Below are positions 1 through 64,000 of a DNA stretch of 64,000 nucleotides, in pieces. Position 1 is the stretch's first letter. Each line of letters opens with the position of its first letter. This DNA comes from Pontibacter sp. SGAir0037. GTDB taxonomy: Bacteria; Bacteroidota; Bacteroidia; Cytophagales; Hymenobacteraceae. Location: assembly GCF_005491705.1 (NCBI RefSeq), contig NZ_CP028092.1, forward strand, positions 806,001 to 870,000, given 5' to 3'. Below the pieces are notes generated by a model. The model saw only the letters and a program-made list of their open reading frames with translations, was not told the origin of the DNA and ran no database searches. A program made the position numbers and the translations under genes.

Positions 1-2
1 GT

Positions 3-527
3 ATAGAAGACAAAGCCGAAGCAATGCGTAAGCTGGATGGCGTGGGCAAAGAACACGAGGAGTTCAAGCTGCGTCTGGAAAAAGACAAAGCCATTGAACT
101 GGCGCACATCCATATCCAGAAAGACATTGCCGCTTCGCAGGCCGAAGTGATTTCTGAAGCCCTTAAAGCTGCGAAAATCGATATTGTGGGTGGTGAAACC
201 ATGTTCTTCGACCAGATTGTAGGTTCTATTACCAAAGGGAAAGCAGTAGACAGGCTGGTAAGCAACAGCGATGTGCTGAATACGGTAAAAGATACTTTCT
301 TCCATGTAAACGGCAATGGCCACGTAGACTTCAAGGAAAACCTGCAACGCTTTATTAACCAGTTTGGCATGACCTCGGATGATGTGCGTAACCTGAGCGT
401 ATCGGCCCTGCTTCTGAAAATGATGCAGAGCAGCGCCGACGAAAGTACGCTCTCTACGCTAAAGCAACTCACCAGCACGGCCACCGCCATGGGCATTGCC
501 GATAAGCCTTATATTTCTTTGAATTAG
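3..527 (+). CDS. SPFH/flotillin-like protein, C-terminal part (cut by window edge)
   Basis: The reading frame is open to the left edge of the window, so only the last ~175 residues are present. The visible part starts in a charged helical stretch rich in Glu, Lys and Ala, then a segment around AAKIDIVGGETMFFDQIVGS, which is typical of the C-terminal region of flotillin/SPFH proteins. These proteins oligomerise on membranes and scaffold partners. It is followed after ~370 bases by a very large AAA ATPase on the same strand; SPFH proteins and DUF3686 ATPases are plausible partners, but the pairing here is an inference from adjacency. The N-terminal SPFH domain itself is not visible, so the family call rests on the C-terminal half only. 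Confidence 0.6.
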   Translation: MEDKAEAMRKLDGVGKEHEEFKLRLEKDKAIELAHIHIQKDIAASQAEVISEALKAAKIDIVGGETMFFDQIVGSITKGKAVDRLVSNSDVLNTVKDTFFHVNGNGHVDFKENLQRFINQFGMTSDDVRNLSVSALLLKMMQSSADESTLSTLKQLTSTATAMGIADKPYISLN

Positions 528-886
528 GATCAGGATTTGCAGGATTTTAGGATGAACAGGATTAAATGATGAAATTCATAATTTATTCAATAAGGATATA
601 ATTCGATGAGATGAAGCAAGGAAGCCTTATGCTATATTAAATTATTACCCTTATTATGAGCAGCTTTTTTGTCGTGATACTTGCATCCTGTTACTTAGCT
701 TAATAAAAAGACCTCGCGGTGTGCGTAGCACCCGCGAGTGTCTGAGCTCATCCGGGTCATCAACATACTTTATCTTTTGTAATCCTTTTACTGATGCAAT
801 TCAATATTGAGCGTGCTATCTAGAGCCAAAGGCTTATCCTGCTAATCCCAATCCTGTTCATCCTTTCATCCTGTAAATCCTGATTC
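527..886. repeat. Inverted dispersed repeat flanking the SPFH-ATPase gap
   Basis: Two arms of about 37 bases, 527-563 and 850-886, are near-perfect inverted copies built on the words CAGGAT and GAACAGGATT. They bracket almost the whole 372-base gap. Such 'AATCCTG...TCATCCTG' sequences are seen as dispersed intergenic repeats in Bacteroidota (general knowledge, not checked here). Inside lies a compact hairpin at 713-738 (CTCGCGG...CCGCGAG). No coding sequence is apparent in the gap. Confidence 0.6.
713..738. other. GC-rich hairpin inside the 528-899 gap
   Basis: Arms CTCGCGG/CCGCGAG with an inner TGC-GTA-GCA match form a short strong stem. There is no clear T-run on either side, so it may be a small repeat unit or an attenuator rather than a classical terminator. 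Confidence 0.4.
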
Positions 887-899
887 TGAATCTGTAATT

Positions 900-3800
900 A
901 TGGAAGCACAAACTACAGCTGCCGAAACAGCAAACGATAATATACAACTCGAAGGCGGCACCTACGAAATTCTGCGGAACCGCCTGCACAAAAGTGGTGC
1001 AGCACTACGTGACCGGCTGGATAAGCTGAACCAGGAGCGGAAGGAGGTGTTCGGGGCCATTGAAACAAAGCTGCTGGCTACAGAGCGGGTAACCACAGAA
1101 CATAACTGCGTGCCCTGGGACATGGTGCCGGTCGGCTTTTCGTTTCTGTTCGGCTATAATGTGCACCTGGGGCTGAAGTCGGAGGTGGAGCTGAGCGATG
1201 TGTTCAGTGTGTATGCTTATGAGAACCACGCTTTCCACCAGCAGTCGCTACAGCTTATCAGTGATAAGTTGTTTGTGGAAGACTTTCAGAAACTCTACAA
1301 ATACTATAAAAACACACAGTTTGTGAAGTTTGCTTTTATTGGTACACACCTGTTTATGGTGTTCCGTATCGGCAAAAGCGTGAACGATATTAAAACTTTT
1401 AAGTGGGCGGTGCAGGGCAACTCGCTTACCTATCTCGATAACCGCAGCGACCACGAGTTTGTGTTTCCCAACCAGCACGACTTCAGCTGGAAGCGCACCA
1501 CAAGAGAAGCGCAGCGTAAAGGCAGGCATCCGCATATTTCCATAGAAGATAAAGTATTTGTAGAAACCATTCACGGCGATCTGACGCTGAAGGTGGAGGA
1601 TAATACTGAATCGGGCCACGGCATTTATGCCGAGGAGGTGGAGGATAAAGACCAGACGCTCGACGACTCCGAAATTTATTACGCCATTATCGGCAACATT
1701 ATCCTGCTGAAGATACGCCCTTACCGGGAGAACAACTACCGATACCTGGTATACAACTCAAAGCTGAAGGAGGCGCGGCGGATAGATGCGCTGGAGAACT
1801 GCTGCATTATGCTGCCCGAAGACCATGGCCTGATCTACGCCTATGGTTACTACCTGCAAACCGGAGAGTTTAAACAGTTTGATAACAACCTGCAGGACAT
1901 GTTGTTCGAGAAGCGCATTGCCTCTCCGAACGGCGAAGATTTTCTGTACGTGTTCTATAACAAAGAGAGTGGTGTATACCTGCTGCTTTCCTACAATTTG
2001 ATTGCGCAGAAGATCGAGAACCCGATTATCTGCCATGGCTATGCTTTCTTTGAGAATGGAGAGCTCTGCTATTTCCGCGCCGACGAAGAGCCTAAAAAGC
2101 ACCATGCGATCCAGGTCTGGCAGACGCCTTACATTGGAAGCAATTTCAGTTTTCCGGTTACCAAAGAGTCTTTTCTGTACAAGATCGGGAACAAAGACAT
2201 TGTACGGGCCATGGCCGAGAGTACCGAAATTCTGGCCTTGCTGCAGAAAGAAGATTCGTACGACAACCTGTACCTCGACCTGATCAAGAAAACCACCGAT
2301 ACGCTTGATACCTACCACTGGCTGAACCGCGAAGACACCTTTCAACTGGCGCTGCCTTTAGGTGCTATCCGGCAAACGGCAAGCGCTGCGGTAGAGGAGT
2401 TTGAGAAAGTGCAGGGTATTCGCCAGCATACACAGCAGCAGGTAAGCCAGGTGCTGAGCAAAGCCGATGAACTGATTAAAAAGCTGAAGTTTCAGAAGGC
2501 GGCCAATATTAACGATTATGTAAGTTACCTGGCCGATCTGCGTACCATACGTGGCGAAGTAATTTCACTGAAAGAGCTGCGCTATGTGGAGGAGGAGCGG
2601 ATCAGCAACTACGACAGCCAGTTACAGACCTTTTCGCAAGATGTGGCCAATGCTACCGTAGCCTTTCTGCTGGAGCCAGATGCCCTGTTGCCTTACGAAC
2701 AGCGGGTAAACGATATAAATGCGGCAATCGGGAAAGTAGCCAAAGTGGTGGAGGCCGATGCAACCGATAAAGAGATTGCACAGGTTTCGGGCGAGCTGGA
2801 GATGCTGATCGATGTGGTGAGTAACCTGAAGATAGAAGATGCCACACAGACTACCCGCATTGTTGATGCCATCTCGGCCATGTATGCCACCTTTAACCAA
2901 ACCAAGGCAGCTCTCAGGCGCAGGCGCAAGGAACTGCTCGCACAGGAAGGCAAAGCGGAGTTTAATTCGCAGCTCAAGCTGATCAACCAGAGTGTGATTA
3001 ATTACCTGGATGTGTGCGATACGCCCCAGAAATGCGAAGAGTACCTGGCCAAACTGATGGTACAGCTGGAAGAGCTGGAAGGAAGGTTTCCTGATTTCGA
3101 AGAATTTATCGATCAGCTAACTATAAAGCGGGAAGAAATTTACAGTGCTTTCGAATCGAAAAAAGTGGCGCTGCAGGAGGCCCGGAACAAGCGGGCTATT
3201 GCTTTGCAGCAAGCCGCCGACCGTATCCTGAAAGCAGCTCAGAGCCGCACATCGCGCTTCGGAACTGTAAACGAAATAAACGGCTACTTTGCCTCCGACC
3301 TCATGATAGAGAAGATAAGGAGCATTGTGGAAGAACTGCTGGGTATGGGCGATACCATTAAAGCCGATGCCATTCAGAGCCGTTTGAAAACACTGAAAGA
3401 AGACGCCATTCGCCAGCTAAAGGACAAGCAGGAACTGTTTGTAGATGGAGCGAATGTGCTGAAGTTCGGCAAATACCAGTTTACGGTAAATACACAGCCG
3501 CTGGAACTGAGCGTGGTGCACCGCAACGATTCCATGTATTACCACCTGACAGGCACAGACTTTTTTGAGAAAATTACCGATGAGCAATTCCTGAGTTACC
3601 GGCCGGTGTGGGAACAAACACTGGTATCGGAAAACGAACAGGTATACCGTGCCGAGTACCTGGCTTTCAAAATTTTAGAGGCGGCTCAGGCCGCTGCTAC
3701 TAATAAAGCAAAAGTGGCAGAAGTTAGTATGCAGGTATATAGCATTGACGAACTCTATAAACTTACTACGCAGGAGCTAAGCGGGTATGTGCAGAAGTTT

Positions 3801-5870
3801 ATGGCTGTGCGCTACAGCGAAGGGTATATAAAAGGAGTGCACGACCACGATGCCACGCTTATACTTTCCGCCCTTATCCGCCTGGTAAAAACCGCTGATC
3901 TCCTGCGGTATGATGTTACGGCCAGAGTATGCGCACAGCTGTTCTGGAAAGTATTTGCTTCTGACAAGAAGAGACAAATGCTGCATCATCAGTTGAAAGG
4001 CATTGGTGCCATTTTGCAGGTCTTTCCGGATACACATGAATTTGATGCGCTGAAAGCCGATCTGCAACAGGAGCTGCAGACTTTTGTGCAGGAAACAGAA
4101 TTATGCCGGGAGGCCGATACGGCAGCGGCAGGCGAGTACCTGTTCTACGAGCTGACCCGGGGCGATTATTTTGTGATCAGTTCGCAGGCGGCGGCACTTT
4201 ACCAGGAGTTTCTGCATTACCTGGCCGAGCACAAAGCAGCCGGCACCTACGAGGCCTCAGTTAAATCGTTGGAGCAGAACCCTGTTCAAAAGTATGAGCT
4301 GGTCCGGCACTGGCTGAAAGCTTTTACAGGACAAGCAGGCGAAGCCGAGAAAGCGGAATATGTGCCCGAAGCAGCGGCCCTGCTTTTCACGAACAGTTAC
4401 CATAGCCAGCATGTCAGGAACCTGCCGCTGAAAGAAGAGTTACAGGAGATGCAGGGTACCCATGCGCTGGTGCAGCAGCAAAGGTATCAGCTGCATTTTC
4501 ACCGCTTCCTGCAGAAGCTGCAAAACTACGAAGCACAGGTGGCAGTACAGTTTATGCAGTTTAATGAGCTTAAAAAGCAACTGACAGTGCGTTTTGAGGA
4601 CCAGCTGCGCCTGAACGAATTTAAGCCGCGGGTGCTGTCGTCGTTTGTGCGCAACAGGCTGATCGACCAGGTATACCTGCCGCTGATCGGAGCTAATCTG
4701 GCCAAGCAGATCGGTACGGCAGGAGAGGCCAAACGCACCGACTTAATGGGCATGCTCCTCCTCCTCTCGCCGCCCGGCTATGGTAAAACCACTCTGATGG
4801 AGTATATCGCCAATCGCCTGGGTATCATCTTTATGAAAATCAACGGTCCGGCCATCGGGCACCAGGTAACAGCGCTGGATCCGGCCGAAGCCCCTAACGG
4901 TGCTGCCCGTGAAGAGCTGGAAAAACTGAACCTCTCGTTCGAGATGGGCGATAACGTGATGATCTACCTGGACGATATCCAGCACTGTAACCCGGAGTTT
5001 CTGCAGAAGTTTATTTCGCTCTGTGATGCCCAGCGTAAGATTGAGGGAACCTACAAAGGCAAAAGCAAAACCTACGATTTCAGGGGCAAGAAAGTATGCG
5101 TGGTGATGGCGGGTAACCCTTATACCGAAACAGGCGAGAAGTTCCGGATGCCTGACATGCTGGCCAACCGTGCCGATATTTATAATTTGGGCGATATTAT
5201 AGGTGATACAGCTGATGTGTTTAAGCTGAGCTACATCGAAAACGCCCTGACTTCTAACCCTACGCTGGCGAAGCTGGCAGCCAAAAGCCAGAAAGACATT
5301 TACCCGATGCTGCAATTGGCCGAGACAGGCGATCATGAAGGTATGGAGTTTGAGGCGAGCCATTTACCGGCCGAGGTAAACGAATATGTACTGGTGCTGA
5401 AAAAGCTGCTGAAGATACAGGACGTGATCCTGAAGGTGAACATGGAGTATATCCGCTCGGCAGCCCAGGCGGATGAATACCGCACTGAGCCGCCGTTTAA
5501 GCTGCAGGGCTCTTACCGCAACATGAACAAACTGGCTGAAAAGGTAATGCCGGTTATGAACGATGAGGAGTTGGAAACGCTGGTTTTATCGCACTATGAG
5601 GCCGAATCACAAACGCTTACCACGGGTGCAGAGGCCAATATGCTGAAGTTTAAGCAGCTGATCGGGCTTGCCTCTTCCGCAGAAGCGCAACGCTGGGAAG
5701 ATATTAAAGCTACATTTGTGCGTAACCAGAAGCTACGCGGTTTCGGTGGAAATAACCAGGTAGGGCAGGTGCTGGTGCAGATGGAGAATATTTCAGGTGG
5801 TTTGTCCGGCATCAAGCAGGTGTTGGAGCAATTCAGTAAAGATAGATTGATTGAGCCTTCGCCGCAGTAG
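900..5870 (+). CDS. DUF3686-type AAA ATPase ('DNA repair ATPase'), 1656 aa
   Basis: A very large protein. Residues ~1-500 form a conserved globular N-terminal region of the DUF3686 kind. About 500-850 is Glu/Lys/Gln-rich and predicted to be coiled coil. The C-terminal third holds an AAA ATPase core with Walker A PPGYGKTT (residues 1291-1298) and Walker B MIYLDDIQ (Asp1358/Asp1359), followed by a sensor-like VVMAGNPYTETGEK segment. Databases often label such proteins 'DNA repair ATPase', but no biochemical role is shown by the sequence. The preceding gene encodes an SPFH protein, which suggests a membrane-associated scaffold plus ATPase pair (inference). The stop codon lies in the loop of a hairpin at 5853-5879. 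Confidence 0.75.
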   Translation: MEAQTTAAETANDNIQLEGGTYEILRNRLHKSGAALRDRLDKLNQERKEVFGAIETKLLATERVTTEHNCVPWDMVPVGFSFLFGYNVHLGLKSEVELSDVFSVYAYENHAFHQQSLQLISDKLFVEDFQKLYKYYKNTQFVKFAFIGTHLFMVFRIGKSVNDIKTFKWAVQGNSLTYLDNRSDHEFVFPNQHDFSWKRTTREAQRKGRHPHISIEDKVFVETIHGDLTLKVEDNTESGHGIYAEEVEDKDQTLDDSEIYYAIIGNIILLKIRPYRENNYRYLVYNSKLKEARRIDALENCCIMLPEDHGLIYAYGYYLQTGEFKQFDNNLQDMLFEKRIASPNGEDFLYVFYNKESGVYLLLSYNLIAQKIENPIICHGYAFFENGELCYFRADEEPKKHHAIQVWQTPYIGSNFSFPVTKESFLYKIGNKDIVRAMAESTEILALLQKEDSYDNLYLDLIKKTTDTLDTYHWLNREDTFQLALPLGAIRQTASAAVEEFEKVQGIRQHTQQQVSQVLSKADELIKKLKFQKAANINDYVSYLADLRTIRGEVISLKELRYVEEERISNYDSQLQTFSQDVANATVAFLLEPDALLPYEQRVNDINAAIGKVAKVVEADATDKEIAQVSGELEMLIDVVSNLKIEDATQTTRIVDAISAMYATFNQTKAALRRRRKELLAQEGKAEFNSQLKLINQSVINYLDVCDTPQKCEEYLAKLMVQLEELEGRFPDFEEFIDQLTIKREEIYSAFESKKVALQEARNKRAIALQQAADRILKAAQSRTSRFGTVNEINGYFASDLMIEKIRSIVEELLGMGDTIKADAIQSRLKTLKEDAIRQLKDKQELFVDGANVLKFGKYQFTVNTQPLELSVVHRNDSMYYHLTGTDFFEKITDEQFLSYRPVWEQTLVSENEQVYRAEYLAFKILEAAQAAATNKAKVAEVSMQVYSIDELYKLTTQELSGYVQKFMAVRYSEGYIKGVHDHDATLILSALIRLVKTADLLRYDVTARVCAQLFWKVFASDKKRQMLHHQLKGIGAILQVFPDTHEFDALKADLQQELQTFVQETELCREADTAAAGEYLFYELTRGDYFVISSQAAALYQEFLHYLAEHKAAGTYEASVKSLEQNPVQKYELVRHWLKAFTGQAGEAEKAEYVPEAAALLFTNSYHSQHVRNLPLKEELQEMQGTHALVQQQRYQLHFHRFLQKLQNYEAQVAVQFMQFNELKKQLTVRFEDQLRLNEFKPRVLSSFVRNRLIDQVYLPLIGANLAKQIGTAGEAKRTDLMGMLLLLSPPGYGKTTLMEYIANRLGIIFMKINGPAIGHQVTALDPAEAPNGAAREELEKLNLSFEMGDNVMIYLDDIQHCNPEFLQKFISLCDAQRKIEGTYKGKSKTYDFRGKKVCVVMAGNPYTETGEKFRMPDMLANRADIYNLGDIIGDTADVFKLSYIENALTSNPTLAKLAAKSQKDIYPMLQLAETGDHEGMEFEASHLPAEVNEYVLVLKKLLKIQDVILKVNMEYIRSAAQADEYRTEPPFKLQGSYRNMNKLAEKVMPVMNDEELETLVLSHYEAESQTLTTGAEANMLKFKQLIGLASSAEAQRWEDIKATFVRNQKLRGFGGNNQVGQVLVQMENISGGLSGIKQVLEQFSKDRLIEPSPQ

Positions 5871-5879
5871 CGAAGGCTC
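5853..5879 (+). terminator. Hairpin overlapping the ATPase stop codon
   Basis: Nine-base perfect arms GAGCCTTCG/CGAAGGCTC with a nine-base loop that contains the TAG stop. There is no T-run, so termination is only presumed. Confidence 0.45.
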
Positions 5880-5909
5880 CGGCAGCTGATGCAATTAAAA
5901 TTTCTATAT

Positions 5910-6137
5910 TCATTCGCAGTAACAGGTTTGGCTTAGAGTTTGTGTGAATTTCATCCCCCTGCCTTTCTCCATATAGGGCTGCCAGTTGACGATAAGCACC
6001 TTATCATCCTCGAGCAACATATAGCCGTAGTCGTAGCAGAAATGGTAGGTGTTGCCTTTGGTGGTGCGGTAGAGATGGGTGAAGTGGCGGAAGTTGAAGC
6101 CAGCTAGCTGCAGTTCTTGAATAAAGCAGAGCGAAAC
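5910..6137 (-). pseudogene. Gene remnant, ~75 codons, 5' end lost
   Basis: On the minus strand an open frame without a start runs from just after a stop at 6138-6140 to TGA at 5910-5912. It reads as protein-like sequence rich in aromatic residues (for example HFCYDYGYMLLEDDKVLIV and NWQPYMEKGRG). The open frame abuts the tyrosine recombinase start, so this looks like the 3' part of a gene interrupted when the accessory island arrived. I do not recognise the family. It is short enough that chance is not excluded. Confidence 0.4.
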
Positions 6138-6148
6138 CTATAGGTACT

Positions 6149-7144
6149 TTGCAATGCCCATACCCTGCAGGCCAGCACATACTGGCTCTGCTGCAGGAGT
6201 TAAATGGCCTGGCCTGGCTGTGGCTCAGCCAGGAGTTGCAGGTTAAGGACGTGAAGCTGATGCGCCAGCTTTGGGAACAGAGCTACAGCAAGGGGCAAGA
6301 ATACATCAGTTGTCCTCTGGCTTACATAGAGAAGCTGTTTCTGCTCAATTACAGCATGAATACACTTCGTACCTATCATGGCCTGCTTTTACGTTTCCTT
6401 AACAGCCATACCTCCGTTGGCATGGAAAAGATCAACGCCTTTACGGAAGAGGACATAAATGCCTACCACCGTGGCCTGGTGCAGGCCGGTACCTATTCTT
6501 ATTCTTTTGTGAACCAAAGCGTTAATGCTGTAAAGTTTTATTACCACCGGGTGCTGGGTCGCCACGAGGTGCAGCTACAACATATAGAGCGTCCTGAGAA
6601 AGCTGATAAATTGCCCCTGGTACTCAGCAAGCAGGACGTTTTGAAAATCCTTTCCGCAACGGACAACCTCAAGCACAGGTGTATGCTGCAGCTGCTCTAT
6701 GCAAGCGGGCTAAGAATAGGGGAGGTAATCAATTTGAAGCTCACAGATGTGCAGTCGGACAGGAACCTGCTGCTTATACGTGGAGGCAAGGGCAAGAAGG
6801 ACCGCACCACGCTTCTTTCGCCGAAACTGTTAGAGACCCTTCGTGCCTATTATAAGGAGTACAAGCCCAAAGTTTGGCTGTTTGAAGGGCAGTACGGCGG
6901 GCAGTACACAACCGACAGCTTACGCCAGGTATTCCAGGCCTGTCGTGAGAAGGGAGGAGTGAAGGCAAAAGCGACACCCCACACGCTACGGCATTCATTT
7001 GCCACTCACTTGCTTGAGCAGGGAACCGATCTTCGTTACATTCAGACGCTGCTGGGGCACAACAGCAGCAAAACCACTGAGATCTATACCCACGTTACCA
7101 GCTATGCATTAGATAAAATTGTGAGTCCGCTTGATTATTTGTAG
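6149..7144 (+). CDS. Tyrosine recombinase, Xer/IntI-like
   Basis: 331 residues with an N-terminal SAM-like DNA-binding domain (~60-155) and a C-terminal catalytic domain. The catalytic set is complete: Arg189 (ASGLRIGE), Lys in GGKGKKDR (~214-217), His278 and Arg281 (HTLRH), His304 (LLGH) and Tyr313 (TTEIYTHV). The ending SPLDYL resembles both Bacteroidota Xer-type integrases and the SPLD tail of integron integrases. The insertion ('patch') that IntI proteins carry between the Lys hairpin and HxxR is absent by eye. The annotated start is TTG at 6149, with a stop at 6122-6124, so the N-terminus may be truncated; ATG at ~6259 is an alternative. The first attC-like site and a cassette-like gene row follow on the same strand. 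Confidence 0.85.
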   Translation: MQCPYPAGQHILALLQELNGLAWLWLSQELQVKDVKLMRQLWEQSYSKGQEYISCPLAYIEKLFLLNYSMNTLRTYHGLLLRFLNSHTSVGMEKINAFTEEDINAYHRGLVQAGTYSYSFVNQSVNAVKFYYHRVLGRHEVQLQHIERPEKADKLPLVLSKQDVLKILSATDNLKHRCMLQLLYASGLRIGEVINLKLTDVQSDRNLLLIRGGKGKKDRTTLLSPKLLETLRAYYKEYKPKVWLFEGQYGGQYTTDSLRQVFQACREKGGVKAKATPHTLRHSFATHLLEQGTDLRYIQTLLGHNSSKTTEIYTHVTSYALDKIVSPLDYL

Positions 7145-7216
7145 AGTAGTGTTATATTAGCTCTTTGATATGTCTAGTGTGGGTACAAGTGCGCTAAGTT
7201 TAAAACTAAAGATCCA

Positions 7217-7289
7217 AACAAGGCAATGCCACACCACACATAGTGCGGATAGTAGGAGTAGTGCTCCTGCTACACAGTAGTTGCCCGTC
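7217..7289 (+). other. attC-like site A1 (first after the recombinase)
   Basis: A folded-back sequence between the recombinase and the first cassette gene. The outer pair GGCAA (7222-7226)/TTGCC (7281-7285) encloses a bulged stem TAGtAGGAG/CTCCTgCTA with a TAGTG loop. A 30-base core at 7233-7262 recurs, inverted and identical, at 55507-55536 (site A9). The site ends 11 bases before the DUF4265 start codon. It could equally be the primary attachment (attI-like) site. The assignment is from pairing and context only. Confidence 0.5.
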
Positions 7290-7299
7290 ATAGAAATTT

Positions 7300-7722
7300 A
7301 TGAAAAAGATAATCTTTAAATTCTGGAACGACATTTTAGATGAAGACTATGTAGAAAGGGTATGGGCTGAACCTATAGATGAAGAAAAAGGCCATTATAA
7401 GATTGACAATATTCCATACTTTGTAACCAGCTATTCAGACGGAGACGTCGTGAGAGTGGAAAATGAATTTGAAGAATTGGTAGTAAAAGAATTGATAAAA
7501 CCATCTGGAAACACTACTATAAATATTATTTTCTTTGAGTGTGCGAACAAGCAGGGAGTATTAGATAAGCTTACCTCCTTTGGTTGTGAATATGAAGGAA
7601 TGGAAAATTTTATCACAGGCTACTACTCTGTTAATGTTCCTGAAGCGGTAGACTATAAGCCAATTTATAAACTACTAAACGAGTTAGAGTTGGCAGAGCA
7701 GTTAAGTTTTAGAGAAGCCTGA
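7300..7722 (+). CDS. DUF4265 protein, cassette gene
   Basis: 140 residues. The motif order ERVWAEP, DNIPYFVTSYSDGDVV and KPSGNTTINIIFF matches the DUF4265 family (small bacterial proteins of unknown function). There is no signal peptide or membrane segment, so it is probably cytoplasmic. The gene is visibly more A+T-rich than the flanking chromosome and stands alone between two attC-like hairpins (A1 and A2), as a gene cassette would. No promoter of its own is obvious. Confidence 0.7.
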   Translation: MKKIIFKFWNDILDEDYVERVWAEPIDEEKGHYKIDNIPYFVTSYSDGDVVRVENEFEELVVKELIKPSGNTTINIIFFECANKQGVLDKLTSFGCEYEGMENFITGYYSVNVPEAVDYKPIYKLLNELELAEQLSFREA

Positions 7723-7758
7723 CTTTGTCACGAAAGGGAATAATAATAAAACTACGTC

Positions 7759-7823
7759 GGGCAACACAATGCATACCAAACCCTCACTACGTTTAGGGCT
7801 TTGCATGCACGCGGCCGTTATGC
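7759..7823 (+). other. attC-like site A2
   Basis: It starts with GGGCAAC and ends with GTTATGC, matching the AAC...GTT polarity of attC R boxes. The inner stems are TGCAT/ATGCA and AAACCCT/AGGGcTTT, around a loop holding CACTACG. The ATG of the next gene follows 14 bases after the 3' box. This is one of the clearest attC look-alikes in the array. Confidence 0.55.
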
Positions 7824-7836
7824 TTAATTGTAATCA

Positions 7837-8478
7837 ATGAAGAAGTATAAACTGATAATAATCTTCGCTCTTCTTTACTGCATGAATGGGTATGCACAGC
7901 GAAAGCAATTATCAGATATACAGCACTCAAAAGCAGACAATATACAGTCAGACAGCATCAACTTATCTCCAAACAGTGACTTTGAGAAAAAAGTGGGGCT
8001 AGCACCAATTGACAAATCTGCAAATGCTACTGAAGTCCGTTTTTATAAGCTGGATAAATTAAGCGGGACAAGGAATCTGAAAATAGTTGCTGTTAAAGAC
8101 TCTTTGTGGACAGCAGTAGAGTATGCCGAACAGAATAAGCCAGTAAAAATAAAGAAGTACAAGCTTAAAGCTGAGCAAGATCAGTTAAGGTCTTTAATGC
8201 GGTTGCTTCTAAATCACAACTTGGTCTATTTGCCCAACCAAACAGAGCTCGAGCCAAAGATGAAGAAGTATACTAATACTATAAGGGGAAGAGCAGAGCA
8301 GAAGATAATAGTATCAGACGGGGAAAGCTATACGGTGGAATTCAAGATTGGAGATAAACTCCGAATTTACAGATTCCATAACCCTAAAACCTATTCTGAC
8401 TTCTACGACGATGTGCAGGAATTGAAGGATTACGTCGCTATTGTCATTTTATTTGAGAATCAACTAAAAAGAGAATAA
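7837..8478 (+). CDS. Secreted protein of unknown function, cassette gene
   Basis: 213 residues beginning with a Sec signal peptide (KKYKLIIIFALLYCMNGYAQ, cleavage after AQ likely), so probably periplasmic. The mature part is hydrophilic, with a Lys-rich middle (KPVKIKKYKLKAEQDQLRS) and no recognised domain. It is A+T-rich and alone between attC-like sites A2 and A3. Its TAA stop overlaps the left part of A3 (ATAAC), which is usual for integron cassettes. I do not recognise the family. Confidence 0.6.
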   Translation: MKKYKLIIIFALLYCMNGYAQRKQLSDIQHSKADNIQSDSINLSPNSDFEKKVGLAPIDKSANATEVRFYKLDKLSGTRNLKIVAVKDSLWTAVEYAEQNKPVKIKKYKLKAEQDQLRSLMRLLLNHNLVYLPNQTELEPKMKKYTNTIRGRAEQKIIVSDGESYTVEFKIGDKLRIYRFHNPKTYSDFYDDVQELKDYVAIVILFENQLKRE

Positions 8479-8487
8479 CTTCTGGCA
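8474..8487 (+). other. attC-like site A3, left part (split by introns)
   Basis: AATAACTTCTGGCA lies at the stop codon of the upstream cassette gene. When joined to 12194 (right part), TAAC pairs with GTTA and GGC with GCC, restoring an attC-like foldback. The group II introns separate the two parts. Confidence 0.45.
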
Positions 8488-8546
8488 ATCGAGTAGCCCG
8501 CCGTGAGCAAAATTACTCACGGTGAGGCTCTCAGTCGAGTAGCGCA

Positions 8547-8607
8547 AGGGAACCTCCCCCTTACGCCCTCACAGAACCGTGCGTAAGACTCTCGCCTTAC
8601 ACGGCTC
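8547..8607 (-). ncRNA. Inner intron domains V and VI
   Basis: Domain V (8607 down to 8574) is a 34-base hairpin that starts GAGCCGTG and ends CACGGTTC, the canonical bacterial form with an AGC triad. The domain VI stem is GCGTAAGGG/CCCTTGCGC. The pair sits just before the 3' splice site. Confidence 0.8.
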
Positions 8608-8621
8608 CTATTATCCAACCT

Positions 8622-9860
8622 TCACGGCCTTACTCCCAGCTGCCAGTGCGCAAACAGGTTCGGAATGGCCTTAGCCACCTTCCCCAGCCAATCGCTTGCT
8701 CTGATTTTATGGCCCTGCAGTTTCTTATACTTCTGCCTGGCCCAGCTCTTGAGTACAAGGTTCAAATATCTCAATACCTCATAGAGTTCCGATTTGTAGA
8801 AGTGTCCGTAGTAGTTAATCCAGCCTTTCAGAACTGGGTTGATTTCCTCGGCCAGCCTTGTCAGGCTGCTGCCGCTTCTGCTGGTCAACTTCCATGCCCT
8901 TATCCTTTCCCGGATTGCCTTCCTGGCTTTATCGCCAACTGCCGGTAAGAATCCGATAAAATATTTACCCTGCTTATTCCGTGACTTCCTGCTTCTGAAT
9001 GTATAGCCCAGAAATTCAAAAGACATGTTCGGGTAACTTTTGCGTCGGTCCTCGTCCCTGCAGTAAACAATTTTGGTCTTCTCCGGGTGCATCTCCAAGC
9101 CACATGCCTTTAGCCTTTCTGCCAGTGCTTCTTTAAGCGCTATCGCCTGCTGCTCGGTGCTGCAGTGTATCACACAGTCGTCTGCGTAGCGCTCGAACGG
9201 GCAACCGGGATACTTTATCCGCAGCCACTCGTCCATGCAGTAGTGCAGAAACAGGTTGGCCAGCAGCGGACTGATGACTGCTCCCTGCGGAGTGCCCTTT
9301 GTCCTTTCTGTGGTTATGCCGTTTCTTTGCTGCACAGGTGTTTTGAGCCACCGCTCGATGTAGAGCAGCACCCATTTGCAGTCTGTGTGCCTGCGCACTG
9401 CTTTTAGGAGCAACTCGTGCGGGATGCTGTCGAAGAAGCCTTTGATGTCCAGGTCCAGAACCCAGTCCTGCCGCCAGCACCGCTGCCTGGCTTTGCCCAC
9501 CGCTTCCAGTGCGCTTTTGCCCGGCCTGTACCCATAGGAGTCGTCATGGAACACAGGCTCCAGTACTGGTGCCAATGTCATGGTGACTACCATCTGGGCA
9601 ATACGATCCGTAACAGTGGGTATTCCTAGTGGACGGGTGCCCCCGCCGCTCTTGGGAATTTCCACCAGTAAGACGGGTGCGGGCATATAGCTTCCCGAGC
9701 TCATTCGGTTCCATAACCGGTAAAGGTGATTTCTGCTGTCCTGGTCGAACTCCTCGAGGTTTAGCCCATCCACACCTGCGCTACCTCCGTTTTGTTTTAC
9801 ACGCAGGTAAGCCTGGTGCACGATGTGCTTTGAGATGGTAAATGGTTTTGTCTTAATCAT
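8622..9860 (-). CDS. ltrA: Group II intron reverse transcriptase/maturase (inner intron)
   Basis: Reverse transcriptase that helps its own intron splice and copies it into new sites. RT blocks are clear: GGSAGVDG near the start, RPLGIPTVTDRIAQ, SYGYRPGKSA, DLDIKGFFDSIPH (catalytic Asp), GTPQGAVISPLLANLFLH and the active site YADD (FERYADDCVIHC), then a maturase-like domain with INPVLKGWINYY. There is no obvious HNH endonuclease. The start is placed at ATG 9860 because a strong GGAGG lies 7 bases upstream; a longer frame reaches 9920. Length ~412 residues is normal for bacterial intron proteins. Confidence 0.85.
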   Translation of the reverse strand: MIKTKPFTISKHIVHQAYLRVKQNGGSAGVDGLNLEEFDQDSRNHLYRLWNRMSSGSYMPAPVLLVEIPKSGGGTRPLGIPTVTDRIAQMVVTMTLAPVLEPVFHDDSYGYRPGKSALEAVGKARQRCWRQDWVLDLDIKGFFDSIPHELLLKAVRRHTDCKWVLLYIERWLKTPVQQRNGITTERTKGTPQGAVISPLLANLFLHYCMDEWLRIKYPGCPFERYADDCVIHCSTEQQAIALKEALAERLKACGLEMHPEKTKIVYCRDEDRRKSYPNMSFEFLGYTFRSRKSRNKQGKYFIGFLPAVGDKARKAIRERIRAWKLTSRSGSSLTRLAEEINPVLKGWINYYGHFYKSELYEVLRYLNLVLKSWARQKYKKLQGHKIRASDWLGKVAKAIPNLFAHWQLGVRP

Positions 9861-10283
9861 GTCAGTACCTCCTGCAGGCTTACCTGCAGTTTTCTTTGTG
9901 ATAAAAACCGGATAATACATCCCCTTGGCTCCATCCCCATTACAGGGACTTCCACGCTACTACGGGATGTTCCGCCCGCGTGCCCTGCCTCGGTACTCTT
10001 ACTCTTGTGGGTCTGCCACTTGAGCTTCTCCCTTCTCATCAGGACGACACGTTCTCACGTTCCGTGCAAATGCCTGTGTTAAGGTCACGCTGCCTTAATG
10101 CCGGATGCCGCATGAGCAGTAGCCAGGTTGCCCTCATGCTTATCCCGGGACAGTGGTGACTCCCGGTTTTGACATCACTTATTCGCTAACGACACTTCTT
10201 CAGCAGTTCACTTGCGTTCGTCTCCTTAACACCTACCTGCTACCTTTCCGGTAACTTTTCCTTGTCGCTCACGACCATGCCTT

Positions 10284-11717
10284 TTAAGCAAAGCCGCACA
10301 AGGCGGTTTGGAGCCTGCACCTGACTACCGGCTCCGAGGGGCCTGCCCTCATCATTTGCACAGCACCAAAGGACACTAAAAGCGTCCTTCGTTCGTGACA
10401 CACCACCACTGTACAAGCGGTTCTCGCATACAGCGGTTCGTTAAGCTGTGGAGCTACTTTCTTGTAGTAGTCAAGCATTGATTCATACCCCCTGCGGACA
10501 AGCCGTTTCACCGTTACCGTCGTTATCAGGATTGGACTTTGAGCTACTGCCCATCCTCCTTTCCTGGTCCTGCTCCAGGCATACGCCTGCCACTTGGGAA
10601 CGCCCAGCCGAATCAGGTTCTTCCTTTTCCGGTCCGGTCGTTTCCAGTCATGCCAGATGCAGTGCCTGAGCCTGTTTCGTATCCAGCTGTCGACCTCTTT
10701 GAGTTTGCCCTGTATACTTGCCAAACGGAAGTAGTGGACCCAGCCTCGCTGCGCCTCTTTCAGTTCCCGGACACGCTGCTCAAAAGAGCAGGGCGTTGTT
10801 TTGCGGGTGATGCTCTTTAGCTTTTGCTTTAACCTTTCCCATCCCTTCTTTGCCACTACCAGCTGGTATTTGCCCTTATCTCCCTTCTTATAGGTGGGCA
10901 CGAATCCGTGACCCAGAATCTGAAAGTCTACTGGCCGCCTGATGCCGCTCTTCTCCCTGTTGATAGGCAGCTTGAGCCTGTTCCGCAGGAAGAGGAATAC
11001 AGCGTTGCCTACTTTTCGAGCTTCATCTTCACTTTTGGTGTAGACGCTGAAGTCGTCGGCATAGCGCACGTAGCGCAGCCCCTGCCGCTCCAGTTCCTTA
11101 TCCAGCTCGTGGAGCATGATATTGGAGAGCAGCGGTGAGAGCGGGCTTCCCTGCGGCACGCCCTTCCGACGTTTGACCAGTCTCCCGTTGATAAGGATGG
11201 GGGCCCGGAGCCATTTGCGGATGAGGCGTAGGGCGAGGGGGCATTTTACCTTCCGGTAAAGCAGTTGCAGCAGCAGGCAATGATCCACTTCATCGAAGAA
11301 GTTCTGCAGGTCGATGTCCACGATGTGCTGATAGCCCTCGTGGATGTGCCTGTGTGCCTGCTGCAGGGCCTGGTGGGCATTGCGGTTGGGGCGGAAGCCG
11401 TAGCTGTGCTGGGTAAAATCAAGCTCAAAGAGCGGTGCTATCACCTGATTAACGGCCTGTTGCAGTACGCGGTCGGTGACGGTGGGAATGCCCAGCAGGC
11501 GATTCTTACCGTTGCTCTTGGGTATGGCTACCCCTAGGATGGGTGGAGGCAGGTACCTGCCGTTGCAGATGTCGGTAGCGATGGCGTCCCTGTTTTGTTT
11601 CAGGTGCGTAGCCAGCTTCTCTACCGGCATACCGTCCACACCGGCCGAACCTTTGTTGGCCAGCACGTGCGTGTATGCCTTGAGCATGTTGCCCCGGTGG
11701 AGTACCTTCTCTATCAT
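10284..11717 (-). CDS. ltrA: Group II intron reverse transcriptase/maturase (outer intron)
   Basis: Intron-encoded reverse transcriptase: KGSAGVDGM, RLLGIPTVTDRVLQQ, SYGFRPNRNAHQA, DIDLQNFFDEVDH, GVPQGSPLSPLLSNI and YADD (VRYADDFSVY), followed by a maturase region ending about LDYYKKVAPQLNEPLYA. The frame reads through domain V and then ~40 codons into the inner intron, so the C-terminal tail after about position 10404 is probably not native. The ATG at 11717 gives MIEKVLHRGNM, a normal start for the family; a longer frame reaches 11792. It belongs to the outer, class C-like intron. Confidence 0.82.
   Translation of the reverse strand: MIEKVLHRGNMLKAYTHVLANKGSAGVDGMPVEKLATHLKQNRDAIATDICNGRYLPPPILGVAIPKSNGKNRLLGIPTVTDRVLQQAVNQVIAPLFELDFTQHSYGFRPNRNAHQALQQAHRHIHEGYQHIVDIDLQNFFDEVDHCLLLQLLYRKVKCPLALRLIRKWLRAPILINGRLVKRRKGVPQGSPLSPLLSNIMLHELDKELERQGLRYVRYADDFSVYTKSEDEARKVGNAVFLFLRNRLKLPINREKSGIRRPVDFQILGHGFVPTYKKGDKGKYQLVVAKKGWERLKQKLKSITRKTTPCSFEQRVRELKEAQRGWVHYFRLASIQGKLKEVDSWIRNRLRHCIWHDWKRPDRKRKNLIRLGVPKWQAYAWSRTRKGGWAVAQSPILITTVTVKRLVRRGYESMLDYYKKVAPQLNEPLYARTACTVVVCHERRTLLVSFGAVQMMRAGPSEPVVRCRLQTALCGFA
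10404..10439 (-). ncRNA. Outer intron domain V
   Basis: A 36-base hairpin GAACCGCTGTA...TACAGTGGTG with nine consecutive pairs, a bulge and a GAGAAC-type apex matches group IIC domain V. The inner intron begins directly after it. Confidence 0.75.
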
Positions 11718-12193
11718 CTTTACTACTTTTACTGTAATCTCTGCCCCGCTTAAGGCAAGGCTGGCTGAGCCTCCTTGCCGAATTAAGAGCAACTTAACGT
11801 TCGGCCCTTCGGTAGCTTGTGAGACCTCCGGGTGCTTCCCGGCTCGTTACCTCTACCTACTATGGCCTCTGCTGACTTCTCCCTGTGTTCACGACAGAGG
11901 GAGACCTCCCCAGGTAAGAGCACATTCCTTCCTCCGATTCCTGCTGCATCTACACAAAGTCGCTTGTTGGTCAGGGGCTTTACAAAGATGTGCTTGCTTA
12001 CCCACGACTCCCTGCCTCTTATGCAGTTTCTGTCCGTCAGTACCGGATTTTGCAGTCCCGCTTTCTTCACTGCACGCCTCACGACGAACCAGCTTGCGGC
12101 TTGCTAACAGGCTTCACCAACTCGCCTGTAAGGGACTTGCACCCTCTGGAATAATTTGATACCTTCAGTACCAGGTGCCCATACTGGGCGCAC

Positions 12194-12263
12194 ACAAGGT
12201 TTATACCCTATGCTTCGGCTGATGGCCTCGCACAAGGTATACACAAGCCGTTAGCATCAATTT
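12194..12263 (+). other. attC-like site A3, right part
   Basis: TTATACC/GGTATA stems enclose a CTTCGG loop (TATGCTTCGGCTGATGG). The site ends GCCGTTAGCA. It is homologous to 17947-18000 (GTTTATACCxTATGCTTCGG). The outer intron's 5' exon is here. The next gene's ATG is ~20 bases beyond. Confidence 0.55.
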
Positions 12264-12278
12264 AAACAACATAAAAAA

Positions 12279-12794
12279 ATGAAAACATTCCTTTTCTCTT
12301 TTTTCTTAGTCCTCTCTTTTGCTACTGTATCTTTTAGTCAGGACTTACAACAAAAATCTACCACTCTCACAAACATCAGAGCAAGCAGCTTAAATGGCGA
12401 GCAACCTTTAGTCTTTATTGACTCATTAGCAACAAAAATCAACCATCTGGTGATCAAGCCAAGCCAGATCGAAGTGCTTAAAATATATAAAGGTGCAAGT
12501 GCATTGAAGATCTTTGGCGAAAAGGGAGAAAATGGGGTTGTTCTGGTAGAACTGAAAAAAGACATACCATTACAAAGGCTTAATAAAGTGTACGACCATT
12601 TCAAAGTCTCCCAAGCGAACAGAAAGCTCAAAGTACTGCTAAACAAAAGCCTGCTTGTTGATCAGCAATTCTTTCTTGCTGATTTAAGTCAAATAGAAAA
12701 GATAGAAGTTACAAAGTTGGATGCGACTAGCCCAAGGAAGTGGAGTTTCAATGAAGATGAAAGTTACCTAAACATTGTCACAGTAAAAGAATAA
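12279..12794 (+). CDS. Secreted TonB-plug-like protein, cassette gene
   Basis: 171 residues with a signal peptide (KTFLFSFFLVLSFATVSFSQ). Residues ~60-92 (IEVLKIYKGASALKIFGEKG then ENGVVLVELKK) resemble the plug region of SusC/TonB-dependent receptors, where the common form is VLKdasAxaiYGsrGaNGVI. The rest has no recognised barrel, and at this length it cannot be a transporter. It may be a free-standing plug or carboxypeptidase-regulatory-like domain that acts on an outer-membrane receptor. This is inference. It is A+T-rich and flanked by attC-like sites A3 and A4. Confidence 0.55.
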   Translation: MKTFLFSFFLVLSFATVSFSQDLQQKSTTLTNIRASSLNGEQPLVFIDSLATKINHLVIKPSQIEVLKIYKGASALKIFGEKGENGVVLVELKKDIPLQRLNKVYDHFKVSQANRKLKVLLNKSLLVDQQFFLADLSQIEKIEVTKLDATSPRKWSFNEDESYLNIVTVKE

Positions 12795-12842
12795 CATATG
12801 CTAACCACACCCGTAAGCCAGCTACGCCGCCTTATGGCCCAG
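12790..12842 (+). other. attC-like site A4 (truncated on the right)
   Basis: GAATAAC at the preceding stop codon is followed by the stem CCGTAAG (12811-12817)/CTTATGG (12831-12837) around a CTACG-containing loop. The expected GTTA box is not seen. An IS110-type element begins shortly after and may have displaced it. Confidence 0.4.
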
Positions 12843-12875
12843 TCCGAAATCTATGAGTAAGACAAGTGCTTTTGT

Positions 12876-13889
12876 CTAATTTTTGTTCAATTTGATCTCA
12901 TAGGGTGTCCCTCTTTTGATGACGGCCACGATCTGGTGCAGGAGCTTGTTTCTGACCGCATTCAGCACGCTCATCTTGCTTTTCCCTTCCCCGACTTTTC
13001 TGTTAAAGTATAGCTTCATCTCCTGGTTGTAGCGCACGCTGTTTAGGGCCGCCATGTGCAGCACGTGCTTGAGCTCCATGTTAGCAAACTTAGACACACC
13101 CGTTTTGCCCATCACGCTTGTTCCGCTTCTGTACTCGAAGGGGGCCACCCCGGCTTAGCAGGCCAGCTTCCTCCATCCTGGTGAACCCTCTAGTGTATAC
13201 CAGCAGCGAGATGGCCAGCACCTTGCCCACGCCTTTTACAGAGGTCAGCAGGTCGTACTTGTGCTTTAGGGCATCGTCTTTGGCGATGAACTCCTGCATC
13301 TTTTCCTCTACCTGCTCCATGCTTTTCTCCAGCCCTTTGATGGCCTTTTTGTTTACCTGCTCAAGTGTCTTGCCGGAGACAGGATCTACCGCCATGAGTT
13401 CTTTGACAGTTACTTTGATGCTCTGCAGTGCCTTGAGCAGCCTGCCTCTGTTCGCCTGCAAATCCTTCAGCCGCTCCAGCGTCACTGCCGACAGGTTCAC
13501 GCACTTTGCCTCCTGCCGGTGCAGCAGGGCATAGCGGGCAATCCGCTGCGCGTCCACCCTGTCATCCTTCCCCCTGACCAGGCCGATGCTTCTCTTGATC
13601 TGAGGGCGCTCTCCATCCACACCCTTACCTCCCTTGCCAGCAGGTAGTGCACCAACTGGCGGATGTAGAGGCCCGTGTGCTCCAGGCAGCAGAGCGTTTC
13701 AGGTCCTGCCTCGCAGCCCTGCTGCTTGAGCCATGCCTTCATGCGGCGAAAGCCGGAGGGATTGTTGTTGAGCTTGTGGCAGAGCTGCCTGCCGTCACTG
13801 CAGTCGATCAGGCACACGTCCAGGCTGTCTTTGGAAACATCCACGCCTAAGATAAAGGCAGGAGCTTGTGTTTGTATAGCTTTTTCCAT
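12876..13889 (-). pseudogene. IS110-family transposase, two frameshifts
   Basis: DEDD-type (RuvC-like) transposase of the IS110 family. The N-terminal part (LGVDVSKDSLDVCLID; ATG at 13889) is in one frame, the middle part (GKDDRVDAQRIARYALLH, SVKGVGKVLAISLLV) in a second and the C-terminal Transposase_20 part (APFEYRSGTSVMGKTGVSKF, LKHVLHMAALNSVRYN) in a third. The breaks are near 13615 and 13145. The protein is therefore probably inactive unless these are sequencing errors. IS110 enzymes use a bridge RNA from the non-coding end; that end here would be upstream of the gene (13911-14130). Confidence 0.8.
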
Positions 13890-13910
13890 ATCTTTAAATA
13901 GGTTGTGCAA

Positions 13911-14130
13911 GCGACGGATCGAAACCTTTGTGATGGGCCCTGCGTCCCGAAAATCTATATGACCCCTGCCTGCGGGTTTGAAAATAAAAGCAGCCAGACT
14001 GAATCGGTTGGTAGGACCTTGGTCGCCTTGTTGGCGGGTAGTGCCCTGGCTGCTTCTTCAGGTACAGTCAAGTTAAACCTATATCTGGTAAAGGAAGTAG
14101 AACTATTGGAAAAATCTCATGGCGCTAATC
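13911..14130 (-). ncRNA. Candidate IS110 bridge-RNA region
   Basis: Non-coding stretch directly upstream of the IS110 transposase. It contains a 10-base inverted pair AAGCAGCCAG (about 13989-13998)/CTGGCTGCTT (about 14047-14056) around ~48 bases with further internal pairing, as expected for the structured non-coding end of IS110 elements. Exact element ends were not determined. Confidence 0.3.
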
Positions 14131-14159
14131 TATAGGTTGGCATTAACCTAAATCATGAA

Positions 14160-14891
14160 TTGAAAAAGATAGCTGTATCCACCTTTCTACTTTTATCTTC
14201 TTTAACTATGGCTAATGCACAGAGCGGTAGTTCTCGCCCTTTATCAGAGCTTATAAACAAAGAAGACTCAGGATGGACTATAGTGCAGGACTGGTTAAAA
14301 GAAGCAAGCAACAAAGTAGAAGTTTTACCTAAACAACAGCAAAAGGCAGAGAACGCCCTGTTACAGTTGCAAGTCACTACCCGCTCACCGATGGGAGCAA
14401 TCGTTTATGAATCTGGCGGAATACTGGTGGATGATGGTTGGATTCGCATCTTAGGTTCGGGCTCTGAGAAGCTTGACAGGAGCATCATGGAGTGGAACAG
14501 GGGGAAGTCCTTTACAAATGATGGAGAACAGCCTTCTTTTCTGTTGATTGCTGATGATGTGCTTGGTGGATTCTACGCCATTAACGCGGGAGCATTCGGG
14601 CAAGAAGAGATTGGGAAGGTATTCTACTTTTCTCCTGACAATCTGGAGTGGGAGTCATTAGGAATAGGGTACTCTGATTTTTTATCTTTTTGTTTTGCAG
14701 GTGACATCAATGAATTTTATAAAGGACTCAGGTGGGAAAACTGGAGAGAAGAAGTAAAAAAAGTTGATGGTAAGAAAGGCATCCATTGCTTCCCTTTTCT
14801 CTGGACAGCTGAAGGTAAGGATTTGAATAAGGTAAGTAGAAGAACTGTGCCAATGCAAGAGCTTTGGAATTTATATATGGAACAGAAGTAA
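14160..14891 (+). CDS. DUF2625 family protein, cassette gene
   Basis: 243 residues. Signal peptide KIAVSTFLLLSSLTMANAQ, then RPLSELINKEDSGWTIVQDW, VEVLP, LQVTTRSPMGAIVYESGG, DDGWIRILGSGS and LLIADDVLGGFYAINAGAFG, the order typical of DUF2625. Function is unknown for the family. The frame starts at TTG (14160), because the nearby ATG at 14156 is out of frame; start choice is therefore uncertain, perhaps affected by the IS110 insertion upstream. The gene is flanked on the right by a site now split by an IS1182 element. Confidence 0.7.
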   Translation: MKKIAVSTFLLLSSLTMANAQSGSSRPLSELINKEDSGWTIVQDWLKEASNKVEVLPKQQQKAENALLQLQVTTRSPMGAIVYESGGILVDDGWIRILGSGSEKLDRSIMEWNRGKSFTNDGEQPSFLLIADDVLGGFYAINAGAFGQEEIGKVFYFSPDNLEWESLGIGYSDFLSFCFAGDINEFYKGLRWENWREEVKKVDGKKGIHCFPFLWTAEGKDLNKVSRRTVPMQELWNLYMEQK

Positions 14892-14919
14892 TAAAAAGGC
14901 CTATGCCAACAAGGGTAGC

Positions 14920-16554
14920 TGTTGCACAACTCAAGCATAACTTGTTTCTCCTATTTCTTTCCCCGCCCACCATACCTTCCGATTTGCTAAAAGTAGGCTG
15001 AAAAACTCCTGTGGCTCTGGTCTGGGCAGGGCCAAGACAGCTGTCTGGCTTCTTTTTGGGGTGAAGCGCAGCAGTTTCTGCAGGTTGTATGCTGCTGCTG
15101 CCATAATCATTCCCTTATTAGCTACTTCCAGTCCGCGAGTGTTGATCTTGCCCATTCCCATGAAGTTTAGCAGCGTACCCAGTACCGGTTCCACCGTGGC
15201 CTGCCGCAGCCCTTTCATGCGCCGCCCCCAACGGCTGTTGACCCGGCTGATGGCCCGCTCGTACTCGTCCCGGTAGTAAGTGATTTCCACCTTGCGCTCA
15301 TGGCCTTTGCCAATGCAGCCTTCACGGTAAGGGCAACCCTTGCAATCCTTTCTGGTGGTCAGGTAGATCTTCATTTTATTTGTTTCGACCCGGTTGGCTG
15401 CCACTCTGCGGAAGGTAGCTTTCTTGCCCCAGGGGCACAGCCAGTAATCCTCTTCTCTGTTGTAGGTGAATCCCGCAGGGCCACCCTTGTAGGTGCCGTG
15501 TGGCGGGATAAAGGCGCTTATTCCCTCTCGTTCCAATAAGGCGTAGTTGCTGCCTGAAGAGTAGCCGGCGTCGGCCAGCAGCGCGGTGCAGCTCAGGCGA
15601 AGCAGTTGTAGCCTTGCTTGAAGATGGCTGACTATGGCGGGCAGGCATAGACTATCCTTGCGGTCAGCTTGTGCGGCCTGCACGTGCGTGATCACATGGC
15701 GGCTCGTGTCTACCGAGAGCTGCAAAAGGTAACAGAGCTTGCGGGCCTTGCCCGGTTTTATCGCGATGCGGGCATCCGGATCCACGGGCGAGTAATGTGT
15801 CTTGTTGGAAGTGTATTTGGCGCCCTTGTTATGGGCGCCCGGGTGGTAGTTCTGTTCCAGTTGCCACTTGCGGTTGCGGGCCCGGATCTCAAGCAATTCT
15901 TCCCGGCTGGCCGTGATGGTACGCTGCTGCTGGCTGGCTTTGTTGGCCTTCGCTATGCGATCCCCGCGGCTGATGACCCTGACTCGTTCCAGGTGGGCAT
16001 TGAGCGTCTCCTGGGGCACCTTCAGTTCAAGGGAATCCATGGATGCATTGGCTTTGACGAGAGCCGAGTCCACCACCTGCGTGTGGCCCGAGACCATGCC
16101 TGCCTCCACGCACAGGGAGAGCACGCGCGTGAAGACTTCTTCAAAGAGAGAGGCGGGCAAAAGCTGGCGGGTGCGCGAGACGGTCGAGTGCCAGGGCAGG
16201 GGCTCGTCGAGCTGGTAATCGAGGAAGTAGAGCAGGTCCAGGCGCAGGCTGCAGTGCTCGATCAGCTTGCGGTCAGAGGAGATGTTCTCCAGGTGCGCCA
16301 CTAGGCAGAGCTTGAAGAAGACCACCGGGTCAATCGAGTGCTGGCCGCACCTGCCGTAGTAGGGAGCCGTCAGCTGGTAGAGAAACGAGAGGTCGAGCCT
16401 GTCCTTGAGCCGCCGGTAGAAGTTGTGCGCCGGCACGTGCGCCGAGAGCGAGAAGCGCAGCTCCCGCTCGTCTTCGAAAGTTTTCCTGCCCTGCATCCCA
16501 TCAAAGATTTGGTAATATATCCTTTTACGACTATCTTCAATAGGTTGTGCAACA
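14920..16554 (-). mobile_element. IS1182-family insertion sequence
   Basis: The ends TGTTGCACAAC (14920-14930) and GTTGTGCAACA (16544-16554) form an 11-base perfect inverted pair. The trinucleotide AGC flanks both ends and could be a short target duplication. The element holds one intact transposase gene on the minus strand. It is inserted at the left edge of an attC-like site (A5). Confidence 0.7.
14931..16496 (-). CDS. IS1182-family transposase
   Basis: DDE transposase. After the typical start MQGRKTFEDERE comes the conserved N-terminal domain (GQHSIDPVVFFKLCLVAHLE), then first Asp in QVVDSALVKANAS, second Asp in ALLADAGYSSGSNY, a Cys-rich block CKGCPYREGC and the Glu in QATVEPVLGTLLNFMGMGKI. 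ATG 16496 is chosen because family members start there; the frame extends to a GTG at 16559 but those codons cover the terminal inverted repeat. The gene seems intact and may be active. Confidence 0.85.
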   Translation of the reverse strand: MQGRKTFEDERELRFSLSAHVPAHNFYRRLKDRLDLSFLYQLTAPYYGRCGQHSIDPVVFFKLCLVAHLENISSDRKLIEHCSLRLDLLYFLDYQLDEPLPWHSTVSRTRQLLPASLFEEVFTRVLSLCVEAGMVSGHTQVVDSALVKANASMDSLELKVPQETLNAHLERVRVISRGDRIAKANKASQQQRTITASREELLEIRARNRKWQLEQNYHPGAHNKGAKYTSNKTHYSPVDPDARIAIKPGKARKLCYLLQLSVDTSRHVITHVQAAQADRKDSLCLPAIVSHLQARLQLLRLSCTALLADAGYSSGSNYALLEREGISAFIPPHGTYKGGPAGFTYNREEDYWLCPWGKKATFRRVAANRVETNKMKIYLTTRKDCKGCPYREGCIGKGHERKVEITYYRDEYERAISRVNSRWGRRMKGLRQATVEPVLGTLLNFMGMGKINTRGLEVANKGMIMAAAAYNLQKLLRFTPKRSQTAVLALPRPEPQEFFSLLLANRKVWWAGKEIGETSYA

Positions 16555-16555
16555 A

Positions 16556-16620
16556 GCACAAGGTATACAAGTCATACTTCGGTTATGCCTCGTTTACCTT
16601 GTATACAACCCGTCAGTAGC
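16556..16620 (+). other. attC-like site A5
   Basis: The perfect stem GTATACAAG (16563-16571)/CTTGTATAC (16598-16606) encloses a loop with ACTTCGGTTATGCC. The 3' end is CCCGTCAGTAGC. The gene start is 19 bases further on. The left part is interrupted by the IS1182 element. Confidence 0.55.
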
Positions 16621-16638
16621 AATGTTATAACAAATTAT

Positions 16639-17928
16639 ATGAGAAAATTTTTTTTCGCATTTTTGATTTTTACCTCATTTAACTGTTTTGCGCAGAGGCA
16701 TAAAAGTGTGGTCACGGACGACATTCCTAATTTCTGGAAAGCCTATGACCAAATCATTCAGACGAAAGACAGCACAAGACAAATTGAACTGATCAACGCC
16801 TTGTATATCAGCAAAGGCTCACCAGGACTGCAAGCCATTATGCAAGCTCGCAGATATACGGCGCAATCATACGTAAACGCAATCAACAAATATCCTTTGT
16901 TCTGGGGCTCTATCAGAAACAATACTTTGAAAGCGGATAATTATGCCAAGGAAATTGAGAAAGGAATAGAGAAACTTAAGAAAGTCTACCCGTCTTTGAA
17001 GCCTGCCAAAATATATTTTACAATCGGGGCCTTTAGAACCAATGGAACTACTATTGCGGATAAGGTTCTAATTGGAAGTGAGTTGGCTATGGCAGACAAG
17101 AGCATTGTCACAAATGAGATTGAGATGGATTACCCTCATCTCAAAAGCTTCTTCGAGACTAGCCCCATCAGCGACCTGACCTTTTTAAATACGCATGAAT
17201 ACATTCACACGCAGCAGAAAACAACTATTGGAAATTCTCTATTAGCCCAAGCCGTTTTGGAGGGAGCGGCGGAGTTCGTAGCAGAAAAAGCCCTAAATAT
17301 GAAGTCTCCCAACCCGCAGATTAATTTTGGCCAAAGTATGGATGACCGATTGAAATCAGAGTTTACAAAGGAGATGTTCACTTCCGACTTCAGAAATTGG
17401 CTATGGAATAGTTCTGACAATAAGTTCGGGATGCGTGATTTAGGATATTACATTGGCTACGCAATATGTAAGAATTATTATGATGCCTCAAAAATTAAAA
17501 AGCAGGCAATAGAGGAGATGATAGAGTTGGACTACAACAATGAAACGGAATTGTTTAAATTCGTAGATAGAGCAACCTATTTTGAAAAGCCTATCAGTTA
17601 TTATGAGAGTTTAAGGCCACAGGTCATAAGTATTAAACAATTTGAAAATGGAAGCCAAACCGTACATCCTAATACCACGACCATTACAATACATTTCTCT
17701 CAACCTATGAACGTCAATACAAGAGGCTTCGAGTTTGGTCCCTTAGGAGAAGAAAATGTATTGATGATTCAGAAAGTGATAGGGTTCTCTGAAGACAGAA
17801 AGTCCTTCAGTTTCGAAGTAAAGATGGAGCCTAACAAACGATATCAGTCTCTAGTCTCAAAAAGGTTTACTGATGAAGCAGGGATTCCCTTAAAACCTTA
17901 CTTGATTGATATCAAAACAGCTCCATAA
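16639..17928 (+). CDS. Secreted HExxH protein (putative zinc peptidase), cassette gene
   Basis: 429 residues from ATG 16639, which begins a good signal peptide (RKFFFAFLIFTSFNCFAQ); a longer frame to 16585 is unlikely. The motif HEYIHTQQ followed ~20 residues later by EGAAEFVAE fits a gluzincin-type zinc site (HExxH plus Glu), as in DUF2268-like predicted proteases. The last ~100 residues (VHPNTTTITIHFSQPMN...) resemble an Ig-like domain. It is probably a periplasmic or surface peptidase. At 1.3 kb it is long for a cassette, and A+T-rich like its neighbours. Function is inferred from motifs only. Confidence 0.6.
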   Translation: MRKFFFAFLIFTSFNCFAQRHKSVVTDDIPNFWKAYDQIIQTKDSTRQIELINALYISKGSPGLQAIMQARRYTAQSYVNAINKYPLFWGSIRNNTLKADNYAKEIEKGIEKLKKVYPSLKPAKIYFTIGAFRTNGTTIADKVLIGSELAMADKSIVTNEIEMDYPHLKSFFETSPISDLTFLNTHEYIHTQQKTTIGNSLLAQAVLEGAAEFVAEKALNMKSPNPQINFGQSMDDRLKSEFTKEMFTSDFRNWLWNSSDNKFGMRDLGYYIGYAICKNYYDASKIKKQAIEEMIELDYNNETELFKFVDRATYFEKPISYYESLRPQVISIKQFENGSQTVHPNTTTITIHFSQPMNVNTRGFEFGPLGEENVLMIQKVIGFSEDRKSFSFEVKMEPNKRYQSLVSKRFTDEAGIPLKPYLIDIKTAP

Positions 17929-17943
17929 GAACCGCTCCTTCCA

Positions 17944-18017
17944 AAACAGTTTATACCATATGCTTCGGCCGATGGCATTGCACGCCGTTTACACGAGGCT
18001 GTCAGACTGTTTGGCAG
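17944..18017 (+). other. attC-like site A6
   Basis: GTTTATACCATATGCTTCGG is nearly identical to the A3 right part. The outer pair CCaAAACAGT/ACTGTTTGG closes the foldback. It lies between the HExxH gene and a small membrane-protein gene. Confidence 0.5.
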
Positions 18018-18071
18018 AGGTTATTAGACAAACTGATGTTGGCAGGTATCACAATTATCTAAAACAGCAGC

Positions 18072-18260
18072 ATGATTAAGAAAGTACACATTGGCTTGTT
18101 TGTATTCTTGCTTCTGAATCTGTTGCTTTCAGTTGTGCTTGACCTTGGGTTTGATAACAGATTAATGTTCGTAGTTAGGGTGCTTATATATACAACAGGA
18201 GTATTATTGTTCTTTTTTACCATCAAAAACAGAGGCCCAAGCTTTCACCTGCGCCTCTGA
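18072..18260 (+). CDS. Small membrane protein, likely last cassette gene
   Basis: 62 residues with two predicted transmembrane helices (IGLFVFLLLNLLLSVVLDL and LMFVVRVLIYTTGVLLFFF) and a basic tail. No family is recognised. It follows attC-like site A6 on the same strand. The hairpin CAGAGGC/GCCTCTG (18230-18259) overlaps its stop and may end the array transcript. Confidence 0.5.
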   Translation: MIKKVHIGLFVFLLLNLLLSVVLDLGFDNRLMFVVRVLIYTTGVLLFFFTIKNRGPSFHLRL

Positions 18261-18286
18261 CTTTACTAACCATCTAAAAAATGTCT

Positions 18287-18805
18287 TTACTGCAGCAGTG
18301 CCACCGCTTCGGCATTTCCCTGCTGGTTTGCCAGCTCTAGGGCCGTTAAGCCCCTTTGGTCTTTCAGATTCTTATCGGCTCCCTTTTCTATCAGCAGTTT
18401 TACCAGCTCATTACGGCCAAACATGGTGGCAAACATCAGGGCGGTGCCGCCATTGCCGTTTTGCAGGTTAAGATTTGCCCCGTTCTCAATCAGCAGTTTT
18501 GCCACTTCAGGATAGCCTTTAAATGCGGCACCCATCAGGGCCGTGTTGCCTGTGGCATCCTGGCGGTTAACATTGGCTCCGGCTTTTATTAAAAGTTCAG
18601 CCGCTGCACTGTGTCCGCCATACACGGCAATAATTAAAGGTGTGAAACCGCGCTGATCAGCTGCGTTTACATCTGCTTTAGCTTCGATCAGTGTCTGCAG
18701 CGTAGCAAGGTCGCCTGCTCTTGCAGCTGAAATCAGGTCTGTGCCTTGTGCAAAAAGCGAAAAAGGGAAAAGTAGGAAAATTATGTTAAACAATAATGAT
18801 TTCAT
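18287..18805 (-). CDS. Secreted ankyrin-repeat protein
   Basis: 172 residues: signal peptide ending FSLFAQG, then about four ankyrin repeats, each with the GxTPLxxA/GNTALMGA pattern (DQRGFTPLIIAVYGGHSAAA, ATGNTALMGAAFKG, NGGTALMFATMFG, DQRGLTALELANQQG). Such repeats bind proteins. Bacteroidota and Proteobacteria often have a small periplasmic ankyrin protein next to a catalase gene (AnkB type), and here a secreted catalase lies two genes upstream, so a role in oxidative-stress protection is plausible but inferred. Confidence 0.75.
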   Translation of the reverse strand: MKSLLFNIIFLLFPFSLFAQGTDLISAARAGDLATLQTLIEAKADVNAADQRGFTPLIIAVYGGHSAAAELLIKAGANVNRQDATGNTALMGAAFKGYPEVAKLLIENGANLNLQNGNGGTALMFATMFGRNELVKLLIEKGADKNLKDQRGLTALELANQQGNAEAVALLQ

Positions 18806-18860
18806 CCGTATAAAAGTTAAAAATAAGGGAGAGGTAAAAAGTTAATTTATGCTAAAGGTA

Positions 18861-20087
18861 TTAATCTAGTTTAAACAGGGTTTGCAGTGAGTCCAGGAGT
18901 ACCTGCCGCGATGCACCTGTTGTCGTTTTTAAGGCGCCTGCCGGTCTTCTGATAAGCCGGTCTAATGCTGCTTTAGCCAGCTTGCTGGCTGTGTCTTCCT
19001 GCTGCAGTTGCGGGTGCTTTGCCAGTTCTGTTTCCAGCACAGATGCAAAAAAACTTTTGAGCTGGGCAACAGATTTTGCCACAGGCAGTTCTTCCAGCCA
19101 TTGTGCAAATTGTTCGGTTTCTTCTTCTATGATCTGTTCTACATCGGCTATGGCTTGCATGCGGGCAGCTTTAACAGCCTGTGTCCGGCTCGTGATCTGG
19201 TCTATGTTGATGAGGGTTGTATGTGCCAGTTGAGCTACGGCAGGAGCTATGCTTTGTGGTACAGAAAGGTCCAGCACTATACGTCTGTTGGAGGTTGTAC
19301 CAAGCTGCTCAGGCTTTATCTGCTCTCCACCGCTCACACAGGAAATCACTACATCAAAGGAAGGCAGTGCAGCAAGATATTGTGAGTAAGGCAAGTGTTC
19401 TAATTGTAGTTTCTCTGCCAGTTCAGCAGCTTTGGCGTCGGTACGATTGGCGACAGCAATTGCTTTAAATCCAAAAGAGGCGGCATACTTTGCTACATCT
19501 GTGCCCATTTGTCCGGCCCCTATTATAAGCAGTTTTTTAGCCGGGAAATCTTTTCTGGGTATAAAATCAGCTATTCTTTCCAGGGCAGCATAACCAACCG
19601 AAGAGGCACCGGAACGGAAACCTGTTTCGTTATGCACACGCTTATGAGCCCGGAGCAGCGTTTGCATAGCCTGGTGCAGCAGCGGACTTCCGAACTGCAG
19701 ATCTTTTGTATGCTGATAACTTTCCTTAAACTGGCCGATAATTTGACGATCGCCTATCACCTGAGAGCGTAACCCCAGGCCGACTTCCAGCAGGTACTGC
19801 AAGGTACTCTCGCTGTAATTGTGATGCGTAAACAGGTTCGTGTATGCTGGCTGCTTGTGCAGTTGCTTAAACTGCAGCAGTTCCTGTTGTATTTGTGCAG
19901 GGGTGGTGTCGGCCGATTCGAAATAAACCTCTGTGCGGTTGCAGGTGGTTATCACCAGTACGCCTTCAGCCAATCCCCTGATCTTTAAGGAAGCCATAAA
20001 TGCTGCCGCTTCTTCTTTCTGTAACTGAAGCGCCTGCCGCCAGTTTAATGAGGCTGTCTGATGAGATAGAGAAACTGCCTTCAGCAT
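18861..20087 (-). CDS. hemA: Glutamyl-tRNA reductase, first copy
   Basis: 408 residues. The enzyme reduces glutamyl-tRNA to glutamate-1-semialdehyde, the first step of haem synthesis by the C5 route. The catalytic Cys49 is in TTCNRTEVY; the substrate domain contains LRSQVIGDRQIIGQFKESYQ; the NADPH domain has LIIGAGQMGTDVAKYA; the C-terminal dimerisation helix is present. The window holds a second, divergent copy at 32454-33725. It lies between the ankyrin and catalase genes, suggesting that haem supply and catalase are connected (inference). Confidence 0.88.
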   Translation of the reverse strand: MLKAVSLSHQTASLNWRQALQLQKEEAAAFMASLKIRGLAEGVLVITTCNRTEVYFESADTTPAQIQQELLQFKQLHKQPAYTNLFTHHNYSESTLQYLLEVGLGLRSQVIGDRQIIGQFKESYQHTKDLQFGSPLLHQAMQTLLRAHKRVHNETGFRSGASSVGYAALERIADFIPRKDFPAKKLLIIGAGQMGTDVAKYAASFGFKAIAVANRTDAKAAELAEKLQLEHLPYSQYLAALPSFDVVISCVSGGEQIKPEQLGTTSNRRIVLDLSVPQSIAPAVAQLAHTTLINIDQITSRTQAVKAARMQAIADVEQIIEEETEQFAQWLEELPVAKSVAQLKSFFASVLETELAKHPQLQQEDTASKLAKAALDRLIRRPAGALKTTTGASRQVLLDSLQTLFKLD

Positions 20088-20188
20088 CGTGTTTAAGAAT
20101 TATAAATTATAAATTAGAAGTTAGAAATGAAGGGGCGTTATTCCTGTTATGGAAGCCTGAAATCAATTCTAAAAATCTGGGTTGAAAT

Positions 20189-20224
20189 AAGGCTGAGTGG
20201 CAGCAAAGCATACCACCCAGCCTT
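20189..20224 (-). terminator. Hairpin after the secreted catalase gene
   Basis: Arms AAGGCTGaGTGG/CCACcCAGCCTT, 12 bases each with a single mismatch and a 12-base loop, lie 8 bases beyond the catalase stop. Confidence 0.55.
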
Positions 20225-20231
20225 CATGAGG

Positions 20232-21764
20232 TTAATTTGCAGAAGCCGTAACAGCTACAACATCTTTCTGATTAAGTTTCAAGGCTTTGATCAGGCGGTT
20301 TCCGTAGTCGGCATCGGCCTGGTAAAAGTGGCTTACCATCCTAGTAACGATCTCTTTGTTCTGTACCTGCCCCAGGTCACCAGCCAGGTTGCTGATCAGG
20401 TGTTTTTTGTCTGCTTCAGATAAAGAGCGGTACAACTCACCGGCCTGAGCGAAGTTGTTTTGCTTGGAAATAACGCGCTGCATAGTTTCCGCATCTATTT
20501 TACGGGTAGAATACTCATACTGCTTGTTGTCGGCATAAGTACCTTGCTTAGTTATACTAGGCTCGTAGTTGATGTTCGAGTTCTTGGCTCGGTCGCTGTA
20601 CGCTCCATTCTGGTTGTTGCTGTTTACTTCAACTTTAGGAGCATTAATGGCAATACGCTGGAAGTTTCCGCCCAGGCGGTAACGTTGTGTATCGAAGTAA
20701 GAGAATACACGGCCTTGCAGCAGCTTGTCTTCCGATGGCTCTATACCTGGTACTAAAGTGCCCGGTGCAAAGGCAGCCTGCTCTACTTCTTCAAAGAAAT
20801 TACCGGGTACGCGGTTCAGTGTCATCTTACCGACTTTCATGCTTGGCGCAACACTCTCAGGCCAGATTTTAGTTGGGTCGAGCGGGTTGAAATCGAATTT
20901 ATCCAGGTCTTCCGGCTTCAGCATTTGCACAGAAAGCTCCCACGACGGATAGTTTCCTTTGCTGATCTGCTCGTACAGATCAGTGGTTGCATGGGTATGG
21001 TCTTTTGCCTGTACCTGTGCAGCCTCCGCAGCCGTCAGGCTTTTTACGCCTTGCAGAGAGGTCCACTTATACTTTACATACACCACTTCGCCCTGTGTGT
21101 TTACCCATTTAAATGCGTGTACGCCAAAGCCATCCATCTGGCGATAGTTGGCAGGAGTACCCAGGTTGGTGTACAGGTAGGTGAGCATGTTTGTAGACTC
21201 AGGCTGGTGCGACAAAAAGTCGAAAACTCGGTTCTGGTCCTGCTTGTTATAGATTGGCGAAGGCTTGAACGAGTGTACCATATCAGGGAACTTCATCGCA
21301 TCCCTGATGAAGAACACAGGCAGGTTATTGCCTACTAGGTCGTAGTTGCCCTGGTCGGTGTAGAATTTTACGGCAAACCCGCGGGGGTCGCGCAGTGTTT
21401 CAGGAGAGCCCTGCTCGTGAACAACGGTAGAGAAACGTACAAATAGAGGCGTTTTTTTGCCTTTTGAACCGAAAAGTGAAGCTTTGGTATAGGCTGAGAA
21501 ATCGCCATAGCTTTCGAATTCGCCATGAGCTCCGGCACCACGGGCATGTACAACACGCTCTGGTATACGCTCACGGTCGAACGAAGCCAGTTTCTCAATC
21601 AGGTGAACATCTTCCAAGAGAACAGGCCCGTTCTCTCCGGCAGTCTTTGAACTCTGATTGTTGCCAACAGGAGCTCCTGTGTTGGTAGTAAGTGGCTTTT
21701 GCTGGGCAAAAGCTACTTGTGCACTTGCTAGCGCGGCTAAGAGTATAAGTTTTTGCTTAAACAT
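20232..21764 (-). CDS. katA: Secreted haem catalase
   Basis: 510 residues. It begins with a signal peptide (LILLAALASAQVAFAQ), so this catalase is probably periplasmic. Catalytic His is in ERVVHARGAGAHG, the conserved Asn is in VGNNLPVFFIRDAMKFPD and the haem-ligand Tyr in RVFSYFDTQRYRLG. Length fits small-subunit monofunctional catalases. It breaks down hydrogen peroxide. A promoter of Bacteroidota type is likely upstream (21791-21822). The export signal is the unusual point; most catalases are cytoplasmic, and the window's second catalase (61758-63965) has none. Confidence 0.88.
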   Translation of the reverse strand: MFKQKLILLAALASAQVAFAQQKPLTTNTGAPVGNNQSSKTAGENGPVLLEDVHLIEKLASFDRERIPERVVHARGAGAHGEFESYGDFSAYTKASLFGSKGKKTPLFVRFSTVVHEQGSPETLRDPRGFAVKFYTDQGNYDLVGNNLPVFFIRDAMKFPDMVHSFKPSPIYNKQDQNRVFDFLSHQPESTNMLTYLYTNLGTPANYRQMDGFGVHAFKWVNTQGEVVYVKYKWTSLQGVKSLTAAEAAQVQAKDHTHATTDLYEQISKGNYPSWELSVQMLKPEDLDKFDFNPLDPTKIWPESVAPSMKVGKMTLNRVPGNFFEEVEQAAFAPGTLVPGIEPSEDKLLQGRVFSYFDTQRYRLGGNFQRIAINAPKVEVNSNNQNGAYSDRAKNSNINYEPSITKQGTYADNKQYEYSTRKIDAETMQRVISKQNNFAQAGELYRSLSEADKKHLISNLAGDLGQVQNKEIVTRMVSHFYQADADYGNRLIKALKLNQKDVVAVTASAN

Positions 21765-21790
21765 GTATGTAGTAATGTTGTTTTATGCTG

Positions 21791-21822
21791 CAAAGGTGCT
21801 TGTTGCGCTCATATTGTTCAAA
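21791..21822 (-). promoter_or_regulatory. Possible promoter of the secreted catalase
   Basis: On the minus strand, TTTG (21822-21819), a 20-base spacer and CACCTTTG (21798-21791) approximate the Bacteroidota TTTG-N19-TAnnTTTG promoter, 27 bases before the start codon. Confidence 0.4.
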
Positions 21823-22037
21823 TCAATAAAAGTTATTTAGTTATAGTTTTTGCTTATATGTATAGCTAATATGCTATGTTACAGCCAGCAGAGAAATGGC
21901 TCGGTGTAGAAAAAACAGGCCTTATAACGAAGCGGAAGGGATAGGTGGCGCAAGTAAACAGGCATCTTAGAGATTATGGCGGTCTAATATGGAATACCTG
22001 CGTATATTAGCTTCTGTTAAAACATACACCCTTTGCT

Positions 22038-22706
22038 ATGAAATATTTACCATCATTTTTACTAAGCCTGTTACTGTTGTGTATACTGGGTACAGCGCAA
22101 GCACAGCAAAATAAACCACCGTTCTGGGACGAAATCCAGGCTTTTAAGAAGCAGGACAGCCTGCAGGCACCGCCCAAAGACGCTATCTTGTTTGTTGGGA
22201 GTTCTTCATTCAGGATGTGGGGCAATGTGCAGGAGATGTTCCCGGAGCATAAGATTATAAACAGGGGCTTCGGCGGTTCTACACTTCCCGACCTGGCATA
22301 TTATCTGAACGATATCGTGTTCCCCTACCAGCCACGCCAGGTAGTTATCTACTCGGGTGAGAATGACATAGCTTCCGGTACCGTTCATGCGCAGGAAGTT
22401 TTTAAACGTTTTGAGGCCGTGTTTACAGCTATCCGGGAGAAGCTGCCGAAGGCTACTTTAACATTTGTTTCCATTAAGCCGAGTCCTTCGCGGGAGCAAT
22501 ACATGCCGGTTGTGGTTGAGGCCAATAATCTTATTAAGAGCTACCTTAAAAAGCAGAAGAATGCTCAGTTTGTAGATGTATACCCACTGATGTTGCAAAA
22601 GAACGGGAAGCCTATGGCAGATATATTTATAGAGGATAACCTGCACATGAACCAGAAAGGCTATACCATCTGGCAAAATGCTTTAAGGCCATATTTAAAG
22701 AAATAA
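22038..22706 (+). CDS. Secreted SGNH/GDSL-family hydrolase
   Basis: 222 residues with a signal peptide (LPSFLLSLLLLCILGTAQAQ). Block I Ser is in LFVGSSSFRMWGN, Gly in NRGFGGSTLPDL, Asn in IYSGENDIASG and the Asp/His pair in EDNLHMNQKGY, so the catalytic set of SGNH esterases is complete. The likely substrate is an acyl or acetyl ester, perhaps on cell-surface sugars. The gene is alone and convergent with the next gene, separated by a strong shared hairpin. Confidence 0.82.
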   Translation: MKYLPSFLLSLLLLCILGTAQAQQNKPPFWDEIQAFKKQDSLQAPPKDAILFVGSSSFRMWGNVQEMFPEHKIINRGFGGSTLPDLAYYLNDIVFPYQPRQVVIYSGENDIASGTVHAQEVFKRFEAVFTAIREKLPKATLTFVSIKPSPSREQYMPVVVEANNLIKSYLKKQKNAQFVDVYPLMLQKNGKPMADIFIEDNLHMNQKGYTIWQNALRPYLKK

Positions 22707-22737
22707 GGAAAAGCTGGAACAAGCGTTTGTCCGAAAG

Positions 22738-22776
22738 CAAGAAGAGCAGCTCTACCTAACAGAGCTGCTCTTCTTG
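22738..22776. terminator. Bidirectional terminator hairpin
   Basis: 16-base perfect arms CAAGAAGAGCAGCTCT/AGAGCTGCTCTTCTTG with a 7-base loop lie between two convergent genes. Confidence 0.8.
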
Positions 22777-22795
22777 TTTAGACTAAGCCAAATAT

Positions 22796-23125
22796 TTATG
22801 CTATAACCTGTTGTTTCGTAAAGAGATAAGGAAGGGTAGCTGCTAATTCTTTGTACAGCCATTTTGCTTTGATGCGTAACATAAAGCTTTCAAACGAATA
22901 CTTGAATTGCAGGTATTTAACTCCCTCCAGAATTCCGCTTTCACAGGTTTTCCATAAAGCATCGGCTAAAATCTGGTCTTGAATAACGATGGAGTGGCAG
23001 ACAATACCTTCCTTTAAAAACGAACATGCCAGTCCGTTTCCACCTGCTCTCAGCAACAACACTTGATTGTTTACCAAACCATTTCGGAAGCTTTCCAAAT
23101 CTTCCGGAAATTGAAAATTTGTCAT
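22796..23125 (-). CDS. Conserved-looking protein of unknown function
   Basis: 109 residues, starting MTNFQFPEDLESF, with no signal peptide or membrane helix and no motif I recognise. Composition is ordinary globular. It is a single-gene unit between the terminator at 22738 and the YceI-like gene. Confidence 0.5.
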   Translation of the reverse strand: MTNFQFPEDLESFRNGLVNNQVLLLRAGGNGLACSFLKEGIVCHSIVIQDQILADALWKTCESGILEGVKYLQFKYSFESFMLRIKAKWLYKELAATLPYLFTKQQVIA

Positions 23126-23213
23126 GGTTCATGTTGGTTTAGTTAAAGAATGTTGAGTATATATTGAAAAAATATCGAAGCAGCTTGGGCTGCTAATCTG
23201 CTGCAACCATACA

Positions 23214-23777
23214 TTAAAGTGCCTGGGTTTTCTGAGGCAGCAGCACCAGGTCAACTATAACGTTTAGTTCTTCTTCCACTTTCACCATACCGCCAAGTTT
23301 GCGTGGCGTATGTAAATCAAAGTCAGAGAAATTGAGGCAAAGGTCTGCTCTCAGTACTTCCTTGTTAGCTTCTTCTGCTCTGTAAAAGTGCACCTGCTGA
23401 AGCAGTTTGCTTTTACCTGCTAACTGAAGCCTTAACGTTCCGGCGTAGCCTTTTCTAAGCTGTTGCAGTTCCAGCACTTCTACGTAAACCGTCGGGTACT
23501 GCTGTGTATTGAGCGTACGCTGAAAATCCTTGTTCAGCAAAAGATTACCGCAGCCAAATTCTTTTACAGGTATGCGCAGGCATAGCTTTTCCTTCGCAGA
23601 GAGCGGCTTGTTGATCAGAAGCGTATCCAGCCTGCTTTCTGCTTTATACTGGCAGGAGATACTCCCAAGAGTGGTAGAAGCCTGCACCGTTATTCGTTTT
23701 TCCCGGACAACGAGTGCCTCTTCTTTCGGAAGTAATCCGCTTACAGCCAGCAGGAGGAGGGCAAGTAGGATACGCAT
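23214..23777 (-). CDS. YceI-like secreted protein
   Basis: 187 residues. A short signal peptide (RILLALLLLAVSGLL) is followed by a beta-rich sequence with the spacing of the YceI lipocalin-like fold, including FQRTLNTQQYPTVYVEVLEL and LNFSDFDLHTPRKLGGMVKV. YceI proteins bind isoprenoid-type lipids in the periplasm. It is the last gene of an apparent operon (YceI, porin, YceI-like) with gaps of 4 and 21 bases. Confidence 0.65.
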   Translation of the reverse strand: MRILLALLLLAVSGLLPKEEALVVREKRITVQASTTLGSISCQYKAESRLDTLLINKPLSAKEKLCLRIPVKEFGCGNLLLNKDFQRTLNTQQYPTVYVEVLELQQLRKGYAGTLRLQLAGKSKLLQQVHFYRAEEANKEVLRADLCLNFSDFDLHTPRKLGGMVKVEEELNVIVDLVLLPQKTQAL

Positions 23778-23798
23778 CTGATCAGGTTTTAAACTTTG

Positions 23799-25094
23799 TT
23801 AGAAAGAGATGACACCTTCTACCATAAAGCCATCGAATTTGCCACCATGGCGAATGTCGGTGCCAGGGAAACCATAGTATCTCTGCTGCACATACTCAAC
23901 CTTAGCTAAGATATTTCTGGTGGCAAACCAGCCGGCACCGATTTGCTGGCGCTCAATCTCTGCTTTGGTATTCACAGTAGCCAGCGTGCCTTGTACCTTG
24001 TTGTAGCGGCCCGCCACGTAGAAGTTTTCACTGTTACCGAATCTGTAAACAACATCCGCACCTACCTGGTCCCAGGTTCTCTCGCTGGTTTCGGCGGCAG
24101 ATCTGCCTTTGGCTCTTTCCAGGTTACCAAAGAGTTCCAGGCCGTGGTATTTTACAAAGGGGTTAACTACCAGGGCAGTTACCTTATCGGTGAAACCTGG
24201 GTTAAAGCGGCCAGAAAAAGCCTGCGCGCTGGTAGTGGCCAGTTGGTTTTCCATTACCAGGTAGTAACGTGAGCCTGCTCTGTCGCCACCATACAGGGTG
24301 TTGCTGGCCGAACTGGATGTTGTGTAGAAGGAGCCGGTTAAACGTACTCTTAAATTGTCAGCTACCAGGTTATCGTACCCCACTTTACCATAGTAAGATG
24401 CCGCTCTCTGGTCTGGCTTGGTTATACCACCTTGTATCTCACCGCCTGTTATGGCTGCCAATGCCAGAAAGCCTTTGTTCTGGTAAATGACCTCACCACC
24501 AATTTCAGTGGTAAAGGCATCCATAATGTAGTTACCTACAAAAGGGTTGTACATGGCCTGTGCGTTGTCTGTTCTTCTGAAGTGCGCATCGCCGTAGTTG
24601 ATTTCCATATGCCCTACGCGCAGTGTTACATGCTCCATTAGCTTATCGGCAAAGGCATTGTTCAGGAAGCCAAGTTTATCCACCTGTATATAGCCGCCTT
24701 TTACCCATGTCTCGGGGTGGTGGCGCGATGACAGGTAGGTCACCAGGTTCAGGCGAATACCATCGGCCAGGGCTACATCAAAGTTCAGGTTGGCGGTAGC
24801 CAGGTTAAAGCCATTGCCGATCGTAATCAGCTGGTTCAGGTTTTGCTCGTTTGAGTTTAAAACTGCCGAAGCCGTGTTGCTGTGCTGCAGCATCTGGAAC
24901 TGCTGTGTAAAGCTACCGCCCAGGCGCAGTTTCAGACCCTCGTAGACAACCGTATCCTGTTTAGAAGTCTCAAACACATGAATACCTCTTTTGTCGTTAG
25001 GTCTCCAGTTTTGCATGTCAGATAACGTAACCTGTGCATGAGAGCTTAGCTGCAAACCGAGTAGCAAGCTCAGGGAAAGTAAAGTCTTTTTCAT
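23799..25094 (-). CDS. Outer-membrane porin-like beta-barrel protein
   Basis: 431 residues with a signal peptide (LLSLSLLLGLQLSSHAQ). The mature sequence alternates polar and hydrophobic residues and ends in VEGVISF, with a terminal Phe as usual for barrel proteins. It contains GGSFTQQFQMLQ, YGDAHFRR and long Tyr/Gly-rich strands. I would place it in the broad porin family of Bacteroidota; substrate unknown. It is 4 bases downstream of a YceI gene. Confidence 0.65.
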   Translation of the reverse strand: MKKTLLSLSLLLGLQLSSHAQVTLSDMQNWRPNDKRGIHVFETSKQDTVVYEGLKLRLGGSFTQQFQMLQHSNTASAVLNSNEQNLNQLITIGNGFNLATANLNFDVALADGIRLNLVTYLSSRHHPETWVKGGYIQVDKLGFLNNAFADKLMEHVTLRVGHMEINYGDAHFRRTDNAQAMYNPFVGNYIMDAFTTEIGGEVIYQNKGFLALAAITGGEIQGGITKPDQRAASYYGKVGYDNLVADNLRVRLTGSFYTTSSSASNTLYGGDRAGSRYYLVMENQLATTSAQAFSGRFNPGFTDKVTALVVNPFVKYHGLELFGNLERAKGRSAAETSERTWDQVGADVVYRFGNSENFYVAGRYNKVQGTLATVNTKAEIERQQIGAGWFATRNILAKVEYVQQRYYGFPGTDIRHGGKFDGFMVEGVISF

Positions 25095-25098
25095 CTTA

Positions 25099-25680
25099 TT
25101 AAAGGTTGATAGGTTGGAAATTTGCTTTAAAAGAAATCTTTAGATTGTTATCTGTCTTAATGGTACCTAAGAGTGCGGTCGGGGGAGTAAGCTTATAGTC
25201 GGTGAACTTTATAGCTGCCTGACCTTTTAATTCTACTGTGGCACCTTTCACCTGTGGCTGTACTTCGAATGTTACCGATTTGGTAACACCTGCTATGGTT
25301 AAGTTGCCTGTTACCTGCATCCTGTTCGGACTGATGTTCTTAAAAGAGGTCATCCTGAACTGGATGTCTTCATAACTTTTAGTTTTCAATGTTTTATAGG
25401 CAATATCATCCATGGCTCCTTTGCCGCTTTTCAAAGATTCTGATTTCATGGTCATTTCACCTGATTTGATAGATTTGATTGCCTGGTCTTCTACTATGAT
25501 TTCTGCTTTGCCCTGCGCAGAGGCTGTTACCATCTCCCAATCGTGCAGCGTAGAACCTCCGCTCACCTTTAGTTCTGGTTTCCCTGTTAATTCGTATGCA
25601 TTTTGTGCCTTTAAGGCCAGGCTCAGGAGCATAAGGAGCACCAGAAAGCCTGCGGTTTTGAAAAACTGTCCCTGATTCAT
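25099..25680 (-). CDS. YceI family protein
   Basis: 193 residues: signal peptide (FLVLLMLLSLALKAQ), then GGSTLHDWEMVTASAQGKAEI, FRMTSFKNI and TGNLTIAGVTKSVTFEV, the hallmarks of YceI proteins. Probably a periplasmic lipid-binding lipocalin-like protein. It is the first gene of the YceI-porin operon. A TGAC-N4-GTCA dyad lies ~60 bases upstream, in the region shared with the divergent universal stress protein gene. Confidence 0.8.
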   Translation of the reverse strand: MNQGQFFKTAGFLVLLMLLSLALKAQNAYELTGKPELKVSGGSTLHDWEMVTASAQGKAEIIVEDQAIKSIKSGEMTMKSESLKSGKGAMDDIAYKTLKTKSYEDIQFRMTSFKNISPNRMQVTGNLTIAGVTKSVTFEVQPQVKGATVELKGQAAIKFTDYKLTPPTALLGTIKTDNNLKISFKANFQPINL

Positions 25681-25736
25681 GACGTTTTGCTTTTAGTTTC
25701 TGTGACAAAATTAGAGCGGCCTTCGGAGGCAGGGTA

Positions 25737-25748
25737 TGACGGTTGTCA
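25737..25748. promoter_or_regulatory. FNR/FixK-like dyad between YceI operon and USP gene
   Basis: The perfect palindrome TGACGGTTGTCA has the half-site and spacing of FNR/FixK/Dnr-type operators. The same arms with another spacer occur at 32396-32407 upstream of the second hemA. Confidence 0.5.
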
Positions 25749-25907
25749 CTTCAGAAAGTGATCTTTTGCTGCTTTCTGTCCACACGCTGAATAATTGCCC
25801 AAGGCTTGCAATTATTTATTATTAAACTGGATTTTACTGATAAATGTCATCTTGTGGAGTGATGCAGATCATGGGAAGTGAAGAAGTATGAACTTAATTT
25901 CAAGTTC

Positions 25908-25922
25908 TAAATCAACTTGTTA
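25908..25922. promoter_or_regulatory. 15-base conserved site upstream of universal stress protein
   Basis: TAAATCAACTTGTTA is present here and, as an exact inverted copy, at 32413-32427. It is immediately followed by GTCGGTTGTCA, a near copy of the dyad at 25737. Probably a regulatory site shared by the genes of the oxygen/stress cluster. Confidence 0.5.
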
Positions 25923-25961
25923 GTCGGTTGTCATTTTACAAATTTTTAAACTGCAGCGATT

Positions 25962-26975
25962 ATGAAAACTATTCTGGTTCCCATTGATTATTCCCAGTCT
26001 TCTAAAGATGCATTGGCTTATGCCTATGCCCTGGCTGGTGCTACCAAAGCTGAAATCGTGCTCCTGCATGTATTTTATCAGCCTGTCTATTCCCCCGATG
26101 CTTTAAGAGTAGAGTCGATGATGGAGAAGCTGGAAGCCTCAAACCTCAGTATACTGGAAGGCTATGTAAAAGAATTTAAAGCGGAGCTCAGCCGTGACTT
26201 TGCCATTCGGTTCAAAAGTTCTCTTGCAGCGGAGATGGAAGATTTTTACCTGCAGTCGCCTTTAAGGAAAAGATTTCATACAGTAGAAGTAGAAGGCAAC
26301 ATGCCAGATGCAGCACAGGTACCGGTTACTTGCCTTACCCGGTTTGGCTTTGCCACCGAACAGATCATAAGCGTTGCAAAAGAGTACCAGGCAGATCTAA
26401 TTGTTATGGGTATGAAAGGAGCAGGTGCACTGGACAGGGCTTTTCTGGGCCGGACAGTGCTTGCCGTGATGCAGGATAGCCGTGTTCCCGCCATTGCTGT
26501 ACCCAAAGGCTGGAAATTCAAAGGATTAGGCTCGCTAGTGTTTGCCCTGGATGTTGCTGAACTGCCAGATCGCAGGGGATTGCACTTGCTGAAAGAACTG
26601 GTGGAGCATTACGCCAGTCAGCTATACGTACTGCACCTGTACTCTGATCAAAAGCTGCAACAGGAGAGCAACCATGTATTTAAGGCTCTGGACATACTGG
26701 ATGTGCAGCTGAAGGGCATCGACTATAAAGTATATTTTCAGCAGCGGGAGGATATTGCGGAAAGTATACAGGACTATGTTAATGATCAGCAGGCAGAGAT
26801 GCTGGTTTTAGTTCCTGCCAGGCATTCATTCCTGGATCGGCTTCTGAACAGGAGCATCACTGTCAGGCTTGCTGCTCAGACGCATGTTCCTGTTTTAAGT
26901 CTTCCGCCAAGTTCCCTGCAAAACTTGGAAAGAAAACTGCTCAGGCTACACGAGGACTGTGTTTCGGAAGTATAG
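25962..26975 (+). CDS. uspA: Universal stress protein, two tandem domains
   Basis: 337 residues with two USP domains. Domain 1 (1-190) begins KTILVPIDYSQSSKDALAYA and contains VMGMKGAGALDRAFLGR, close to the ATP-binding G-x2-G-x9-G pattern. Domain 2 (~195-337) ends VPVLSLP. Such proteins help cells survive stress or anaerobiosis. The upstream region carries sites shared with hemA2, which supports co-regulation with the oxygen-sensing cluster (inference). Confidence 0.82.
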   Translation: MKTILVPIDYSQSSKDALAYAYALAGATKAEIVLLHVFYQPVYSPDALRVESMMEKLEASNLSILEGYVKEFKAELSRDFAIRFKSSLAAEMEDFYLQSPLRKRFHTVEVEGNMPDAAQVPVTCLTRFGFATEQIISVAKEYQADLIVMGMKGAGALDRAFLGRTVLAVMQDSRVPAIAVPKGWKFKGLGSLVFALDVAELPDRRGLHLLKELVEHYASQLYVLHLYSDQKLQQESNHVFKALDILDVQLKGIDYKVYFQQREDIAESIQDYVNDQQAEMLVLVPARHSFLDRLLNRSITVRLAAQTHVPVLSLPPSSLQNLERKLLRLHEDCVSEV

Positions 26976-27020
26976 TACGGACCGGTGACTGATTAACTGA
27001 AAAATGATGCCAGCATCGTT

Positions 27021-27046
27021 GGACTGTCCCAGACAGTGGACAGTCC
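27021..27046. terminator. Hairpin between convergent USP genes
   Basis: Arms GGACTGTCC/GGACAGTCC with an 8-base loop lie between convergent genes. Confidence 0.6.
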
Positions 27047-27061
27047 TGCTTTTCGGCCAGC

Positions 27062-27820
27062 TTATTTTAAGAAGAGAACAGGACGGGCCGTTTCTGCTTG
27101 GGAGGTAAGCTGGTAAATCAGTTTACAAGCGTTTTGTGCGGTATCGGCTTGTAAGGCTATCAGTTGAGAAGCCTCAGAAAGCGTATAAGTGCCTACAGTT
27201 TCAGCGGGCAGTAATGCCGGTATTGCTGCAAAAGACATTTCTGCCTCAGTTGAACCTACGGCTCCGCCCGGTGCCGTAACTGCCATTTGCGGTACAGCAT
27301 GAGCATGTATCAGCTCTGCTTTAATGTTAGATGCAAAACTCACAAGCCATTCATAGGCGTTGTTCAACTGAAACGATGGTTCTTCCCGGAAGAGCAGAAT
27401 CTTTCTAATAGGCTCAAACAAGGAGTTCTGAGGTAAACATAGAACCGGTACCTTCACTTTTTCCAGGATAGGTACTGTTACTGTATCAGGTTTGTTCATG
27501 CCTGTAACAACTACATTTGCGCGTGTTTTTTGTGCTAGAACAGGCAGTTCATCCTGTGTAAAGCCCGGCTTAAGCAATCGCGTAATCGAAATGCCATACA
27601 TCTTGTGCAGGGCCTTGGCTATTCTGTCCAGCTTGGCTTGCGCCTGCCTTTCGTTTAAGCAGGTGTCGGAAGAAGCGCCTTCCTGCAAAAAAGTTAGGTT
27701 GGTACGATAGGCATGAAAAAGAATGAGACGTGCGCCTGTAAAGCGTGCCATTTCAGCCGCGTACAAAGCTGTATTATAATCATCCTGAGATAAATCGGTT
27801 GATAAAAGGATGTTCTTCAT
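27062..27820 (-). CDS. Universal stress protein-like
   Basis: 252 residues. The start KNILLSTDLSQDDYNTALYAAEMA and TGARLILFHAY are typical of USP domains. The first domain is complete to VPVLCLP (~125), but lacks the glycine-rich ATP-binding signature (VTGMNKPDTVTVPILEKVK instead). A second, poorly conserved half follows. It may be a regulatory, non-ATP-binding form. It is divergent from the FixL-like kinase gene. Confidence 0.7.
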   Translation of the reverse strand: MKNILLSTDLSQDDYNTALYAAEMARFTGARLILFHAYRTNLTFLQEGASSDTCLNERQAQAKLDRIAKALHKMYGISITRLLKPGFTQDELPVLAQKTRANVVVTGMNKPDTVTVPILEKVKVPVLCLPQNSLFEPIRKILLFREEPSFQLNNAYEWLVSFASNIKAELIHAHAVPQMAVTAPGGAVGSTEAEMSFAAIPALLPAETVGTYTLSEASQLIALQADTAQNACKLIYQLTSQAETARPVLFLK

Positions 27821-27980
27821 ATTGAAAATCAGAGTTCTAAAGAGTTATTTCTACGTCCCTACTAATCCGGCTTGTATAAAATAGTAGAAATTTATAGCTT
27901 GTCAGGATGCTGATTCCTGTTCAGTTTGTAAAATTACAACAGCCTGTAAGCTTCTTTTATGAGGTTCAGCAGCCGGAGAA

Positions 27981-29606
27981 ATGATAGATGTCATCTTTTC
28001 AAAAAGAGAGCTTCCGTATCTTTGGCACAGCATTTATATAACAGAAACAACCTCTAGCTCATTGGAAGAACCTTTGCAAAACCTCGAAGATAGAACACGC
28101 TTAAAGGCGATTATCGATACAGCTATTGATGGTATCATTACAATAGATCAGCGGGGAATTATTGAGACAGTTAACCCTGCCGCTGCCAATATCTTTGGTT
28201 ATGCTCCTGCTGAAATTATCGGGCAGAATATAAAAATACTGATGCCGGAGCCAGACTATAGCCGGCACGATAGTTATATCGAGAATTACCTGCGTACCGG
28301 TGAGGCACAGATAATTGGGAAAGGCCGGGAAGTATTGGGTAAAAAGAAAGACGGCTCAGTTTTTCCTTTCCTGTTGAGCATCAGTGAAGTGCAGTTGCAG
28401 GATAAGCTTATTTTTACCGGCATAGTGCACGATATTACAGGTCTTAAAAAGGCTGAGGCAGCCCTCCGCGAAAGTGAGAACAAAATCAATTCGATTATAC
28501 AGGCGGCGGTAGACGGCATCATCACCATCGACACCCGTGGTATTATTGAAATGGTAAATCCTTCTGCAGCAAAATTGTTTGGCTATCAGGAGGATGAGCT
28601 TTTAGGAAGAAGCATTAATGTGCTGATGCCGGAGCCGGACCAGAGCCGCCACGACGGGTACATGAACCGCTACCACAGAACAGGCGAGAAACGCATTATT
28701 GGTATCGGGCGTGAGGTAACCGGAAAGCGGAAAGATGGCTCCGTTTTCCCTTTTTACCTGAGCATTAGTGAAGTGCAGCTGGCCGACCGCAAAGTGTATA
28801 CTGGTTTTGTGCATGACATTACCCAGCAGAAACTGAACGAGGAAAGGCTACGGCGCTATGCGGCTGAACTGGAGCGAAGTAACCGCGAACTACAGGATTT
28901 TGCCTATGTGTCGTCGCACGATTTGCAGGAGCCTTTGCGTAAGATACAGGCCTTCGGGGACAGGCTGCTCAGCAAGGAGTACGCAAACCTAAGCGACCAG
29001 GGCAAAGATTATGTAGACCGTATGCTGAATGCTGCCTCGCGCATGCAGAACCTGATCAACGACCTGCTGGAATTTTCGCGCGTTACTTCCAAGTCCAAGC
29101 CTTTTGTAAAAGTAAACCTGGACCAGGTGTTGACGGAAGTACTTTCTGATCTGGAAGTAGCCATAGAGAAAACAGGTACAGAGATTATCCGCTCTCCACT
29201 GCCTACCATAGAGGCCGAACCAACGCAAATGCGGCAGTTGTTTCAGAACCTGATCAGTAATGCCATCAAGTTCCGGAAAGAAGACGAGAACCCGATCATC
29301 AATATCTATGCGAAAAGCCTGCAAAGGCAGGCACACCTGACGGCAACCCCCGGCGACGAAGTAACTGAGTTGTACATCGAAGACAACGGAATCGGGTTTG
29401 ATGAAAAATACCTGGACAGAATTTTTAACATCTTTCAGCGACTGGAAGGACAGAAATACGAGGGTTCCGGTGTCGGACTGGCCATCTGCCGCAAAATTGC
29501 AGTGCGCCACGGGGGGGATATCACTGCCAAAAGTCAGCCCGGTGTGGGAACCCGTTTTATCATTACATTAGCACTTAAACATCCCGAAGAGGACCAACAA
29601 AAATGA
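27981..29606 (+). CDS. FixL-like histidine kinase with two haem-type PAS domains
   Basis: 541 residues: PAS1 (~38-155), PAS2 (~165-285), HisKA with phospho-accepting His313 (SSHDLQEPLRK), and HATPase (DNGIGFDEKYLD, GSGVGLAICRKI). Both PAS domains contain the FixL haem signature: His96 in SRHDSYI with Arg116 in GKGREV, and His224 in SRHDGYM with Arg244 in GIGREV, equivalent to His200 and Arg220 of Bradyrhizobium FixL. It is thus a probable oxygen- or gas-sensing kinase. The stop overlaps the next gene's start (ATGA), so the two are translationally coupled. No membrane segment is seen; it is probably cytoplasmic. Confidence 0.82.
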   Translation: MIDVIFSKRELPYLWHSIYITETTSSSLEEPLQNLEDRTRLKAIIDTAIDGIITIDQRGIIETVNPAAANIFGYAPAEIIGQNIKILMPEPDYSRHDSYIENYLRTGEAQIIGKGREVLGKKKDGSVFPFLLSISEVQLQDKLIFTGIVHDITGLKKAEAALRESENKINSIIQAAVDGIITIDTRGIIEMVNPSAAKLFGYQEDELLGRSINVLMPEPDQSRHDGYMNRYHRTGEKRIIGIGREVTGKRKDGSVFPFYLSISEVQLADRKVYTGFVHDITQQKLNEERLRRYAAELERSNRELQDFAYVSSHDLQEPLRKIQAFGDRLLSKEYANLSDQGKDYVDRMLNAASRMQNLINDLLEFSRVTSKSKPFVKVNLDQVLTEVLSDLEVAIEKTGTEIIRSPLPTIEAEPTQMRQLFQNLISNAIKFRKEDENPIINIYAKSLQRQAHLTATPGDEVTELYIEDNGIGFDEKYLDRIFNIFQRLEGQKYEGSGVGLAICRKIAVRHGGDITAKSQPGVGTRFIITLALKHPEEDQQK

Positions 29607-30052
29607 AATCCGCAAAAAGCCCTATCATAATTCTTGTAGCCGACGATGATGCCGAAGATCGTATGCTGGTGAAGGAAGCGTTGGAGGAAAGCCGCCTGAC
29701 CAACCAGATCCTGTTTGTAGAGAATGGCGAGGAACTGCTGGACTACCTTCAGAACCGGGGCAAATTCTCAGATAAAGAAGAATACCCGACACCAGGACTT
29801 ATTTTGCTGGACCTGAACATGCCTAAAAAAGACGGAAGGGAAGCCTTGAAAGAAATCAAGGCCGATGATAGTCTGCGCATGATTCCGGTGGTGGTGCTGA
29901 CAACTTCTAAGGCAGAAGAAGACATTCTGCGCACGTATGATCTGGGTGTAAGTTCTTTCATTACGAAACCGGTTACCTTTTCTGCGCTGGTAGATGTGAT
30001 GAAAACATTAAGCAAATACTGGTTTGAAATAGTAGAATTGCCGAAACTTTAA
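29603..30052 (+). CDS. Single-domain response regulator (Rcp1-like)
   Basis: 149 residues with only a receiver domain. Acidic pocket ADDDAEDR, phospho-acceptor Asp in ILLDLNMPKKDG, Thr in VLTTSKAEED and Lys in FITKPV. It has no output domain, so it probably acts as a phosphate shuttle between kinases. Its start overlaps the FixL-like kinase stop by 4 bases. Confidence 0.85.
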   Translation: MKSAKSPIIILVADDDAEDRMLVKEALEESRLTNQILFVENGEELLDYLQNRGKFSDKEEYPTPGLILLDLNMPKKDGREALKEIKADDSLRMIPVVVLTTSKAEEDILRTYDLGVSSFITKPVTFSALVDVMKTLSKYWFEIVELPKL

Positions 30053-30069
30053 AACAGATAATCAACCGG

Positions 30070-31305
30070 ATGCCTGATAAGATCAGAGTACTGCTAATTG
30101 ACGATGATGAAGATGATTTTATCATCACGAGAGATATTATTGATGATATCCCGGGACGGTACTACCACCTGGAATGGGCAAACTCTTACCAGAAGGGGCT
30201 GGAACTGATTGGCGAGCATCGGCACCATGTATACCTGGTCGATTTTCGGTTGGGTGCGCAGGATGGGCTGGAGCTGATTACCCAGGCTGTGGAGAGAGGC
30301 ACAGAGGCCCCTTTTATACTGCTCACAGGCCAGAGCGACCGTGAAACCGATGAAAGAGCCATGCGAGTCGGTGCATTGGATTACCTTGTGAAGGGTACGC
30401 TAACGCCTTTCGACCTGGAACGGTCGATCCGCTATAGTATAGAGCATGCCAAAAGCCTGGCCGAGATTCAGAAGTTAAACTCAGAGCTGGAGCAGCGGGT
30501 AGAAGAGCGTACACAGGAGCTGGCAGAGGCAATCAGAAAGCTGGAACTCACCAACAAGAGCCTGTATGAGGCAGAGCAGGAGGTGCGGAAAGCCCTGCAG
30601 AAAGAAAAAGAGCTGCATGAGCTTAAGTCGCGTTTTGTTACCATTGCTTCGCACGAATTTCGTACTCCCTTAAGTACTGTACTCTCATCGGCTTCGCTTA
30701 TAAGCAAATACAAAACGGCCGAAGATGATGAGAAGCGGAACAAGCACGTAAACCGTATTAAATCCGCTGTCAGCAATCTTACCTCCATTCTGAATGATTT
30801 TCTGTCGATAAGCAGAATTGAGGAAGGCAAAATTTATAATGTACCTTCCTCCTTCGATCTGGAAGTGTTCTCGCAGGAGGTTACAGAAGATATGCAGGGG
30901 CTTCTGAAACAGGGGCAGCAGATAAAATATAAGCATCAGGGAAAGGAAAAATCTGTTTATCTTGACAAGCAGTTGCTGAAGAACATTATGTTTAACCTGT
31001 TGTCGAATGCAAGCAAATACTCCGGAGAGGGAAAAGCGATCCGCTTTACAACGCAGATGGCAGGTGGTACTATAAGCATAGAAGTAGAAGACCAGGGCAT
31101 CGGTATTCCGGATGCAGATAAAACCCATTTGTTTACTCCTTTTTTCAGGGCACAGAACGTTACCAATATACAAGGCACAGGTCTAGGACTGAACATCGTG
31201 AAGCGATACGTTGATATAATGGGGGGAACCATGAGTTACAAGAGTATTTTAGATAAAGGAACCACTTTTACTGTAACATTTCCATTAAACAAAACAGTCT
31301 TATGA
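30070..31305 (+). CDS. Receiver-histidine kinase hybrid
   Basis: 411 residues: an N-terminal receiver (LIDDDEDDFIITRD, Asp in VYLVDFRLGAQDG, residues 1-125), a coiled coil (~135-190, EQRVEERTQELAEAIRKLEL), HisKA with His in TIASHEFRTPLSTV and HATPase with EDQGIGIPDADK and GTGLGLNIVKRY. The receiver-first order suggests that phosphorylation from the upstream FixL-like system controls this kinase. The stop overlaps the next start by 4 bases. Confidence 0.85.
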   Translation: MPDKIRVLLIDDDEDDFIITRDIIDDIPGRYYHLEWANSYQKGLELIGEHRHHVYLVDFRLGAQDGLELITQAVERGTEAPFILLTGQSDRETDERAMRVGALDYLVKGTLTPFDLERSIRYSIEHAKSLAEIQKLNSELEQRVEERTQELAEAIRKLELTNKSLYEAEQEVRKALQKEKELHELKSRFVTIASHEFRTPLSTVLSSASLISKYKTAEDDEKRNKHVNRIKSAVSNLTSILNDFLSISRIEEGKIYNVPSSFDLEVFSQEVTEDMQGLLKQGQQIKYKHQGKEKSVYLDKQLLKNIMFNLLSNASKYSGEGKAIRFTTQMAGGTISIEVEDQGIGIPDADKTHLFTPFFRAQNVTNIQGTGLGLNIVKRYVDIMGGTMSYKSILDKGTTFTVTFPLNKTVL

Positions 31306-32363
31306 AAAAGATACTGCTGATAGAAGATAACCAGGAAATCCGCGAGAATATTGCGGAAATTCTAACGCTGGCTAATTATGAGGTATTGGAAGCTGAGAAT
31401 GGAAAGGTAGGAGTAGAGCTGGCTAAAAGAGAAATTCCGGATCTGATCATCTGTGATATTATGATGCCGCAGTTGGATGGCTATGGGGTATTGCACATGC
31501 TGAGCAACAACTCCAATACCTCGGGTATTCCTTTTATTTTCCTGACGGCTAAATCAGAGAAGGAGGATTTCAGAAAGGGCATGAACCTGGGAGCAGACGA
31601 TTACCTGATTAAGCCGTTTGACGACCTGGAGTTGCTTGATGCCATTGAAATGCGCCTCAAAAAGAATGAGATCCTGAGATCGGAGTTTCAGAACAACATG
31701 GAGGGGCTCCAGAATTTTATAAATGAAGCACGTGGCCTTGAAGACCTGAACAAGCTGATTTCCAACGAGCAGAAGGTAACCATCTACAGAAAGAAGCAAA
31801 ATCTGTTCTCTGAAGGCAACTTCCCGAATGCGCTTTATTTCCTGAGCAAAGGCAAAATTAAAACTTATAAAGCTAACGAAGACGGGCGGGAATATATCAC
31901 CAACCTGTTCAAAGACGGAGACTTTATTGGCTATCTTGATCTGATGGAGGAGAAGCCATACCGTGAATCTGCCATGGCGCTGGAAGATTCAGAAGTTTGT
32001 ATTATTCCGAAAGAAGAGTTTTTTTCTTTGCTCTACAAAAACCGCGATGTAGCCAATAAGTTCATCAAGATTCTTTCGGACAACTTGGCTGATAAAGAAG
32101 AACGCCTTTTAAAGCTGGCTTATAATTCTGTGCGCAAACGGGTGGCTGAAGCGCTGCTGCTGGTAGAGAAACAGTATAAAAGAGAAGATGCGGATCAGGT
32201 GCAGGTGGCTATCTCCCGCGAAGACCTGGCCAGTATTGTAGGTGCTTCCAAAGAAACAGTTATCCGGACACTGGCCGATTTTAAAGACGAAAAGCTGATA
32301 GACACACAGGGCAGCAAAATCACTTTCCTGAACCTGGAAAAGCTGAAGAGGATGCGAAACTGA
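31302..32363 (+). CDS. Receiver-CRP/FNR fusion regulator
   Basis: 353 residues. Residues 1-120 form a receiver domain (LLIEDNQEIRENI, Asp in LIICDIMMPQLDG). Residues ~150-260 form a cNMP-type beta-roll (GNFPNALYFLSKGKIKTYKA, DGDFIGYLDLM). The C-terminal winged helix (ISREDLASIVGASKETVIRT) recognises DNA. The fusion lets phosphorylation steer a CRP/FNR-type output, similar in logic to FixJ-FixK. No FNR cysteine cluster is seen. FNR-like dyads lie next to neighbouring promoters. It is coupled to the kinase upstream by a 4-base overlap. Confidence 0.85.
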   Translation: MKKILLIEDNQEIRENIAEILTLANYEVLEAENGKVGVELAKREIPDLIICDIMMPQLDGYGVLHMLSNNSNTSGIPFIFLTAKSEKEDFRKGMNLGADDYLIKPFDDLELLDAIEMRLKKNEILRSEFQNNMEGLQNFINEARGLEDLNKLISNEQKVTIYRKKQNLFSEGNFPNALYFLSKGKIKTYKANEDGREYITNLFKDGDFIGYLDLMEEKPYRESAMALEDSEVCIIPKEEFFSLLYKNRDVANKFIKILSDNLADKEERLLKLAYNSVRKRVAEALLLVEKQYKREDADQVQVAISREDLASIVGASKETVIRTLADFKDEKLIDTQGSKITFLNLEKLKRMRN

Positions 32364-32395
32364 TGGTTCCAGCTGACATCAATCCTCACAAAAAT

Positions 32396-32427
32396 TGACG
32401 AAAGTCATGTTTTAACAAGTTGATTTA
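32396..32427. promoter_or_regulatory. Paired regulatory sites upstream of second hemA
   Basis: The perfect dyad TGACGAAAGTCA (32396-32407) is followed by TAACAAGTTGATTTA (32413-32427), an exact inverted copy of the site at 25908-25922. Both are 27-58 bases upstream of the hemA start. The pairing of the two motif types at both loci suggests operators for the CRP/FNR-type regulator encoded just upstream (inference). Confidence 0.5.
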
Positions 32428-32453
32428 GCTGAAATTTGCATGCGACATAGAAC

Positions 32454-33725
32454 ATGAAAGACATGCAGATCCAGTTTAAAGCTTTAACCTTATCTTACAA
32501 GAATGCTCCGATCGCTGTGCGCGAGGCCGTAGCCCTGAATGAGATTGCCTGCAGAAACCTGTTAGATAAAATAAAGGAATTTACCGATGCAAGCGATGTG
32601 CTGGTGCTGTCGACCTGTAACCGCACCGAAATATACTATGCTTCGCCGAAAGACCTTTCGCAGGAGCTGATAAAGCTAATTGCTCTGGAGAAAGGATTTA
32701 TTGCGACCAAAGGGGTGCAGCCTTACTTCCGGTCAGTAGTAGAGGCAGAAGAGGCAGTGCAGCATTTATTTTATGTTTCTATTGGCCTGGAGTCTCAGGT
32801 GGTAGGCGATATGCAGATACTGAACCAGGTAAAAAAAGCGTATCAATGGTCTGCCGATGCTGGTATGGCAGGAGCTTTTCTGCACAGGCTCATGCACACG
32901 ATCTTCAACACCAATAAACTGGTGGTTAATCAAACTGCTTTTCAGGATGGGGCTGCTTCTGTGTCGTATGCCACTGTTGAGTTGGTTGAAGAACTGACGG
33001 CCGCCATACCTAACCCTCGCGTACTCATGATTGGCGTAGGTGATATTGGCAGAGATGTTTGCCTTAACTTTAAAAAATCATCCATCCGTAACCTGGTTAT
33101 AGTAAATCGCACACACCATAAGGCGCTGGAGCTGGCAAACCAGCTGGAGGCCAGAGCCGCTTATTGGGAAAATGTGTGGCATGAAATGAAGCAGGCCAAC
33201 GTGGTGATCTCTTCTGTGCCAGGCGATTGTTTTTTTATAAATAAGCAGGAGGTGGAAAAGAGAGAGGTAATAAGGACACAATTTTACATCGATTTGTCGA
33301 TGCCGCGCTGTATTGATGTAGCACTGGAAAATATAGCCGGAATCTCAGTTTATAACATCGATAATATTCGCAACCGTACCTCTGCTGCTTTGGCATTGCG
33401 GTTAGCGGCTATTCCGGAGGTAAGGCAAATCTTAGCAGTGGCTATGGCCGATTTTCTAACCTGGACGCAGGAAATGGCTATTTCGCCTGCTCTGCAGCAA
33501 TTCAAGAATAAGTTAGAGCAGATCAGGCAGCAGGAACTGGCGCGCTATCTGAAAAAGGTAGGTGCCTCGGAGCAGGAGCTGTTGCTTGAGGTAACGAAGA
33601 ACATCCTCCATAAAATCATAAAAATGCCGGCGCTTGAGCTTAAATCTGCCTGCCAGCGTGGAGAATCAGAGGCTTTGCTCGAGGGTTTAAGTGCTCTTTT
33701 CAATTTGGAAGAACAGGAAGCTTAG
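32454..33725 (+). CDS. hemA: Glutamyl-tRNA reductase, second copy
   Basis: 423 residues with Cys55 in LSTCNRTEIYY, LESQVVGDMQILNQVKKAY, the NADPH-binding motif MIGVGDIGRDV and the C-terminal dimer helix. It makes glutamate-1-semialdehyde for haem. Sequence is clearly different from the copy at 18861-20087. It is placed directly after the oxygen-sensor/CRP operon and behind FNR-like sites, so it may be the oxygen-regulated copy. An alternative start is the ATG three codons downstream. Confidence 0.88.
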   Translation: MKDMQIQFKALTLSYKNAPIAVREAVALNEIACRNLLDKIKEFTDASDVLVLSTCNRTEIYYASPKDLSQELIKLIALEKGFIATKGVQPYFRSVVEAEEAVQHLFYVSIGLESQVVGDMQILNQVKKAYQWSADAGMAGAFLHRLMHTIFNTNKLVVNQTAFQDGAASVSYATVELVEELTAAIPNPRVLMIGVGDIGRDVCLNFKKSSIRNLVIVNRTHHKALELANQLEARAAYWENVWHEMKQANVVISSVPGDCFFINKQEVEKREVIRTQFYIDLSMPRCIDVALENIAGISVYNIDNIRNRTSAALALRLAAIPEVRQILAVAMADFLTWTQEMAISPALQQFKNKLEQIRQQELARYLKKVGASEQELLLEVTKNILHKIIKMPALELKSACQRGESEALLEGLSALFNLEEQEA

Positions 33726-33906
33726 TTCATTTATAGTTCTGTTCATAATTCCTGACTTTACTAATTTAGATTGTTGTATTTATGTGATAATCAGATGATT
33801 TAGTAGAAAATACCTAGTTATAGGTATTGATATTTTATTATAAAATTCATAGGTTTATTGGTATATAAATTATTCTGCTGTTCTGGCGTTAACCCACCTG
33901 CTACCT

Positions 33907-34725
33907 ATGACACAGATGACTGCCACTGCTCCCGGGAAAGTAGTATCTGCTACTTTCCCCAAAGAATATAAGGAACTGGTGGCTATTTGGGAGAGCCAGC
34001 CTTATGAACCGCTCCTGGTGGATAGCTGGTACTATATGCGGTTTCACCCAACTCTTGCTGCAGTCTTGCACCAGGCACCATGTGTTACCTGGGTTCTGGA
34101 CCTTCGAACACAGCAGTACGATTTTGTCAGTACCAACTCTGAGCAGATCTTAGGCTATACGGCTAATTATTTTACTGAAAACGGTTTGGCTGGCGGCATA
34201 GCCATCCTGAATCCAGAAGACCTTTCGAAAACCTGGAAGCTCCTGAAAAATATCTGGGATTTTATCATGGCAGTACCAGCTCCAGACCGGGTGCAATATA
34301 AATTTAGCTATGATTACCGCATCCTAAAGCCCGACGGAAAGCACCTGCGCGTGCTGGAGCAGAATACGGTACTGCAGCAGGATAGAAAAGGCAATATTAC
34401 ACGCATGCTGGGAATGTGCTCTGATATCAGCAACTGGAAGAAAAGCGGGAACCAGATAGCTTCTGTTGTGTCGGCCAAAGATAATTCCTGCGTCTTCTTT
34501 TCTCCTGATAAGGCCGCACAGCAATCTGCACAGCAGTTACTCAGTAAGAGGGAGCTGGAAATTGTAAAGCTGGTAGCCGAAGGCTACAGCAGCAAGATAA
34601 TCGCTGAAAAGCTTTTTATTAGCTTTAATACCGTGAACACGCATCGGCAGAAAATAATAGAAAAGACCCATACACGAAATACAGGCGGGCTGGTGCAGTT
34701 TGCCATCAGCAATGGCTTGATTTAG
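33907..34725 (+). CDS. PAS-LuxR type transcription regulator
   Basis: 272 residues. A PAS-like domain (~45-175; WVLDLRTQQYDFVSTNSEQI, LGYTANYF, MLGMCSDISNWK) is followed by a LuxR helix-turn-helix (LSKRELEIVKLVAEGYSSKI, ISFNTVNTHRQKI). It probably senses a small ligand or redox state. It has no receiver domain. The gene ends in a strong terminator. Confidence 0.82.
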   Translation: MTQMTATAPGKVVSATFPKEYKELVAIWESQPYEPLLVDSWYYMRFHPTLAAVLHQAPCVTWVLDLRTQQYDFVSTNSEQILGYTANYFTENGLAGGIAILNPEDLSKTWKLLKNIWDFIMAVPAPDRVQYKFSYDYRILKPDGKHLRVLEQNTVLQQDRKGNITRMLGMCSDISNWKKSGNQIASVVSAKDNSCVFFSPDKAAQQSAQQLLSKRELEIVKLVAEGYSSKIIAEKLFISFNTVNTHRQKIIEKTHTRNTGGLVQFAISNGLI

Positions 34726-34726
34726 T

Positions 34727-34771
34727 AAATACAAAGCCCCTGCAGTTGTACCGTGCAGGGGCTTTGTATTT
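34727..34771. terminator. Bidirectional terminator
   Basis: 18-base perfect arms containing AAAGCCCCTGCA/TGCAGGGGCTTT with a 9-base loop lie between convergent genes. Confidence 0.85.
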
Positions 34772-34787
34772 AAAATTTTAAAGATGT

Positions 34788-36836
34788 TTACCAGATTTTT
34801 ACCCGTTTCTCCGGTGCCAGGTACAGCGAGTCTGTAGGCTGCACATCAAAGGCGGTATAAAACTCCGGTATGTTGCGTACCACGCCGTTTACCCTGAACT
34901 TGGCAGGAGAGTGCGGGTCTGTGCTTACCTGGTTTCTTAGTGCCTCCGGACGTGCTTTATGCAGCCAGGCTTGTCCCCAGCCGATAAACACACGTTGTGC
35001 CCCGGTAAAGCCATCCAGTACAGGAGCTTCTTTGCCCTGAAGGCTATTTTTGTAAGCCTTCAGGGCAATGCTTAATCCGCCTAAATCGCCAATGTTTTCA
35101 CCCAGTGTAAACTCTCCGTTCACATTCAGGTCAGGGAACACCTTAAACTCATTATACTGAGCTACCAGGGCACCTGTTCTCTTTTTGAATTCTTCCAGGT
35201 CCTGGTCAGTCCACCAGTTGCGCATCACGCCATTGCCGTCGAATGTACTTCCCTGGTCATCGAAACCGTGGCCGATCTCATGGCCGATAACTGCACCAAT
35301 GGCACCGTAGTTTACAGCGTCTTCCGCGTTCATATCAAAGAAAGGCGGCTGCAGAATGGCTGCCGGGAAAACGATCTCGTTCAGTGGCGGGTTGTAATAG
35401 GCATTTACTGTTTGAGGAGTCATGCCCCACTCGTCCCGATCAACAGGTTTGCCCAGCTTGTTCATCATGCGGTTATACTCAAATTCTGCAGAGCGAACCA
35501 TGTTGCCATACAAATCATTCTTCACAATTTTAAGGTCTGAATAATCTCTCCACTTGTCGGGGTAGCCGATCTTTGGCGTGAACTTGCTGAGCTTGTCGAG
35601 AGCCTGTTTTTTAGTATCCTCGCTCATCCAATCCAGCTCCTTAATACTCGATTCATATGCTTTCAGCAGGTTGTTTACCAGGTCCAGCATGCGTTCTTTG
35701 GCTTCAGGTGAAAAATGTTTCTCCACATAAACTTTGCCTACCATTTCGCCCAGGTTGTTATTTACCACATCCACAGCTCGGCGCCACTGCGGCTGTTGCT
35801 CCTGCGTTCCATAGAGGGTTTTGCTATAAAACTCAAAATTCTCCTTATCCAGTTCAGATGTAAGGGCAGTAGCCGAACCTGTTAGCACACTCCATTTCAG
35901 GTAAGTTTTCCAGGTATCCAGCGGAGTGCTTTTAATAATATTATTCAGGTCTTTGATGTAGGCAACCTGGGTAATGACAATGCTGTCCTGGTTCTGTGCT
36001 CCAACGTTTTTCAGTAAAGTAGACCATTCAAAATCAGGCATCAGCGTTTTCAGGTCTTTGGTCGCATATTTATTGTAAAGGCCCACCATGTTGCGGGTTT
36101 CTTCCTTCTTCATGTGCTTGGAAGCCAGTTGAGTTTCCAATGCCATGATTTTAGACGCTTTCTCCTTGCCGTTTTCGATACCTGCCAGTTGCAGCATGTT
36201 CTCAATGTGCTGCACATACTTAGTGCGTATTTCTTTTGATTTGGCATCCTCCTGAAAGTAATACTCACGGTCGGGAAGACCTAAACCGCTTTGCCAGGTA
36301 TAGAGCATGTATTGCTTCGGATTCTTGAAGTCCTCGGTAACGCCTACACTAAAAGGCACACTGTTGGCAGATTTGTTGGCATAAGCAAAATAAGATGCCA
36401 GATCTGTATAGCTGGCAATGGCGTCTATCTTTTTAAATTCTGCCGCCAGGGGAGCCGTACCAATCGAATCGCGCACCTGCATGTTCATGTAAGACGCATA
36501 CAGGTCACCGATTTTCTGCTCATTAGAACCCTGGGCGAAATTTCCGGAAGCAGAGGCTTCAATAATGGCTTTTACATCTTCCTGGGCTTTGTCATTTAAA
36601 ATGTGCCACACACTATAAGAAGATTTGTCGGCAGGAATGGTTGTGTTTTTAAGCCAGGTTCCGTTCACATAGGCTGTAAAATTATCGCCCGGATCTATAG
36701 AGGTATCCATGTTTTCCTTGTTGATACCTGAGCTGAGCTCTTCACTTTTTACAGTCGGGTTGCTGCTGCAGGCAGAAAAGAAAAGCGCGGAAGTAGCCAG
36801 GAAAGGTACTCCCCAAACTTTCAGAGGTTTTGCCAT
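34788..36836 (-). CDS. pepO: M13-family zinc metallopeptidase, lipoprotein
   Basis: 682 residues of the neprilysin/PepO family. The lipobox TSALFFSAC predicts a lipid-anchored periplasmic or surface protein. Key motifs: VNAYYNPPLNEIVFPA, the zinc site HEIGHGFDDQG, and GENIGDLGG with the third zinc ligand Glu. It cleaves peptides. It is a single gene, ending at the shared terminator, with an imperfect dyad in its upstream region. Confidence 0.88.
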   Translation of the reverse strand: MAKPLKVWGVPFLATSALFFSACSSNPTVKSEELSSGINKENMDTSIDPGDNFTAYVNGTWLKNTTIPADKSSYSVWHILNDKAQEDVKAIIEASASGNFAQGSNEQKIGDLYASYMNMQVRDSIGTAPLAAEFKKIDAIASYTDLASYFAYANKSANSVPFSVGVTEDFKNPKQYMLYTWQSGLGLPDREYYFQEDAKSKEIRTKYVQHIENMLQLAGIENGKEKASKIMALETQLASKHMKKEETRNMVGLYNKYATKDLKTLMPDFEWSTLLKNVGAQNQDSIVITQVAYIKDLNNIIKSTPLDTWKTYLKWSVLTGSATALTSELDKENFEFYSKTLYGTQEQQPQWRRAVDVVNNNLGEMVGKVYVEKHFSPEAKERMLDLVNNLLKAYESSIKELDWMSEDTKKQALDKLSKFTPKIGYPDKWRDYSDLKIVKNDLYGNMVRSAEFEYNRMMNKLGKPVDRDEWGMTPQTVNAYYNPPLNEIVFPAAILQPPFFDMNAEDAVNYGAIGAVIGHEIGHGFDDQGSTFDGNGVMRNWWTDQDLEEFKKRTGALVAQYNEFKVFPDLNVNGEFTLGENIGDLGGLSIALKAYKNSLQGKEAPVLDGFTGAQRVFIGWGQAWLHKARPEALRNQVSTDPHSPAKFRVNGVVRNIPEFYTAFDVQPTDSLYLAPEKRVKIW

Positions 36837-36874
36837 AGTTTAGATTTGGTTTAGTTGGTGTTGATAAAACATTA

Positions 36875-36893
36875 ATATAGATATAATCTATAT
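36875..36893. promoter_or_regulatory. A+T-rich dyad upstream of the M13 peptidase
   Basis: ATATAGAT-ATA-ATCTATAT, 8-base arms, lies ~40 bases upstream of the start codon. It may be an operator, but A+T-rich dyads arise easily by chance. Confidence 0.25.
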
Positions 36894-36939
36894 GATCTTC
36901 TAATAAAAGAAGAGCTTGATTAACAGGGCTTTAATATAT

Positions 36940-36965
36940 AAAAGCCACCTAAATAGGTGGCTTTT
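36940..36965 (-). terminator. Terminator after the small Lys-rich gene
   Basis: 11-base arms AAAAGCCACCT/AGGTGGCTTTT with a 4-base loop and a T-run on the minus strand. Confidence 0.75.
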
Positions 36966-37012
36966 GCCTGATAGTAGGTTAAACCCGCTAGCTGCTATGC
37001 AGTAGGTAAGGG

Positions 37013-37120
37013 TTATTCGTAATTGTTTTTCTTTTTTGCCTGTTTTTCAGCCCTTTTTTCCTTTTCGGTTTTAGCAGGCTTCTTCTTCGCCTCTTTTTTG
37101 GCGTCTTGTGATTTTCCCAT
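37013..37120 (-). CDS. Small Lys-rich protein, 35 aa
   Basis: A complete small frame reads MGKSQDAKKEAKKKPAKTEK, then EKRAEKQAKKKNNYE. About half the residues are Lys or Glu. Very similar short proteins starting MGKSQDAKK are familiar in Bacteroidota genomes, usually unannotated or called hypothetical. It is strongly basic and may bind nucleic acid. A terminator lies ~50 bases downstream. Function unknown. Confidence 0.7.
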   Translation of the reverse strand: MGKSQDAKKEAKKKPAKTEKEKRAEKQAKKKNNYE

Positions 37121-37229
37121 GATTGTGTAAATTTATCAATCTAATGTAAACAATTTTCTTGAATTACTCACGGCTAGTAAGTTGTTTTATAGGCTGAAAG
37201 ATCGAGAACAGCTGGAGGAACGCAATGTG

Positions 37230-37649
37230 CTATTTTCTGACTTTGAATCTCGTCCAGTAGGTGGTATTAGAGGTTTTGATCTCAACCAGGTATATACCAG
37301 GTTTTAACTTTCCGAGGGAATAGCGCCAACTGGTTTTGTCTCCTTCTATACTTACTGGTTTCTGATAAACTGCTTTGCCTGCTTTATTTTTAATTTCCAG
37401 TACGGCGTTTTCTTCCAGTTCCTGCTCAAAATCCAGTATATAAGAACCATTCTTCTGTGTGGTCAGATGTATACCTGAAAGAGTCTTGCGGTTAAGGGAG
37501 GTGCTGTCGCTCCCTTCTTTTATCAGAATGAATTTCTTCGGGTTTCCCTTGATAACCGTTTGCTCTTGCTGGTCCTGCGCACTCAGGCCAAGAACGGTGA
37601 GTACCAGCGCCACCGTTAAAACAGGTACATACTTTTGCGTCATCTTCAT
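37230..37649 (-). CDS. Secreted protein with T9SS-like C-terminal domain
   Basis: 139 residues: signal peptide (VPVLTVALVLTVLGLSAQ), a short linker and a C-terminal part (VLEIKNKAGKAVYQKPVSIE, KLKPGIYLVEIKTSNTTYWT, RFKVRK) that closely resembles the T9SS type A sorting domain: 'GxxVY', 'L..GiYlv' and a basic end. There is almost no cargo before it, so it may be a stand-alone domain of this fold. Confidence 0.6.
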   Translation of the reverse strand: MKMTQKYVPVLTVALVLTVLGLSAQDQQEQTVIKGNPKKFILIKEGSDSTSLNRKTLSGIHLTTQKNGSYILDFEQELEENAVLEIKNKAGKAVYQKPVSIEGDKTSWRYSLGKLKPGIYLVEIKTSNTTYWTRFKVRK

Positions 37650-37710
37650 ATTCCCTCTTGTTTAAGTATACTGGCGCTACTGCATATTTAAGGCCAAAAC
37701 AGGTTTAAAT

Positions 37711-38637
37711 TTAAAAATTATTTTGTGTAAGCACAGCTTCTTCCTGCTTATAGCAATAGGGCATGGCAGATGCATGTGACACGCCACCAAACCCTGCATG
37801 CTGCTGAAGCCATCGGGTGTACTTTTTCTGCCCTGCTATTACCTGCTGTCCTGCCTGTGTTAGCTGGTAAGGTTCGTGCTGCGTAACCAGCTCTGGCTGT
37901 AATTCCTGCAGCAGGCTTTTGAGTTGGTAATCTCCGAAGCCATAGCCTGGGTAGTGTTCCGAAAAATGCTGCAGAAGTGCTTGCAAAGTAGTTGTTCCCT
38001 GCTGAACTGCCTGAAGCAGGTACTGATGCGGCAGGCTTATGCCTGTTTCACAAACTGGGAACCGTGTAAGGTGCAAGGTTAGTGCTTCTGCCATTCGGGG
38101 CAGGAGCTGCTGCTGTTTCAGGTAGTCCTGCAACTGCAAAGGGTTAGAGCCGGCATATAGTTCCCACAGTTCCCGGGCCTGTGCCAGTAGTGCCTCTGTA
38201 ACCAGTAGGCGTTCCTGGAAAAGCGCCTGTACCTCTTCCGCATCTAAAAGACCTATGTTTTTGCCTGGGGCCGGAGTGCAGAGGCAGATTCGGGGAATAT
38301 GTTGCCTGCTTAGCCGTTGCAGCAGGTAGAGCAGGTTTACCTGGCACATCAGGTCGGCATCGAACCAGAGTACAACCTCAAAAAACGTAGGTGCCTCCTG
38401 CAGCTTTGGCAGCTCATCCAGCACCTTATGCCTGTACCCCTCTGCTGATTCAGCAAAGGCAGCCGTTATAAATGCCTGACGTTTCTGCCAGAATTCCTTT
38501 TCTGACGCATGTGGTCCTACAGGACCTTCAGAAAGAACTTCACGCCATACGAGCACCTGTCCGGGCAATTTGGCTGCCTCAAAAGCAGGTATGCTGGCAT
38601 CGCCGTTCAGGATATGCAGACTGGGGAGCTTTTTCAA
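37711..38637 (-). CDS. DUF1835 domain protein
   Basis: 308 residues starting LHILNGDASIPAFEAAKLPG, then VLVWREVLSEGPV, the DUF1835 signature, with the usual helical C-terminal part. Cytoplasmic; function unknown. It sits downstream of the lipoprotein gene at 38654 with a 16-base gap, so the two are probably co-transcribed. Confidence 0.75.
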   Translation of the reverse strand: MKKLPSLHILNGDASIPAFEAAKLPGQVLVWREVLSEGPVGPHASEKEFWQKRQAFITAAFAESAEGYRHKVLDELPKLQEAPTFFEVVLWFDADLMCQVNLLYLLQRLSRQHIPRICLCTPAPGKNIGLLDAEEVQALFQERLLVTEALLAQARELWELYAGSNPLQLQDYLKQQQLLPRMAEALTLHLTRFPVCETGISLPHQYLLQAVQQGTTTLQALLQHFSEHYPGYGFGDYQLKSLLQELQPELVTQHEPYQLTQAGQQVIAGQKKYTRWLQQHAGFGGVSHASAMPYCYKQEEAVLTQNNF

Positions 38638-38653
38638 GTGCTGATACTAAAGA

Positions 38654-39547
38654 TTAAAGGCCGGCACCGGAGATGCGGTAAGCCACAACCCGGTTATCAA
38701 AAAAAGTAGGAACATACAGAAGGCGGTCTCTGGTATTGATCTCGATATCGGCAGCGTTTACTTTACTGTCTTTGGTATCGAGCACTTTCCAGTTTCTGCC
38801 GTCTTTGTTTACATAATATACTTCTCCGTTCCAGTTAGAGATAAAATAGCCATTGGTACTTGCTCTTACAACGCCATCTGCCGAAGGTATTCCTTCCGTC
38901 CAGTCCGATACCTGCTTTCGGTTCGGATCGTAGAACCGCGCTACACCGCTACCCGAGAAGGCTATAATCAGGCGGTTGCTTTCAAAAAGAAGTCCGTTGG
39001 GTCTGTTATCCTCCTTGGTATCCTGGATAAAAGTACTTACTCTGCCGTTGCGCAACTGGTAAATCCTGTTCATATCAGAGTCTGAGACAAAAACGGTTCC
39101 ATCGGTTGCTACAGTTACATCGTTCAGAAACTTGGCTCCATCTGCCTTGTAACGGCCGAGTATAGACCCCGATTGAGTGGCAATGGCTACAATTTCATCC
39201 AGGTCGGCAACATATAACACATTGTTAAACAATGCCATTCCTTTTGGATCGTTCAGCCCTGTTACCCAATAAAGCTGCTCTATGTCCCCGTCCAGCGAAA
39301 GTATGGAAACAAAACCATCGCCATCTTTATTGGCAGCCGAGGAAGTTTGGTTGATGTTGGTGACATACAGGACATTCCGCTGCTCATCGTGTAGCACAGA
39401 CTCTGGTGTTTTAAGCGTGTTATCAGTTGCCCACGCTTCTTCCAGTGTGGCAGGAATTCCGGAGCCGAACAAGCCTCCATTGCTGCAGCTGTTTAAGAAC
39501 AGCAGAGAAAGTGCAGCTGTGCAAACGTTTATAAGAGGGCGCTTCAT
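38654..39547 (-). CDS. Beta-propeller lipoprotein (SMP-30/gluconolactonase-like)
   Basis: 297 residues. Lipobox LSLLFLNSC, then repeated blades with VLYVTNINQTSS, NDPKGMALFNNVLYVADLD, FLNDVTVATDGTVFVSDSDM and RPNGLLFESNRLIIAF, the pattern of SMP-30/NHL-type six-bladed propellers. Probably a periplasmic sugar- or peptide-binding protein or lactonase; not proven. It is downstream of menE. Confidence 0.72.
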   Translation of the reverse strand: MKRPLINVCTAALSLLFLNSCSNGGLFGSGIPATLEEAWATDNTLKTPESVLHDEQRNVLYVTNINQTSSAANKDGDGFVSILSLDGDIEQLYWVTGLNDPKGMALFNNVLYVADLDEIVAIATQSGSILGRYKADGAKFLNDVTVATDGTVFVSDSDMNRIYQLRNGRVSTFIQDTKEDNRPNGLLFESNRLIIAFSGSGVARFYDPNRKQVSDWTEGIPSADGVVRASTNGYFISNWNGEVYYVNKDGRNWKVLDTKDSKVNAADIEINTRDRLLYVPTFFDNRVVAYRISGAGL

Positions 39548-39621
39548 AGTATGTTTTTACTAGTTTTACGGGTTCAGATAAAAGCTGTTCTATATAAAGA
39601 ATCTGTTTCCTGCTGTATCGC

Positions 39622-40737
39622 TTATATCGGCTCCAGCCCCAGTTTCTGCAATGTTTTCTGTTTAGAGACCTTGCCTGTGTTCGTTTCGGAGAAAGAAGGG
39701 CTGTAGTATAACTCTCTTGGTACTTCAAATTTCTGGAGCAGTGTTTTGAGCTTGGTGAAGAGCGTTTGCTCTACCTCTTCCGGCAGCTTTTCTCCTTCAA
39801 TCAGAAGCACTATTTTCTCGCCTAACAGTTCGTCTGGTTGTGGGGCTACAAAAAAGCGGGGCTGTTGCGGCAGCTCCATCAATGCCTCGGCAATAGCTAC
39901 TTCTACTTTTTCGCTTTGTATTTTCACACCACCTGAGTTGATGGTGTTATCTACCCGGCCAATCCACCTGAAGCGGGTAGGGGTAAGCAATTCTACCAGG
40001 TCGTTGGTAACGATAGTTTCGTTGCTGGTAATGTCTCCGGTAATAGTCAGGCAGCCACGTTTATCCTGCCCGATCTGGATGCTGTCCAACACTTCGTAAT
40101 ATTCTGCAGCTTTAGGACCGTTAAGCAGGCGAAGGGCTATATGAGAGGCAGTTTCTGTCATGCCATACGTATGGTATACCGGTGTTTTCAGCTGCTGTAG
40201 CTTCCGCTGCAACGATAAGCCTACGGGTGCGCCACCTACCAGAATACCCTTCATTCCGTTCAGCACCGCAGGACCATAAGTTACGTCTTCCAGTATAGTT
40301 TGCAGCTGCAGCGGCACAAAAGATGCAAAGTCGATGCGGGTGCCTTCGGGAAGGAGTTTGAAGGGATTAGAAACCGGTTCTACAATAAACATCTGCAATC
40401 CTGCCTCAAAACCACGCACCAGCATCATCAGTCCTGCAATGTAATCTGTGTTGAGGCAGATAAGGGTTTGGTCGTACTCCCGAAGTCCCAGTAATTTGAT
40501 AGTGCGCCTGGCACTGATTTCCAGCTGTTTGCGACTAAGGTGAATGCGTTTGGGTTCGCCGGTTGAACCCGAGGTTTGGATTGGGAATTCCTGTACGCCT
40601 GTCAGCCAGCTTCTGCAAAACTCCAATGTTTTAGCTTCATAGCCGTTCAGGGGGATACTGTTGCGAAAAGAGTAATCAGCTATTTCGTCGTAGTAAAATT
40701 TTTTTCCGTTGAGCAGGAGTGCCTTTTCTGGTGCCAT
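39622..40737 (-). CDS. menE: o-Succinylbenzoate-CoA ligase (MenE)
   Basis: 371 residues of the AMP-forming acyl-CoA synthetase superfamily: P-loop-like IQTSGSTGEPKRIHLSRKQL, YHTYGMTETASHIALR, WIGRVDNTINSGGVKIQ and the catalytic Lys in NTGKVSKQKTL. The short size is usual for Bacteroidota MenE. It activates o-succinylbenzoate with CoA in menaquinone synthesis. It is 185 bases downstream of menB, with a large hairpin between them, so it may have its own promoter. Confidence 0.85.
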   Translation of the reverse strand: MAPEKALLLNGKKFYYDEIADYSFRNSIPLNGYEAKTLEFCRSWLTGVQEFPIQTSGSTGEPKRIHLSRKQLEISARRTIKLLGLREYDQTLICLNTDYIAGLMMLVRGFEAGLQMFIVEPVSNPFKLLPEGTRIDFASFVPLQLQTILEDVTYGPAVLNGMKGILVGGAPVGLSLQRKLQQLKTPVYHTYGMTETASHIALRLLNGPKAAEYYEVLDSIQIGQDKRGCLTITGDITSNETIVTNDLVELLTPTRFRWIGRVDNTINSGGVKIQSEKVEVAIAEALMELPQQPRFFVAPQPDELLGEKIVLLIEGEKLPEEVEQTLFTKLKTLLQKFEVPRELYYSPSFSETNTGKVSKQKTLQKLGLEPI

Positions 40738-40838
40738 TTGAATAGAAGTCTGTTATCAGAAATCTGTTTGCCGTGTAGCCAAATTTTCTGTTTGAGAACC
40801 TATGTACGTAGATTTGAAAAGTGGAAGCTATAAAAATT

Positions 40839-40891
40839 AAAGCAAGAAGAGCAGGTAAGGTTATTTTTCCCGCACCTGCTCTTCTTGCTTT
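40839..40891. terminator. Hairpin between menB and menE
   Basis: 18-base arms containing GCAAGAAGAGCAGGT/ACCTGCTCTTCTTGC with a 17-base loop. The arm word GCAAGAAGAGCAG is shared with the terminator at 22738. Confidence 0.75.
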
Positions 40892-40921
40892 ATAGCAAAT
40901 AGTTACCCTTGCATGAAAAAA

Positions 40922-41746
<825 letters not shown>

Positions 41747-41971
41747 TTAAAACAATTATCTGTGTAGTGTACGATATGGCAACAAATTGTTCTTCCGAAG
41801 CATCAGCTGCCGCTTTTATGCTGTAAAAGTACTACATAAACGCTATTGTTCTAAACGGGGATGTGTTTTTTGATGTATATGGCTGATTTTTAAAAGCTAA
41901 TGGTTCCGGTAAAAAGCATAGGACAAACTTAGAGCCTGATCAAGTGTATCAGAAGGAAGTGAAGCAGCACT

Positions 41972-42427
41972 TTAATACAAGATGTCTGTTTCTGGTTTAC
42001 GAATGAGGTGATCAACAGAGAAACGGCCTGAGCCAAAGATAAAGAAGAAGATCAGCAGGGCCAGCACGAGCACCGAAATCCATAGCTCTACGTTACCGGC
42101 ACTAAATCCTCTTAAAGAGTTGATAAAGAATACGGCACCTATAAGAATTGGCAGTTGAAATAAGATAGCCACCCGTGTTACCAGCCCAATAGCTATGAGT
42201 ATTCCGCCTACCAAGTGTGCAAAAGCTACGTAATGCGCCAAGCCTAACGATAACCAGCCGAACTGGTTCTGGCCCAGTAAATTCTGAATGGCTCCTGTAT
42301 CCTGAATAAAGAATACACCTTTTATGAAAATAAAAAGGCCTAAGCCAATGCGGAGAAAATCAATCCAGAGCGGGTGGTGCGTATCTGCCCAGTGCTCCAG
42401 TGTGTGCATATCTCGGGAAAGATTCAT
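41972..42427 (-). CDS. DoxX family membrane protein
   Basis: 151 residues with four predicted transmembrane helices. FLRIGLGLFIFIKGVFFI, AHLVGGILIAIGLVTRVAI and the ending helix match the DoxX family, proteins linked to redox or quinone-associated membrane complexes. It sits inside the men cluster between menD and menB, which suggests a link to the respiratory chain (inference). Confidence 0.75.
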   Translation of the reverse strand: MNLSRDMHTLEHWADTHHPLWIDFLRIGLGLFIFIKGVFFIQDTGAIQNLLGQNQFGWLSLGLAHYVAFAHLVGGILIAIGLVTRVAILFQLPILIGAVFFINSLRGFSAGNVELWISVLVLALLIFFFIFGSGRFSVDHLIRKPETDILY

Positions 42428-42596
42428 AGGATGATAGTTTTAGGTACTAAACAATTGACAACTAATTATTTAAACGTTTTTCATAAATTTTTGGGTATTG
42501 TAAAGAGAGATGATTTTTTGCCGATGATGCACTGAAAGAGCTGTTCTGCCATGAAAGGAACACAGACTTCGGGAAAGCGGAACAAGATGTGAAAGA

Positions 42597-42638
42597 GCAC
42601 CAATGAACCAGGATATTTTAAAGCTGGTTCATTGGTGC
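42597..42638 (-). terminator. Terminator after menD
   Basis: 15-base arms GCACCAATGAACCAG/CTGGTTCATTGGTGC with a 12-base loop. Confidence 0.75.
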
Positions 42639-42674
42639 AAAGCTGTTGACAGCCTTAAACGATGTCAGGCAATT

Positions 42675-44378
42675 CTATAATGTTTTTCTTAACGCCTGCT
42701 TGTATGCTGCAAAGGCAGCTGCATTCTCTTTGCTGTCTGTAAAGATTTCCAGAATTGATGCACCTGCATTTGCAGCGAAAAAATGCGGAAGTTGCTTTTC
42801 CAGTTCTGCCAACGAGTGACAGGCTGTATACTGCATTTTAAAATCCCTGGCTGTATTTTCGGCCTGAAGTGGCTGGCGGGTTTCAAAAAACTCTTCCAGC
42901 TCCGGCTGCTGTTTCGGGCCTTCTATCAACCTGAAAATACCTCCGGCGTGGTTATTTAACAGAACAATGCGCAGGTTCTGGGGCAGGTAATTATGCCATA
43001 AGCCATTGCGGTCGTAAAAGAAGGCCAGGTCGCCGGTGAGTAAGGTGGTTATGTGGGGGCTGGTAAGGGCACAGCCAACTGCAGTGCTGGTACTGCCGTC
43101 TATGCCGCTGGTGCCTCTGTTAGCAAAAACAGCAATATCCTTGTCAGCAGGTAAACCAAGTATATTGGCATAGCGCACAGCCATACTGTTGGCTAAGTGC
43201 AGGTTTCCGGGCTGCGGAAGCTGTTGGAGCACCCTGGCCAATACACTTAACTCGCTGTACCCGGCAGATGAGGTATACTGCTGCAGAAAGTCTCCTGCTT
43301 TATGGTTGAGGTTCTGCCAGTTCTTTGCAAAAGAGGTGGCTACAGCTGTAACTGGTTCTGTTGCCAGTAAGCTGAAAAAACTATCCGGTTCGCAACGGAC
43401 AATCTTCGTGAGTGCCTGAAAAGTATCGGCAGCCTGGCCAGCAGGTTGCACATGCCAGTGCGCCTTTGGTTTGTATTTGCGCAAATGCAGCTTCAGGCTT
43501 TTGGAGATAATGGATTTGCCAAATGTGATAAGCAGGTCAGGCTGCAGGCTGAGAAGCTTCTCCTCATCCGGACAGGCCAGCAGGGCATCCTGGTAACGGA
43601 TAGCTTCAGGGAGGGAATGTACATTGGAAATAATGTCTCCGGCCACTACGGCACCAGTTGCCTGAACAAATTTACGCAGGTTTTTAAGTAGTGCAGGGTT
43701 ATAGTTGTCCTGCCCGGCTACTACCAATATCCGTGGATAATGCTGTAGGTCAGCCTGTAGTCTGGAAGCCTGATCAGCGGATAGAGGATAAGTATTATGC
43801 TCCTCTTCAATAACTTTCACTGTTTCATCAAAGCGGATCTCTTCACCTGGAGGCGGATAAAAAGGCTCCCGCAAAGGAATATTGATGTGTACCGGTCCGG
43901 CTGGGTAGGAGGTGGTATGATTCAGTGCTTCCGAAACTAACCGGTTACTGTGCCAGATGGCGTCTTTATGATCGAGGTCTACCGGAAAAGTATAGCTGTT
44001 TTTGATATGCTGCCCATATACGTGCTGCTGCCGAATGGTTTGCCCGTCGAGCTGATCGATCCACTCTGGCGGACGGTCGGCCGTAAGCACGAGCAATGGT
44101 ACCTGTAAAAAGAAAGCTTCCGCAACAGCCGGCGCATAGTTTAATGCAGCCGTACCCGACGTACAGATAATAACCGTTGGTTTTCCTGTTGTTTGTGCCA
44201 TGCCCAGCGCTATGAAAGCTGCCGCACGCTCATCGCTAACCGTCCGGACCTTCAGCTTCGGATGGCGGGCAAACGCAATGGTTAAGGGAGCGCAACGGGA
44301 ACCAGGCGATAGCACCACATTTTCTACTCCTTTCTGAGCACAGATTTCAGCAATATTTACAACAGGTTGAAGGATCAT
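42675..44378 (-). CDS. menD: SEPHCHC synthase (MenD)
   Basis: 567 residues of a thiamine-diphosphate enzyme: SPGSRCAPLTIAFARHP, the catalytic Glu region with VSDERAAAFIALGMAQ, CTSGTAALNYAPAVAEA and GTSGIDGSTSTAVGCALTS. It joins isochorismate and 2-oxoglutarate in menaquinone synthesis. It follows menF with a ~200-base gap that holds an inverted repeat. Confidence 0.92.
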   Translation of the reverse strand: MILQPVVNIAEICAQKGVENVVLSPGSRCAPLTIAFARHPKLKVRTVSDERAAAFIALGMAQTTGKPTVIICTSGTAALNYAPAVAEAFFLQVPLLVLTADRPPEWIDQLDGQTIRQQHVYGQHIKNSYTFPVDLDHKDAIWHSNRLVSEALNHTTSYPAGPVHINIPLREPFYPPPGEEIRFDETVKVIEEEHNTYPLSADQASRLQADLQHYPRILVVAGQDNYNPALLKNLRKFVQATGAVVAGDIISNVHSLPEAIRYQDALLACPDEEKLLSLQPDLLITFGKSIISKSLKLHLRKYKPKAHWHVQPAGQAADTFQALTKIVRCEPDSFFSLLATEPVTAVATSFAKNWQNLNHKAGDFLQQYTSSAGYSELSVLARVLQQLPQPGNLHLANSMAVRYANILGLPADKDIAVFANRGTSGIDGSTSTAVGCALTSPHITTLLTGDLAFFYDRNGLWHNYLPQNLRIVLLNNHAGGIFRLIEGPKQQPELEEFFETRQPLQAENTARDFKMQYTACHSLAELEKQLPHFFAANAGASILEIFTDSKENAAAFAAYKQALRKTL

Positions 44379-44386
44379 GGGTTTTT

Positions 44387-44587
44387 AATTAATGTGCTAA
44401 TTCTTAATGTGCTAATGTGGTAGCTAAGATAATGTCAAAAAAACAATGCTGAACTGGTTAGTTACCAGGATATTTTATATAAAATGGTTGAACAGAGACT
44501 GTTCCTATAATCATTCAAATCAAGTCAATTACTATTGAAGCCGAACCTCCGACCAGCACATTAGTACATTAAAAATTAGCATATTAA
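44387..44587. repeat. Inverted repeat between menF and menD
   Basis: Arms of 31 bases (44389-44419 and 44557-44587) match at 28 positions in inverted orientation; each is built on AATGTGCTAATT-type words. The right arm touches the menF stop codon. It resembles a small dispersed or MITE-like element. Confidence 0.55.
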
Positions 44588-45804
44588 CTGCTTTCAAACC
44601 GGCTTAAAACCTGGTGCATGGTTTGCATTTTGTGCTGGGTTTCCTGCCATTCCTTTTCGGGGGAAGACTCCCCGGTGATACCGGCGCCTGCATATAGTAC
44701 GGCTGCATCGGAAAGTATCTGCATACAGCGCAGGTTCACGTAAAGGTGTGTGCCTGCAGGGCTGTTACAGGGGCCCAGGTAGCCGCTGTAGTAGCTGCGG
44801 TTATAGCCTTCATGCGCCTGAATAAATTGTAGAGCCGGTTCTTTGGGAAGTCCGCAAATGGCAGACGTCGGGTGTAAGAGATGCAGCATATCAGTACCGA
44901 GCCTGGGAAAGTCCACCTCTTTCATGTCTACTTTAAAATCGGTGCGCAGGTGCATCAGTTTACCGGCTACCACTGTTTTAGGTCCTACTTCAGTATACTC
45001 GCGCAGTCTCAGTTTTTTAAAGCAGCTCAGGATGTAGCGCTCCACCATGCCCTGCTCTTCAATTTCCTTTTGTCGCCAGATTGCCTCCGATACATCTTCT
45101 ACGGCAGGTTGCGTACCGGCTAAAGCCACCGTTCGGAAAATTTGCTGCTGATCTATACTAACCAGAATTTCAGGGGAAGCGCCCATCCAGGTGCCTGCAC
45201 CGGGTACTGAAACAAGCGAAACAAAAGCTCTGGGGTAGGCACTGCGCATGGCTGCGTTTGCTTCCAGTATATCAAAAGCGGCGGGAAGGGGATAGGTCCG
45301 GTTTCTGGATAATACCACTTTCTCCATCTGCTCTTCCCTAATAACGCTTACAGCTTCGGCAACAGCATTTTTAAAATTCTCTTCTGTTTGTGCAGAAGGA
45401 GGGTTCGTGCCGGAGGCAGCATGCCAGCCAGTATTGATTTTCTGTTGTTGAAGCGTGGCCATAAATGCTGCCTGGCTTTCCTGGGAAACACCCTCCCGTA
45501 CTGTAAGCGAGCCCGAAGTAGCATCAAAGTAAACATCGGCTTGTATAAAAAGGTTTTTCTGATTGTCCTTTTCTTCGAAAGGGCAGAAAAAGAAGCCGAA
45601 AGGACTTTCCTCCAGCACAGGCTGCGCTACGATCAGGTTCTTCTGAAATGAAACGCAGGCCTGCACCTGTGTGGTATCGGGTAGCCGCCAAACTGCAATA
45701 GGCAACCCTTGTTGAATAGCTGTTTTAAAAAAATGCTCTAATGTATAGGCCGGGCCTGCGCCCGTGTTTTCTCCGTCTCCGAAGGCAAATGCTGCCTCTG
45801 TCAT
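44584..45804 (-). CDS. menF: Isochorismate synthase (MenF)
   Basis: 406 residues with the chorismate-binding domain: EQMEKVVLSRNRTYPL, SPEILVSIDQQQ, ATSAICGLP-type block (HPTSAICGLPKEPALQFI), EGYNRSYYSGYLGP and YAGAGITGESSPEKEWQET. It converts chorismate to isochorismate, the first committed step of menaquinone synthesis. Its start is only two bases from the end of the upstream thioesterase gene, so they form an operon. Confidence 0.88.
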   Translation of the reverse strand: MTEAAFAFGDGENTGAGPAYTLEHFFKTAIQQGLPIAVWRLPDTTQVQACVSFQKNLIVAQPVLEESPFGFFFCPFEEKDNQKNLFIQADVYFDATSGSLTVREGVSQESQAAFMATLQQQKINTGWHAASGTNPPSAQTEENFKNAVAEAVSVIREEQMEKVVLSRNRTYPLPAAFDILEANAAMRSAYPRAFVSLVSVPGAGTWMGASPEILVSIDQQQIFRTVALAGTQPAVEDVSEAIWRQKEIEEQGMVERYILSCFKKLRLREYTEVGPKTVVAGKLMHLRTDFKVDMKEVDFPRLGTDMLHLLHPTSAICGLPKEPALQFIQAHEGYNRSYYSGYLGPCNSPAGTHLYVNLRCMQILSDAAVLYAGAGITGESSPEKEWQETQHKMQTMHQVLSRFESS

Positions 45805-45806
45805 TC

Positions 45807-46229
45807 TTATCCTTTTTTATCTATCACTGCCACCGTCATACGACTTAGGCACACTAAGTCTCCTGCTTCGTTCGAAATAACAGTTTCCCATATCTGGGTA
45901 GTGCGGCCCACATGCACGGCACTGGATTTGCCATAAACCCAGCCTTCGCGCACCCCTCGCACATGGTTTGCGTTTATTTCTAAACCAACACAGGCTTTTG
46001 TTGCTAAATCTACCTGAAGGGCAGCACCCAGGCTGGCGAGCGTTTCTGCCAGGGCAACCGAGGCACCACCGTGTAAAAGCCCCATGGGCTGGTGCGTGCG
46101 GTGGTCCACCGGCATCTTTCCGCACAGGTATTTATCACCTATTTCGGTAATTTCGATACCCAGGTGCTCCATCATGGTATTTTTTCGCCACTCGTTTACC
46201 TGCTCTAACGTATGTATAGCTTTGTGCAT
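45807..46229 (-). CDS. menI: Hotdog-fold thioesterase, possible DHNA-CoA thioesterase
   Basis: About 140 residues from ATG 46229 (KAIHTLEQVNEWRKNTM); a longer frame reaches 46286 but overlaps the promoter region of the divergent gene. LLHGGASVALAETLASLGAA is the PaaI/MenI hotdog motif, with the catalytic Glu. The tight coupling to menF suggests hydrolysis of DHNA-CoA in menaquinone synthesis. PaaI-type activity is the alternative. Confidence 0.78.
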   Translation of the reverse strand: MHKAIHTLEQVNEWRKNTMMEHLGIEITEIGDKYLCGKMPVDHRTHQPMGLLHGGASVALAETLASLGAALQVDLATKACVGLEINANHVRGVREGWVYGKSSAVHVGRTTQIWETVISNEAGDLVCLSRMTVAVIDKKG

Positions 46230-46288
46230 AGCAAGATGCTGCCTAAATTTGCAGTCTAAAGATTTAACAGGGCAAAAGTAGAACAATT

Positions 46289-46927
46289 TTGAGTATTAAG
46301 AAAGTATACCTGATCCGCCACGGGCAAACCGACTACAACCTGCAGGGCATTGTGCAGGGCAGTGGAATAGATTCTGATCTGAATGCAGAGGGACGTAAAC
46401 AGGCAGCCTCTTTTTTCGAAAAGTATAAGGATGTTCCGTTTGATAAAGTTTATACTTCAGCTCTGAAAAGAACGATGCAGTCGGTACAGGGATTCCTGGA
46501 CATGGGGCTGCCGCACGAGCAGCATGCCGGGCTGAACGAGATCAGCTGGGGCCACAGAGAGGGCACCCGTATCACCCCGGAAGAAGATGCTTATTATTAT
46601 GGTGTGCTTCGCACCTGGGAAGAAGGCAATACCTCGGTACCGATAGAAGGAGGTGAAAGTCCGGAAATGGTGGCTGCCCGGCAGAAACCATTTATTGATC
46701 TAATGCTGAGCAGGCCGGAGGAGAAAACGATCCTGATCTGCATGCATGGCCGGGCAATGCGGGTTTTATTATGCCAGCTGCTCAACTACCCGCTTCGGTG
46801 CATGGATAAGTTCGAGCACCTGAACCTGTGTCTCTATGAGCTGGATTATACCGGTACTATGTTCACAGTGAAGAAGTACTGCGATGTGTCGCATGCTTAC
46901 GGGCAGGACAAGCCGCTGGTAGGTTAG
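46289..46927 (+). CDS. Histidine phosphatase family protein
   Basis: 212 residues: RHG signature VYLIRHGQTDYNLQGIVQGS with the phosphorylated His, KVYTSALKRTMQS, the acidic Glu in EISWGHREG and the second His in ICMHGRAMRVL. It belongs to the phosphoglycerate mutase-like phosphatases. The start is TTG at 46289 because no in-frame ATG lies near. Substrate unknown. It is divergent from the menF operon. Confidence 0.8.
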   Translation: MSIKKVYLIRHGQTDYNLQGIVQGSGIDSDLNAEGRKQAASFFEKYKDVPFDKVYTSALKRTMQSVQGFLDMGLPHEQHAGLNEISWGHREGTRITPEEDAYYYGVLRTWEEGNTSVPIEGGESPEMVAARQKPFIDLMLSRPEEKTILICMHGRAMRVLLCQLLNYPLRCMDKFEHLNLCLYELDYTGTMFTVKKYCDVSHAYGQDKPLVG

Positions 46928-46959
46928 CAAACAAAGCTGAACAAATAACACAAGGATAG

Positions 46960-46990
46960 TTTGAATAAAATATTTTTAGCTATATTTTTG
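46960..46990 (+). promoter_or_regulatory. Bacteroidota-type promoter of aceF
   Basis: TTTG (46960-46963), exactly 19 bases, then TATTTTTG (46983-46990) match the phylum's consensus TTTG-N19-TAnnTTTG. The start codon is 56 bases downstream. Confidence 0.7.
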
Positions 46991-47046
46991 GGCAGATTAT
47001 TCTGATTATACACGACCTAAAAGGCAAAACACATAACACGATATTT

Positions 47047-48756
47047 ATGGCTGAAGTGATACGTATGCCTAAGATGAGCGACACGATGACGGAGGGGGTG
47101 ATAGCATCTTGGCTAAAGAAAGAAGGCGATAAGGTGAGCGCAGGCGACATCTTAGCCGAAGTTGAAACCGATAAGGCAACGATGGAGCTGGAGTCTTACG
47201 AAGATGGTACTCTCTTGTACATTGGTCCGAAAAAGGGCGATGCTGTACCTGTAGATGCTGTTATTGCCATTATTGGTAATGCTGGCGAAGACATTGCCGA
47301 TCTGGTGGCACAGGCCAAAGGCGAAAAGAGCGCTCCTGCAGCAGCTCCTGCTCCTGAACCTAAGAAAGAAGAGGCCCCTGCAGCTCCGGCTAAAAAAGAG
47401 CCAGCTGTTCCGAAGGCTGATATCAAAGCTACTGTTATTAAAATGCCTAAAATGAGCGATACCATGACAGAAGGTGTGCTTGTTTCGTGGCTGAAGAAAA
47501 CAGGCGATAAAGTAAAATCAGGCGATGTGCTGGCCGAAGTGGAAACCGATAAGGCAACCATGGAGCTGGAGTCGTATGAGGACGGTATCTTATTGTATAC
47601 AGGTGTAAACGAAGGTGACTCTGTAGCTGTTGACGCCGTTATTGCGGTGATCGGTGAAGAGGGTGCCGACTACAAAGCATTGTTAGACGGTGGAAATGTT
47701 GCTGAATCCGGCGATCTGCCAGAGGATGTAGAAGCACGTTCAAGCGAAGAGAATGCAAAATCGGATGCGAACATTGCTTCCCGTGCCAATGAAGTAACCT
47801 CTGACAAAGTACAGCAGACTTCTGTACCTGCCCATGGAACCTCTGCCTCAGCTGCCACTGAAGATGGCGGCAGGATTAAAGCATCTCCGCTTGCAAAGAA
47901 AGTAGCGCAGGACAAAGGCGTTAATCTTTCTGATGTAAAAGGTTCGGGCGAGGGTGGCCGCATTGTGTTACGCGATGTAGAAAACTTTACTCCTTCTGCT
48001 CCAAAAGCGCAGGCTGCTCCACAGCCAGGTAAGCCAGCTGCTGCTCCGGCGCCGGCTGTGTTCGGTTCGCCGCAGGAGTCTTACGAAGAGGTGAATGTAT
48101 CACAGATGCGTAAGGTGATTGCCCGTCGTCTGTCTGAAAGCCTGTTCACGGCTCCGCACTTCTACCTGACAATGGCCATTGATATGGATAAAGCCATGAC
48201 AGCCCGTGCCAGCATGAACGAAGTTTCTCCGGTTAAAATATCTTTCAACGACATGGTTATCAAGGCCGCTGCTGTTGCGTTGCGTCAGCACCCGGCTGTT
48301 AACTCTTCGTGGTTAGGCGATAAGATCCGTTATAACAAGCACATCAACATTGGTGTAGCGGTAGCAGTAGATGAAGGCTTGTTGGTTCCGGTAGTACGCC
48401 ATGCTGATTTTAAATCGCTTTCTGCCATTTCTTCTGAAGTGAAAGAGTTAGGCGGTAAAGCTAAGAATAAGAAATTACAGCCGTCAGAGTGGGAGGGAAG
48501 TACTTTCACGATCTCTAACCTGGGTATGTTCGGAATTGAAGAATTTACGGCTATTATCAACCCGCCTGATGCATGTATTATGGCAGTAGGTGGTATTTCA
48601 CAGGTACCTGTTGTGAAAAACGGCCAGATCACGATTGGTAATGTGATGAAAGTTACTTTGTCTTGTGATCACCGTGTGGTAGATGGTGCGGTAGGATCCG
48701 CTTTCCTGCAAACATTTAAGAGCCTGCTGGAAGATCCGATCAGGTTACTGGTTTAA
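47047..48756 (+). CDS. aceF: Pyruvate dehydrogenase E2 (dihydrolipoamide acetyltransferase)
   Basis: 569 residues: two lipoyl domains (~1-77 and ~131-208), each with the lipoylated Lys in ETDKATMELESY, joined by an Ala/Pro-rich linker; an E3-binding domain (~280-315, SPLAKKVAQDKGVNLSDVKG); and the catalytic domain with SCDHRVVDGAVGSAFL (His and Asp of HRxxDG). It transfers acetyl groups to CoA. The two lipoyl domains are near copies at the DNA level, a recent-looking internal duplication. It ends at a strong terminator, and no E1 or E3 gene is next to it. Confidence 0.92.
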   Translation: MAEVIRMPKMSDTMTEGVIASWLKKEGDKVSAGDILAEVETDKATMELESYEDGTLLYIGPKKGDAVPVDAVIAIIGNAGEDIADLVAQAKGEKSAPAAAPAPEPKKEEAPAAPAKKEPAVPKADIKATVIKMPKMSDTMTEGVLVSWLKKTGDKVKSGDVLAEVETDKATMELESYEDGILLYTGVNEGDSVAVDAVIAVIGEEGADYKALLDGGNVAESGDLPEDVEARSSEENAKSDANIASRANEVTSDKVQQTSVPAHGTSASAATEDGGRIKASPLAKKVAQDKGVNLSDVKGSGEGGRIVLRDVENFTPSAPKAQAAPQPGKPAAAPAPAVFGSPQESYEEVNVSQMRKVIARRLSESLFTAPHFYLTMAIDMDKAMTARASMNEVSPVKISFNDMVIKAAAVALRQHPAVNSSWLGDKIRYNKHINIGVAVAVDEGLLVPVVRHADFKSLSAISSEVKELGGKAKNKKLQPSEWEGSTFTISNLGMFGIEEFTAIINPPDACIMAVGGISQVPVVKNGQITIGNVMKVTLSCDHRVVDGAVGSAFLQTFKSLLEDPIRLLV

Positions 48757-48771
48757 TCTTCTGTAAAGGAT

Positions 48772-48813
48772 AAACAAAAGCGCCTCTCTGTAAACGGAGA
48801 GGCGCTTTTGTTT
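48772..48813 (+). terminator. Terminator of aceF
   Basis: 17-base arms AAACAAAAGCGCCTCTC/GAGAGGCGCTTTTGTTT with an 8-base loop and a T-run. Confidence 0.85.
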
Positions 48814-48942
48814 TAAAAATTAGTGTTATTTAATTTAAATAGTTTGGTGCAACTTCAACCGATTCGATGAAACGCGCTGGTAAAAAGATGTTCTGTGTAG
48901 CAGAAAAGCTTTTTGGTAAGGGAGCCGTTTTAAATTTAATAG

Positions 48943-49534
48943 TTACTGCCTTAACCAGACCTGCCCATTGGCGGTTGTAAATGAGATTATGCCAGCCTCT
49001 TTGGCATAATAGATCTCTTTTATCTTGTCGCTTCTTTCTGCAGTAAATGAAAAAACAAGATGTAAAACACGATTGTAGTTTTGTCCGTTTAGGGTATAGT
49101 TGTTCAGGAGTTCTCCCTCAACGCCATAAGGGGTTAGGTATTCTTCGTTTGGCTTATCGCTGGTATTTACAGTCAGGTATTCGCTTTCGAAATCCTGCTT
49201 ACTGCTGTTTGCAAAATCAGCGAACCTCTTTTCTGCCTGAATAGCAAAGCCCAAGTGTTCCTGCTGCCCTGTAAAGGTATAGGTCAGGAGCTGGTAATCG
49301 CCATGAATTCGCTTAATAACATCTTCTTTTACGCTAACTCTAAGCTGCTCCTGCGCGCCCGTATTACTGGTAAAGTGCAGTACAGCATTAGTCGCATGGG
49401 CCGTTACCCAGGCTTTGGTGGAAGCCGGAATTTCCTGCAGAACTAACTCTTCCTTCATCCTTGCCACAGCCATTTAAAACTAAAAGAAGCATGACCAGGC
49501 TGAGCAGCCTGAGGGGTAGCCAATAACGGTTCAT
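48943..49534 (-). pseudogene. Lipoprotein gene with a frameshift after the lipobox
   Basis: The long frame (49473-48943, 176 aa, MAVARMKEELVLQEIPASTK...) lacks a signal. In the frame one base off, ATG 49534 gives MNRYWLPLRLLSLVMLLLVL then NGCGKDEGRV, a textbook lipoprotein signal that ends soon after. The two fit as one lipoprotein with a one-base shift near 49450-49470. It could be a true mutation, a sequencing error or slippage. The body has beta-type sequence and no recognised domain. Confidence 0.6.
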
Positions 49535-49634
49535 ATATAGTTAATTTCCTATAAGATACTCAAAACTTACGGAACGTTGCATGTGATGTAAAATAAATGT
49601 GGTGTTGTCCTGCCAGAAAATATACCTTAGGCGC

Positions 49635-49690
49635 AGCATTGGCCAAAACAAAGCTGAAGTTTACATTCCAGCTTTGTTTTGGCCAATGCT
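49635..49690. terminator. Long hairpin between divergent units
   Basis: 22-base perfect arms starting AGCATTGGCCAAAACAAAGC with a 12-base loop. It is most likely the terminator of the nitroreductase gene (minus strand). Confidence 0.8.
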
Positions 49691-49722
49691 TTTTTGATGG
49701 TTTATTGCCTTTCTGGCTCTGC

Positions 49723-50352
49723 TTACACAATTTCGGTAATAAATTCCTCTTTTGGCAGCCTTACTTTTTTTTGCTTAGCCAAGAAGTCATTCTCTTCATC
49801 GCGGTAACCCAGGGCCAGCAGCACAACACTTTTCAAGCCCAGTTCTTTTAGCCCAAGCAGTGTGTCAAACTTCTCTGCATCAAAACCTTCCATTGGCGTA
49901 GCGTCTACCTTTAAATGTGCTGCTGCAATCAATCCTGTTCCCAATGCGATATACGCCTGTTTAGCCGACCAGATAAAGTTCTCCTCATCGGTTCTGCTAA
50001 GCAGGTAGCTTTCCAAAGAGTTTTTAAAATCTGCCAAGTTTTCTGCCGGTGTTTCTCTTACTTTTGCAACATATTGTATATACTTTTCTATGTGCTCCTT
50101 CCTGACAGCACTATAGGCTGCAAACACTAAAAGATGAGAGGCATCCGCTATTTGTGAGTTAAAAGAACCTTTCCCTAATTCTTTTCTTAATTCCTGGTTC
50201 TCTATCACAAAAAGCCTGTAAGGCTGCATACCCACTGATGAAGCCGAAAGATTGATGGCGTCTAGAATTGTTTGCAGCTTATCTTGTGAAACCTTTTTGC
50301 TGCTGAACTTTTTGGTGGCATATCGCCAGTGGAGGCTTTCTAATAAATCCAT
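49723..50352 (-). CDS. Nitroreductase-family NAD(P)H oxidoreductase
   Basis: 209 residues of the NfsB/NfnB flavin oxidoreductase type: LHWRYATKKFSSKKVS, INLSASSVGMQPYRLFVIEN, AAHLKVDATPMEGFDAEKFD and VVLLALGYRDEENDF. It reduces quinones or nitro compounds using FMN. It is divergent from an HxlR regulator gene, which presumably controls it. Confidence 0.85.
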   Translation of the reverse strand: MDLLESLHWRYATKKFSSKKVSQDKLQTILDAINLSASSVGMQPYRLFVIENQELRKELGKGSFNSQIADASHLLVFAAYSAVRKEHIEKYIQYVAKVRETPAENLADFKNSLESYLLSRTDEENFIWSAKQAYIALGTGLIAAAHLKVDATPMEGFDAEKFDTLLGLKELGLKSVVLLALGYRDEENDFLAKQKKVRLPKEEFITEIV

Positions 50353-50413
50353 ATCTGTTCTTGTTAATAAGTTGCCTCAAAGTTGAGAAATAATTGTTTA
50401 TATTTGACACCTA

Positions 50414-50453
50414 GTGACAAAAAGTAATAGTGACATACAGGTAACAAGGTAAC
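50414..50453. promoter_or_regulatory. Operator array of GTRAC repeats (HxlR module 1)
   Basis: GTGAC, GTAAT, GTGAC, GTAAC and GTAAC start at 42, 32, 26, 15 and 7 bases before the hxlR start codon. The same spacing recurs at 52146-52185. Confidence 0.6.
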
Positions 50454-50455
50454 CT

Positions 50456-50812
50456 ATGATGGAAACGAATCATGAAATTGAAACGCATGAATGCAAAAAG
50501 ACCATTATGGCCGTGCATGATGCAATGGATGTACTCAACGGTAAATGGAAAATCTCTATTGTAGCCTCTCTCTGTTTCAACAAGAAGAGATACTCCGATA
50601 TTCTAAGGGAAGTAACTGGTATTTCCGGTAAGATGCTCAGCAGGGAGTTGAAGGACATGGAAATGAATGAATTGATTAAACGAACTGTGCTGGATACGCA
50701 ACCTGTTACTGTTGAATACGAACTCACAGAGTACGGACAGAAACTCAAGTCTGTTATTGAGCATCTTGCTACCTGGGGTACTGAGCACCGCAAAAAAATA
50801 ATTGGGAAATAG
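50456..50812 (+). CDS. HxlR-family transcription regulator (copy 1)
   Basis: 118 residues with the HxlR winged helix: VLNGKWKISIVASLCF, RYSDILREVTGISGKMLSRE, LKDMEMNELIKRTV and TQPVTVEYELTEYG. There is a conserved Cys before the HTH (ETHECKKTIMAVHDAMD), as in redox-sensing YodB/QorR relatives, which often use Cys to sense quinones. It is divergent from a nitroreductase gene. It is very similar to the copy at 52188. Confidence 0.85.
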   Translation: MMETNHEIETHECKKTIMAVHDAMDVLNGKWKISIVASLCFNKKRYSDILREVTGISGKMLSRELKDMEMNELIKRTVLDTQPVTVEYELTEYGQKLKSVIEHLATWGTEHRKKIIGK

Positions 50813-50819
50813 GGGTGCT

Positions 50820-51173
50820 TTAAGTGTTATTAAGTGAAGCCGGTTTTATTCCGATCAATGTTTCTAGGTCTTCACTAAAGATTCCGAACTGATTGTTCTT
50901 TATGTCAGTAGCGAAACCTGTTTGTAAGAAAGCGAGAGGCTCAGGAACACCACCTTCTATTAATTGTTGGGCAAATGCAGTTGCTTCAACATCAGTGTAT
51001 GAGCTGCTTCTTCCTGTCAGCTCGAAAGGAGCTTGAGCTACGTCGGTATAGGCATTCAGCTTACTGCCCGTAATTTCATATGATCTGTTTTCATGCCCGT
51101 TCTGAATTAACATAATGGCTGCTGCCTCGCCCATTTTTCTTCGAAGCGCGTAAGGCACTTTGCCATTTCTCAC
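50820..51173 (-). pseudogene. Truncated NmrA-like quinone oxidoreductase (qorB-type) remnant
   Basis: 117 residues equal to the C-terminal third of an NmrA/QorB-type NAD(P)H oxidoreductase (KMGEAAAIMLIQNGHENRSY, EITGSKLNAYTDVA, FAQQLIEGGVPEPLA). The Rossmann NAD-binding N-terminus is missing. A 52-base perfect palindrome lies just upstream. It is convergent with hxlR copy 1. Confidence 0.65.
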
Positions 51174-51210
51174 AGAGAGAAAAATACCTGTTTTAAAGAT
51201 CTTTTCACCT

Positions 51211-51262
51211 ACATAGCAAAGCAGCTCTACAGCATTAATGCTGTAGAGCTGCTTTGCTATGT
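51211..51262. repeat. 52-base perfect palindrome
   Basis: 26-base perfect arms starting ACATAGCAAAGCAGCTCTAC with no loop. It would make an extremely stable cruciform or RNA hairpin. It lies between the qorB remnant and an SDR gene and may serve as the SDR terminator, or mark a rearrangement edge. Confidence 0.85.
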
Positions 51263-51334
51263 CAACCGCCGGAATATCCGGCTGTCGTTACCCGCACGGA
51301 CTGTTGTATTGCCCGAGCTGTTAGGTCGTTAGGT

Positions 51335-52081
51335 TTACTTCAGTGCATAACCAATATAACCACCGTCAACCAGTAATTCTGTTCCAGTAATAAAGCTTGC
51401 ATTGTCGGAAGTCAGGAACAACACTGCTTTTGCAACTTCATCAGGATTGCCCATTCTTTGCAAAGCTGTAGTTGTGGCAAATTGCTTTTTTGTTTCATTG
51501 TCGGGAACTGCTTTGTCAAAACCTTCGGTTTGTGTTGGCCCGGGGCTCACAATGTTTACTCTCACTTTTCTTTCTGCCAATTCGTTTGCGGCAATCTGGG
51601 CAATTTTATTTACGGCACCTTTGGTTGCGGAATACACACTCGCATACATCTGAGATGTTGTTGCAACAGTTGATGATGTGAACAGCACTGATGCTCCTTC
51701 AGCCAAATGCGGTATGAGTTTTTGCAATGTAAAGTAATATCCTTTCACATTGGTATTGAACTGTGCATCGAAATCTGCTTCTGTTGTTTGTTCAATTGGT
51801 GTGAATATGGCTATTCCTGCGTTCAGGAAAAGCACGTCTATCTTACTTCCGCTTTCTGCAACTGATTTTTCTAAGTCGGCAATTCCTGCCAAATTTGAAG
51901 TATCCGACACAACCGTTTTCAATTTTGGATTGTCGATTTTAGCCGCTGCTTTTTGCAGATTTTCAGCACTTCTGCTTGTTATCCACACATTTGCTCCTGC
52001 GTTGATGAATGCTTTTGCGGTAGCAAATCCAATTCCTGTGCTTCCGCCCGTAATAACTACGTTTTTATTAGTGAAATCCAT
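51335..52081 (-). CDS. SDR family oxidoreductase
   Basis: 248 residues of the classical short-chain dehydrogenase family: NAD-binding GGSTGIGFA, LNAGIAIF (NAG motif), the catalytic Ser in FTSSTVATTS and YxxxK in YSATKGAVNK. The ending FITGTELLVDGGYIGYALK is typical. Substrate unknown. It is divergent from hxlR copy 2, with the operator array between them. Confidence 0.88.
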   Translation of the reverse strand: MDFTNKNVVITGGSTGIGFATAKAFINAGANVWITSRSAENLQKAAAKIDNPKLKTVVSDTSNLAGIADLEKSVAESGSKIDVLFLNAGIAIFTPIEQTTEADFDAQFNTNVKGYYFTLQKLIPHLAEGASVLFTSSTVATTSQMYASVYSATKGAVNKIAQIAANELAERKVRVNIVSPGPTQTEGFDKAVPDNETKKQFATTTALQRMGNPDEVAKAVLFLTSDNASFITGTELLVDGGYIGYALK

Positions 52082-52145
52082 TTTTCAAATTATTTGCTGT
52101 TTAACAGCACAAATGTAGAGGAGATAAATTTATTTTCGTTACTTT

Positions 52146-52185
52146 GTAACTAAAAGTAACAGTAACTTTTGCGTAACAAAGTAAC
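52146..52185. promoter_or_regulatory. Operator array of GTAAC repeats (HxlR module 2)
   Basis: GTAAC copies start at 42, 32, 26, 15 and 7 bases before the hxlR start, exactly the spacing of module 1 although the spacers differ. Confidence 0.65.
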
Positions 52186-52187
52186 TT

Positions 52188-52544
52188 ATGACGGAAATGG
52201 AATGCTTAAGCAGCGACAAGAATAAGAAGCGTATTATGGCTGTTCACGATGCCATGGACGTGCTGAACGGAAAATGGAAGATTTCTATTATTTCGTCTGT
52301 CTGCTATTACAACAAAAGGAGATTCTCCGATATTCTGAATGATGTAAAGGGAATTTCAAACAAGATGTTGAGCAAGGAATTGAAAGAGTTGGAAATGAAC
52401 AAGCTCATTAAGCGGACGGTGTTAGATACACAACCTGTAACTGTTCAGTATCAACTTACAGAATATGGCAAAACGCTGCAAAACATAATTGATAATCTGG
52501 CTGACTGGGGAATAGAGCACCGAAAAGTAACTATTGGAAAATAA
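52188..52544 (+). CDS. HxlR-family transcription regulator (copy 2)
   Basis: 118 residues, closely related along its whole length to the protein at 50456 (for example KRIMAVHDAMDVLNGKWKIS, DTQPVTVQYQLTEYG, EHRKVTIGK). A Cys is near the N-terminus (MECLSSDKNKK). It presumably represses the divergent SDR gene and may cross-bind the operator of module 1. Confidence 0.85.
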   Translation: MTEMECLSSDKNKKRIMAVHDAMDVLNGKWKISIISSVCYYNKRRFSDILNDVKGISNKMLSKELKELEMNKLIKRTVLDTQPVTVQYQLTEYGKTLQNIIDNLADWGIEHRKVTIGK

Positions 52545-52670
52545 TCGTTACCTGCAAGCCTAAACAGTTGTCCTGTTGTGATGATGTTTTGTCAGCTGGC
52601 GAAGGAGTGTCTATTTACAAAATAACTTTGCTGTTAACCTTACCGTTCACTGATTTCAGCAATAAAACAT

Positions 52671-52702
52671 AATAGCGGTTTGGATACACCTAAACCGCTA
52701 TT
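52671..52702. terminator. Terminator between hxlR copy 2 and SDR
   Basis: 11-base arms AATAGCGGTTT/AAACCGCTATT with a 10-base loop lie between convergent genes. Confidence 0.7.
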
Positions 52703-52731
52703 ACTATCATTCCTTTGCTGTATACAGTTTT

Positions 52732-53472
52732 TTACCAAGGTATTTCGCCTGTTTCAGGGTTTGTCTCTTCGCTAAAGAATTTTCCTGTTGGTCCGTTCTG
52801 GTCTATCAACGCGTATTTTACAATGCGTTTTCCAGCTTCTTCAACTGCGCCTCCATTATAGTTCGTGAAATCAGTTTTAGTATAGCCAGGGCAAACTGCA
52901 TTTATTTTGAAAGCCGTATCACGCAATTCGTAAGCTAATTGGACAGTGTACATATTCATAGCGGCTTTCGAAGCACCATATACCGCATATTTTGCATAGT
53001 TATAAGCCGGCCAACTCGGATCACTTTGCAGCGAAAGAGAACCCACGCTGGTACTTACATTTACAATTCTTGGTTCAGCCGATTTACGCAATAAGTAAAT
53101 GAAAGCCTGTGTAACTCTTGCTACGCCAAATACATTGGTATTAAAGGCTGCCATAAACTGCTCTGTTTTTGCCTCAAGTGCGGTATAGGGTGGCTCACCT
53201 CCATTGATACCCGCATTATTGATAAGAACATCTAATACATCTGTTTTTAAGCCGATTTTTTCACGAGCTGCTTTTACAGAATTGTCGTCTGTGACATCTA
53301 ATGGTATGGATTCTGCATTGGTTAGTCCTTCAGATTTTAGTTTTTCAACCGCTTTACGTCCGTTTTCTAAATCTCGGCTTCCCAGGTAAACATAAAAGCC
53401 TTTTTGCAATAGTTGTTTTGCTGTTTCGAAGCCTATGCCTTTGTTAGCTCCTGTTATTAATGCTGATTTCAT
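52732..53472 (-). CDS. SDR family oxidoreductase (carbonyl reductase-like)
   Basis: About 246 residues from ATG 53472 (KSALITGANKGIGFETAKQL); a longer frame starts at 53499. NAG motif in LINNAGINGG; YxxxK seems to be in YAVYGASKAAMN. Similar to the carbonyl-reductase-like SDRs. Substrate unknown. A 16-base perfect palindrome sits ~54 bases upstream, beside a Crp-like regulator gene. Confidence 0.85.
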   Translation of the reverse strand: MKSALITGANKGIGFETAKQLLQKGFYVYLGSRDLENGRKAVEKLKSEGLTNAESIPLDVTDDNSVKAAREKIGLKTDVLDVLINNAGINGGEPPYTALEAKTEQFMAAFNTNVFGVARVTQAFIYLLRKSAEPRIVNVSTSVGSLSLQSDPSWPAYNYAKYAVYGASKAAMNMYTVQLAYELRDTAFKINAVCPGYTKTDFTNYNGGAVEEAGKRIVKYALIDQNGPTGKFFSEETNPETGEIPW

Positions 53473-53525
53473 TTTATAGTTTTTTTTATTGACAAACAAA
53501 ATTGCTCTCCATAAAAATGAAATCG

Positions 53526-53541
53526 TTTACCATATGGTAAA
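53526..53541. promoter_or_regulatory. 16-base perfect palindrome, candidate Crp-like operator
   Basis: TTTACCATATGGTAAA lies between a Crp/Fnr-family gene and the downstream SDR gene, in promoter position for the SDR. Confidence 0.5.
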
Positions 53542-53548
53542 AACAGTT

Positions 53549-54115
53549 TTAGCGGATGTTTTTTCGTATTCTACTCAATGATTGTTGCGTGACTCCCAGG
53601 TAGGATGCAATGTAAGCTAGCGGAACACGGTTGATTAGAGACGGATAGTTTTCTAAGAATTCTAAATAACGGGTAGTTGCATCCTGTGAAATAACCGGTC
53701 CTTTCCTGGATTTCTGGAACATACATATTTGAACCATCTTGCTCTTAATGTTATCCCAGCCTACAATTATATGTGAAAGCTCTTCCCAGTCTTGTTTTGA
53801 AAATAAAATGAGTTTACAGTCCGTACAGGCTTGCAGGTACTCCGAAGAAGCTATATTAACCTCAAAATTAATATAATCAACAACCAGATTATTTTCGCTG
53901 ATAAAGCAACGGGTAATTTCTTCTCCTTTGTTGTTGTAGTAACAACCCCGAATCACACCTTCCACAATAAATCCAACCTGTCTTGGAATGTGTCCAGCTT
54001 CTGAAAAGTAATTGCCTTTTTGCAGGTTTGCTTTTATTGCTTTCTCTTCAATTACTTTAATTTGCTGTGCATTTAAATTGCCGAACTGTAAAACATATTC
54101 TATGAACTCTTTCAT
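53549..54115 (-). CDS. Crp/Fnr-family regulator
   Basis: 188 residues: cNMP-type beta-roll (KGNYFSEAGHIPRQVGFIVE, GEEITRCFISENNLVVDY) and a short C-terminal HTH (PLAYIASYLGVTQQSLSRIR). No cysteine cluster, and the cAMP-contact residues are not evident; typical of the many Bacteroidota Crp-like proteins with unknown ligand. It is upstream of the SDR gene and the palindrome. Its upstream side is bounded by an attC-like site. Confidence 0.82.
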   Translation of the reverse strand: MKEFIEYVLQFGNLNAQQIKVIEEKAIKANLQKGNYFSEAGHIPRQVGFIVEGVIRGCYYNNKGEEITRCFISENNLVVDYINFEVNIASSEYLQACTDCKLILFSKQDWEELSHIIVGWDNIKSKMVQICMFQKSRKGPVISQDATTRYLEFLENYPSLINRVPLAYIASYLGVTQQSLSRIRKNIR

Positions 54116-54181
54116 AGTCGCAATTTATACAAATTCAGTACTGGCAGATTTGTTAAATGGTAAAGATTGTGTGCAGTGTAT

Positions 54182-54244
54182 GTTAACGTCTTGTGCAGCT
54201 GAAGCCCAAAGCGAAGCAAAGAGTTACGGCTGCACGAGGTTACC
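54182..54244 (-). other. attC-like site A8 (minus strand)
   Basis: On the minus strand, GGTAAC...GTTAAC outer ends and the stem GTGCAGC/GCTGCAC (54235-54229 with 54199-54193) enclose a loop with TTTGCTTCGCTTTGG. It lies directly after mazF. Confidence 0.5.
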
Positions 54245-54259
54245 TATCACCATTTTTTA

Positions 54260-54583
54260 TTAGTCCACAAAGGTTTCTTTTATCACACTTTTACAGGAAG
54301 CGACTTCTGAAGGGTTCAGGTTACCTAACACTTTAACAATGCGGACTTTGTCAATAGTCCTTATCTGGTCAATTACTACCCACCCCACTTGATTATTATG
54401 CTTCACTTTCACACGAGTAGGATAACTACGGCTCTGGGTAGTCATAGGTGCGATAACTACTGTTCTTAGGTTATAATTGATCTCATTGGGGGATATCACG
54501 ACACAAGGCCTTGTTTTCTGTATTTCACTTCCTACAGTAGGGTCCAGATTTACCAGGACTATCTCATATTGACTTATTTCCAT
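54260..54583 (-). CDS. mazF: MazF/PemK-type toxin
   Basis: 107 residues: QYEIVLVNLDPTVGSEIQKT, RPCVVISPNEIN, VVIAPMTTQSRSYPTRV and WVVIDQIRTIDKVRI are the hallmarks of MazF mRNA endoribonucleases. It overlaps the antitoxin gene by 10 bases. It is flanked by attC-like hairpins (A7, A8), like the toxin-antitoxin cassettes that stabilise integron arrays. Confidence 0.88.
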   Translation of the reverse strand: MEISQYEIVLVNLDPTVGSEIQKTRPCVVISPNEINYNLRTVVIAPMTTQSRSYPTRVKVKHNNQVGWVVIDQIRTIDKVRIVKVLGNLNPSEVASCKSVIKETFVD

Positions 54584-54819
54584 TCGTCAAAGCTTTCATC
54601 ACCAAACACATCATCCAGTAACAGCTGGTCATCACCGTTCTCGTGCATTTTACTGAAAGCCTTTTCCCAACCTTTCCTTGGATGCTCAACTGGCTTTAAA
54701 ATAATCTGACCCTTTTCCAGTATTAGCTCAACTTTATCTTTAATGTTATACCTATCCAGAATGGCCTTAGTCAGCCGTAGCCCCTTGGAATTCCCTATTT
54801 GGATGATTGATACTTCCAT
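54574..54819 (-). CDS. mazE: MazE-type antitoxin (AbrB fold)
   Basis: 81 residues: SpoVT/AbrB domain SIIQIGNSKGLRLTKAILDR then YNIKDKVELILEKGQIILKP, and an acidic C-terminal tail (LLLDDVFGDESFDEWK) that would bind the toxin. It is the first gene of the module and presumably autoregulates it. Confidence 0.85.
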   Translation of the reverse strand: MEVSIIQIGNSKGLRLTKAILDRYNIKDKVELILEKGQIILKPVEHPRKGWEKAFSKMHENGDDQLLLDDVFGDESFDEWK

Positions 54820-54899
54820 ATGATTTTTATTTAATGTAATTACAAAGTTATTACATTAACGCTCATTTACAAGATAAAGTTCGATACGTTACTATGATA

Positions 54900-54950
54900 G
54901 GTAACGTGCTGGTCTATAAGGAGGCGAAGCTACCTTATAGTTTTGTTAGA
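54900..54950 (-). other. attC-like site A7 (minus strand)
   Basis: On the minus strand ATCTAAC fits the R-box RYYYAAC exactly. The stem CTATAAGG/CCTTATAG (54940-54933 with 54921-54914) is perfect, the loop has GCTTCGCC, and the site closes with GTTAC. It is one of the strongest matches in the window. Confidence 0.6.
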
Positions 54951-54976
54951 TTAAGTTTTTCTCTTCTTACTCTTAG

Positions 54977-55420
54977 TCAAGAATCTATATCATGCGCTTC
55001 CTGAAAATGAGCTTTTTTATTCAAGAACAAGTTGCATAAGGGGCAGATGCTTATTGTCAATAGAAAATATAATACCAGAGCTCTTGGATATGGATTTACA
55101 TTGAATGCCCCCGCGACTGATGCTTCAGGCACGATTAATCCCATAATTACAAGCATTATGTAAAACAGCATGAATTTATAGAAAAAGCCCAACTCTTTCA
55201 TTGGTATCAGAACATACATAAAACTATAAGGGATAAGGGTAAACAGTAAAAAGGACCAAGAAAAGTAGAATAGCGAAAAACCCCAAACAATGTAGATGAA
55301 TGAAAGAGACTGCAATTGACTGAAACTTAAAATAGCATCTGTTGCAAAAACAAATACTCCTGAAAGTAACGGAAAAATAATCAGAGCAACCGCAATAAGT
55401 CTTATTAAGATAAATGCCAT
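54977..55420 (-). CDS. Membrane protein of unknown function
   Basis: 147 residues with about four hydrophobic segments (LIRLIAVALIIFPLLSGVFV, LSFIYIVWGFSLFYFSWSFL, FYKFMLFYIMLVIMGLIV, ALVLYFLLTISICPLCN). No family recognised. A+T-rich, single gene, bounded by attC-like sites A9 and A7, thus probably a cassette. Confidence 0.55.
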   Translation of the reverse strand: MAFILIRLIAVALIIFPLLSGVFVFATDAILSFSQLQSLSFIYIVWGFSLFYFSWSFLLFTLIPYSFMYVLIPMKELGFFYKFMLFYIMLVIMGLIVPEASVAGAFNVNPYPRALVLYFLLTISICPLCNLFLNKKAHFQEAHDIDS

Positions 55421-55484
55421 TTTATGAGTTCTGGTCTTGATAATTTAAATGAAGCAACTTCAATTTCTATAACTGAAATTTTAT

Positions 55485-55540
55485 CCAACTACTCACTAGC
55501 CGGAGTACTACTCCTACTATCCGCACTATGTGTGGTTCTT
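55485..55540 (-). other. attC-like site A9, shares 30-base core with A1
   Basis: The minus-strand sequence is identical over 30 bases (55507-55536) to site A1 at 7233-7262, followed by a diverged but similarly pairing part (GGAG/CTCC, GCTA, AGTAGTTG). It heads the minus-strand cassette stretch. Confidence 0.55.
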
Positions 55541-55894
55541 TAACAGACTGTAATGAGCAGATTTGCCTTTAGCTCTGTAATATTTAAATTTAATAATATT
55601 CATCTTAAAAAGGATAATACTAAATTAAACTTAATTAATCTCTGCTGTAAGAGCAAAGCCTTGCATTTTGAGATTTAAAAGTTTTATACAACGCTTAATA
55701 AAGAATTGAGACGCTTACAACTATTGGTAAAAGCCTGTAAGCACCTACACCGCATACCTCTGTTGCTGATACTTTCGGCCAATTTGGCACATCTAAGCTC
55801 TTTGGCTTTTTCTTTGAAGAAAGTATAGCTTTACTGTTGGGAGTGGCAGAAGTGCCTTTTCCTGCGTATCAACAAGCAACATAACACAATTGCT
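55541..55894. other. Non-coding gap between the second array and hslV
   Basis: 354 bases without a convincing gene. It is A+T-rich to about 55690. The hslV promoter must lie here but no clear consensus was seen. Confidence 0.4.
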
Positions 55895-56434
55895 ATGACT
55901 AAAATCAGATCAACAACTGTAGTAGGTATTTATCATAATGGCGAAGTGGCATTGGGTGCCGACGGACAAGCAACTATGGACAAGCACATTGCAAAAAGTA
56001 ATGTGAGAAAAGTACGAAAGCTGCTTGATGGGAAAATTGTAACAGGTTTTGCCGGCTCCACTGCCGATGCATTTACGCTGCTGGAGCGCTTCGAGGAAAA
56101 GCTGAATGCCTATAACAGCAATATGAAACGTGCTGCTATTGAGTTGGCAAAAGACTGGCGCAAAGACCAATACCTGCGCAAACTGGAAGCCATGATGGTG
56201 GTAGCCAATAAAGAAGAATTACTGATTATTTCGGGTACAGGCGATGTACTGGAACCAGATAATCAGATTGCAGCCATTGGCTCGGGTAGTATGTATGCAC
56301 ACGCTGCAGCGCTGGCACTTAAAAAGCACGCGCCGCATTTATCTGCAGAAGAAATGGTGAGAGAAAGTCTTAACATTGCCGCTGATATCTGTATCTACAC
56401 GAACCACAACCTGATCATAGAAAAACCGGCTTAG
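55895..56434 (+). CDS. hslV: ATP-dependent protease subunit HslV
   Basis: 179 residues of the bacterial proteasome-like peptidase: after a short N-terminal stretch MTKIRS comes TTVVGIYHNGEVALGADGQA with the catalytic Thr7, so the stretch before it must be removed. GFAGSTADAFTLLERFEEKL and GSGSMYAHAAAL are typical. HslU, its ATPase partner, is not adjacent, unlike the common hslVU operon. Confidence 0.9.
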   Translation: MTKIRSTTVVGIYHNGEVALGADGQATMDKHIAKSNVRKVRKLLDGKIVTGFAGSTADAFTLLERFEEKLNAYNSNMKRAAIELAKDWRKDQYLRKLEAMMVVANKEELLIISGTGDVLEPDNQIAAIGSGSMYAHAAALALKKHAPHLSAEEMVRESLNIAADICIYTNHNLIIEKPA

Positions 56435-56707
56435 AACAAGCACTGATGATGTTGCTGCAGGACTAAAATTATGCTGCTCATAGTAGACTTTTAGCCTTTG
56501 CTGCCTGAATTTTTGCTTTTCTAGTGGAATTATTTAGTTCAGAAATTGTTCTGAACTCGAATAAATAGGATAATATGCTGACATAGGAATTCGCCAGCAG
56601 CAACTGGTTTGAACTGCAACAGTTTATGCTCCGTAATTAATATCATTATTAATTCATAACTTGCGGGAGCAAGCTGTCCTGAGCGGGCAGGCTCTAAACC
56701 AATAAAC

Positions 56708-57679
56708 ATGGAAGTAACTAATTTCTTAAAGAAACACTACAAGCACTTTAATGCAGCCTCTGTGATAGACGCTGCCGAAGGTTACAAAACGCACCTGAAT
56801 AATGGTGGTAAAATGCTCGTAACACTGGCTGGGGCCATGTCAACAGCTGAATTGGGTATTATTTTAGCAGAAATGATCCGCCAGGATAAAATTCATGCTA
56901 TTTCCTGCACAGGTGCTAACCTGGAGGAAGATATCTTTAACCTGGTAGCACACGATTTCTATGAGCGTGTTCCACATTACCGCGAGCTATCTGCAGCTGA
57001 TGAAGAGGCGCTTTTAAGCCGCCACCTGAACCGTGTAACAGATACCTGTATTCCGGAAGAGGAAGCGATGCGCCGTTTGGAGCACGTTGTATTAAAATAC
57101 TGGGAAAAAGCCGATAAAGCTGGTGAATCGTATTTCCCGCACGAGTTCTTCTACCAGATGTTATTATCTGGCGATCTGGAGCAATATTACCAGATAGATC
57201 CGAAGAACAGCTGGATGCTGGAAGCGGCTAAAAAGAATCTGCCAATCATATGCCCGGGTTGGGAAGACTCTACCTTAGGTAATATCTATGCCGGCCACGT
57301 GATTAGCGGAGACATCAAGAACGTACATACTATGAAAACCGGTATCCAGTATATGATGGAGCTGGCGGAGTGGTATACTAATACAGCGAAAGAAGAATCT
57401 ACTATTGGTTTCTTCCAGATTGGCGGAGGTATAGCGGGTGATTTCCCTATTTGCGTAGTGCCAATGCTGCACCAGGACTTACAGCGCGACGGTGTTCCGC
57501 TTTGGGGTTATTTTGCCCAGATATCTGATTCTACTACCAGCTATGGTTCTTACTCCGGTGCGGTGCCAAACGAGAAAATTACTTGGGGTAAATTAGGAAA
57601 AGATACACCTAAATTCATGATCGAGTCTGATGCTACCATTGTAGCTCCTTTGATTTTCGCGATTGTACTGGATATGTAA
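56708..57679 (+). CDS. Deoxyhypusine synthase-like protein
   Basis: 323 residues of the deoxyhypusine synthase family: LAGAMSTAELGIILAEMI, ISCTGANLEEDIFNLV, IICPGWEDSTLGNIY, IGGGIAGDF and the Lys-containing TWGKLGKDTPKFMIESDATI. Bacteria have no eIF5A, so the true reaction is likely aminopropyl/aminobutyl transfer on a polyamine (as in homospermidine synthesis) or unknown. It is a single gene, with a terminator after it. Confidence 0.8.
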   Translation: MEVTNFLKKHYKHFNAASVIDAAEGYKTHLNNGGKMLVTLAGAMSTAELGIILAEMIRQDKIHAISCTGANLEEDIFNLVAHDFYERVPHYRELSAADEEALLSRHLNRVTDTCIPEEEAMRRLEHVVLKYWEKADKAGESYFPHEFFYQMLLSGDLEQYYQIDPKNSWMLEAAKKNLPIICPGWEDSTLGNIYAGHVISGDIKNVHTMKTGIQYMMELAEWYTNTAKEESTIGFFQIGGGIAGDFPICVVPMLHQDLQRDGVPLWGYFAQISDSTTSYGSYSGAVPNEKITWGKLGKDTPKFMIESDATIVAPLIFAIVLDM

Positions 57680-57726
57680 TCCATAGAAGAGCTAGGTATT
57701 AGACAATAGATATTAGATTTTAGTAA

Positions 57727-57758
57727 AAAGCACCAGCCGGTAAACCGGCTGGTGCTTT
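57727..57758. terminator. Terminator after the DHS-like gene
   Basis: 14-base arms AAAGCACCAGCCGG/CCGGCTGGTGCTTT with a TAAA loop and flanking A/T runs; it works for both strands. Confidence 0.85.
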
Positions 57759-57825
57759 CTTTTTGATGGCATAAAGCTGGTCGTTGTGCTCTAAAATGAC
57801 TTTGTACCATTTTAGAACGAGACTT

Positions 57826-60417
57826 CTATCTGCCTGCCTCTCTTGCTTTCTCCGCTCTGAACACGCCGTCTGCTGCTTGTAGCACTTTTGCCCTTAGTTT
57901 CGGATTAAGATCAGAATTTTGCTGCAAAAACGTTCTGATTGATTCGGCTGCTTCAGAGCTTTGGTAAGAGCCGAATGTACTTTGCAGCCAGTTCGCAGGA
58001 AAGAAAATATCGCCGGTTAACTGGATTTCTTCAAGCAGCTCCAGGCTTTCTTGCAGGTATTGTTGCGATGTTTCCGCTCGTAAAGGGTGGTGCAGGTAAG
58101 CAAGAGCAGTAGTTACCCAAGCTTCTTTTTCCCGGTTTTCTCTTTGTTTCAGAGAAGCGAAAAAAGTATTGCGTGTAGCCGGGTCAGGCGATAAAGCAGG
58201 CATCAGGAAGCGCAGCCTGTTCTGGCGGTCAGGGTTTTTTATGCGCAGCAGCTGCTCTTCCAGCACAGGTCCCGGAAAGTTGCGCACTGCCAAAGCAAGG
58301 GCGAGCGAAGTATAATCATCTTCTGTAAGTGTTACGCCTGCAGGAGCCTGTTCTTTTTTCCAGACCTGGAACAGTTTGTCCTGTGCCTCTTTGGTAGTTG
58401 CCAGTTGCTGATAGGCTTTAAAAAATAATTTTCGGGCATTCGGCGCTTTCTGCTGCAGCATAGCGGCCCAGAGGCTACTTTCCAGTTTTGCTCCGAGCTC
58501 TTTTCGTTCCTGCGGCAGGGTGTATTGCCAGAAAACATCCTGCAGTTGCCCCAGAAGTAGTTTCTGGTTTAATTCTTCTGTTTCCTTTGCGGCCTCCTCT
58601 AAAGTAAAGGTGCGCATCACTGTAGGCGTTATATCGCGGCCATTCAGCATGCTTTCATACATGTTAATATAAGCCGAAGCACGCATTACCGGATCTTTAA
58701 GCCCTGAGACTGCAGCCAGGTTGTTCAGGTCAACAGGAAACTGGCCATAACCTTGACCCGAAGAGTTAAACAGGATGAAAAGCGGACGGGGCCTGCCTGC
58801 TGCTTCTTTTACCAATACCTGCTTCTCATGCATATTTACCGTAATCTCTTCTACATGATCTTTATAAACCAAGGCTACTTCAAACAATTGTGGCCAAAGC
58901 CTGTCTGATCCGTCTTCTCCTTTTTGTGTGATTGTAAGAGATGTAATTTCCTTGTCTTTGTATTCCAGTTGATAATCGAACTGCGGCCGCCCCGACTCAT
59001 TTACCCACACCTGGTTCCAGGCCTGCAGGTCGATGGGAGTGCGTGCATCCAGTATCTCAATCAGGTCGGGCCAGGTGGCATTACCGAAAGCATATTGTTG
59101 CAGGTATACCTGTAGCCCTTGTTTAAAAGCTTCTTCGCCCATCAGCCTTTCCAGTTGCCGCATCACAATGGGAGCTTTATGGTAGATAATGTTGCCGTAC
59201 ATGGTGCCTGCGTCCTGCAGGTTATCAAGCTGCTGCCGGATTGGGTTAGCGCCTGCAGTACGATCAACGGCATAGGCAGCCGGAAAATGATCGAGCAGGA
59301 ACTTAAGATCGAAGTTAGAGTCAGCCAGCGCTACTTTGGTAATTTTATCGGCCATAAAGTTGGCAAAGACTTCCTTCATCCAGACATCGTTGAACCATTG
59401 CATGGTAACCAGGTCTCCGAACCACATATGGGCAGTTTCGTGGGAGATAAGGCTGGAGCGCGAAATTTCCTGATCGCGTGTAGAACCTTCATCCAGAAAG
59501 AGCGACGAAGCTTTATAATCGATGGCACCGACATGCTCCATACCGCCATATTGGAAATCGGGTATAGCCACAAAGTCGAACTTCTGGAAAGGGTACGGAA
59601 TCCGGGTATACTCCTGCATGTATTTGAGAGCATCGCCGTGTATCCTGAATATCTGGTCCAGGCTGTGGTTCAGCTTAGCCGTATCGGTTTCACGATGGTA
59701 AAAGTTCATCTCTCTGCCACCTGCTGTGCGGGTAACTTTAGAGAATTTGCCAGCAACAAATGAGAAAAGGTAGGTACTGATGGTATCAGACGCCACATAA
59801 TGATATGTTTTTGTATCACCTGTCAGTACAGAGTCCTGAAGCGGGCCATTTGCCAGCGCCTGCCAATCTTGCGGTAAGGTAAGTGAAAGTGCAAAAGTGG
59901 CTTTTAGGTCGGGCTGATCGAAACATGGAAAAACGGTGCGTGCCCTGTCAGGCACCAGCAACGTATACAGGAAATCTTCGTTTCTGTTCAGCGAAAGGTT
60001 GCCAGCTATAAATTCTATCTCCACCTGGTTTTCCCCTTTCCGCAGATAGTTGGCTGGTAAAATAAGGTGCTCTTTTTCGAAGACAGGCGCAATTCTTTTC
60101 CGGTTAATGGTAACAGAGAGCACATGATCAGCCTGTTCTTTAAAATCTAGTTGCAGTGGCTCCTGCTTCTGTTTCAGGTGGAATTTTATAGTTTCGGAAG
60201 CCTGAATAGCCTCTTTTTTCTGCCTGGGAATATGTAGCTGTAGCTGGTAGCGGAGCTGACTTATGTTCTCCTTGCGGTGGGCTGCCAATGCCCTTGATAC
60301 CCCTGCCTCTACAGGAATGGCAACAGTAGCAGGAGAGGAGCTTTTACAGGAACTTAGAAGTATGGATGCACCCAGAAGTAATACAGCTAGAGGTTTTTGA
60401 AATTCACTAAAATTCAT
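57826..60417 (-). CDS. pepN: M1-family aminopeptidase, lipoprotein
   Basis: 863 residues. A lipobox (LLGASILLSSC) suggests an outer-membrane or periplasmic lipoprotein. The zinc site is HETAHMWFGDLVTMQWFND then VWMKEVFA (HExxH with Glu 18 residues on). The substrate N-terminus motif, usually GAMEN, here reads GGMEH. It removes N-terminal amino acids from peptides. The C-terminal helical domain is present. Confidence 0.88.
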   Translation of the reverse strand: MNFSEFQKPLAVLLLGASILLSSCKSSSPATVAIPVEAGVSRALAAHRKENISQLRYQLQLHIPRQKKEAIQASETIKFHLKQKQEPLQLDFKEQADHVLSVTINRKRIAPVFEKEHLILPANYLRKGENQVEIEFIAGNLSLNRNEDFLYTLLVPDRARTVFPCFDQPDLKATFALSLTLPQDWQALANGPLQDSVLTGDTKTYHYVASDTISTYLFSFVAGKFSKVTRTAGGREMNFYHRETDTAKLNHSLDQIFRIHGDALKYMQEYTRIPYPFQKFDFVAIPDFQYGGMEHVGAIDYKASSLFLDEGSTRDQEISRSSLISHETAHMWFGDLVTMQWFNDVWMKEVFANFMADKITKVALADSNFDLKFLLDHFPAAYAVDRTAGANPIRQQLDNLQDAGTMYGNIIYHKAPIVMRQLERLMGEEAFKQGLQVYLQQYAFGNATWPDLIEILDARTPIDLQAWNQVWVNESGRPQFDYQLEYKDKEITSLTITQKGEDGSDRLWPQLFEVALVYKDHVEEITVNMHEKQVLVKEAAGRPRPLFILFNSSGQGYGQFPVDLNNLAAVSGLKDPVMRASAYINMYESMLNGRDITPTVMRTFTLEEAAKETEELNQKLLLGQLQDVFWQYTLPQERKELGAKLESSLWAAMLQQKAPNARKLFFKAYQQLATTKEAQDKLFQVWKKEQAPAGVTLTEDDYTSLALALAVRNFPGPVLEEQLLRIKNPDRQNRLRFLMPALSPDPATRNTFFASLKQRENREKEAWVTTALAYLHHPLRAETSQQYLQESLELLEEIQLTGDIFFPANWLQSTFGSYQSSEAAESIRTFLQQNSDLNPKLRAKVLQAADGVFRAEKAREAGR

Positions 60418-60571
60418 ATAAATACCTTAGGAGAGTAAAAGGTAAATATACTATAGTCTGTTGATTAATAGAAGTTGTTGCCGAAGCTGCCCTCAAGCTT
60501 TCAGGTGGAAGTGTAGACTTCCCTGAAAGTTGGCCATTTAAAAGTTGAGTAAATGTTTAACTTTAGATGGA

Positions 60572-60838
60572 ATGAAAAAGACACGCTTTACAGAATCACA
60601 GATCATCAAGGCCATCAAAGAGCACGAGAACGGCCGCAACGCCCAGGACCTTTGCCGGGAGCTGGGCATCACCTCCTCGGCCTTCTACAAGTGGCGCCAG
60701 CGCTACGGCGGCCTGGAGGTAAAGGAGCTCAAGCGAATGAAAGAGCTGGAGGAGGAGAACGCCCGACTCAAGAAGATGTTTGCTGAATTATCCCTGGTGC
60801 ACCACGCCCTCAAGGACGCGGTAGAAAAAAAGCTTTAG
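60572..60838 (+). CDS. IS3-family transposase OrfA
   Basis: 88 residues from ATG 60572 (KKTRFTESQIIKAIKEHENG): an HTH of the IS3/IS911 type (QDLCRELGITSSAFYKWRQR) and a leucine zipper (LKRMKELEEENARLKKMFAE). It ends at a slippery A AAA AAG run (~60826-60833), the normal place for -1 frameshifting into orfB. Confidence 0.88.
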   Translation: MKKTRFTESQIIKAIKEHENGRNAQDLCRELGITSSAFYKWRQRYGGLEVKELKRMKELEEENARLKKMFAELSLVHHALKDAVEKKL

Positions 60839-60940
60839 AGCCTGACGAGAAGAAGGCGCTGGTGGGGTTTATGGTGGAGGAGCGTTCGTCAGGCTTGCAA
60901 GGCAGCAGGCCTTCCTAGAAGCAGCTATCAGTACAAGCCG

Positions 60941-61645
60941 GTGGAAAGAGACGACAACCTGGTGGAAGAAGAGCTAAGGCTGCTGGTGGAGAAGCACCCC
61001 TCGATCGGCTTCTGGCAGTGCTTCCACCGCATCAGGAGGAAGGGATACGGGTGGAACCACAAACGGGTGTATAGGGTCTACAGCCAGCTGAAACTCAACA
61101 TCAGGAGGAGACACAAGAGAAGGCTGCCGGCCCGCCTCAAGCAGGCCCTCTTCCAGCCCGAGAAGATCAACCAAGTCTGGTCGGTGGACTTTATGAGTGA
61201 CAGCCTCTGGGACGGCCGCAAGTTCCGCCTGCTCAACATCGTCGACGACTTTAACCGGGAGCTCCTCACCATGGAGGCGGACCTGTCGATCCCGGCGCTG
61301 CGCCTGATCAGGGTGCTCGAGTACCTGAGGGAATTCAGGGGGCTGCCCGAGATGATCCGGGTGGACAACGGGCCGGAGTTCATCTCCCGCAAACTCGAAG
61401 ACTGGTGCAAGGAGAACAAGGTGAGGCTGGTGTTTATTCAGCCAGGGAAACCGACCCAGAACGCCTACATCGAGCGCTGCAACGGCAGCATCAGGAGAGA
61501 GCTGCTCAACGCTTACGTGTTCCGGACCCTTTCGGAGGTGCGCCAGAAAGCGGAGGAATGGATGGAGGACTATAATCACCACCGCCCGCATCAGGCGCTA
61601 AATTTCAGAACACCTGCGGAATTGTTGGAGGAAATTGTAACTTGA
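60941..61645 (+). pseudogene. IS3-family transposase OrfB, N-terminus out of frame
   Basis: DDE integrase core with Asp (VWSVDFMSD), Asp (RVDNGPEF) and Glu ([13 protein letters not shown]). The frame expected after programmed frameshifting ([19 protein letters not shown]) is broken near 60884: one frame runs to a TAG at 60928, while the true continuation ([18 protein letters not shown]) is in another. The element is therefore probably unable to make OrfAB. Confidence 0.75.
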
Positions 61646-61701
61646 AAACCAACTTTACAATGGCCTAAAATCTGGGGAAGCTTACAGAAGCTGCTCCTGT
61701 A

Positions 61702-61739
61702 ACGCAAAAAGTCAGCCTGTGCAGGCTGACTTTTTGCGT
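61702..61739. terminator. Terminator between the IS3 element and katE
   Basis: 17-base arms ACGCAAAAAGTCAGCCT/AGGCTGACTTTTTGCGT with a GTGC loop; it serves the catalase gene on the minus strand. Confidence 0.85.
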
Positions 61740-61757
61740 GAAATATTTTATAAGTGG

Positions 61758-63965
61758 TTAGGCCGGCACCTTGGTTTTTTCTTCTCTGTCCCAGTGGCGG
61801 TGCTTCTTAATGGCATCGATAAAAGCTGTGGCAAAATCATCTGCATCAGCCTCGGTGCCTGCGGTTATAACCCCTTTATCAGCCATTACTTTTGCGGCAC
61901 TTTTATCGGCAAAGGAAATTCCGGGCACCTCTGCTTTCTGAAGCAAAGCAATCCCGTTACCTGATGTGGCTATTGCTTTACAATGTTTAAAAGCTTCATT
62001 GATAAAATGTAAAGCATCACCTTCCTGCATGAGTGCCTCTATATGTGCTTCACCGTCTGGAATATAAATGGCATCATACATAATGGAGCCGGTGGTGATA
62101 TGGCTTTTATCGGCTTCTATTTCCTGTCCGTTCGTAGCCTTGCGCATGCCGTATAATTTAGAAACGATCTTTGCACTGGCACCAGCCTCCTTTAGGGCGT
62201 TTTTAATCTGCATTACTTCATCATAGTCATAGCCATCTTCGAGCAGGATAGCCACTTTTCTTGATTTTGCAGTTTGTATTTTATTCTTCTCCATGCTTAA
62301 AGCAGTAGAAGCATCGACTGATGTGCCTGCTTTTATTTTCCTGGAAGCATCGTTATCCTCATAATGACCTGTAGATGCTATTTCCTGGTTTTTTGGTATT
62401 CCCACGCCAATGCCTTCGGCAACCATTTCGGCAAGTTCCGGGGCGATTTTATAAAAATGGCCAACCATGCGCTCCCGAATGGCTTTTATCTCTACTTTAC
62501 CCAGCTCAAAATGTGCTGCCTGCACAATGTGCTTCTTCTCCGGCTCTGTCATGGAGTTCCAGAATAAGGTTGCCTGGGAGTAATGGTCGTTAAAGCTTTC
62601 GCTTCGGGCCCTGATCTTGTGGCCTTCTACTTTTTCTTCATAATGCACATAGCCTCCTTCGTTTTCAGGAGCCATTTTAGGCTCTCCCTCACCAATTGAG
62701 TTTGGCCAGTAATTTACCCTGCCTTTGTTAATTGTTTGGCGCATAAAACCGGCTCCGTTCTGGTTATGGACAGGCACTACAGGCCGGTTTATAGGAACCT
62801 CTGTGAAGTTAGAGCTATGGAAGCGGTTTATCTGAGTATCAATATAAGAGAAAAGCCTGCCCTGTAGCAGCGGGTCGTTGGTCACATCGATGCCGGGCAC
62901 CAGGTTACCCGGGTGAAACGCTACCTGCTCTGTTTCGGCAAAGAAGTTGTCAGGATTACGGTTTAGTGTCATTAACCCAACCGGCCTCAAGGGCACCAGT
63001 TCTTCCGGAATAAGCTTTGTTGCATCCAGCAAATCGAAATTGAATTTCAGCTCGTCTTCTTCCTCTACTATCTGCACACAGAGTTCAAATTCCGGGTAGT
63101 TGCCCATTTCAATCGCTTCCCAGAGGTCGCGGCGGAGCCAATCCGGATCTTTACCTGCCAGCTTCTGGGCCTCGTCCCACACAAGCGAATGTGCCCCGAG
63201 TTTTGGCCGCCAGTGAAATTTAACAAAGCGCGATTTACCTGCTTCGTTTATTAAACGGAAAGTATGCACTCCGAAACCTTCCATCATCCGGAAGCTGCGC
63301 GGAATGGCACGATCCGACAAAACCCACAGGAGCATGTGCATGGTCTCAGGCATCAGCGAAGCAAAGTCCCAGAAGGTATCGTGTGCAGCAGAGGCCTGAG
63401 GCATTTCATTGTTAGGCTCCGGTTTAATGGCGTGTACCAGGTCAGGAAATTTAATGGAATCCTGAATAAAGAAGACAGGTATGTTATTTGCCACCAGATC
63501 ATAGTTTCCTTCTGAAGTATAAAACTTGGTTGCAAAGCCCCGTACATCCCTCACTGTGTCAGCTGATCCTCTGGAACCTACAACCGTTGAGAAGCGAACA
63601 AACAAAGGCGTTCTTGTGCTTGGATCGGTCAGAAACCTGGCTTTGGTGTATTCTTTCAGAGAATCGTCGTATGGCTGAAAGTAACCATGTGCACCTGAAC
63701 CTCTGGCATGTACAACTCGCTCCGGTATAGACTCGTGATCGAGGTGCGTCATTTTTTCGCGGAAGTGAAAATCTTCCATTATGGTCGGGCCTCTCGATCC
63801 TGCCTTCAAGGAATCGTCGGTGTGGCTGATTCGGGTGCCCTGATCAGTCGTCATATACTGATTTTTTGGGTTCTCCCTGAAACTTTCTAACTGCCTGTTC
63901 TTGCTGTTTTCGTTAACGTTGTAGGATGATGGAAGGTCTTTATGCTGGTCTTTGTTGTCGCTCAT
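61758..63965 (-). CDS. katE: Large-subunit catalase (HPII/KatE type)
   Basis: 735 residues: catalase core with His in ERVVHARGSGAHGYF, Asn in LVANNIPVFFIQDSIKFPDL and the haem Tyr in GRLFSYIDTQINRF; then a C-terminal flavodoxin-like domain (~580-735, RKVAILLEDGYDYDEVMQI, GEAHIEALMQEGDA) as in large-subunit catalases. No signal peptide, thus cytoplasmic. It is the second catalase of the window. The start codon is close to the right edge of the window. Confidence 0.92.
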   Translation of the reverse strand: MSDNKDQHKDLPSSYNVNENSKNRQLESFRENPKNQYMTTDQGTRISHTDDSLKAGSRGPTIMEDFHFREKMTHLDHESIPERVVHARGSGAHGYFQPYDDSLKEYTKARFLTDPSTRTPLFVRFSTVVGSRGSADTVRDVRGFATKFYTSEGNYDLVANNIPVFFIQDSIKFPDLVHAIKPEPNNEMPQASAAHDTFWDFASLMPETMHMLLWVLSDRAIPRSFRMMEGFGVHTFRLINEAGKSRFVKFHWRPKLGAHSLVWDEAQKLAGKDPDWLRRDLWEAIEMGNYPEFELCVQIVEEEDELKFNFDLLDATKLIPEELVPLRPVGLMTLNRNPDNFFAETEQVAFHPGNLVPGIDVTNDPLLQGRLFSYIDTQINRFHSSNFTEVPINRPVVPVHNQNGAGFMRQTINKGRVNYWPNSIGEGEPKMAPENEGGYVHYEEKVEGHKIRARSESFNDHYSQATLFWNSMTEPEKKHIVQAAHFELGKVEIKAIRERMVGHFYKIAPELAEMVAEGIGVGIPKNQEIASTGHYEDNDASRKIKAGTSVDASTALSMEKNKIQTAKSRKVAILLEDGYDYDEVMQIKNALKEAGASAKIVSKLYGMRKATNGQEIEADKSHITTGSIMYDAIYIPDGEAHIEALMQEGDALHFINEAFKHCKAIATSGNGIALLQKAEVPGISFADKSAAKVMADKGVITAGTEADADDFATAFIDAIKKHRHWDREEKTKVPA

Positions 63966-64000
63966 AGTTTAATTATTTTGTACTAATGGATAAAGTACAC

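Follow-up and report, generated by a model that had tools for sequence, protein, structure and literature searches.

The four adjacent genes that we describe here probably form an oxygen-response system of Bacteroidota that corresponds to FixL-FixK, in which a sensor kinase with two haem-type PAS domains (HK1) would act through a second kinase (gene 3) on a DNA-binding protein of the CRP family fused to a receiver (gene 4, or REC-CRP), and the latter on genes for low oxygen. This reading puts names to the sensor and the regulator and adds a DNA site and a list of targets, all of which can be tested. The genes lie in the window, by which we mean the whole 64-kb stretch of DNA that was analysed, as follows:

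27981..29606, + strand: HK1, sensor kinase of 541 aa with the order PAS1-PAS2-HisKA-HATPase (Pfam, PDB match to FixL, family alignment)
28092..28448, + strand: PAS1 of HK1, FixL-type, with His96, Arg116, Ile111, Leu132 and Ile134; Asn102 and Lys114 differ from FixL (alignment)
28476..28832, + strand: PAS2 of HK1, FixL-type, with His224, Arg244, Ile239, Ile242, Leu260, Ile262 and Arg230 (PDB match, alignment)
29603..30052, + strand: gene 2, stand-alone receiver of 149 aa (Pfam PF00072, acceptor Asp70)
30070..31305, + strand: gene 3, receiver-HisKA-HATPase kinase of 411 aa (Pfam, alignment)
31302..32363, + strand: gene 4, REC-CRP, a receiver with a CRP/FNR-family DNA binder, 353 aa (Pfam, alignment)

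The first two genes overlap by 4 bases, as do the last two, and genes 2 and 3 are separated by 17 bases, just as an earlier note on this DNA had described. The domains which it had assigned also match Pfam: PAS, PAS, HisKA and HATPase in HK1, a receiver alone in gene 2, receiver, HisKA and HATPase in gene 3, and receiver, cNMP_binding and Crp HTH in gene 4. The note's view of the set as one operon is plausible in this genome, but the gap between the receiver and receiver-kinase genes is variable among relatives (8 bases to 1.9 kb, plus one overlap). Palindromes of the form GTGGT...ACCAC precede the receiver-kinase gene and are unlike the operator described below.

The set is strongly conserved in the family. 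Of 200 family genomes, 70 contain the PAS-PAS module (E 1e-50), and all four genes occur in the same order at 68 of 69 family loci, the remaining one (L068) being interrupted by a contig end; at one locus (L083 in genome G083) the gene-2 match is split into two pieces. The next gene is hemA in 62 of the 69 loci. When the 20 sampled order loci are added to these 69, the fetched stretches of the 89 loci include ccoP (13 loci), fixH (13), ccoG (10), a FixI-type ATPase (8), hemN (7), ccoNO (5) and a globin (5), each neighbour family being typed through one representative.

The case for haem in HK1 comes from alignment and from structure prediction. PAS2 aligns with the haem domain of BjFixL (1dp6) at an E value of 3.5e-36 in a PDB search, and His224/Arg244 of PAS2 and His96/Arg116 of PAS1 align with what we take to be His200/Arg220 of FixL, the FixL residue numbers of the pocket alignment being assumed here and below. 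All 70 aligned kinases (the window and 69 loci) share both pairs without exception; 69 of them bear on both domains, the single PAS of genome G049 having been spread by the aligner over both blocks. The earlier proposal that each PAS domain keeps the haem His and the gating Arg of FixL was therefore borne out. The positions of FixL His200, Tyr203, Ile215, Arg220, Leu236 and Ile238 are conserved in both domains, with Val as the only change at the places of Leu236 and Ile238 (1 to 3 rows of the 70). An AlphaFold2 model of PAS1-PAS2 (mean pLDDT 80.7, pTM 0.50) has its nearest match in the tandem PAS of BjFixL (8js5; E 2.1e-21, TM 0.72). The HisKA domain carries His313. The NCBIfam FixL model NF041777, which represents rhizobial FixL, gives 339.4 bits for HK1, below its cut-off of 850. 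The PAS domains of HK1 are predicted to bind haem and oxygen. The start of the protein is perhaps not the ATG at 27981. Among mechanically called relatives the commonest length is 514 aa (24/70), which HK1 would share if it began at the in-frame TTG at 28062, and bases 27982-27993 are taken up by a predicted operator.

Do both PAS domains sense oxygen? It is possible, if rather doubtful, that PAS2 is the sole sensor and that PAS1, a haem-type PAS with a structural role or a relic, occupies the position of the haem-free PAS-A of BjFixL. PAS1 is unlike FixL at three places, with Asn102 for Arg206, Gln110 for His214 and Lys114 for Ile218; in two loci of another family (L133, L134) the set of pocket residues is lost in PAS1 and retained in PAS2; and one PAS suffices in G049 and in two order loci (L146, L148). 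Yet the His, the Arg and the distal residues of PAS1 are conserved throughout the family, and Asn or Lys at such positions is found in one-PAS sensors too (L141, L144, L145, L147). The PDB also contains structures whose titles describe FixL haem domains substituted at R206 or R220 (for 2cmn, the identity of R206 was read from the alignment).

The remaining genes retain the residues expected of their domains. Asp70 (the acceptor), Thr100 and Lys122 of gene 2 are conserved except in one broken row, and all of 69 rows keep Asp58, Lys108 and His195 of gene 3, as well as Asp52 and Lys104 of gene 4. The recognition helix of the latter is equally constant (Lys317/Glu318/Ile321/Arg322, 69/69). It reads GASKETVIR, or nearly so, in both the two-gene form (see below) and the four-gene form of the order; 17 of 68 REC-CRPs, more distant or cut copies, gave no match to this motif. 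Gene 4 lacks the Cys set of an FNR-type 4Fe-4S cluster, Cys51 and Cys233 being its only cysteines. The NCBIfam FixK model NF050806 scores it at 77.2 bits, below the cut-off of 300, and a receiver is present.

Taken together, HK1 would work by analogy with FixL: as oxygen falls, one or both haem-PAS domains would release O2 and the kinase would become active. It would then phosphorylate the receiver of gene 3, which may act allosterically, and the stand-alone receiver of gene 2 could be a partner, a competitor or a sink. The gene-3 kinase would in turn phosphorylate the receiver of gene 4, a step supported by the two-gene form, in which such a kinase is paired with the REC-CRP that follows it. 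Gene 4 would bind sites of the form TGAC-N4-GTCAT-N-TTT and raise the expression of hemA, of the genes for the cbb3 oxidase and for its assembly, and of those for class II ribonucleotide reductase, stress proteins and cytochrome c maturation; it might also raise that of its own operon. The chain had previously been presented as a full FixL-FixJ-FixK-like phosphorelay. Its end in a CRP-family regulator is upheld by the Pfam domains of gene 4, but the FixK-like part is fused to a receiver. FixJ has to be withdrawn from the set: Pfam finds a LuxR-type HTH in none of the four genes, gene 2 being a receiver only and gene 4 having a CRP HTH. It finds an Hpt domain in none of them either, and two stacked two-component steps fit better than a phosphorelay.

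The order of these steps could be questioned. HK1 and gene 2 might serve another output, and genes 3 and 4 might receive another input, which we consider unlikely. The variable gap between genes 2 and 3 would suit such a division, as would the sets of HK1, receiver and receiver-kinase-like genes in other phyla, which do without a full REC-CRP and have, in most cases, no nearby match to gene 4 or one at receiver level only. Against it, the four genes stay together at all family loci other than the contig-cut one, one order locus (L149) has gene 3 and REC-CRP directly after HK1 with no gene 2 between, and in the two-gene form a haem-PAS of the same family feeds a gene-3-type kinase directly. The linear chain from HK1 through gene 3 to gene 4 is the reading that we retain.

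What could this chain control? TGAC-N4-GTCA occurs before hemA in 41 of 63 loci, the window included, vs 1 of 137 coding stretches. A weight matrix was built from the hemA sites of 37 relatives (32 distinct, window excluded) and run on the 64-kb window, where its four top scores fall before hemA, at the start of HK1 and, twice, in the intergenic region between the YceI and universal stress protein (Usp) genes:

32396..32407, + strand: predicted REC-CRP operator before hemA, 30.3 bits (matrix)
32454..33725, + strand: hemA, glutamyl-tRNA reductase, predicted target (TIGR01035, 297.1 bits against a cut-off of 209.55)
27982..27993, + strand: predicted operator at the HK1 start, 16.7 bits, core with one mismatch (matrix)
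25838..25849, + strand: predicted operator facing the Usp gene at 25962, 15.0 bits (matrix)
25962..26975, + strand: Usp, predicted target (Pfam PF00582, predicted operator upstream)
25737..25748, - strand: predicted operator facing YceI-porin-YceI, 13.8 bits (matrix)
23214..25680, - strand: trio of YceI, a 431-aa protein (presumably a porin) and a YceI-like protein, predicted targets (PF04264 for 25099-25680; the trio recurs at L151, where it adjoins a two-gene system)

The fifth distinct place in the window reaches 10.2 bits, and five single-base shuffles gave best scores of 10.3-13.7, so that the site at 25737, which barely exceeds the best shuffle, is marginal. In the whole genome, TGAYNNNNRTCATNTTT has 14 matches at 13 places, two of them being both strands of one place, vs 4 matches for the reversed control. 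Four are in the cbb3 cluster, upstream of the FixI-type ATPase, ccoNO, ccoG and a Usp gene. Another lies between a class II ribonucleotide reductase and a hemerythrin/ScdA_N/DUF2249 gene; genes of the latter type have been connected with NO repair elsewhere in bacteria. Further ones precede a ccmC-like gene and a fatty acid desaturase gene. The Usp-side match of the cbb3 cluster and one of two ccm matches score below 12 bits by the matrix. Three matches have no clear target: those at 83871 and 2110089, with no place above 12 bits by the matrix, and one on the second contig with 20.3 bits.

The same site recurs in relatives. Of 20 genomes with the four-gene form, 14 have a site above 13 bits before ccoNO and the other six have none; of 19 without this form, 12 have one, and control stretches inside the ccoNO gene gave 0/39. 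Among neighbours of the cascade, sites above this threshold precede hemA in 54 of 62 cases (the training set), ccoG in 5 of 10, ccoNO in 1 of 5 and fixH in 0 of 12, and they appear in 13 of 534 random windows, which may include hemA promoters. They also precede HK1 in 14 of 69 relatives. Matches to the pattern average 10.8 per genome in the 70 cascade genomes vs 5.3 for the control, and 3.1 vs 1.8 in genomes without the cascade (32 of 130 counted). With predicted sites before cbb3 operons, REC-CRP may be a regulator of the cbb3 genes. According to PMC4999443, the FixK/FnrN regulons of alphaproteobacteria contain cco, hemA, hemN and ccm.

The distribution of the regulator points in the same direction. 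FixO is encoded by 77 of 100 family genomes, all 77 of which have a full-length REC-CRP, vs 9 of the 23 without FixO (Fisher p 1.8e-11, the counts being phylogenetically non-independent). Across the 60 genomes of the four genera in which the four-gene form occurs, presence or absence of the cascade always coincides with that of FixO: 54 genomes have both and 6 lack both (FixO being partial in G039, at a contig end). Several losses of cascade and FixO are likely, because the six double-negative genomes fall in three genera, though these counts are not independent either; one of those with neither (G087) keeps a residual REC-CRP stretch of 140 residues (74%, one stop). The low-oxygen role put forward in the earlier note is thus supported by the operators predicted at hemA and at the genes for the cbb3 oxidase and class II ribonucleotide reductase, as well as by the co-occurrence with this oxidase. 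That the cascade would read NO, CO or redox state through haem instead of oxygen is improbable: FixL haem also binds NO and CO (PDB titles) and a predicted site lies at the hemerythrin/ScdA_N/DUF2249 gene, but the main predicted targets (cbb3, hemA, class II ribonucleotide reductase and cytochrome c maturation) are the usual low-oxygen set.

In other families and in sister genera, the arrangement of the cascade changes. Among 20 order loci (sampled from 31), 13 have a two-gene form, in which one haem-type PAS is fused to a kinase whose homology to gene 3 spans roughly residues 134-406 of the latter, and REC-CRP follows; in a fourteenth (L150) the kinase is followed by a receiver match only. 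Six are arranged otherwise: gene 2 is missing from L149, a single PAS is present in L146 and L148, and L132-L134 have two. The two-gene form is also found in 11 of 13 class-level loci (within 1.5-kb flanks), and 13 of 15 more distant loci of the phylum show a match to a LuxR-type HTH in the vicinity, an arrangement like that of FixL-FixJ. In sister genera lacking the four-gene form, all 19 loci have a gene-3-type kinase and REC-CRP, the latter with 46-50% identity; in 12 of the 19 it lies no more than 12 kb from FixO. Their PAS domains score just 49-70 bits, and none of the 19 loci has the His/Arg motif in place. A loose regular expression for His/Arg matched once, in L324, elsewhere by its letters. 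We had considered genera without the four-gene form as a negative control for the DNA site and rejected them, the site being kept at ccoNO in 12 of 19; with the kinase and REC-CRP in 19/19 loci, they therefore make a second positive set.

As read from the two-gene, sister-genus and four-gene arrangements, the constant core is the gene-3 kinase plus REC-CRP, and the input varies: a haem-PAS, another PAS or a receiver. Since the sister genera have the same core and ccoNO site with a PAS that lacks His/Arg, oxygen sensing by haem would not be essential to the core. In the Pontibacter clade, the place of the core's PAS is, by this comparison, taken by a receiver with a double haem-type kinase above it. 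Gene 3 may have had its PAS replaced by the receiver, a direction favoured on parsimony only, because the haem-PAS two-gene form is spread more widely; the trees have many weak forks and do not settle it. We also propose, tentatively, that the core of a REC-CRP oxygen regulon changed its input, with two haem pockets that differ in oxygen affinity and hemA feeding haem back. If so, two pockets and an extra tier could let the response be graded or switch-like across a broad range of oxygen. The natural variants (two, three or four genes; one or two PAS; haem or non-haem type) show the exchange of inputs on one regulatory core.

How does the cascade compare with known systems? In the literature covered, which is mostly outside subscription journals, we found no description of the switch for high-affinity respiration in this part of Bacteroidota. 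A unique double-haem architecture was considered and rejected, since tandem haem-type PAS proteins occur widely in other phyla: in a scan biased towards such proteins, 59 of 79 loci hold at least two PAS with His and Arg in one ORF. The same cascade is carried by 17 of these 59 (the first domain of L267 being doubtful), and REC-CRP with more than 50% identity adjoins just two of the other 42, the MAG loci L219 and L254. The tandem FixL-type PAS proteins of Azospirillum, Zhongshania, Skermanella and others resemble HK1 in having two or more His/Arg PAS domains but are mostly other kinases with other neighbours. Vibrio Aer2 chemoreceptors with dual and tri PAS-haem domains are in print and, to judge by the titles, share with HK1 more than one haem-PAS per protein, but they are chemoreceptors, not kinases, and of another PAS-haem class. 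The two-gene PAS-kinase and REC-CRP systems of Bacteroidota share the gene-3-type kinase and REC-CRP; unlike the cascade, they have the sensor fused to the kinase, with neither HK1 nor gene 2. With BjFixL (8js5) the likeness is the tandem PAS, and with rhizobial FixL-FixJ-FixK it is a haem-PAS kinase, a CRP-family output and targets of the cbb3, hemA and ccm type. Unlike the rhizobial system, the present one has no FixJ, a receiver fused to the CRP part, an additional receiver and receiver-kinase in between, two PAS domains both of haem type and another kinase core. The parts are of known kinds; what is new is a proposed REC-CRP oxygen regulon, its DNA site, and an input that changes while the core stays the same.

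The window holds two hemA copies, both above the TIGR01035 cut-off and separated by 12 kb, and a predicted operator of the receiver-CRP fusion that ends the four-gene cascade lies upstream of the second only, the first having none:

18861-20087 (-), hemA, copy 1
32454-33725 (+), hemA, copy 2
33907-34725 (+), PAS and LuxR-type HTH protein (Pfam), immediately 3' of hemA copy 2

The adjacency of this last gene is not conserved in the tblastn tables of relatives. Elsewhere in the same genome (G000), one further operator-like site is without an evident target:

102456-102472, second contig (126.5 kb), 20.3 bits

Judging by motifs in their translations, two of four other ORFs in the window resemble reverse transcriptases of group II introns, and the remaining two resemble transposases:

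8622-9920 (-), ORF
10284-11792 (-), ORF
14931-16559 (-), ORF
60941-61645 (+), ORF

In other phyla, nine loci (L260-L263, L266, L268 and L221, L257, L271) combine a kinase like the double-PAS sensor with a lone receiver and a receiver-kinase or the receiver part thereof, the value for the receiver being 38-45%. The set is perhaps an old module. Four loci (L120, L121, L122 and L221) each carry an ORF of five tandem FixL-type PAS domains, all five with the His and Arg at the haem place.

Genomes of the same genus carry receiver-free CRP genes about 5 kb from the cbb3 oxidase marker FixO (e.g., G099:C21:376009, G064:C2:432455, and G038:C1:91434). These stand-alone genes are 44-48% like the CRP half of the fusion, and they are possibly a second FixK-like regulator, one without a receiver.
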